Virus record (IMG/VR): IMGVR_UViG_3300031569_000941
Span: 1-24,098 of that record
From: a virus
Length of the DNA stretch: 24,098 nucleotides
Direction: 5' to 3' (one strand)
Shown here: positions 1 to 24,098 of the stretch, in pieces
How the letters are laid out: the number at the start of each line of letters is the position of its first letter
Numbering within the stretch: the stretch's first letter is position 1
Notes under the pieces: generated by a model
What the model was told of the DNA's origin: nothing
Database searches by the model: none
The model's input: only the letters and a program-made list of their open reading frames with translations
Made by a program: the position numbers and the translations under genes

Positions 1-218
1 TAAGTTATGCTATTGGTATTAAAGAACCAACAAGCATTTATATTGATTCGAACGGACACAATCGTTCGATAGCTAACTTTATTGAGCGTGAAATTGATTT
101 AACACCAAAAGGAATCATTGACAGATTTGATCTTTTCAACTATACTAACTATAGCGAGAATTGTATTTACGGACACTTTGGTGACAAAGATGTACCTTGG
201 GAGCAAATGGGGTGGTAA
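1..218 (+). CDS. metK: S-adenosylmethionine synthetase, C-terminal fragment cut by window edge
   Basis: The frame is open from the first base (codons begin at position 3) to TAA at 216-218 and gives the last 71 residues of a protein. It begins SYAIGIKEPTSI and ends with a YGHFG...VPWE block. These match the conserved C-terminal domain of methionine adenosyltransferase (VSYAIG.xEPTSI ... P.gII..ldL ... YGHFG....pWE). The enzyme makes S-adenosylmethionine from methionine and ATP in the cytoplasm. The catalytic N-terminal and central domains lie upstream of the window, so an intact enzyme cannot be confirmed. The partial codon at bases 1-2 (?TA) fits the Val that usually precedes SYAIG. A promoter for the next gene follows directly. 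A phage-borne MetK is notable here because four radical SAM genes and a methyltransferase lie downstream. Confidence 0.9.
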   Translation, partial: SYAIGIKEPTSIYIDSNGHNRSIANFIEREIDLTPKGIIDRFDLFNYTNYSENCIYGHFGDKDVPWEQMGW

Positions 219-224
219 TTTTAC

Positions 225-253
225 TTGACATCTATCGCAAACTCGTGTATAAT
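225..253 (+). promoter_or_regulatory. sigma70-type early promoter upstream of the 5' nuclease gene
   Basis: A perfect -35 TTGACA (225-230) and a perfect -10 TATAAT (248-253) are separated by 17 bases, the ideal spacing for host sigma70 RNA polymerase. It lies in the 67-base gap after metK and 32 bases before the next ATG. The stretch CTTGACATCTAT is repeated exactly at the promoter near 3905, which suggests a phage early-promoter family read by unmodified host polymerase. Confidence 0.85.
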
Positions 254-285
254 AATATACAACGCAACTTAAACAAGGCAATATA

Positions 286-1272
286 ATGGCAACTTATGTA
301 CTAGTAGACACAGCAAATACATTCTTTCGTGCAAGGCACGTTATTCGAGGCGACTTAGATACAAAGATAGGTATGGCGTTTCATATCACACTTGCTGGTG
401 TTAGAAAGGCATGGCAGGACTTTAAGGCTGATCATGTTGTGTTCTGTTTAGAAGGTCGTAGCTGGCGCAAAGATGTTTATGCTCCTTATAAACGCAACCG
501 CAAAGTATCTCGAGATGCACTTACAGAAGCACAACAAGAAGAAGAGACACTGTTTTGGGAGGCGTTTGATACATTTAAAGATTTCGTCGATACAAAGACT
601 AATTGTACAGTTATGCAACACAAGCAACTAGAAGCAGATGATCTTATTGCTGGTTGGGTACAAGCACACCCTAACGATAATCATGTTATTATTAGCACAG
701 ATGGCGACTTTGCACAACTTATTGCTCCTAATTGTAAGCAGTATAACGGTGTATCTGAGACTACTATTACACACGAAGGTTACTTTGATAAGAAAGGTAA
801 CCGTGTAATTGATAAGAAGACACAAGAGCCTAAGCCTGCACCGCATCCTGACTTTATGTTGTTTGAAAAGTGTATGCGTGGTGATACTAGTGATAACGTG
901 TTTAGTGCTTATCCTGGTGTACGTAAGAAAGGTACTAAGAACAAAGTTGGACTTATTGAAGCATATGAAGATAAAGGTGCTAAAGGATACAACTGGAATA
1001 ACATGATGCTACAGCGTTGGGTAGATCATGAAGGTGTAGAACATCGTGTACTAGATGACTACAATCGAAACGTTGTATTATGCGACTTAACGGCACAACC
1101 TGGTAATATTAGAAGTATTATTAATGATGTTATTGAAGACGCAGCACAACCTAAACAAATATCACAAGTTGGAATGCGTCTTATGAAGTTTTGCGCTAAG
1201 TGGGATCTCCAGCGAATGAGTGAACAGGCTCAAAGTTATGCGGAGCCGCTACAAGCGAGGTATATAGGATGA
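286..1272 (+). CDS. rnh: T4 RNase H-like 5'-3' exonuclease / flap endonuclease
   Basis: The 328-residue protein belongs to the FEN/5'-nuclease (PIN-like) family represented by T4 RNase H, which removes RNA primers and 5' flaps during lagging-strand synthesis. The acidic metal-binding set is in order: Asp8 in VLVDTAN, the basic helical-arch motif YKRNR (68-72), EADD (116-119), STDGD (137-141) and RGDTSDN (198-204), followed by a PGV..KGTK helix-hairpin-helix-like segment near 210-220. Length matches the T4 enzyme (about 305 residues). The ATG lies after a weak AAGG element and directly downstream of the consensus promoter at 225-253. The stop overlaps the next ATG (ATGA). This is expected in a T4-like replication toolkit and I see nothing missing. 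Confidence 0.88.
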   Translation: MATYVLVDTANTFFRARHVIRGDLDTKIGMAFHITLAGVRKAWQDFKADHVVFCLEGRSWRKDVYAPYKRNRKVSRDALTEAQQEEETLFWEAFDTFKDFVDTKTNCTVMQHKQLEADDLIAGWVQAHPNDNHVIISTDGDFAQLIAPNCKQYNGVSETTITHEGYFDKKGNRVIDKKTQEPKPAPHPDFMLFEKCMRGDTSDNVFSAYPGVRKKGTKNKVGLIEAYEDKGAKGYNWNNMMLQRWVDHEGVEHRVLDDYNRNVVLCDLTAQPGNIRSIINDVIEDAAQPKQISQVGMRLMKFCAKWDLQRMSEQAQSYAEPLQARYIG

Positions 1273-1733
1273 CACTAAAAGCAAAAGAAATTATAGACGG
1301 AAAGTTTTGGATACTCGAAAGCGAAGGTAACAAGGTTGCAACCCTTGCTTACTCAGATGAAAAGTATATGGTAACTGATGCAAATGGCACAAGATTTGTT
1401 GATGACAAAAGAGCGTTAGAAAAAGACTTAGGGACTGTTAACTGGAGTGCGCTAGAAATTACAGAAGTCACACTAGACGAAGTTCACGGCTTTCCTACAA
1501 GTTGCAAACCGCATAATCCACTTTATGATATTAAACAGAAACTACCGTTGTTTACAAAAAGCGATAAATCTAAAAGTTTGTACTGTGCAGGATTTTATAT
1601 TATTCAATTTGAAAAAGGCTGGGTTAAGAGCTTTTGTCCTAAATCAATTACTATTGAACGTTATGCATATAAAGGACCTTTTACTACAGCAATCGAAATG
1701 CGTACAGAATTGAGTAAAGCAAATGCTAAATGA
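1269..1733 (+). CDS. conserved-type phage protein of unknown function
   Basis: A 154-residue soluble protein with no signal peptide or membrane segment. It starts four bases inside the nuclease gene (ATGA overlap), so it is very likely translated by coupling with it. It is rich in Lys, Asp and aromatic residues, with a region around 75-125 holding GFPTSCKPHNPLYD and SLYCAGFYIIQF. I associate such small proteins beside the 5' nuclease with marine T4-like myoviruses, but I recognise no domain and give no function. Coding status rests on the length, the overlap geometry and the shared strand. Confidence 0.8.
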   Translation: MTLKAKEIIDGKFWILESEGNKVATLAYSDEKYMVTDANGTRFVDDKRALEKDLGTVNWSALEITEVTLDEVHGFPTSCKPHNPLYDIKQKLPLFTKSDKSKSLYCAGFYIIQFEKGWVKSFCPKSITIERYAYKGPFTTAIEMRTELSKANAK

Positions 1734-1962
1734 GCCGCTTAACACTGCGTCTATACAGCAGTTTATATCTCAAGTAAGAAGTGCTGACGCTAGTAGGGCT
1801 AGAGATGTCACATTAGACATCCAGCAGGCTAAGCGTCTAGCATTTACACTAGGCGAAGTAATGGCTAGACTCAACGGAGACTTAGAAAGTTTACTGGCAA
1901 AACAGGGCAATACCGACAACGAAGTCATCGAAGTTCAAATGGACGGTGGCAAAGGTTGGTAA
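1723..1962 (+). CDS. small conserved-type phage protein of unknown function
   Basis: A 79-residue acidic protein beginning 11 bases inside the preceding gene. The central part (IQQFISQVRSADASRARD ... LDIQQAKRLAFTLGEVMARL) looks like two amphipathic helices, followed by a charged tail ending VQMDGGKGW. It appears to be the last gene of the transcription unit begun at 225, since the next gene is preceded by a 42-base gap with its own signals. Proteins of this style occur in marine T4-like phages, but no biochemical role is known to me. Confidence 0.75.
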   Translation: MLNEPLNTASIQQFISQVRSADASRARDVTLDIQQAKRLAFTLGEVMARLNGDLESLLAKQGNTDNEVIEVQMDGGKGW

Positions 1963-1969
1963 AAATAGC

Positions 1970-1977
1970 TAAATATA
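1970..1977 (+). promoter_or_regulatory. possible degenerate T4-type late promoter element
   Basis: The octamer GCTAAATA matches the T4 late consensus TATAAATA at 6 of 8 positions. It lies 27 bases before the ATG at 2005, in one of the few real gaps, and is followed by TATACGTAG much as the exact late element at 6726 is followed by CATGTAG. In AT-rich DNA a 6/8 match is weak evidence. Confidence 0.28.
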
Positions 1978-2006
1978 TACGTAGTTTATTAAAGGACAAC
2001 GTATAT
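1975..2006 (+). promoter_or_regulatory. inverted repeat holding the SD in its loop and part of the start codon in its stem
   Basis: ATATACGT (1975-1982) is the exact reverse complement of ACGTATAT (1999-2006). The 16-base loop contains the likely SD AAAGGA, and the right arm includes the first two bases of the ATG at 2005. As RNA this could form an 8-9 bp, AT-rich stem presenting the SD while pairing the start codon. It could also be a protein operator. It may be chance. Confidence 0.35.
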
Positions 2007-2298
2007 GAGCAGACCAAAACCAACGGTTTTATTAGAATTTATAGATAAAAAGACCTATAAAAGCGAACAAATACTCGATGCTGATGCTATATGGGCAGTA
2101 TTCTATAACAACAAACCATTTAATCTTAAATCATCACATAGTTTAACAAACTATCCAGGGCCTAAGTATAAGAAAGTATCCTTCTCTAACCCAGGACATG
2201 CTATTAATTTAGCTAAAAAACTTAATGATTTATTCAGCTGTGAGAACTTTACTGTTGTAAAGCTATCTGCAGGTGAGAATGTTCCACTGGTTGACTAA
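2005..2298 (+). CDS. hypothetical protein, 97 residues
   Basis: A soluble, mildly basic protein with no recognised domain. The start at 2005 follows a plausible SD (AAAGGA, 1991-1996) inside the loop of the inverted repeat at 1975-2006. The middle (LKSSHSLTNYPGPKYKKVSFSNPGHAINLAKKLNDLF) suggests a small alpha/beta fold ending in an amphipathic helix. The stop TAA shares its last A with the ATG of the next gene (TAATG), so the two are probably coupled. No function is assigned. Confidence 0.7.
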   Translation: MSRPKPTVLLEFIDKKTYKSEQILDADAIWAVFYNNKPFNLKSSHSLTNYPGPKYKKVSFSNPGHAINLAKKLNDLFSCENFTVVKLSAGENVPLVD

Positions 2299-2693
2299 TG
2301 AACTGGAAAGAAACTTACACTAAGATTTTTCTAAAGAATTCCGGTAAGGCTGTACACGAAGCAAGTCTTACTGAGTATATGTCGTCCTGGTGGCAAAACA
2401 CTAGATCAAAAGATACAGGCGGACTTCGTCTTACAGACGCAGGATATGCATTTGTAACAGAAGAACTTGAATTACAGATGTATGCAGTGCCGTATCCAAA
2501 AGGGTTTGAATTCACTACTAATGTTATTATATGGATGGATCAGTTTATAGACTGCCCGTACTACTTTGACAAGACAGGCATTACTGTTACTAACGAAAAA
2601 AAAGCTATGGAACTTCATTTGTTTAGTGGCGATGTTAGAAAATATGGCCTAATAAAAGCAATGAATAGACAAAAAGATTCCAAAAGTGGTTGA
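2298..2693 (+). CDS. hypothetical protein, 131 residues
   Basis: A soluble protein starting on the last base of the previous stop (TAATG), with no strong SD of its own, so translational reinitiation is likely. Residues 36-60 (TRSKDTGGLRLTDAGYAFV) recall a small winged-helix or ASCH-like surface, but this is not enough to name a fold. The region 75-100 is rich in aromatic residues (YPKGFEF, IIWMDQFIDCPYYF). Its stop overlaps the -35 element of the next promoter. I recognise no function. Confidence 0.72.
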   Translation: MNWKETYTKIFLKNSGKAVHEASLTEYMSSWWQNTRSKDTGGLRLTDAGYAFVTEELELQMYAVPYPKGFEFTTNVIIWMDQFIDCPYYFDKTGITVTNEKKAMELHLFSGDVRKYGLIKAMNRQKDSKSG

Positions 2694-2718
2694 CCATTAG
2701 TGTAGTTGGTGCTATAAT
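2690..2718 (+). promoter_or_regulatory. sigma70-type promoter upstream of the MoxR ATPase
   Basis: TTGACC (2690-2695, one mismatch to the -35 consensus) and a perfect TATAAT (2713-2718) are separated by 17 bases. The -35 overlaps the stop of the preceding gene. It is 56 bases upstream of the preferred ATG at 2774, and spacing and -10 are the same as at 225-253. Confidence 0.75.
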
Positions 2719-2773
2719 ATACACATACTAATAAAACAGTATGGCACTGATAGAAACTAAAGAGGAATACAAA

Positions 2774-3862
2774 ATGGAAAACGTAGCAATTCGAACTGTA
2801 TCACCCAACCGTGCAAAGAAGAGTATTAGGCATGCTTTCAAAAAGCAACGTCCTATCTTTATGTGGGGTCCTCCGGGTATTGGTAAATCCGACATTGTCG
2901 GGCAAGTAACTAGAGAACTTCCTAATTCACACTTAATTGATATTCGCTTGTCGCTTTGGGAACCTACAGATATTAAAGGTATTCCGTACTATGCAGCAAA
3001 CGATAATGTGATGGCATGGGCACCGCCACAAGAATTACCAACAGCAGAATTTGCAGCACAATATGATTGGATTGTATTGTTCTTAGACGAAATGAATTCA
3101 GCGGCTCCGGCAGTACAGGCGGCGGCTTATCAGCTTATTTTAAACCGTAAAGTCGGTGCTTATAAGTTACCAGATAACGTACTAATTGTTGCAGCTGGTA
3201 ACCGAGATGCTGACAAAGGTGTTACTTATAGAATGCCTGCTCCGTTAGCAAACAGATTTGTACATATTGAACTAGCAGTTGACTGGGACGATTACTTTGC
3301 TTGGGCTGTAGCAAATAATATCCATGCAGATGTTGTTGGTTACTTAACATTTAGCAAAAAAGATCTTTACGATTTTGATCCTAAGAGTCCAAGTCGTTCT
3401 TTTGCAACACCTCGAACATGGTCGTTTGTATCAGAATTACTAGAAGATGACCTAGATGAAGAAACAACAACTGATCTTGTATCAGGTGCTGTAGGCGAAG
3501 GACTTGGAATAAAGTTTGTTGCTCACCGCAAGGTAGCAGCGTCTATGCCTAACCCAACTGACATTTTAGCAGGAAAGGTTAAAGAGCTTAAGACTAAAGA
3601 AATCAGTGCCATGTATTCCTTAACAGTCTCGCTCTGCTACGAACTTAAAGAAGCATCCGACAAAGGCGATAAGAAGTTTGACGATAAAGTTAATAACTAC
3701 CTACGCTTTATGATGGATAACTTCGAAACTGAGTTAGTTGTAATGGGTATTAAGTTAGCCCTTACGCAATATGCGTTACCAATTGACCCAGACGAAGTAG
3801 AATGCTTTGATGAGTTCCATGAACGCTTTGGCAAGTATATTACCAAAGCACAAGAAGCATAG
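2774..3862 (+). CDS. MoxR-family AAA+ ATPase
   Basis: A 362-residue AAA+ ATPase of the MoxR branch, a chaperone-like family that usually works with a VWA-domain partner on protein assembly or metal insertion. Seen directly: Walker A GPPGIGKS (32-39), Walker B VLFLDE (101-106), sensor-1 AAGNR (140-144) and an arginine-finger-like PLANRF (157-162). I chose ATG 2774 over the in-frame ATG 2741 because AGAGGA (2761-2766) sits seven bases before it, while 2741 has no SD; 2741 would add 11 residues. The gene has its own promoter (2690-2718), and the partner-like VWA gene follows 105 bases later. MoxR genes are known in marine T4-like phages, but their role in infection is not established. Confidence 0.9.
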   Translation: MENVAIRTVSPNRAKKSIRHAFKKQRPIFMWGPPGIGKSDIVGQVTRELPNSHLIDIRLSLWEPTDIKGIPYYAANDNVMAWAPPQELPTAEFAAQYDWIVLFLDEMNSAAPAVQAAAYQLILNRKVGAYKLPDNVLIVAAGNRDADKGVTYRMPAPLANRFVHIELAVDWDDYFAWAVANNIHADVVGYLTFSKKDLYDFDPKSPSRSFATPRTWSFVSELLEDDLDEETTTDLVSGAVGEGLGIKFVAHRKVAASMPNPTDILAGKVKELKTKEISAMYSLTVSLCYELKEASDKGDKKFDDKVNNYLRFMMDNFETELVVMGIKLALTQYALPIDPDEVECFDEFHERFGKYITKAQEA

Positions 3863-3872
3863 ACGTAAGAGT

Positions 3873-3898
3873 TTGGGCGATCTCTTCAAAACGCCCAA
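3873..3898 (+). terminator. weak terminator-like hairpin after the MoxR gene
   Basis: TTGGGCG (3873-3879) and CGCCCAA (3892-3898) form a 7-bp GC-containing stem with a 12-base loop, directly after the MoxR stop and before the next promoter. The position suits a terminator, but only a few T residues follow, so intrinsic termination would be weak. It might instead insulate the two transcription units or protect a 3' end. Confidence 0.4.
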
Positions 3899-3904
3899 TT
3901 ACGC

Positions 3905-3933
3905 TTGACATCTATTGTTAAATATAGTATACT
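3905..3933 (+). promoter_or_regulatory. sigma70-type promoter upstream of the metallopeptidase-VWA gene
   Basis: A perfect TTGACA (3905-3910), 17 bases, then TATACT (3928-3933, one mismatch). The 12-mer CTTGACATCTAT around the -35 is identical to that at 224-235. A strong AGGAG SD follows at 3956-3960, ahead of the ATG at 3968. Confidence 0.78.
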
Positions 3934-3967
3934 GTAAGAACAATAAAGCATTATAGGAGTTAACGTT

Positions 3968-5242
3968 ATGGGCATAGACATTAAAGGATTTACAGCAGAT
4001 CCGGATATTACACCAGAAGCATTAGCTATAATGCGCACAAAAGTAATGGAAGACATTATTGTTGCTAGAGTAGGTTTGCTACTCCGTCATCCGTTCTTTG
4101 GTAATATGGCAACACGCCTTAAAATTTTACCGTGTGACGATTGGTGTCCTACAGCGGCAACTGACGGGCGTCACTTGTATTTTAACACACAATTCTTTAA
4201 TGCAATGACAAATAGAGAAATTGAATTTGTCATTGCACACGAAATCCTACATTGCGTATTTGATCACTTAGGCCGCAGAGATGACCGTGATCCTATGATC
4301 TATAATATTGCTGCAGACTACATTGTAAACAACTTACTTGTACGTGATCGCATTGGTGAAAAGCCTAAAGTAGTAGATTGTTACCAAGACTTTAAATACG
4401 ATAACTGGAGTTCAGAATCTGTTTATGATGAACTATTTGAAAAAGCAAAACAAAACGGTGAAGAATATTTAAAGCAACTGGGTGAAATGTTAGACGAACA
4501 TCTTGACTGGGAAGGCGACAGCGAAGGCGAAGGTCCTGAAGAAGGTGGCAACGGAGGCAAAGCGCAACCTAAATATTCAAAAGATGAAATGCGCAAGATC
4601 AAAGAAGAGATCAAAGAAAGCATGATGTCAGCCGCTCAAGCATCAGGTGCAGGTAATGTTCCGGGTGAAATTGCACGTATGATTAAAGACCTTACTGAAC
4701 CTAAAATGAACTGGCGTGAAATACTACGTCAACAGATTCAAAGCACAATACGTTGTGACTACACGTTTAGTCGTCCATCACGCAAAGGTTGGCATACAGG
4801 TGCAATACTTCCAGGTATGAATTTTGATGAAACTATCGACTTGTGCATTAGCATTGATATGTCGGGGTCAATTGGTGAAATTCAAGGACGTGACTTTTTA
4901 AGTGAAGTACAAGGCATTATGGACGAGTACAGAGACTACAACATTAAATTGTGGTGCTTTGATACTAAAGTATATAACGAACAAGACTATAGTGCAGACG
5001 ACGGCGAAGACTTAGTTGACTACGAAATTATGGGCGGTGGCGGAACTGATTTTTCTGTAAACTGGACATACATGAAAGAACAAGATATACAACCTAAGAA
5101 GTTTATTATGTTTACAGACGGATATACTTGGGACGGTTGGGGCGACGAAGATTATTGCGACACAGTGTTTGTAATACATTCTAATAACGACAAGGCACTG
5201 CAAGCACCATTTGGGACTACAGTACATTATGATGCTGCTTAA
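3968..5242 (+). CDS. VWA-like metallopeptidase (DUF2201-type), partner of MoxR
   Basis: A 424-residue two-domain protein. The N-terminal part has a zinc-peptidase motif HEILH (91-95, HExxH) after a DGRHLYFN strand, typical of the putative metallopeptidase domain found with VWA-like proteins. A Gly/Glu-rich acidic linker (about 182-200) follows. The C-terminal part is a VWA-like domain with the MIDAS signature DMSGS (297-301), GGGTD (357-361) and TDGY (383-386). The MoxR plus VWA pairing is a recurring arrangement in which the ATPase remodels a target bound by the MIDAS. It has its own promoter and an AGGAG SD. Its last 14 bases overlap the next gene. The target is unknown, and activity is inferred from motifs. 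Confidence 0.86.
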   Translation: MGIDIKGFTADPDITPEALAIMRTKVMEDIIVARVGLLLRHPFFGNMATRLKILPCDDWCPTAATDGRHLYFNTQFFNAMTNREIEFVIAHEILHCVFDHLGRRDDRDPMIYNIAADYIVNNLLVRDRIGEKPKVVDCYQDFKYDNWSSESVYDELFEKAKQNGEEYLKQLGEMLDEHLDWEGDSEGEGPEEGGNGGKAQPKYSKDEMRKIKEEIKESMMSAAQASGAGNVPGEIARMIKDLTEPKMNWREILRQQIQSTIRCDYTFSRPSRKGWHTGAILPGMNFDETIDLCISIDMSGSIGEIQGRDFLSEVQGIMDEYRDYNIKLWCFDTKVYNEQDYSADDGEDLVDYEIMGGGGTDFSVNWTYMKEQDIQPKKFIMFTDGYTWDGWGDEDYCDTVFVIHSNNDKALQAPFGTTVHYDAA

Positions 5243-5516
5243 ATCAAAACAACCAAATCGATTAGAAGTTTTTAAGTGCAGGAAGACTAGTTCTCCTCCT
5301 GCACATTTTGAATATATAAAACTTCCACTAACCTATAATTTATCAGATAGTATTTCAAATTGGATTGCAGACCATTTAAAAGGTCGGTACTATGTAGGAC
5401 GTTCGATAGCTGTAAACGAAACACGATCAATAGAAACTATACTTAAAGTAGGTTTCGAAGACCCGAAAGAACTATCATATTTCACATTGGCTTGTCCACT
5501 TTTGAAATATAAGTAA
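5229..5516 (+). CDS. hypothetical small protein, 95 residues
   Basis: A basic small protein beginning MMLLKSKQPNRLEVFKCRK. I preferred ATG 5229 (or the adjacent ATG at 5232) over an upstream TTG at 5211, because the TTG has no SD and would extend the overlap with the VWA gene. Even so the first 14 bases overlap that gene, and SD support is poor. The short Cys and Pro stretch (CRKTSSPPAHFEYIKLP) is the most distinctive part. I recognise no domain and infer coding from frame length and synteny with neighbouring phage genes. Confidence 0.6.
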   Translation: MMLLKSKQPNRLEVFKCRKTSSPPAHFEYIKLPLTYNLSDSISNWIADHLKGRYYVGRSIAVNETRSIETILKVGFEDPKELSYFTLACPLLKYK

Positions 5517-5519
5517 ATA
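5512..5519 (+). promoter_or_regulatory. possible degenerate T4-type late promoter element
   Basis: AGTAAATA matches TATAAATA at 6 of 8 positions, overlaps the stop of the preceding gene and lies 38 bases before the next ATG. The surrounding DNA is very AT-rich, so chance is a serious alternative. Confidence 0.22.
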
Positions 5520-5557
5520 TTTTTGAATAATTAATAGTACAAGGAGTTAAAAAAACT

Positions 5558-5788
5558 ATGACCGAAGAAACAACATCAGCAACCGCAAATGCGCAAACTG
5601 AAACACCAGTCGAACTTACAGTTCAAGACTTAGGTAATATCAAACAAATCATCGATGTAGCAAGTCAACGAGGCGCTTTTAAGCCTGGTGAAATGACTGT
5701 AGTCGGTACAACATACACGAAGTTAGAAACATTTCTAGCGGCAGTGGCACAACAGCAATCGCAAGGCGAAGCTGAAGGAGAAAAATAA
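5558..5788 (+). CDS. small acidic phage protein of unknown function
   Basis: A 76-residue protein with a Thr/Ala/Glu-rich, probably disordered N-terminus (1-18), a compact middle (LTVQDLGNIKQIIDVASQRGAFKPGEM ... YTKLETFLAAVAQQ) and a Glu-rich tail. A good SD (AAGGAG) precedes the ATG by about a dozen bases. The stop shares its last base with the next start (TAATG). Proteins with this 'VQDL..I..IIDVA..RGAF...E...VG..Y..L..FL' layout are common in marine T4-like phages, where they stay unnamed. I give no function. Confidence 0.8.
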   Translation: MTEETTSATANAQTETPVELTVQDLGNIKQIIDVASQRGAFKPGEMTVVGTTYTKLETFLAAVAQQQSQGEAEGEK

Positions 5789-6396
5789 TGTATAAGCACG
5801 TTGGCAGAATTAAGACGAACCAAAGAAAAGTAATTGTTGCATATAGAACTGTTCCAGGTGAACCTGAAAATTGTCTTGTAGTAACTACAGAAAATTTAAT
5901 GGCAGAAGAACATGATGCATTAATGAAGCTGATCGAAAGTGACGGCGGACAAAATGAAGATGTATTTGCAAATGCAATGGCTAGAGCAAGACTACCTGAT
6001 GGTAGAATTATGTTACCAGCATTTCATGTTACAGGAAAGATTCAAAAGGTCCCAACTAGCCTAGTAGAAATGACACCTAATAGAAGTGACATTATTCCGT
6101 TAGACGATCTAAATAAAATGATTGCTGAACAACGCGGAGTTGGCATTGAAGATCTTGCAGCTATCGATGCTGGCGGAGCAGCTACAGTTACAGAAGTAGC
6201 AAAAGTAAACGAAATGCCAGTTATTGAAGATACTGCACCAGCAACAGCCAGTGACGAAGTACTTGATGATGCAGCATTAGCAGCACAGTTTCGTTCGCAA
6301 GCAGATCGTATGAGCAAAGAAGCGGCCGCACTACGTAGGCAAGCAGAAGAACTAGTTCCGACTAAGAAGAAAAAGTCTGTAACGGCCAGTGCCTAA
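5788..6396 (+). CDS. conserved-type phage protein, possibly virion-associated
   Basis: A 202-residue protein. Residues 1-120 look folded (MYKHVGRIKTNQRKVIVAYRT..., a beta-rich opening), and residues about 120-202 are Ala/Glu-rich with a predicted helical stretch ending in a basic KKKK tail. The SD GAAGGAG precedes the start, which is on the last base of the previous stop. The opening pattern recalls proteins near structural genes of marine T4-like phages, and the position just before a late promoter and a fibre gene agrees with that. I cannot tie it to a particular virion part, so the structural role is inference only. Confidence 0.78.
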   Translation: MYKHVGRIKTNQRKVIVAYRTVPGEPENCLVVTTENLMAEEHDALMKLIESDGGQNEDVFANAMARARLPDGRIMLPAFHVTGKIQKVPTSLVEMTPNRSDIIPLDDLNKMIAEQRGVGIEDLAAIDAGGAATVTEVAKVNEMPVIEDTAPATASDEVLDDAALAAQFRSQADRMSKEAAALRRQAEELVPTKKKKSVTASA

Positions 6397-6709
6397 ACCC
6401 AAAAATAAGAAGTTACCACAGGACATTATAGATCATTGGCCTGAAGTATTTCGAGATGTAGATATTAAAGTTGTACCAGTAAAATATCTGCATAGCGTCC
6501 GAGTGTTCTTTACCGATGGTAAGGTATGGGACATTGACGTTGCTAAGTCTAGAGAAAAAGAAAATGCCGAAGACATTGAAAATTCTTTAGAAGAGTTGTT
6601 TAATAATTACGAAGAAAATATTGACAACGTTGACTTTAGGCTTGACACTGTTAAGATTAAAGCAGATATCCAAGGACGGACACGATCCTTTATGAAGCGT
6701 CGAAAGTAA
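6389..6709 (+). CDS. conserved-type phage protein of unknown function
   Basis: A 106-residue basic and acidic mixed protein starting with GTG eight bases inside the previous gene, with no strong SD, so coupling is likely. The core LPQDIIDHWPEVF ... VVPVKYLHSVRVFFTDGKVWDIDV suggests a small alpha/beta domain. The C-terminal part (FNNYEENIDNVDFRLDTVKI) is helical and ends in a KRRK tail. The DHWPEVF/DGKVWDID pattern resembles unnamed proteins in marine T4-like myoviruses. It is followed by the late promoter, so it closes the upstream group. Confidence 0.78.
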   Translation: MPKPKNKKLPQDIIDHWPEVFRDVDIKVVPVKYLHSVRVFFTDGKVWDIDVAKSREKENAEDIENSLEELFNNYEENIDNVDFRLDTVKIKADIQGRTRSFMKRRK

Positions 6710-6725
6710 TTTGTTTGGCATTTTG

Positions 6726-6733
6726 TATAAATA
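6726..6733 (+). promoter_or_regulatory. T4-type late promoter
   Basis: An exact TATAAATA octamer in the 49-base gap before the fibre gene, 25 bases upstream of its start, with a following C (TATAAATAC), as in T4 late promoters read by the gp55 sigma factor and sliding clamp. There is no -35 element, as expected for this class. An AGGAG SD lies between it and the ATG at 6759. Confidence 0.75.
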
Positions 6734-6758
6734 CATGTAGACAGTCCAGGAGTTAAAT

Positions 6759-7913
6759 ATGGCCCTAAAATTAAGAAGAGGTACGAACGCAGAACGAACT
6801 GCGATTACGCCCGTAGCCGGTGAACTAGTATACACCACTGACACTAAGAAAGTGTGGGTAGGCGATGGTTCTACGGTCGGAGGTAACATTGTTACCGGGC
6901 AAAACGACATTGTAGACGATACTACACCACAACTAGGTGGCAACCTAGATTTAAATGGCAACAACATTACAGGTACAGGTAATATAAACATTACAGGTAC
7001 AGTTACAGCATCAGGTAATATTAACTTAGGCGATGGCGCCGGCGGTGATATTATTGCTGTAGGCGGCGTAGTACAAGGTGCATTGATCCCAGATGTATCA
7101 GTAGCATACAATCAAGGTTCAAACATAGCACGTTGGAACACTGGATTTTTTAGTTCCTTAGATGTTCTAGGACATATACAAGCAGATAGTATACAAGGTG
7201 ATTTAATTGCTGATGATAGTACAGTATCTTGGAACCAAACAACAAATCAATTCTCTGGCATATTTGTAGGAACATTAGAAGGTGATGTAAACGGTAGTTT
7301 ATTTGCTGACAATTCAACACTAATGGTTGATGGTGTTAATAATCTTGTTGTAGCTGATGTTAATAATACAAGGGTTACAACAGGCGATGCAATAGTTTCT
7401 AATGCAACTGGATCAAACTTACGTCTTAATTATAACGCTGTTGGCGCATCTGCTAATACTATATTAGGACAACTAGTTTTCCAAGATCAGGATGTAAGCA
7501 AAGCCATAATTCAAGGCAGACAGGGCAACATATATATAACTGCTGCTGATAACGGTGCTAAGGGTGTAACAATATACGAAACACATTCAGTACACGGCGG
7601 CATGAAGCTGCGTATTAATCCAACTAACACTGTATTCACTGAACCAACTGAAGCATTGCAGGTCGACGGTAATGCAATAATTTCAGGCGTAATTGATGCT
7701 GCATCGTTTAGAGGTTCATTAGTTGCTGATGATTCAACTACTATAGTTGATGCAATTAACAGCACTATAACAGTAGGCAGTTTTGTACAGTTTGGCAGTA
7801 TGACTACTGCCGTACGTGATGCCATTACAGCAGCTAACGGCATGGTCATTTATAACACTACATTAAACAAATTCCAAGGCTACGAAAACGGTGCTTGGGC
7901 CAGCTTGATCTAA
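6759..7913 (+). CDS. tail fibre-like virion protein with Mtd-type N-terminal domain
   Basis: A 384-residue, Asn/Gly/Thr-rich protein. Residues 1-42 (LKLRRGTNAERTAITP.AGELVYTTDTKKVWVGDGS) match the short N-terminal domain of major tropism determinant and many phage fibre proteins. Then comes a low-complexity linker with the repeat NITGTGNINITGT (about 69-82). Three copies of G[DS]L.AD[DN]ST (147-155, 179-187, 319-327) look like beta-prism or beta-helix repeats. The C-terminus (ANGMVIYNTTLNKFQGYENGAWASL, 359-383) is a common fibre or structural-protein ending. An exact late promoter and an AGGAG SD precede it. The likely role is host recognition or virion decoration on the particle surface. No enzymatic domain is visible. 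Confidence 0.85.
   Translation: MALKLRRGTNAERTAITPVAGELVYTTDTKKVWVGDGSTVGGNIVTGQNDIVDDTTPQLGGNLDLNGNNITGTGNINITGTVTASGNINLGDGAGGDIIAVGGVVQGALIPDVSVAYNQGSNIARWNTGFFSSLDVLGHIQADSIQGDLIADDSTVSWNQTTNQFSGIFVGTLEGDVNGSLFADNSTLMVDGVNNLVVADVNNTRVTTGDAIVSNATGSNLRLNYNAVGASANTILGQLVFQDQDVSKAIIQGRQGNIYITAADNGAKGVTIYETHSVHGGMKLRINPTNTVFTEPTEALQVDGNAIISGVIDAASFRGSLVADDSTTIVDAINSTITVGSFVQFGSMTTAVRDAITAANGMVIYNTTLNKFQGYENGAWASLI
6963..7002 (+). repeat. 16-bp direct repeat within the fibre gene
   Basis: AACATTACAGGTACAG occurs at 6963-6978 and again at 6987-7002, a 24-base period that encodes the N-I-T-G-T motif twice in frame. Such short in-frame repeats are a usual source of length variation in fibre genes. 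Confidence 0.8.
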
Positions 7914-7937
7914 CTTCACTTATTGCATTAGTAATTT

Positions 7938-7992
7938 AATAGGCAGATAAGTATTTGTATGGAAACATACTTAATACTTTTATCTGCCTATT
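7938..7992 (+). promoter_or_regulatory. long hairpin spanning the desaturase start codon
   Basis: AATAGGCAGATAA (7938-7950) pairs perfectly with TTATCTGCCTATT (7980-7992). Inside it GTATT (7951-7955) pairs with AATAC (7973-7977) after a two-base bulge, and GTATG (7957-7961) pairs with CATAC (7966-7970) around a GAAA tetraloop. That makes 23 base pairs in 55 bases. The ATG of the desaturase gene (7959-7961) is inside the innermost stem. It lies 24 bases after the fibre-gene stop and is followed by TTTTCTTT, so it may be a terminator for the late fibre transcript, a translational control element, or both. Confidence 0.75.
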
Positions 7993-8534
7993 TTCTTTAT
8001 ATGACCTTGGCTGTTATCGGAATAACTCTAGGGTATCACAGATATTTTTCACATAAAGAATTTAATGCAGCACCTTGGCAAGAAGTAATAATGCTTTATT
8101 GTGGATTGCTCTGCGGAGGTCGAAGCGTATTAGGCTGGGCAGGTGTGCATCGTATGCATCATATGTATGCTGATACAGAATTAGACCCTCATAGTTCAAA
8201 AAATCATCCGTGGTGGAAGATACTTTTTAGTTTATGGAAAGTTGAATCATTGCCGCGTAAATTTGTAAAAGACTTACTACGTAACAAACGTGTAATATTT
8301 TTTCACAAATACGGCACATACATTTTTATTGTTCATCAGTTATTATTTTTTGCAGTGTTTGGCGTTAACAGTCTTATAGTACACAGCATAGTATTTTCAC
8401 TAGCATACTTAGGTTATGGTACACTTAATCTTTGGGGACATAACTTAAATGGGCCTATTAATAGAATATGGATCAATCTCATTGCACCGTTTGAAGGCAA
8501 TCACGCAGATCATCATAAGGCGAGTATTAAATGA
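7959..8534 (+). CDS. short fatty-acid (acyl-CoA/acyl-lipid) desaturase
   Basis: A 191-residue membrane diiron enzyme of the FA_desaturase family that would introduce a double bond in an acyl chain, using O2 and an electron donor. All three His boxes are present: HRYFSH (27-32), HRMHH (64-68) and HADHH (182-186), with TM-like segments near 3-25, 40-58, 118-140 and 139-158. It is much shorter than delta-9 desaturases (about 300 residues), because the N-terminal TM region is reduced and the protein ends five residues after box 3. The start ATG at 7959 lies in a hairpin with only a poor SD (AGGCAG). M15 at 8001 is an alternative start that would lose the first TM segment. The stop overlaps the next ATG (ATGA). 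Confidence 0.85.
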   Translation: METYLILLSAYFLYMTLAVIGITLGYHRYFSHKEFNAAPWQEVIMLYCGLLCGGRSVLGWAGVHRMHHMYADTELDPHSSKNHPWWKILFSLWKVESLPRKFVKDLLRNKRVIFFHKYGTYIFIVHQLLFFAVFGVNSLIVHSIVFSLAYLGYGTLNLWGHNLNGPINRIWINLIAPFEGNHADHHKASIK

Positions 8535-8986
8535 AATGGATACTCGCACCAATTGATAGTCACTTAGAAGATATTAAAACTCTGTTTGCAAAAACAGAAG
8601 GCCATAAACATGCTAACAATTACAGTAAATGGCCATTGTTTCAACATACAAAATTTGCCCGTATGGCTTGGGATTCGCATCTAATATATTATAGTGCTGG
8701 CATTGAGCGTCCGGAGTATAACGGTAGCATACGCATTATGAGCAGGCACACTAGAGACAGACAGTACAACTTTGGTGGTCTTAAAGCAGACCTTGCTCGA
8801 GGATTAGAAACGTTAGATGTTAGTACATCACACGCTATTAGTTTAGGCTACAAAGACATTTGGGTAAGCAGGGAAGAAAATGGCAAATTGCTAGATTACT
8901 TTCAACACCGTTCTAAATATGATTGGATAATAACACAAGAGGAAATACCGTTGGGAGGAATACAATGGGTATTACGATTGGCATAA
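8531..8986 (+). CDS. unrecognised 151-residue protein, perhaps acetyltransferase-like
   Basis: It starts inside the desaturase stop (ATGA) with an AAGGCGAG SD, so the two are coupled. The N-terminus (ILAPIDSHLEDIKTLFAK) resembles the opening helix of GNAT-type N-acyltransferases. The middle (LIYYSAGIERPEYNGSIRIMSRHTRD) looks like paired beta strands, followed by a helix with SHAISLGYKDIWVSREE and a YDW near the end. The order strand-strand-helix-strand is compatible with a GNAT fold, but I do not see a clear acetyl-CoA pyrophosphate loop, so this is only a suggestion. No membrane segments are present. Confidence 0.68.
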   Translation: MKWILAPIDSHLEDIKTLFAKTEGHKHANNYSKWPLFQHTKFARMAWDSHLIYYSAGIERPEYNGSIRIMSRHTRDRQYNFGGLKADLARGLETLDVSTSHAISLGYKDIWVSREENGKLLDYFQHRSKYDWIITQEEIPLGGIQWVLRLA

Positions 8987-9435
8987 CTGGTCATACAAAC
9001 GGCTTTGGCAAACATATTGCTAACGAGTGCAAAGAACAAGGATACACTATAAAAGGCTTTAGTAGATCTAACGGTTATGACTTGCAAGTTGATTGGGAAA
9101 AGATATTTGATCATAAAATAGACTATATTATAAACAATGCCGACATTGGTCTAACACAAGTCAATGTTAGCGTTAGAGCGTATAAAAACAAAATAAGATG
9201 CATAAACATTGGCAGTAAAATTACAGAAGCAAAAGTGTCCGGAGTACTTGAACAAATACAAAAAGACAATAAACTAACACTACGGCACTTTAGTAAAAAT
9301 TATAACCAAACATATTTAACATGGGGATTTTTAAAAGGTCATCCTATATTAGAACACAATCCGCAATTATTAGAAACAATTACTATAGAAGATGCTGTAA
9401 AGGAGGTACTCAATGAGTTGGGAACTACACAATAA
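8965..9435 (+). CDS. short SDR-like Rossmann protein
   Basis: A 156-residue protein with a nucleotide-binding turn TGHTNGFG (8-15, the TGxxxGxG of short-chain dehydrogenases), an arginine after beta-2 (GFSRSNGYD, 31-39) and IINNAD (55-60, matching the NNAG strand-4 motif). I chose ATG 8965, not the upstream in-frame ATG 8923, because GGGAGGAA (8953-8960) is ideally spaced before it. It overlaps the previous gene by 22 bases. It is shorter than classical SDRs (about 250 residues), and I do not find a convincing YxxxK catalytic pair, so it may be a reduced NAD(P)-binding protein or a non-catalytic relative. The cofactor and substrate are unknown. Confidence 0.75.
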   Translation: MGITIGITGHTNGFGKHIANECKEQGYTIKGFSRSNGYDLQVDWEKIFDHKIDYIINNADIGLTQVNVSVRAYKNKIRCINIGSKITEAKVSGVLEQIQKDNKLTLRHFSKNYNQTYLTWGFLKGHPILEHNPQLLETITIEDAVKEVLNELGTTQ

Positions 9436-10060
9436 TATAAATGCATTCGGCGATGTATGCGAGTTAAATAATATCTATTGCAGTACAACGCAAGTGATGA
9501 AAGAACTAGAACAATTTGAAAATGACTGGAAGAAATTTAATTCAGGCAAGCCTCGAATATTAAGAGACGGATTAAGTGTAACAAGTTTACACGGAGAATT
9601 AGATGGTCCTGATCTAGATAGTCTAAAAGACTTATATGAAAGAACAGGCAACAGTTACACTGAATTAGATTTTGCTACACTTACAGATGTATATCATAAA
9701 TGTCCTGAATTGCAAAAGGTTATTAACCCATGGAAGCCTTGGTTAGCAAGATGTCATTTTTTGAGATTGCCACAAGGCGGTCATTTTCCTCACCATCTAG
9801 ACGGTGGCAGAAAGGGGCCTCCAGATGTATTTAGGATTATTGTTCCTATACAAAATTGTGTCCCACCTAATTTCTTTATGATGATTAAGTCAGGCGCAAA
9901 CTTTGAAAGCGTACCTTTTAAATACGGCATAAGTACATTTGTTAATACAACTAAAAGACATGTGTTGTTTAATGCAAATAGTAAAGACTCTATAATGCTT
10001 GTTATGAATATAAAAATTACAGACGATTCTTTTAACAAGTTTAGATTTGAAGTTTATTAA
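9413..10060 (+). CDS. putative Fe(II)/2-oxoglutarate oxygenase, Asp/Asn hydroxylase-like
   Basis: A 215-residue protein with the facial-triad pattern of the double-stranded beta-helix oxygenases: HHLD (H128-x-D130, within GGHFPHHLDGG) and a distal His183 in TTKRHVLFNANS, followed by the strand SIMLVMNI. The GG.F..H.D..R...RIIVPI order resembles aspartyl/asparaginyl beta-hydroxylase-like proteins. Such enzymes hydroxylate protein side chains or small molecules using O2, Fe(II) and 2-oxoglutarate. A strong AAGGAGG SD sits 5-6 bases before the ATG inside the previous gene. The stop and the next start overlap by one base. The 2OG-binding basic residue is not obvious, so activity is inferred. Confidence 0.75.
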   Translation: MSWELHNNINAFGDVCELNNIYCSTTQVMKELEQFENDWKKFNSGKPRILRDGLSVTSLHGELDGPDLDSLKDLYERTGNSYTELDFATLTDVYHKCPELQKVINPWKPWLARCHFLRLPQGGHFPHHLDGGRKGPPDVFRIIVPIQNCVPPNFFMMIKSGANFESVPFKYGISTFVNTTKRHVLFNANSKDSIMLVMNIKITDDSFNKFRFEVY

Positions 10061-10515
10061 TGATTCCTTATTTTGCCTCAACAGATTTAATTTCTAAACA
10101 AGAAACTGAATACTTAGAAAGTCTATTGCCGCAAGGAGACTTTGTTGAATACGATACTATTAGCGGAAGTCGCGATGGCAATTTGTGCTGGGATAAAAAT
10201 ATAGATGAATTTAATAAGTTTAACTTAAAAAGCTACACATTCTTTGTACACCAGCCTGGCTATACCAAAGTAACTGCACACGTTGATAATACAAAATGGA
10301 AACGTAACACTGTTTTAATTGTACCGTTACATTACCACAAGCATTATGCTCCCTGTTATTTTACAACCGGTCCTCAGATACATTTAAGCACACCATACTT
10401 GTTTAACACACAATTAGAACATTATATTAATAATAACAAACACGATAGATACAATTTTCAAATATGCTTTGAAGAACCAATAGAGGAGGTTGCTAAATGT
10501 TTGACCCTAAGATGA
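10060..10515 (+). CDS. putative small Fe(II)/2-oxoglutarate oxygenase-like protein
   Basis: A 151-residue protein with a compact cupin-like core: HVD (H74-x-D76 in KVTAHVDN), a strand pair NTVLIVPLHYH, then PYLFNTQLEHYINNN with His121 and an RYNFQICF strand (Arg130). The order H-x-D ... H ... R fits the 2OG oxygenase scheme at small size. It is shorter than its relatives here because the N-terminal helical part is reduced. It starts on the last base of the previous stop (TAATG). The Fe ligands are visible, but the substrate is not. A degenerate, non-catalytic cupin is a fair alternative. Confidence 0.68.
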   Translation: MIPYFASTDLISKQETEYLESLLPQGDFVEYDTISGSRDGNLCWDKNIDEFNKFNLKSYTFFVHQPGYTKVTAHVDNTKWKRNTVLIVPLHYHKHYAPCYFTTGPQIHLSTPYLFNTQLEHYINNNKHDRYNFQICFEEPIEEVAKCLTLR

Positions 10516-11249
10516 ATGAAGCATTTGTTCATTGCGACCCAATCAGCAATACAAAAGAGCTTACACAATTATTTTATAACATGACTGGCGAAATATGGAC
10601 CGACCTAGACTTTGGTGACCAAACATATTTAAATGTGTATATGCAACGTCCGAAAGATTTAATGACTAAACGAGATATCTATAATGGCCTTAGAGGCTTT
10701 GATATGAAAGACGAATCTAATTGGCTAGACTATGTTACAGAAACACAATACGAAACAGGTGTGCTATACTATGTAAAACTACGCAAAGAAAATGCAAGGA
10801 TAGAAGATCATCAATGGCTTAACATATACTGCTTTGTACATAAAGATTTTAGAGAGCTTGGTAAGAAGTACTGGGACGAACTTGAACAGACTATACCAGA
10901 CTTAAGAAGTAACTACTGGTTTAGCTACATGGAGCATGATTGTTGTTTCCAATGGCACACCGATGGTGATACTGGATTTAGATATCATCATGTACTACTT
11001 AACGACGGTGAAGGAGTAACTAGTAGTATCGAAACTAGTGACGGTAGTGTATTCCGTAACCCCGGAGAAGGATTTATTTTAAACACTGCTAAACCTCATA
11101 GTGTTGTACCCTGTCGTAGTGTTAGACTACATGCTGTTGCTAGTGTTAATGGTCCTAAGAGTACACGTAAAGATCATAATAATCAGTGGTTAGAAGATAC
11201 AAATAAAACTTGGAAGGATTGGGAACGTGAACACGGTTATAGTACTTGA
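10497..11249 (+). CDS. putative Fe(II)/2-oxoglutarate oxygenase
   Basis: A 250-residue protein. The N-terminal 140 residues are helical and lack a known motif. The C-terminal part holds HTD (H154-x-D156 in FQWHTDGDTG), a strand RYHHVLLND, PGEGFILNTAKPHSVVP with distal His201, and Arg210 in RSVRLHAVASV, the expected order for a 2OG oxygenase. The GAGGAGG SD lies eight bases before the ATG within the preceding gene, giving a 19-base overlap. It sits in a run of four consecutive 2OG-like genes. The unusually long N-terminal part may bind a partner or substrate. Confidence 0.78.
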   Translation: MFDPKMNEAFVHCDPISNTKELTQLFYNMTGEIWTDLDFGDQTYLNVYMQRPKDLMTKRDIYNGLRGFDMKDESNWLDYVTETQYETGVLYYVKLRKENARIEDHQWLNIYCFVHKDFRELGKKYWDELEQTIPDLRSNYWFSYMEHDCCFQWHTDGDTGFRYHHVLLNDGEGVTSSIETSDGSVFRNPGEGFILNTAKPHSVVPCRSVRLHAVASVNGPKSTRKDHNNQWLEDTNKTWKDWEREHGYST

Positions 11250-11748
11250 TAGCATATTTGACGAAGACTATCTACAACAACTAGACGAACTTTGCAAGGG
11301 CGAACTACTACAATTAGATAGTGAAACAGGATCGCACGTAGGCGAATATACAGACTACGAATGGCAAATGATTAAGAATGATATTAGGACTAGTCCACAT
11401 AGACTAATGCTGTTGAGTGAAATAGGTGAACACATTGGCACAAGTTTGCCTATTAATGATTTAGAACCGATGCAACTGTTTGCTAAAAAGTTTACTTCCA
11501 GTAGTCGTATAGGCAAACACAAAGAAGACCCGGAAGTGTACGGCGACTGGGTGTGGATGCTGTATCTTACAGATGAGACTGATGGAGAATTATGTACAGA
11601 AGATATGCGTATATTGCCAAAACGCAACAGACTTGTAATAATGCGTACAGGTTTTGATCATTGGGTAGAACCGTGTACAGGCGAAAGACTTAATCTTAGT
11701 GGTTGGCCGTTTGTAACAAAACAAGTGAAACAAAGATGGAAAAATTAG
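11227..11748 (+). CDS. putative prolyl-4-hydroxylase-like Fe(II)/2-oxoglutarate oxygenase
   Basis: A 173-residue protein of the P4H-like class. It has a proximal ligand set H-x-E (H98-K-E100 in GKHKEDPE), the strand pair WVWMLYLTDE..GELC, PKRNRLVIMRTG (130-142), distal His145 (FDHWVEP) and Arg154 (TGERLNLSGWPF) for 2-oxoglutarate. This closely follows the P4H scheme, in which the Glu replaces the usual Asp, or Asp101 serves in register. It starts with GTG at 11227, supported by GGAAGGA (11212-11218) and a 23-base overlap with the previous gene. P4H enzymes hydroxylate protein prolines, but small free substrates also occur. Confidence 0.82.
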   Translation: MNTVIVLDSIFDEDYLQQLDELCKGELLQLDSETGSHVGEYTDYEWQMIKNDIRTSPHRLMLLSEIGEHIGTSLPINDLEPMQLFAKKFTSSSRIGKHKEDPEVYGDWVWMLYLTDETDGELCTEDMRILPKRNRLVIMRTGFDHWVEPCTGERLNLSGWPFVTKQVKQRWKN

Positions 11749-11751
11749 ATA

Positions 11752-12228
11752 ATGGAAAGAAAAAGATTTTATAACAACAGTCTAACTAGACAGGGAAATA
11801 CAGTTATCAAAGAAAGTCAGTGGCCTGTAGATAAAACGGCTCTTGATATATTGATAGCAGAACAACCAAACTTTCTTCCAAAAATATTAGAGTACGACAG
11901 CAATAAAATTATTTACGAATACATTGAAGGTATATCTGTTGGAAAATATTTAAAAGACATAAAAGCTGATGCACAAGATATGGTTGAAATTTATGTTCAA
12001 ATAAATGATATTTGGAAGAACTTTTTAGAACTTTCTAAAAAATATTGTAATGGTAAAATGATTTACCATAATGATCTCCATTTATATAATATGATATATT
12101 CAGAAGGTAAAGTTATTTTAACAGATATAGATAGTATAACAATTTCAAACCATGTAAGTTTCCAAACCACACACAGTTATCTATTTCACCAAATGGAAGA
12201 AATATTATATGCTAGAATTCAAAAATAA
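11752..12228 (+). CDS. mini APH/choline-kinase-like phosphotransferase
   Basis: A 158-residue protein with the catalytic half of the aminoglycoside/choline kinase fold: YHNDLHLYNM (H106-x-D108-x4-N113, Brenner motif) and LTDID (124-127, metal-binding Asp), preceded by a short N-lobe-like part with NTVIKES (Lys20 may contact ATP) and the hinge-like YEYIEG (55-60). Usual APH proteins are 250-350 residues, so much of the N-lobe and the C-terminal helices are missing. This resembles short phage and Mimivirus-type members. The SD is weak. The last 20 bases overlap the sulfotransferase gene. The substrate is unknown; a hydroxylated product of neighbouring enzymes is an attractive guess. Confidence 0.78.
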   Translation: MERKRFYNNSLTRQGNTVIKESQWPVDKTALDILIAEQPNFLPKILEYDSNKIIYEYIEGISVGKYLKDIKADAQDMVEIYVQINDIWKNFLELSKKYCNGKMIYHNDLHLYNMIYSEGKVILTDIDSITISNHVSFQTTHSYLFHQMEEILYARIQK

Positions 12229-12754
12229 AATATTATTACACATTCCTAAATGTGCAGGAACAAGTATTCTGACAGCTCTTAAACTTGATGTGTGGAATGG
12301 TGATGATCATTATAATGAAAATTATGATGCACGTATACACTACAATGATATTCAACAAACACATATACCTGCAAAAGATATAAAAATAGACAAGCCAAAA
12401 GTTGCGTTTGTGCGTAATCCTTGGGACAGAACAGTTTCAAGGTATTGGTATTGCAAAAAAAGATACAAAGTACAAGAAACTTTTGAAGAGTTTGTGCAAC
12501 AAAAAATAATGAAAGTAGATTACGACTGGGGTCCACCTAGTTGGAGATGTCAAAGTGATTGGTTAGATGAAAATACAGTTTTCTACAAAATAGAAGACGG
12601 TATAGAAAAAGTTTTACATAATGAATTTGGTGTTAACATAAAATTACCAATAATTAACGGAATGAAAATTAATAATTATAAAATTGAAGATAAAAACATA
12701 TATGATTTAATTGGTCAGTATTATGACAAAGATATAAAACTATTTAATTATTAA
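12209..12754 (+). CDS. sulfotransferase, Sulfotransfer_2-like
   Basis: A 181-residue P-loop-type sulfotransferase. HIPKCAGTS (11-19) matches the 5'-phosphosulfate-binding loop, and FVRNPWDRTVSRY (67-79) the 3'-phosphate-binding RNP..R..S motif. The enzyme moves a sulfuryl group from PAPS to a hydroxyl or amine, typically on a glycan. The family usually has 230-300 residues, so this is a compact version lacking an N-terminal membrane anchor, consistent with cytosolic action. It is the last + strand gene. Its stop (12752-12754) lies inside the reading frame of the convergent minus-strand gene, with no hairpin terminator between them. Confidence 0.87.
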   Translation: MLEFKNKILLHIPKCAGTSILTALKLDVWNGDDHYNENYDARIHYNDIQQTHIPAKDIKIDKPKVAFVRNPWDRTVSRYWYCKKRYKVQETFEEFVQQKIMKVDYDWGPPSWRCQSDWLDENTVFYKIEDGIEKVLHNEFGVNIKLPIINGMKINNYKIEDKNIYDLIGQYYDKDIKLFNY

Positions 12755-13325
12755 ATACGTTGTGTAAAGTTTCCCAATCATATTCTGTATTACATACAAA
12801 ACTTATTAAAGCTCTTTCTTTTTGTGGTGGCTGAACTTTGTGCCATACCGCAGTATTCAATAATACTGGAAGTTCTTTTACAGTGATTTTATCTAAAAAT
12901 TTCCATTTTATACTTTTTGCTTTTTCTGGATTGGCATAAAAGATTCTTGGATCGTTTATTTCACAATCAGGCTCTTCCCATATAGTATCGCAATCACCTG
13001 TTCCGTAAATTGGAAAATTTAAAACCGCTGTTATTTGTTTTCCTTTTGGTATAAGACTATATTGTCCTTGAACATTTACATCAAGATGATGATGCACATG
13101 TTCTCCTGGTTTAATAATTAATATTCTAAAATGTCCACTTAAATATTTTTTGTAATTTTTTAAAGGTTCTAATATTTTTATGTGTTCATCTATTTTTAAA
13201 ATAGGAACAGGTTTAGACTCTGTGATTTCGCAATCTTTTTTATAAGTGTCTACAATTTCCTTTGCGTAGTCTTGCCAGGCAGATGTAACACCTATATTAC
13301 ATTCTAAAAAATATTCATTAAACAT
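12744..13325 (-). CDS. putative Fe(II)/2-oxoglutarate oxygenase, Asp/Asn hydroxylase-like
   Basis: A 193-residue protein and the last gene of the minus-strand run. Triad order: HHLD (H80-x-D82, within PGEHVHHHLDVN), a strand KQITAVLNFPIYGTG, then LLNTAVWHKVQPP (His162) and Arg171 with RALISFVC. The PGEHV-H-D ... LN..VWH.V layout matches aspartyl/asparaginyl hydroxylase-like proteins. Its start overlaps the end of the gene before it in transcription order by eight bases. The two stop codons at the convergent junction are only a few bases apart and no terminator is visible, so read-through into the other strand is expected. Confidence 0.78.
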   Translation of the reverse strand: MFNEYFLECNIGVTSAWQDYAKEIVDTYKKDCEITESKPVPILKIDEHIKILEPLKNYKKYLSGHFRILIIKPGEHVHHHLDVNVQGQYSLIPKGKQITAVLNFPIYGTGDCDTIWEEPDCEINDPRIFYANPEKAKSIKWKFLDKITVKELPVLLNTAVWHKVQPPQKERALISFVCNTEYDWETLHNVFNN

Positions 13326-13929
13326 TTTCTAAATCATCTGTACCATTAAGACTAAACATAAGAGCAATTCGAGGTTTGCTACTCATGTTAATTACGGCAT
13401 GTGGATATCCAATGTTAAGGAAATAAGCATTACCGTTGTCTAGGTTATATGCTTCTAGTTTGCCTTCACGTTTAAATAAATTTATTACTTGTTTGTCTCC
13501 GTAAATAGGTACAATACATCTGACAGCATAACTTACATCATAGTCAACATGAAACGGAATATTTTTTCCTGGAGCAAGTTTAGTAATTCTAATTCTACTT
13601 GCTGGTGCTTTTAATTGTGTAATTATTTTTTCAAAATAACTGCCTGTGTAATCTTCTGTAGGCACATTATATAAATGTTCTTCTTTTCGTCTTAACCTTT
13701 CCTTGATACTTGTAGTATAAGGTAATATTTCGCTAGGTGTAGTTAAATTAATTTGTTCAAAGTTATCATAAACATGGGCAACTAACTCCATATGATTATC
13801 ACACAACATTGGGTTTGCTGTTTTTACATCAACAAATTTCCCTGCAAGTGTGTCACAAGCATCTTGTAATTGTTTTAGGTCAATATCTAAATTGTAATTA
13901 TGTATACTAGGTAAGTGTTTCTTATTCAT
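13318..13929 (-). CDS. putative Fe(II)/2-oxoglutarate oxygenase, Asp/Asn hydroxylase-like
   Basis: A 203-residue protein with ITKLAPGKNIPFHVDYD (H127-x-D129), a strand RCIVPIYGDKQV, then AYFLNIGYPHAVIN (His177) and Arg187 (SKPRIALMFSL), the complete H-x-D ... H ... R set. Of the small oxygenases here it fits the aspartyl/asparaginyl beta-hydroxylase pattern (G.xI..H.D ... N...HaV.N....R) best. An AAAGGAC SD precedes the ATG at the proper distance inside the tail of the previous gene. It overlaps the next gene (12744-13325) by eight bases. The substrate is unknown. Confidence 0.82.
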   Translation of the reverse strand: MNKKHLPSIHNYNLDIDLKQLQDACDTLAGKFVDVKTANPMLCDNHMELVAHVYDNFEQINLTTPSEILPYTTSIKERLRRKEEHLYNVPTEDYTGSYFEKIITQLKAPASRIRITKLAPGKNIPFHVDYDVSYAVRCIVPIYGDKQVINLFKREGKLEAYNLDNGNAYFLNIGYPHAVINMSSKPRIALMFSLNGTDDLENV

Positions 13930-14554
13930 TAATTAGTCCTTTCAATTTACAATAACTTACATAATTTTCCCACGTATTGTAAGGCCAAAGCAAAAAACTT
14001 GCTATCTTTCTTGGTTGATTATGGCTTGATTCAATCCTGTGCCAATTGCCAACGTTAAGTAATACAGCATCTTTTTTTGTTTCAAATTTATCTATAATTT
14101 CGAATTCTTCTGTATCATTGCGTGGCAAGTTTCTTTTGTCCCAGCTCTTATACTTATTAAGTTTTTTGTCAAATCCAAAAAATGTTATATCTCCTACAGG
14201 TTCACTGAGCAAAATATTTACAGCCGCAGGACAAGTCATATGTTGCGGAATCTCATTATGGATGCTATGTTTATTATTATCAATATGGTATCCATATAAT
14301 TCTCCAGGCATCATCTGCACAATCTTAAAATGATCTAAAAATGCATCTTCAAATAGACTAAACATATTTAAAAGTCCGTTAAGTTTTAAATCTTTGACTA
14401 CTTTTTTTGAAACATAATAAACATTTTCGTCATATACTTTACAATCCATTTTGTCTTTGTATTCTTGCGATAAATCATTCCATATGTTATCAATATAATT
14501 AAGTTCAGTTCTTAAAGTGTCTGAATCAATCTTTAAATTATACGCACTTCTCAT
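13922..14554 (-). CDS. putative Fe(II)/2-oxoglutarate oxygenase, paralogue of its upstream neighbour
   Basis: A 210-residue protein with MMPGELYGYHIDNN (H90-x-D92), VNILLSEPVGDITF, VLLNVGNWHRIESS (His172) and QPRKIASFLLWPYNTW (Arg182). It shares the VNILLS.PVGD.T and FxxWPYN[ST]W motifs and overall length with the product of 14551-15210, so the two are tandem duplicates that have diverged. The ATG overlaps the stop of that gene (ATGA). The SD is poor (GAAAG). A conserved Trp-rich C-terminal WPYNTW is not typical of other oxygenases here and may mark a subfamily. Confidence 0.8.
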   Translation of the reverse strand: MRSAYNLKIDSDTLRTELNYIDNIWNDLSQEYKDKMDCKVYDENVYYVSKKVVKDLKLNGLLNMFSLFEDAFLDHFKIVQMMPGELYGYHIDNNKHSIHNEIPQHMTCPAAVNILLSEPVGDITFFGFDKKLNKYKSWDKRNLPRNDTEEFEIIDKFETKKDAVLLNVGNWHRIESSHNQPRKIASFLLWPYNTWENYVSYCKLKGLINE

Positions 14555-15210
14555 CTTTCTAAAATTACTCCTTTTGCCTTTACTGCTTCTACAATACCTT
14601 GCCAGCTATTGTAAGGCCAAAATATAAAACAAGCACTTGATCTTGGTTGTTCTACGTCTTCGCTTATAATTGTATGATGTGCTGATGTGTTAAACAATGT
14701 TGCCTTGTCTGTCAATTTAAATCTGTCTACTTCCTGAATTGTAGTCATATCTTGTCCCATTGTATCCGCGGAAATGTATTTGTTGACACTATCAGGAAAT
14801 AGATCTCCGTTGTTTGAAAATGCCCAAGGCCATAACTTTCTAAGTTCAGGATCAATATACCACACAGTAGTATCTCCAACAGGCTTGCTAAGAAGTATGT
14901 TTACATTACCAGGATGTTGTATATCCATAGGAATATCTTTGTGAAAATTTTGTTCGTTACTATCAACATGTGGCAAATATTTTTGTCCAGGATACATATT
15001 TAGGAAACGTATGCTGTCTACAAATCCGTTATTAAATATTTTTTTAAAATTAACAACAGCATCACAGCCTTGTTGACGCACAGTCTCGTCCGATACGTAA
15101 AAGCACATATCATCATACCCTGCATACTTGTATATAGGATTGTTTAAATGTTGTAATTCTTCACGTAGTTGTGTGACATCTATATCTAGCTCATAAGCGC
15201 ACGAGAACAT
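14551..15210 (-). CDS. putative Fe(II)/2-oxoglutarate oxygenase, tandem paralogue
   Basis: A 219-residue protein with NMYPGQKYLPHVDSN (H81-x-D83), VNILLSKPVGDTTVWYID, TLFNTSAHHTIIS (His178 or His179) and QPRSSACFIFWPYNSW (Arg190). I prefer ATG 15210 over ATG 15216, because AAGGG abuts 15216 directly but is six bases from 15210. It overlaps the methyltransferase gene by 20 bases and the next gene by four. Compared with its neighbour it carries a longer insert (about 118-160) between the cupin strands. The substrate is unknown. Confidence 0.8.
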   Translation of the reverse strand: MFSCAYELDIDVTQLREELQHLNNPIYKYAGYDDMCFYVSDETVRQQGCDAVVNFKKIFNNGFVDSIRFLNMYPGQKYLPHVDSNEQNFHKDIPMDIQHPGNVNILLSKPVGDTTVWYIDPELRKLWPWAFSNNGDLFPDSVNKYISADTMGQDMTTIQEVDRFKLTDKATLFNTSAHHTIISEDVEQPRSSACFIFWPYNSWQGIVEAVKAKGVILER

Positions 15211-15808
15211 AATCATCCCTTATTTTTTCTGCAGTATATTTTTTAGATGTCACATACTCATAAAATTCTTGTTGATGATTATACGCCCCCATTAGTATGT
15301 AACTATTAGGATTGCCATACTTTGCCCAATAATCAAACTGTATTTTATTTTCAGCATACAAAGGACTTACATCAAAAATCACTAGATCAAACCCATTATT
15401 CCAATCATACTTAAAAGGACTAGTGTCAAGTATTAGTGTAACATTATCACAATCTTGAAAGGTTTTTACAAGTAAATTAAAATCAAAGTAATTGTGATAC
15501 TCTTCTGGAAAATGTCTTTTAACACTCCGCTTCCAATCTTGGTCTTTAAGGTCTTCGTCTAGTCCTTTACTCTTACTTAATTCAGCTTTACCAATACTAT
15601 ATTCGCCTCTATCAGTATTTGGCATATGATTAAGTTTATGATCGTGGTAACTTTGTACAGCAAAGAAATGACTATTAGGTAATAGTTTACTTAACTTATA
15701 TGTAATTCCACCGTAATATGTACCAATTTCAATACAGCTTTTCGGCTGTAGACGTTCAGCTATTTCTTGGTGTACACTAATATTTGCGCCATCATGCATT
15801 GAATACAT
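15191..15808 (-). CDS. class I SAM-dependent methyltransferase-like protein
   Basis: A 205-residue protein with a Rossmann-type SAM site: SCIEIGTYYGGITYKL (24-39, motif I E-x-G-T-x-x-G), an acidic or aromatic strand-2 end FFAVQSYHD, and a later DLVIFDVSP strand. Layout and length resemble the Methyltransf_24 / class I caveolin-like group. The usual motif-II acid after strand 2 is replaced by Gln52, which weakens the catalytic assignment. AAGGAA lies six bases before the ATG. It overlaps genes on both sides. A phage MetK on the same genome could feed it. The acceptor is unknown; O-methylation of a product made by neighbouring enzymes is one possibility. Confidence 0.72.
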   Translation of the reverse strand: MYSMHDGANISVHQEIAERLQPKSCIEIGTYYGGITYKLSKLLPNSHFFAVQSYHDHKLNHMPNTDRGEYSIGKAELSKSKGLDEDLKDQDWKRSVKRHFPEEYHNYFDFNLLVKTFQDCDNVTLILDTSPFKYDWNNGFDLVIFDVSPLYAENKIQFDYWAKYGNPNSYILMGAYNHQQEFYEYVTSKKYTAEKIRDDYVLVRL

Positions 15809-16457
15809 CTTGTTTCCTTATAACATTTTTACTATATATACTTACGCTTTTTTCTATTAGGTCCCAGTGCTTTTTGGCATTAACCTTTCCTAATATAAAT
15901 CCTATTAGTCGATCTTCTGCATCTGCTTCTACACCATGTGCTTGGTCTTGATTGCGTATTAAAAACGCATCTGTTTCTTCTGGCACAATACAGCGATGCT
16001 TTTCTTGCCAAGACATGTCTCTTGTATAATCATATTCTTTACACATATACATTTTATCTTTGCTACCTTTTACAACGAATCGATATCCAATAGGTTCGTG
16101 TGCCATGTTGTACTCAAGTACTTCAGGCATAATAGCAAGGTGGTGTTCGTGTGTTGGTGTAACAGCATTGCCATCAATGTGTGGAGGTATCTCGTGTTTA
16201 GCTCTTGCTATACGAATATAATAATATTCGTCCATTGGCATGTATGTTTCGACCCATTCTATTAGTTCGGAATAATTTTCTTTAGCAACATCTGTCCACT
16301 GTTGTGGCTTTCCTAAAGGATTGTTGTTTTCTTTTTCTCCCAATAAAGTTTCTTCGTCCCACCAAATATAGAATTCAGGAGCATTAAATCTATCAAGTAT
16401 TTTTTGCTTGTTAGGTATTGGCGGTATTGCCAATGGTGTAAAGATAATGTCCTTCAT
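15792..16457 (-). CDS. putative Fe(II)/2-oxoglutarate oxygenase, Asp/Asn hydroxylase-like
   Basis: A 221-residue protein with IRIARAKHEIPPHIDGN (H93-x-D95), a strand GYRFVVKGSKD, then DAFLIRNQDQAHGVEAD (His174) and Arg183 (RLIGFILGKV). The IPPHIDG...HGV...R pattern matches the aspartyl/asparaginyl hydroxylase-like type. Its ATG follows the stop of the B12-type radical SAM gene with zero spacing (TAAATG), suggesting stop-start coupling. Its end overlaps the methyltransferase gene by 17 bases. The long N-terminus (1-80) holds WWDEETLLG and a helix that its relatives lack. Confidence 0.8.
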   Translation of the reverse strand: MKDIIFTPLAIPPIPNKQKILDRFNAPEFYIWWDEETLLGEKENNNPLGKPQQWTDVAKENYSELIEWVETYMPMDEYYYIRIARAKHEIPPHIDGNAVTPTHEHHLAIMPEVLEYNMAHEPIGYRFVVKGSKDKMYMCKEYDYTRDMSWQEKHRCIVPEETDAFLIRNQDQAHGVEADAEDRLIGFILGKVNAKKHWDLIEKSVSIYSKNVIRKQDVFNA

Positions 16458-17987
16458 TTATTTTTCCTTTATGTGTGCAAACGGACTAGATAATTCCATG
16501 TAATCATTTTTAATATTTAACTTAGGCATACCTAGTTCACTGCGCACTGTGTCTATGTTATCTTTAAAATAAATTAATTCTCTCCCCCTGCCTAAATTTT
16601 TATGCAAGTATCGTAAATCATATCCTTCTAAATTCAATTGTGGTGCTGGAGTAAATATCCTAGCAAGCGAAAGTTTTACTTCTTCAACACAACAACTTAT
16701 AAACGGCATATCGCTCAAGTTCTCAAAGAAATCTTTCATTGTATCTTTAGTGATAGTTTTGTCAATGCCAAAATTGTAGAAGGTATTAAAGTACCACCAA
16801 TTTAAATATATTTGTGTAATTTCATTTAAGTCATAACTACTACATTCGTATATCATTTCAAACTGTTCGTTGTTTGGTAATATAATTTTTTTAGTTTGAA
16901 TTCTATGTTCTTCTTTATATTCATTAGTTGCCATAGGTGTATTTGGCAACACATACAAAGGATAACTTCTAGCAAAGTCAATGCCTAGTTCAGGGTGTTT
17001 AAATAATGTATCAGCCCAACTGTCTGCTGTTTCTCCCGGCAACCCGATTATAAGTTCACTATTAACTTTTACATCTCTAAGTTCGTCTATAATACTCAGT
17101 AGCTTGTCTGTTGAAATATTTTTACGCTGGATTGTATCAAGCACCGCAGGTGTTAGAGTTTGCAAACTGATCTTTACATTGCGTAATTTATCATTAAAGT
17201 TATCCATTGTAAGATTCATAATTTTTGCTAGGTGGGGAGATCCGTTTTTAGCAAAGCCTGCGAATGTTAACATCATGTCGTCACGGGTTTTGTTGTCAAC
17301 AATATGTTGTACAAACTCCACATCTCTTGGCAGTATTCCGTAGTTGGCATCTAGTATTTCTAAACGCTTTACATTATCAAAACTTAATACATGTTCGATT
17401 GTTTCTTTAACTGCGGTATCTTTTAGTTGTGTAATCTTACTACGACTTACTCCGCCCCAATCACAAAATGCACAATGATACGGACACCCTCTATTAGTTT
17501 CAAATGCAACTGCTATATCATTTTCGCGAGTTAACAAGTCATCAAAAATTCCATCAGTATAAGGTGTTGGTATTGCATATTCACTATCACTAGTAGGATC
17601 TAAAAACTTTTCCCACTGTAGTTCGCCGGGGCCTGTCATATAATGATCTACGTAAGGACGTTTAAATTCTTCTAAGTTTTGTTCAGGAACATTTGGGCCA
17701 CCGTATATAACTATACCGCTTGGATTGTACTCTTTAAACTTTTGTGCTATTGTATCGTTGGCATGCTGATTCCATACGTAACAAGTTAGTCCTAGTATAT
17801 CTGTCTTTTTTAACGTTTCGTGTAGTTCAGGAGTGTCCCATTTGTTTTTATACAACGGTTCAAAAAATGTGTAGTCTCTTGCAATGTTAGGATTTTTCAT
17901 ACAATGAGAAATAAGACACCCTACAGGATAAGGCACCCAGTCATTATACGTACTACTGATTGTTCCTAAAAGGATGGTACTAGGCAT
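16458..17987 (-). CDS. B12-binding-type radical SAM enzyme
   Basis: A 509-residue protein with two visible parts. Residues 1-130 look like a cobalamin-binding Rossmann domain (VPYPVGCLISHC, TDILGLTCYVWNQH, GIVIYGGPNVPE, and an exit strand MTGPGELQWEKFL). Residues 160-370 are a radical SAM barrel with RGCPYHCAFC (C168, C172, C175 bind the 4Fe-4S cluster) and ELIIGLPGET (316-325). This is the layout of B12-dependent radical SAM enzymes such as methylases and ring-forming oxidases. Typical B12 'DxHxxG' residues are not seen, so cobalamin may bind base-off in another way or not at all. It overlaps the aminotransferase gene by 22 bases and is immediately followed by a 2OG-type gene. Confidence 0.87.
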   Translation of the reverse strand: MPSTILLGTISSTYNDWVPYPVGCLISHCMKNPNIARDYTFFEPLYKNKWDTPELHETLKKTDILGLTCYVWNQHANDTIAQKFKEYNPSGIVIYGGPNVPEQNLEEFKRPYVDHYMTGPGELQWEKFLDPTSDSEYAIPTPYTDGIFDDLLTRENDIAVAFETNRGCPYHCAFCDWGGVSRSKITQLKDTAVKETIEHVLSFDNVKRLEILDANYGILPRDVEFVQHIVDNKTRDDMMLTFAGFAKNGSPHLAKIMNLTMDNFNDKLRNVKISLQTLTPAVLDTIQRKNISTDKLLSIIDELRDVKVNSELIIGLPGETADSWADTLFKHPELGIDFARSYPLYVLPNTPMATNEYKEEHRIQTKKIILPNNEQFEMIYECSSYDLNEITQIYLNWWYFNTFYNFGIDKTITKDTMKDFFENLSDMPFISCCVEEVKLSLARIFTPAPQLNLEGYDLRYLHKNLGRGRELIYFKDNIDTVRSELGMPKLNIKNDYMELSSPFAHIKEK

Positions 17988-18733
17988 ACCCTATTTACCC
18001 CGTCTCTTTTAAATTTATCATAAGCAGGATTGTTAGTAGTTGCTAGCCACACACTATCACTGGGTGTAAATTCATATTCTCTACAAATATGATGTTGTCT
18101 AAATTCTCTATTGCGCCAAATGTATTCTATATCAAATTTATTTATAACTGTTTCAGCAACATTGTGAGCAAAGTAATTATAATATTTGGCACTGTGCGTT
18201 ATAGCTTCCAACCTTTGATCAGGGCGTCGTGTAAAGATCCAGCCTGTGCGAACATTACGTAACCCGAATGCTTTACTTAGACTATAGAATACATATTCTA
18301 CGTTGTCACTTATTTCAATTGGCTGTGCAATAGTACTTCCTACATATGCTAAATCTAATGCTATGGGCGTATGTGTTGGAACTTCTTTAAAGTTGCCGTC
18401 TTTACATGCAGGAGAACTCATATACTTTATGCAGTTATCATACTGACTGCCACGTTGCACTACCCATTGATAGTCACCGTCATCCATATATATGCTACGA
18501 GTCTCGTTAGCCATCCACCAATTTAAACCTTCAGTGATTCCATTTGTAGGATACACATAGAAGTCTTCGAGATCAATTACAGGTTTTAACCATTGTTTTA
18601 TGTTAGTAGTGTACGGATTAATGGCGTCTAAGTCGCATTTTAAAGCCCGTACAGCGGTGTTTACTTCAGGAAGTGCATAAGTACGCACTGCGGTACTCTG
18701 CTCTAATATAGCATTACAGATGCTCGTGGCCAC
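17966..18733 (-). CDS. short fold-type I PLP aminotransferase
   Basis: A 255-residue member of the class I/II aminotransferase superfamily. YPTNGITEGLNWWM (61-74) matches the phosphate-binding G-T/S turn, LDLAYVGS (126-133) contains the Asp127 that pairs with the pyridine nitrogen, and YSLSKAFGLRNVRTGW (150-165) places the Schiff-base Lys154. A full enzyme has 350-400 residues; the N-terminal arm and the small C-terminal domain are shortened here. It starts with GTG at 18733, supported by GGAGGG six bases upstream, and overlaps the previous gene by 20 bases. The substrate is unknown. It could supply an amine, or act as a histidinol-phosphate-like transaminase in a small-molecule pathway. Confidence 0.82.
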   Translation of the reverse strand: MATSICNAILEQSTAVRTYALPEVNTAVRALKCDLDAINPYTTNIKQWLKPVIDLEDFYVYPTNGITEGLNWWMANETRSIYMDDGDYQWVVQRGSQYDNCIKYMSSPACKDGNFKEVPTHTPIALDLAYVGSTIAQPIEISDNVEYVFYSLSKAFGLRNVRTGWIFTRRPDQRLEAITHSAKYYNYFAHNVAETVINKFDIEYIWRNREFRQHHICREYEFTPSDSVWLATTNNPAYDKFKRDGVNRVCLVPSF

Positions 18734-19535
18734 TTGCTACCCTCCATAATATACGTGTTCCCATATGCTCGAAGTGCCAGCGTTTATGTATAGTCACTAC
18801 TTGTTCTGCTACGTTTAAATCACCGTCTTTCCAATCATGATGATACATATATTTTTCGTTAAGAATATGATTTTGTAAATATTCAATAAGGTCTTGGCTT
18901 TCTTTTTCTGAATATCCTACTACTTCAAATATTTGATAGAACGGAAAAAAGATACCCTTATGGTTACCAAAACTTTGTATAAGTTTTACAGGATTGTCTA
19001 TATCTAAATGATCCTTAAACAGCGGCGTGTCACTGTAACGTCCTGCTTTGTATCCGCAGATAACATTTAGATCTTCAAGTTGCAATTTAACATCTTTTGG
19101 CAAGTCTTGATATGCCCATGCATTGTTTAACCAACTTGTTCTACTGCCTGCTGTACCTGTAAGTGCGTATAACCAAATTAATTTTTTACGAATAGGATTA
19201 CTAGGTTGATTAGCATGCCAGTCTAAGTCGTGTTTGTGACTAAACAAACTAGGCTTGCCTGTTAACTCATCTCCGCCTACTCTAAGTATACCTTCGCCTG
19301 CCCATACATCACCGCTGCCTCCGTAAGCACGTTGAGCATCTTTAGGATCTTGTTTTTGCACACTGCCTATTACTTCGCTAATGCGCAACAACTCTGCTTC
19401 ATCTAGATCTTGATCACGGAAGTTTAATACAAGGTGTTTGTAAATATCTTGAAATATATCAATAAGTTCATCTTCGGGCATGCCTTTTAATTTAATATCG
19501 TATTCGGCGCACCAGTTGTCACATAATAATTTCAT
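18714..19535 (-). CDS. TauD/TfdA-like 2OG dioxygenase with H-x-N at the metal site
   Basis: A 273-residue protein with the TauD-type layout: N-terminal helix and LxVGGDELTGKPSLF strand (84-98), the metal loop LDWHANQPSNP (103-113), the Gly-rich GTAGSRTSWLNNAWAYQDL (127-145), then a distal VTIHKRWH (247-254) and Arg261 or Arg265 for 2OG. In TauD the first motif is H-x-D/E. Here it reads His107-Ala-Asn109, with codon AAT. Asn could still bind Fe weakly, or the site may be a halogenase-like open position. The start has AGGGA nearby. It follows the radical SAM gene by six bases and overlaps the aminotransferase gene by 20. Confidence 0.8.
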   Translation of the reverse strand: MKLLCDNWCAEYDIKLKGMPEDELIDIFQDIYKHLVLNFRDQDLDEAELLRISEVIGSVQKQDPKDAQRAYGGSGDVWAGEGILRVGGDELTGKPSLFSHKHDLDWHANQPSNPIRKKLIWLYALTGTAGSRTSWLNNAWAYQDLPKDVKLQLEDLNVICGYKAGRYSDTPLFKDHLDIDNPVKLIQSFGNHKGIFFPFYQIFEVVGYSEKESQDLIEYLQNHILNEKYMYHHDWKDGDLNVAEQVVTIHKRWHFEHMGTRILWRVASGHEHL

Positions 19536-19541
19536 ATTTCC

Positions 19542-20654
19542 CTACACTTTCCTTTTTGGTATCTTTGAGTCAGCACTGCTTACACAACTCTTAGTTATGC
19601 ACGTCTTAGGTGTCTTAAATATAGTAAAGCCTGTTTCTATATTACCAAGGGGTGCATCGTGACAAGAATAACTGCGTTTTACCGAACCGTCTGGCTCGCG
19701 TATTATAAGTCCACTGTAACCGGCGTTACACCGCCATCCTTCAAAATTGTTGAAATTAAAGGCATTAAAACGTTCTGCTTGGTCCATATAGTACTTATCG
19801 CCCTTCGAGTCTTCGAGTTCAATTTGCATATGCCATGGAACACTAGCATCATTCTTACCTGCAACATCTGTAGGCATTCCAAAAGTAGGCTTTGGCCTAC
19901 CTGTCCACTTACGCTTGCTCTCTGTGTACGCACGTTGCGGCATACCGTTGTACAAACGCTTTAGGTTGTCCTTTGTATACCCGTCTACTACTCGGCTTGC
20001 TGTAGGGTCGCTTTGGGGCTTTAGCGTAACGTTTATGCCTTGCTTGTGAAAGAACAATGCATTTTCCCAATCACGTTCAAACCAGTCTGGTACCATTACC
20101 ATATTAATTGTAACTTGTACGTCATGCTCTTGACAGAAGATTAATTTGTCTGCAAAGTCTTGCATCTTCTCAATGCTGTTTACATGTTCTGTGTGCAAAC
20201 TTGCTGTAATACTAGCACGATGAAAGGGCTTAACTGCTTCTACATACTCTTTGTGCCACTTCATATTACGTGACATGTTTGTTGTCATGTGTACACTGGT
20301 ATAATTAGTGTTCTCTACATCGTCTGCTAGGTGTTTTAGTATATCTAAATATCCTGGGTGGAATGTAGGTTCTCCCCCGCTAAGACTAAAGTGAAAACTG
20401 TTAAAGTTATTTTCCCTAGCTTGCCTTTTTATTTCATCTATTGTTTTGAGACAGAGCTCGGTAGGTCGGTGGTCTTTACGATCACTGCGGGCGTAAGGCC
20501 AACAGTAGCTACATTTGTAGTTACAGAAGCGGCCAAGTAGCCAGCTGACAGTAAATAAATCACGGTACAACAAAGTACGCTGACCAACACTAACGATGTC
20601 GTCAAAGGGTATCTTTGAAAAATCATAATTACTCCATTTTAAATCTTCAGTCAT
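19542..20654 (-). CDS. radical SAM enzyme with C-terminal Cys region
   Basis: A 370-residue protein. The radical SAM core has GRFCNYKCSYC (C44, C48, C51) and LSGGEPTFHP (91-100) for SAM binding. The C-terminal part holds WRCNAGYSG, SYSCHD and CITKSC, a Cys-rich layout suggesting an auxiliary Fe-S cluster as in SPASM/twitch proteins. The opening (LFTVSWLLGRFCNYKCSYC) resembles that of the product of 22529-23701, so the two are probably paralogues. The ATG overlaps the previous stop (ATGA). The reaction is unknown. SPASM-type enzymes often modify peptides or sugars. Confidence 0.88.
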   Translation of the reverse strand: MTEDLKWSNYDFSKIPFDDIVSVGQRTLLYRDLFTVSWLLGRFCNYKCSYCWPYARSDRKDHRPTELCLKTIDEIKRQARENNFNSFHFSLSGGEPTFHPGYLDILKHLADDVENTNYTSVHMTTNMSRNMKWHKEYVEAVKPFHRASITASLHTEHVNSIEKMQDFADKLIFCQEHDVQVTINMVMVPDWFERDWENALFFHKQGINVTLKPQSDPTASRVVDGYTKDNLKRLYNGMPQRAYTESKRKWTGRPKPTFGMPTDVAGKNDASVPWHMQIELEDSKGDKYYMDQAERFNAFNFNNFEGWRCNAGYSGLIIREPDGSVKRSYSCHDAPLGNIETGFTIFKTPKTCITKSCVSSADSKIPKRKV

Positions 20655-21748
20655 AGATAACCCCTTAGTAGTTTGTACAATTCAGGGTTTGCATGTTTCC
20701 AATGTTCATTTCTTAATTCGTTCATTTTATTATCGTTTTCTACAAACACATCAAAATTTCCTGGTGTAGATAGTTCTTTGATTACTGTGTTTATTATAGC
20801 ATCATTCTTATCTTTTTCCAAGCGTTTTTTTAATTTTTCTTTAACTTGAACAGGTAAATTCCTAGGCATCATATACTCAGGGCCATCAACTAACACACAT
20901 TTTTGTATTAACTTCTTACTTTGACAGAACTTGTTTAATTGATGTAATACGTTTACATTGTAAATACTAGCAACACTATGTACATTTAGATCATAGTTAT
21001 TAGATATAAACCAATCTACAGTTTCAACAGTTTTAGCCCATTCAGACCCTTTTCTTAAAAATTCATTTAATGCGCCAGTTGCATCCATACTTAAACTAAC
21101 TGATACTTTTTTACACTGTGTGAACAGATTATGCAATTCTTCAGTAGGTATAACTGTAGTATTTGTAATTAGATTTATTCTTAAATTAGGAAGATCGCAT
21201 TGTTTTAATATTTTGATAAGTTTATCTTGTTCTAACAGCGGCTCACCACCTAGTAATTTTAAATACTTTAGTTTACTAAAATCACCGTTTTCAATTAACG
21301 GGTTAGTAATAATACCTTTAGGAATTTCTAAACCTAGTTGCTTTGCATCAGCATACCAAGAAGTACTAAGTTCAGGCATACACATTCTACATTTATTATT
21401 ACAAGTGTTACTAATACTTAAATCTAGATAAGTCAATTCAGGCGGAGTATTATTTTCTAAACTCGATAACCCATACTTTTCACTGTCGTCCCACATCTCA
21501 GTACGCATACTTTGACCGTTTAGTGCTTCGTCTTTATAGCAATACGAACATCCACTTACCGGAGTATCATTGCGCATTTGTTCTCTTAGGTCTTTCATAT
21601 ACGGATGATTTAATGGATCATTATGAAAGATATTTAAATCACTTGGTACATCGGCCCATCTATATATACAACAAGGCAATACACGACCATCAGGCCGAAT
21701 TGCCATATGGTTAAACGGCAAAGGACATGCGTATTTCTTTTTTGTCAT
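20651..21748 (-). CDS. radical SAM enzyme with N-terminal SPASM/twitch-like Cys domain
   Basis: A 365-residue protein. The N-terminal block has CPLPFNHMAIRPDGRVLPCC (C8, C26, C27) and GCSYC (C67, C70), the type of motif normally found in C-terminal SPASM or twitch domains. The radical SAM core follows with NTCNNKCRMC (C116, C120, C123) and LLGGEPLL (165-172). I chose ATG 21748 over an in-frame TTG at 21760, because the GGGGAG SD lies four bases upstream of the former and inside the latter's codons. This domain order is known for 'twitch domain' radical SAM proteins of marine microbes and phages, whose substrates are not known. The stop overlaps the next ATG. Confidence 0.87.
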   Translation of the reverse strand: MTKKKYACPLPFNHMAIRPDGRVLPCCIYRWADVPSDLNIFHNDPLNHPYMKDLREQMRNDTPVSGCSYCYKDEALNGQSMRTEMWDDSEKYGLSSLENNTPPELTYLDLSISNTCNNKCRMCMPELSTSWYADAKQLGLEIPKGIITNPLIENGDFSKLKYLKLLGGEPLLEQDKLIKILKQCDLPNLRINLITNTTVIPTEELHNLFTQCKKVSVSLSMDATGALNEFLRKGSEWAKTVETVDWFISNNYDLNVHSVASIYNVNVLHQLNKFCQSKKLIQKCVLVDGPEYMMPRNLPVQVKEKLKKRLEKDKNDAIINTVIKELSTPGNFDVFVENDNKMNELRNEHWKHANPELYKLLRGYL

Positions 21749-21766
21749 ATTACTCCCCAATTGCTG

Positions 21767-22528
21767 TTAATAGTTTAAATAAAAATTACATGCGTCTTTT
21801 GGCTGTTGCCAGTCATCTAATGATAATTCAAAGTTTTTATTATCGATCCACGTTAACATTTTTGTATACAGCATCTTATTGTTTTCTATTGTAAAATGAC
21901 ATACTCTATCGTCGTTAAACCCTAATGCTTTATCTAGTCGTTTTCTCTTAATTTGGTTAGAGGTTATCCAATGGGATTCATCGTTGTATTGAAAATCAAA
22001 AAGCGAATCAGTATTTGCAAAAATACTAACATCATTACTTGCATTATCTAACTCGTGTTCAAGTAAAGCAGGAAAGCAGGAAAGAACTAACATCTCTGGA
22101 CGTTTTTGTTTTGCGTCGGCTACCATTAAATAAGACGATATATTTTCTTTTTGTTTGTCTATCAATGCATAATAAGAGTCAACATGCTTATAAGTATATC
22201 TTAGTTCTTCAATAGGGTATTGGTTAAAACGTTTCCAGCCTCTTTGACCATGACTTGCGCTAAAGTGTTCCTCATGAGGTTGATTAACTTTATGTGCAAT
22301 CTCAGGAATATATCCTCGCATCGGATCTGATACTACCCAAATTATATGACTATAATTATCTTGGTAATGTTCTAGAAATTTAAGATAACTCCAGTAAACT
22401 CCTGATCCACTTACTGCATAGTTGTCTACATCAAACTTTTCTGCTAATTGAGATACCCAGGCATATTGTTCTAGTCGACCGTATGCTACTGCAAAACTGT
22501 CACCTAAAATTAGAATACGTTCTTTCAT
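21767..22528 (-). CDS. SGNH/GDSL-like hydrolase
   Basis: A 253-residue protein opening RILILGDSFAVAYG, with Ser11 in the GDS block-I motif and a block-II-like YAVSGSGVYWSY (Gly44 region). These enzymes cleave or form esters, often acetyl groups on glycans. The final catalytic D-x-x-H motif is not clear. The nearest candidate is DDRVCH close to the C-terminus (about 205-210), one residue off the usual spacing. There is no signal peptide, so action in the cytoplasm is likely. The start ATG follows the previous stop with no gap (TGAATG). It sits between two radical SAM genes. A carbohydrate O-acetyl role is inference. Confidence 0.77.
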   Translation of the reverse strand: MKERILILGDSFAVAYGRLEQYAWVSQLAEKFDVDNYAVSGSGVYWSYLKFLEHYQDNYSHIIWVVSDPMRGYIPEIAHKVNQPHEEHFSASHGQRGWKRFNQYPIEELRYTYKHVDSYYALIDKQKENISSYLMVADAKQKRPEMLVLSCFPALLEHELDNASNDVSIFANTDSLFDFQYNDESHWITSNQIKRKRLDKALGFNDDRVCHFTIENNKMLYTKMLTWIDNKNFELSLDDWQQPKDACNFYLNY

Positions 22529-23701
22529 TCATTCTATCTCTTTTAATACTGATGTATCTATGTGATTTTTTACTACATCTAAATAATTTTTAGAAAACTT
22601 ACTCTTAGGCGCACATAACCCACAGCCGCAAGTTTGTCGTGGGCATGTTATAGTTGGCATAGAGTTTGATTCTAACATTTTCTTTAGGTCTGCAATTATT
22701 GCTTTGCCTTCACTTATTTTACCTATTGGTCCTCTAGTACCGTCAAATTTTGCCTGACATGTTTGATGATGGAACACGCTATCAGTTTGCTGCTCTAAAT
22801 GCAAGAAGAACCAATTTACACTACACTTCCAACCTTTAAATTCACGTAGGTCAACAAATGTAGCATTACGACTAACACCTTTATTTGACAAACACATTTC
22901 TCTACTACCACAACAAGGACGTCCAGCAGCCATACCAAGTTTTTTCTTTTCAGTTGTTTTTTGTCCTACAGCACTTAACACTGCCGCGGCTTCTTTTTCA
23001 TTATTTAATTTGGCATTCTTTTTGTTCCAATGGTCTTTCATGTACTGAAGTTGATCGGCATTGTACTTGTGGGCAAAGGTAGCCCTGCTATCTTTTTCTT
23101 CGCCTATAACTCTAGGAACATACTTTACACCATGTGTATCTAAAAAGCTACACAAGTCTTTACACTCGTCAAAGTGTTCTGCATGAAACATTACATTAAC
23201 ACTTAATGTTAATCCATGCTTTCGACCTTCGGTATGGAACTGTAGAATTCTATCACGCACTTGTTTTTTAAGTTTTTCGTTACTCTCAGCATGGTAGCTT
23301 ACAGTAATGTGTCGCATATTTTCCATAACTTTTTGTGCCATCTTTTCGCCCATGGCACCGTTACTTGTAAGAGCAAAGTTTGCCTTCCAACGATCGGCAT
23401 ACTTAGATTCATATTCACTTTTTAAATACTGAATAAATGGAATGAAGTTAGGATTAACAGTTGGTTCACCGCCTGTAAAACTTATACTTGTAAATTTAAA
23501 ATCTCTATATTGCATATGTAGATCAATATATTCAAACAGAAAATTCGTGTTTGCTTTAAGTTCATCTAACGTAGCATGTTTACTAAAATTGTCATGTCTA
23601 GTAATTGGACAATAACTACAATCATAATTGCAACGTCTACCAGTATCCCATGTTACTTGAAAAACTTTACCGGTAATTAAATCGACGGTATCAAAGCTCA
23701 A
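22529..23701 (-). CDS. radical SAM enzyme with Cys-rich C-terminal domain
   Basis: A 390-residue protein. The core motif is GRRCNYDCSYC (C24, C28, C31), with the SAM-binding FTGGEPTVNP (75-84). The C-terminal third contains many Cys: RPCCGSREMC, WKCSVNW, HQTCQ and TCPRQTCGCGLC, likely one or two auxiliary clusters. The start is TTG at 23701, supported by an excellent AAGGAG SD seven bases upstream, and overlaps the QueC-like gene by 11 bases. It directly follows that gene, so a link to 7-deazaguanine chemistry is possible, but it lacks the short QueE layout and its CxxxCxxC spacing is the usual one, so QueE is not indicated. Confidence 0.86.
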   Translation of the reverse strand: MSFDTVDLITGKVFQVTWDTGRRCNYDCSYCPITRHDNFSKHATLDELKANTNFLFEYIDLHMQYRDFKFTSISFTGGEPTVNPNFIPFIQYLKSEYESKYADRWKANFALTSNGAMGEKMAQKVMENMRHITVSYHAESNEKLKKQVRDRILQFHTEGRKHGLTLSVNVMFHAEHFDECKDLCSFLDTHGVKYVPRVIGEEKDSRATFAHKYNADQLQYMKDHWNKKNAKLNNEKEAAAVLSAVGQKTTEKKKLGMAAGRPCCGSREMCLSNKGVSRNATFVDLREFKGWKCSVNWFFLHLEQQTDSVFHHQTCQAKFDGTRGPIGKISEGKAIIADLKKMLESNSMPTITCPRQTCGCGLCAPKSKFSKNYLDVVKNHIDTSVLKEIE

Positions 23702-24098
23702 TGTTATTCTCCTTCAAAGCCCAGCTTCTTTCTTTACACCAAAAACAATCTCCACATTCTGGAACATGCTGTCTTGGTATATATGTTGTATGATCTAATC
23801 CTACAAATTCGCCTTCGCAGCTTCTTGTAAGTTTTAATAAATCAAGTATGTTATTATCTTTGTATTGTTTTATTACCCAATCTTTTTTAGTTGTTTGCAG
23901 CGGACCCAATTTCCAATACGTTTCTTGTGCGGATAATAATATTTGTGATGATCCAGGATCTCTTGCTTCCATTCTTTTGTCAGAATAGTTAGGAGGATTT
24001 TCAGTAGTAGCGTCAAACACTGCGTCATACTTTTCTGTAATGCATAGATATTCTATGTATTGAGTTAATATTATAGCTTCGCCCGATTGCCCATCGAA
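23691..24098 (-). CDS. QueC/ExsB-like protein, C-terminal fragment cut by window edge
   Basis: The frame is open to the window end, so the GTG at 24020 is only an internal codon; 135 residues are visible. The order GEAIILTQYIEYL, a DAVFDATTEN strand, PLQTTKKDWVIKQYKDNNILDLLKLTRSC and a C-terminal ECGDCFWCKERSWAL resembles 7-cyano-7-deazaguanine synthase (QueC), whose ending is LT.SC...CG.C..C..R..AF. Cys94, 115, 118 and 121 would form the zinc site (C-x20-C-x2-C-x2-C), with a longer gap than in bacterial QueC. The PP-loop ATP-binding N-terminus lies outside the window. QueC makes preQ0, a precursor of deazaguanine in DNA or tRNA. A related amidoligase or ATP-pyrophosphatase role cannot be excluded. 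Confidence 0.7.
   Translation of the reverse strand, partial: FDGQSGEAIILTQYIEYLCITEKYDAVFDATTENPPNYSDKRMEARDPGSSQILLSAQETYWKLGPLQTTKKDWVIKQYKDNNILDLLKLTRSCEGEFVGLDHTTYIPRQHVPECGDCFWCKERSWALKENNIEL

Follow-up and report, generated by a model that had tools for sequence, protein, structure and literature searches.

The window (the whole stretch of 24,098 nucleotides analyzed here) is a contig fragment that ends inside a larger island of radical SAM (rSAM) genes (Table 1). Its viral origin, assumed in the initial annotation, is supported. Four rSAM genes lie in a single minus-strand run with almost no gaps (the largest being at most 6 nt), at the positions previously claimed, and the encoded proteins all score above the PF04055 cut-off (60.7, 50.2, 42.9, and 35.6 bits). 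The run had been described as spanning 16458-23701; its placement holds, but it does not end there. A QueC-like PP-loop ATPase fragment has an 11-nt overlap with the gene of enzyme 1 and is cut by the contig end. Because this fragment overlaps the run and continues past the end of the contig, the number of four rSAM genes is a truncation count. In relatives, a PP-loop ATPase, either complete or fused to an rSAM with an N-terminal twitch domain (N-twitch), is located immediately upstream of the enzyme 1 ortholog.

The gene of enzyme 4 sits in a separate syntenic block together with the TauD, aminotransferase, and 2OG-oxygenase genes. In Pelagibacter phage Mosig, a putative aminotransferase is 45% identical to the aminotransferase-like protein. 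Among the four small 2OG-oxygenase-like genes, the one at 13318-13929 belongs to the Asp/Arg hydroxylase family (PF05118; 25.6 bits vs. a cut-off of 22.6), and the remaining three are paralogs of a single cluster. The Pfam search gave no match for the protein that follows enzyme 4, and the sole Pfam match of the SGNH-hydrolase-like protein is DUF771 (E=6e-4), below the cut-off.

Table 1. Features of the island edge and its flank in the window.
Feature	Position	Strand	Evidence
QueC-like PP-loop ATPase, C-terminal part, zinc-ribbon CGDCFWCKER	23691..24098	-	phrog_1550 QueC-like, E=1.8e-4
Radical SAM enzyme 1, Cys-rich C-terminus; TTG start uncertain	22529..23701	-	PF04055, 48.4 bits
Putative SGNH-hydrolase-like protein, GDSF motif	21767..22528	-	Sequence; no Pfam family above cut-off
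Radical SAM enzyme 2, N-terminal twitch/SPASM; TTG start uncertain	20651..21760	-	NF033640, PF13186, PF04055
Radical SAM enzyme 3, conserved core enzyme of the island	19542..20654	-	PF04055, 58.8 bits
TauD-family Fe(II)/2OG dioxygenase	18714..19535	-	PF02668, E=2.2e-26
Aminotransferase-like protein, short (255 aa)	17966..18733	-	PF00155, slightly under cut-off
Radical SAM enzyme 4, cobalamin-dependent methyltransferase-like, TokK/CysS fold	16458..17987	-	Predicted fold, PDB TokK
Protein following enzyme 4 in relatives, possibly 2OG-oxygenase-like	15792..16457	-	Synteny in L104-L109, L112, L114
Methyltransferase-like protein, same block as enzyme 4	15191..15808	-	Methyltransf_24, E=0.0037, below cut-off; synteny
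Four small 2OG-oxygenase-like genes	12744..15216	-	PF05118; paralog clusters 3 and 11
Tail-fibre/receptor-binding-like protein, Mtd_N domain, beside island	6759..7913	+	PF18454, E=1.5e-10

Architectures of the four radical SAM enzymes

The CxxxCxxC motif is intact in all four proteins and GGEP in enzymes 1, 2, and 3, as first reported; enzyme 4 lacks GGEP. Shuffling each protein at constant composition gave CxxxCxxC with a correctly spaced GGE after it in 0 to 0.005% of the copies. The distinct architectures proposed earlier also hold: a pair with Cys-rich C-termini (enzymes 1 and 3), an N-twitch enzyme (enzyme 2), and a cobalamin-type enzyme (enzyme 4). For enzyme 2, the N-terminal SPASM/twitch block corresponds to PF13186 at residues 12-74, and the protein scores 242.1 bits against NF033640 (N_Twi_rSAM; curated cut-off 170), which is not reached by enzyme 3 (48.8 bits) or enzyme 1 (28.9 bits). 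Membership in a housekeeping family, the finding that would have undercut the initial annotation, is rejected, as the scores of all four proteins are under every curated equivalog cut-off. These include the curated MoaA model (39.8-43.9 bits vs. a cut-off of 284) and the prokaryotic viperin model NF038283 (36.1-43.4 bits vs. 180). The dN/dS values are 0.04-0.08 for three of the rSAM genes and about 0.2 for the N-twitch gene; because divergence is mostly synonymous, the genes are maintained by selection.

In enzyme 3, the four C-terminal cysteines (positions 309, 331, 352, and 357) are invariant across 37 phage and bacterial orthologs and, judged from the sequence, would suit one auxiliary cluster. 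The best structural neighbors of its AlphaFold model (pLDDT 86.9) are BlsE, SkfB, MoaA, anSME, and viperin, which are almost tied (Z 14-17) and have very different substrates.

The B12-binding type assigned to enzyme 4 is supported by its predicted structure, in which an N-terminal corrinoid-binding fold is joined to the rSAM core. Residues 1-131 match corrinoid-binding proteins (predicted fold; 1y80, Z 10.2), and PF02310 gave no match in this protein. The AlphaFold model aligns with TokK over 486 of 509 residues (VIA-align; Z 23.9, rmsd 3.7), and the comparison with PDB TokK gave E=1.3e-46. The likeness to TokK and CysS concerns the whole-length predicted fold, including the corrinoid-binding domain, whereas identity in the structural alignment is 19-24% and enzyme 4 is about 150 residues shorter than TokK. 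The KedN5 family model for B12-rSAMs (NF033712) scores 158.6 bits, under its curated cut-off of 700. By its predicted fold, enzyme 4 is a putative cobalamin-dependent class B rSAM of methyltransferase-like type. Nothing close to enzymes 1, 3, or 4 is present among 50,697 isolate records, enzyme 4 having only partial matches of 23-24% identity.

Content and turnover of the island in relatives

A 170-kb relative of the window carries homologs of portal, capsid, protease, polymerase, clamp loader, and gp46/47/55, and the window very probably represents an exchangeable island in an uncultured aquatic T4-related phage. The island likely sits in the tail-fibre/host-recognition region. A fibre-like gene flanks one side of the island in the window, which covers the fibre side alone, and in its relatives; in the cultured Pelagibacter phage Mosig, related cargo is located between the tail fibres and VrlC. 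Membership of the window phage in the pelagimyophages is not supported, the core genes of the relative being distant from those of HTVC008M.

The initial annotation proposed that the four enzymes argue for a specific product and that their co-occurrence in other phages be checked. Orthologs of all four are found together in only one of 75 non-redundant relative loci, which leaves the idea only partly right; one specific product made by these four together is not supported. In the commonest pattern (43 loci), enzyme 3 is the only one of the four with an ortholog; next come enzymes 1 and 3 (nine loci) and enzymes 1, 2, and 3 (seven loci). The conserved unit is one core enzyme with an exchangeable array, and there is no fixed set of four. 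Enzyme 3 is the constant member, with orthologs in 67 loci and 78-97% identity across the best 80 relatives. Orthologs of enzyme 1 at no less than 48% identity come from 40 sources (27 non-redundant, window counted). Another rSAM of about 470 aa, also of N-twitch type, is found in 20 of 23 phage records; in the window phage, it would lie past the end of the contig. In two phages, a PF01048-family (MTAN-like) nucleosidase directly adjoins the core gene, in keeping with active catalysis. Among isolate phages, no ortholog of the core enzyme or of the ~470-aa enzyme was found.

Around this core, gene content turns over extensively through the exchange of cassettes. Between nine and 21 PF04055 domains are present in 24 of the 26 related viral contigs searched, and the 516 rSAM ORFs of at least 280 aa from the relative loci and the window cluster at 45% identity into 166 families. 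Packing is operon-like: adjoining rSAM genes are on one strand in 250 of 261 pairs, with a median spacing of -8 nt (slightly biased, as the longest possible ORF starts were taken) and gaps of 60 nt or more in two of the 250 same-strand pairs (0.8%). The pair of PP-loop protein and enzyme 1 recurs in 16 of 26 cases that have an upstream gene, window included, and a QueC-like protein is fused to an N-twitch rSAM in six non-redundant loci. Other array neighbors are varied and include IMPDH, P450, aldehyde dehydrogenase, and TctA.

Possible product of the island

The best overall explanation, with a probability of about 0.5, is that the window shows the cut-off margin of an island of interchangeable tailoring enzymes, located in the host-recognition region of an aquatic T4-related myophage. 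The core of the island is enzyme 3, usually joined by the ~470-aa N-twitch rSAM. Each phage keeps its own tightly coupled rSAM set, together with PP-loop ATPases, nitroreductase, 2OG oxygenases, aminotransferases, cobalamin-rSAM methylases, and others. During infection, these enzymes may oxidize, methylate, and aminate a glycan or sugar-like small molecule destined for the virion or the host envelope, such that a cassette swap would alter the decoration.

A glycan or sugar-like product is favored tentatively, at somewhat short of even odds. The Mosig island holds an ArnB-like aminotransferase, a carbamoyltransferase, and an epimerase, the first two being 54-59% identical to genes of the related locus L114. 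In CP220, two genes with a nucleotide-diphospho-sugar-transferase fold come after the rSAM module, and the core in Bdellovibrionota is adjoined by genes that are GT2 or DGD-motif transferase-like. Against a glycan, the DGD-motif family occurs in only seven non-redundant loci and glycosyltransferases are infrequent in the arrays; classic glycosyltransferases are absent from the 25 families listed for 124 neighboring proteins. The link to glycans draws partly on other phages and bacteria. It is possible, if doubtful, that the island is a dedicated rSAM assembly line in which the core pair builds a common scaffold, and that each phage then diversifies it with a set of its own, rSAMs and others, numbering up to about 20. 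The outcome would then be a phage-made metabolite or glycan of a new class, with a core common to aquatic T4-related phages and some Bdellovibrionota.

Alternatively, the enzymes may be maturases that produce a RiPP-like peptide or act on a structural protein of the phage, for instance the fibre. Peptide modification is typical of SPASM/twitch rSAMs, B12-rSAMs from the arrays match RiPP C-methyltransferase and ApyD models, and the core enzyme has SkfB, ChlB, SuiB, CteB, and anSME among its structural neighbors. However, the tight rSAM spacing in the arrays and the window run leaves scant space for precursor genes, and in the window all scores against maturase models stay under the respective cut-offs; this explanation seems rather unlikely. 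Such spacing would be compatible with a precursor encoded elsewhere or with a distant substrate, for example a fibre.

The island could also be a mixture of auxiliary metabolic genes that are unrelated and share no product, having accumulated where insertions are tolerated. The extreme turnover and the diversity of neighbors are consistent with this idea, but the high identity of the core and the prevalence of its companion, as well as the operon-like packing and the recurrent PP-loop/enzyme 1 pair, argue for a shared function and render it unlikely. Hypermodification of the DNA or nucleotides of the phage, in which the QueC-like ATPase would act with the rSAMs to produce a base, deazapurine-like or otherwise, is improbable. 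The zinc-ribbon PP-loop protein adjoins enzyme 1 and has the N-twitch fusions noted above, and the core enzyme distantly matches, by structure, a phage protein annotated as QueE. Yet QueD (PF01242) is above the cut-off in only five of 23 related, possibly incomplete records, several QueC-like paralogs often occur in one island, the PP-loop protein is under the PF06508 cut-off, and no curated model calls any of the four enzymes QueE. Defence or counter-defence, through viperin-like antiviral nucleotide synthesis or superinfection exclusion, is very improbable: the three non-cobalamin enzymes weakly match pVip models, viperin folds are near the core model, and enzyme 4 matches the PADLOC candidate PDC-M51A (93 bits), but the viperin-model scores are far below the cut-off and close to the MoaA scores of the same proteins.

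Comparison with known systems

Phage rSAM arrays have already been described, and the present island is a further form of them; in the literature search on such arrays of marine phages, the pelagimyophage cassettes and the Campylobacter papers were the only finds. The T4-like Campylobacter group II phages CP220 and CPt10 encode 11 and 12 rSAM proteins, respectively, with an interchangeable five-gene rSAM block (PMC2853527). The island is likewise made of adjacent rSAM genes that are exchanged between T4-related genomes. The CP220 rSAMs are recognizably related to array members, and the CP220 amidinotransferase has a relative in locus L099. In contrast to the present arrays, which reach 21 rSAM enzymes per relative, these phages have fewer such enzymes, and orthologs of the core and of the ~470-aa enzyme were not found among isolate phages. 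The cobalamin-rSAM had no match in the CP220 stretch searched, nor did CP220 genes match the DGD-motif family of the Bdellovibrionota module.

This module, on the chromosomes of some Bdellovibrionota, encodes a core enzyme and a ~470-aa N-twitch enzyme with 59-67% and 55-63% identity to the phage genes, respectively. As in the phages, the two are often adjacent and accompanied by more rSAMs and transferase-like genes; unlike the phage islands, the module is chromosomal, with the core enzyme in just 17 of 291 sampled genomes of the phylum. Given this rarity and the largely separate grouping of phage and bacterial sequences, Bdellovibrionota were considered but not assigned as the phage host. 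Two genome-collection matches outside this phylum (L143 and L145) group with the phages and resemble phage contigs in bins.

In pelagimyophages, the hypervariable host recognition cluster contains tail fibres, and genomes differ by added rSAM cassettes (PMC7029224). Phage Mosig (EXVC030M) has cargo in common with the islands, namely 2OG oxygenase (75% identity), TauD (69%), desaturase (75%), and aminotransferase (51%), along with nitroreductases and rSAMs. However, these rSAMs are few, MoaA-like, and without a core ortholog, and the structural and replication genes are distant from those of the window's group. Enzyme 3, near-constant amid the turnover of its neighbors, is a clear first target for finding the island product, and the cultured Mosig offers a related, smaller island that is open to testing.

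Architecture of the four window enzymes

This fragmentary virus record of 24,098 bases carries four radical SAM (rSAM) genes at the minus-strand positions assigned in the initial annotation, namely those of rSAM1 (22529–23701), an N-twitch enzyme (20651–21760), a core enzyme (19542–20654), and a cobalamin-type enzyme (16458–17987). All four products pass the PF04055 cut-off. The motifs and architectures claimed for them also held. CxxxCxxC is found in all four and GGEP in three, a combination not attributable to chance when each protein is shuffled. The N-twitch assignment is supported by NF033640 (242 bits against a cut-off of 170) and by PF13186 at residues 12–74, and C-terminal cysteines are present in rSAM1 and the core enzyme. 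The predicted structure of the cobalamin-type enzyme (pLDDT 82) aligns with TokK across 486 of 509 residues (Z 23.9), with residues 1–131 additionally resembling corrinoid-binding proteins. The same protein matches the PADLOC defence candidate PDC-M51A (93 bits). Codon comparisons with relatives, in which synonymous sites are close to saturation, gave dN/dS values of 0.04–0.08 for three rSAM genes; the value for the N-twitch gene was about 0.2.

The AlphaFold model of the core enzyme (pLDDT 86.9, pTM 0.87) comprises a complete rSAM domain and a C-terminal part with four invariant cysteines. Its top solved structural neighbours are nearly tied (BlsE, Z 16.9; SkfB, 15.9; MoaA, 15.8; then ChlB, anSME, CteB, and viperin) and act on nucleosides, peptides, or nucleotides, so the substrate cannot be read from the fold by itself. 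Among viral models, the closest named isolates are Campylobacter phages.

A truncated island and its extent in relatives

Minus-strand genes run from 24098 to 12744 with spacings of at most 6 nt or slight overlaps. Next 5' of position 23701 is a QueC-like PP-loop ATPase gene, which shares 11 nt with rSAM1 and continues past the contig end. Counting the window, the rSAM1 ortholog has an upstream gene in 26 non-redundant cases. In 16 of them a PP-loop gene lies immediately 5', and six of these 16 carry it fused with an N-twitch rSAM as a single protein of 827–873 aa. At the sequence level, this adjacency and fusion tie rSAM and PP-loop chemistry directly. At 12744–15216, a member of the Asp/Arg hydroxylase family lies amid three paralogous, unassigned 2OG-oxygenase-like genes in series. 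Facing the rSAM run, plus-strand genes at 7959–12754 encode fatty-acid-desaturase-like, putative GNAT-like, SDR-like, 2OG, kinase-like (RIO1), and sulfotransferase proteins.

Scanning IMG/VR with three of the window proteins yielded 113 loci, in which HMM searches found 822 rSAM-like ORFs (797 with CxxxCxxC) and a maximum of 13 per 21 kb. Among 26 longer records, picked for containing such relatives, PF04055 matches ranged from 1 to 21 per record, with at least nine in 24. Removal of redundancy left 75 loci, which together with the window hold 516 rSAM ORFs of at least 280 aa; at 45% identity these cluster into 166 groups. Of 261 pairs of adjacent rSAM genes, 250 lie on the same strand, and the median spacing is −8 nt, a value slightly biased toward overlap by the use of longest-ORF starts. 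One 170-kb relative has 24 rSAM ORFs, together with homologs of T4-type portal, protease, capsid, polymerase, clamp loader, gp46/47, gp55, and gp25. At G014:87768–89183 (locus L125), a 170-kb phage contig encodes within its rSAM region a protein homologous to the PrnA-like tryptophan halogenase from HTVC008M.

Features adjoining rSAM genes in related loci (L) and longer related records (G)
Record	Positions	Feature
L008	7390–10011	N-twitch rSAM/QueC-like PP-loop fusion, single ORF immediately 5' of rSAM1 ortholog
L009	7513–10011	Same
L011	7528–10011	Same
L012	7528–10011	Same
L021	7519–10011	Same
L109	3352–5883	Same
L060	9450–10004	Phosphorylase-superfamily nucleosidase (PF01048, MTAN-like) beside core rSAM gene
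G019	126121–126573	Same

Constant and exchanged members

The co-occurrence of the same four enzymes in other phages, raised in the initial annotation, proved rare, orthologs of all four being jointly present in only one of the 75 loci. The commonest pattern is the core enzyme without the other three (43 loci), followed by rSAM1 with the core enzyme (nine) and these two with the N-twitch enzyme (seven). Relatives of the core enzyme are encoded in at least 592 matching IMG/VR stretches, the best 80 at 78–97% identity. Two long or medium records, G017 and G008, have it nearly without further rSAM genes, and in both a nitroreductase-like gene directly follows. A second near-constant member is an N-twitch rSAM of about 470 aa (20 of 23 phage records). 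The cobalamin-type enzyme moves in a separate block with TauD, an aminotransferase, an unassigned gene, a methyltransferase, and 2OG oxygenases. Other recurring families are PP-loop ATPases, nitroreductases, 2OG oxygenases, SDR-like proteins, aminotransferases, and desaturases.

One scan of a genome collection with the core enzyme returned 15 loci, of which 12 have close homologs and come from Bdellovibrionota MAGs or a bacterium grouping with these in the tree. These homologs share 59–67% identity with the phage genes and are usually adjoined by the N-twitch enzyme of about 470 aa, and frequently by an rSAM of about 360 aa and a DGD-motif glycosyltransferase-like or GT2 protein. The core enzyme was found in only 17 of 291 sampled Bdellovibrionota genomes and is thus an accessory gene in this phylum. 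The tree places most phage sequences on one side and the bacterial ones on the other, with the divergent phage sequence L110 among the latter. Two further genome-collection matches (L143 and L145) cluster with phages and are flanked by phage-like genes; both probably represent phage contigs that ended up in bins.

Location, possible role, and known multi-rSAM phages

The island is probably a collection of exchangeable tailoring enzymes, sited in the tail-fibre/host-recognition region of aquatic phages related to T4. This placement is based on Mtd_N fibre-like genes, found in the window and near the arrays of relatives, and on the cultured Pelagibacter phage Mosig, whose island between the tail fibres and VrlC shares cargo with the window group (51–75% identity), whereas its structural and replication genes are distant. 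We infer the catalytic steps and the product, which may be sugar-like. Mosig's island encodes an ArnB-like aminotransferase, a carbamoyltransferase, and an epimerase, two of which also occur in the relative L114; CP220 has genes with a sugar-transferase fold, and transferase-like genes adjoin the Bdellovibrionota core. However, sugar- or transferase-type genes are uncommon within the arrays proper. In two phages, a nucleosidase gene directly adjoins the core rSAM gene. Enzymes that clear SAM by-products belong to this family, and the adjacent nucleosidase may possibly remove 5'-deoxyadenosine, an arrangement consistent with active rSAM chemistry.

Phages with multiple rSAM proteins are already known. 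CP220 and CPt10 have 11 and 12, respectively, and an interchangeable five-rSAM module (PMC2853527), and IBB_35 has six (PMC3322345). Moreover, rSAM cassettes distinguish host-recognition clusters of pelagimyophages (PMC7029224). As far as our literature search shows, the new elements are the array size, a core enzyme of near-invariant sequence with its companion, the presence of both in Bdellovibrionota, and the rSAM/PP-loop fusion.
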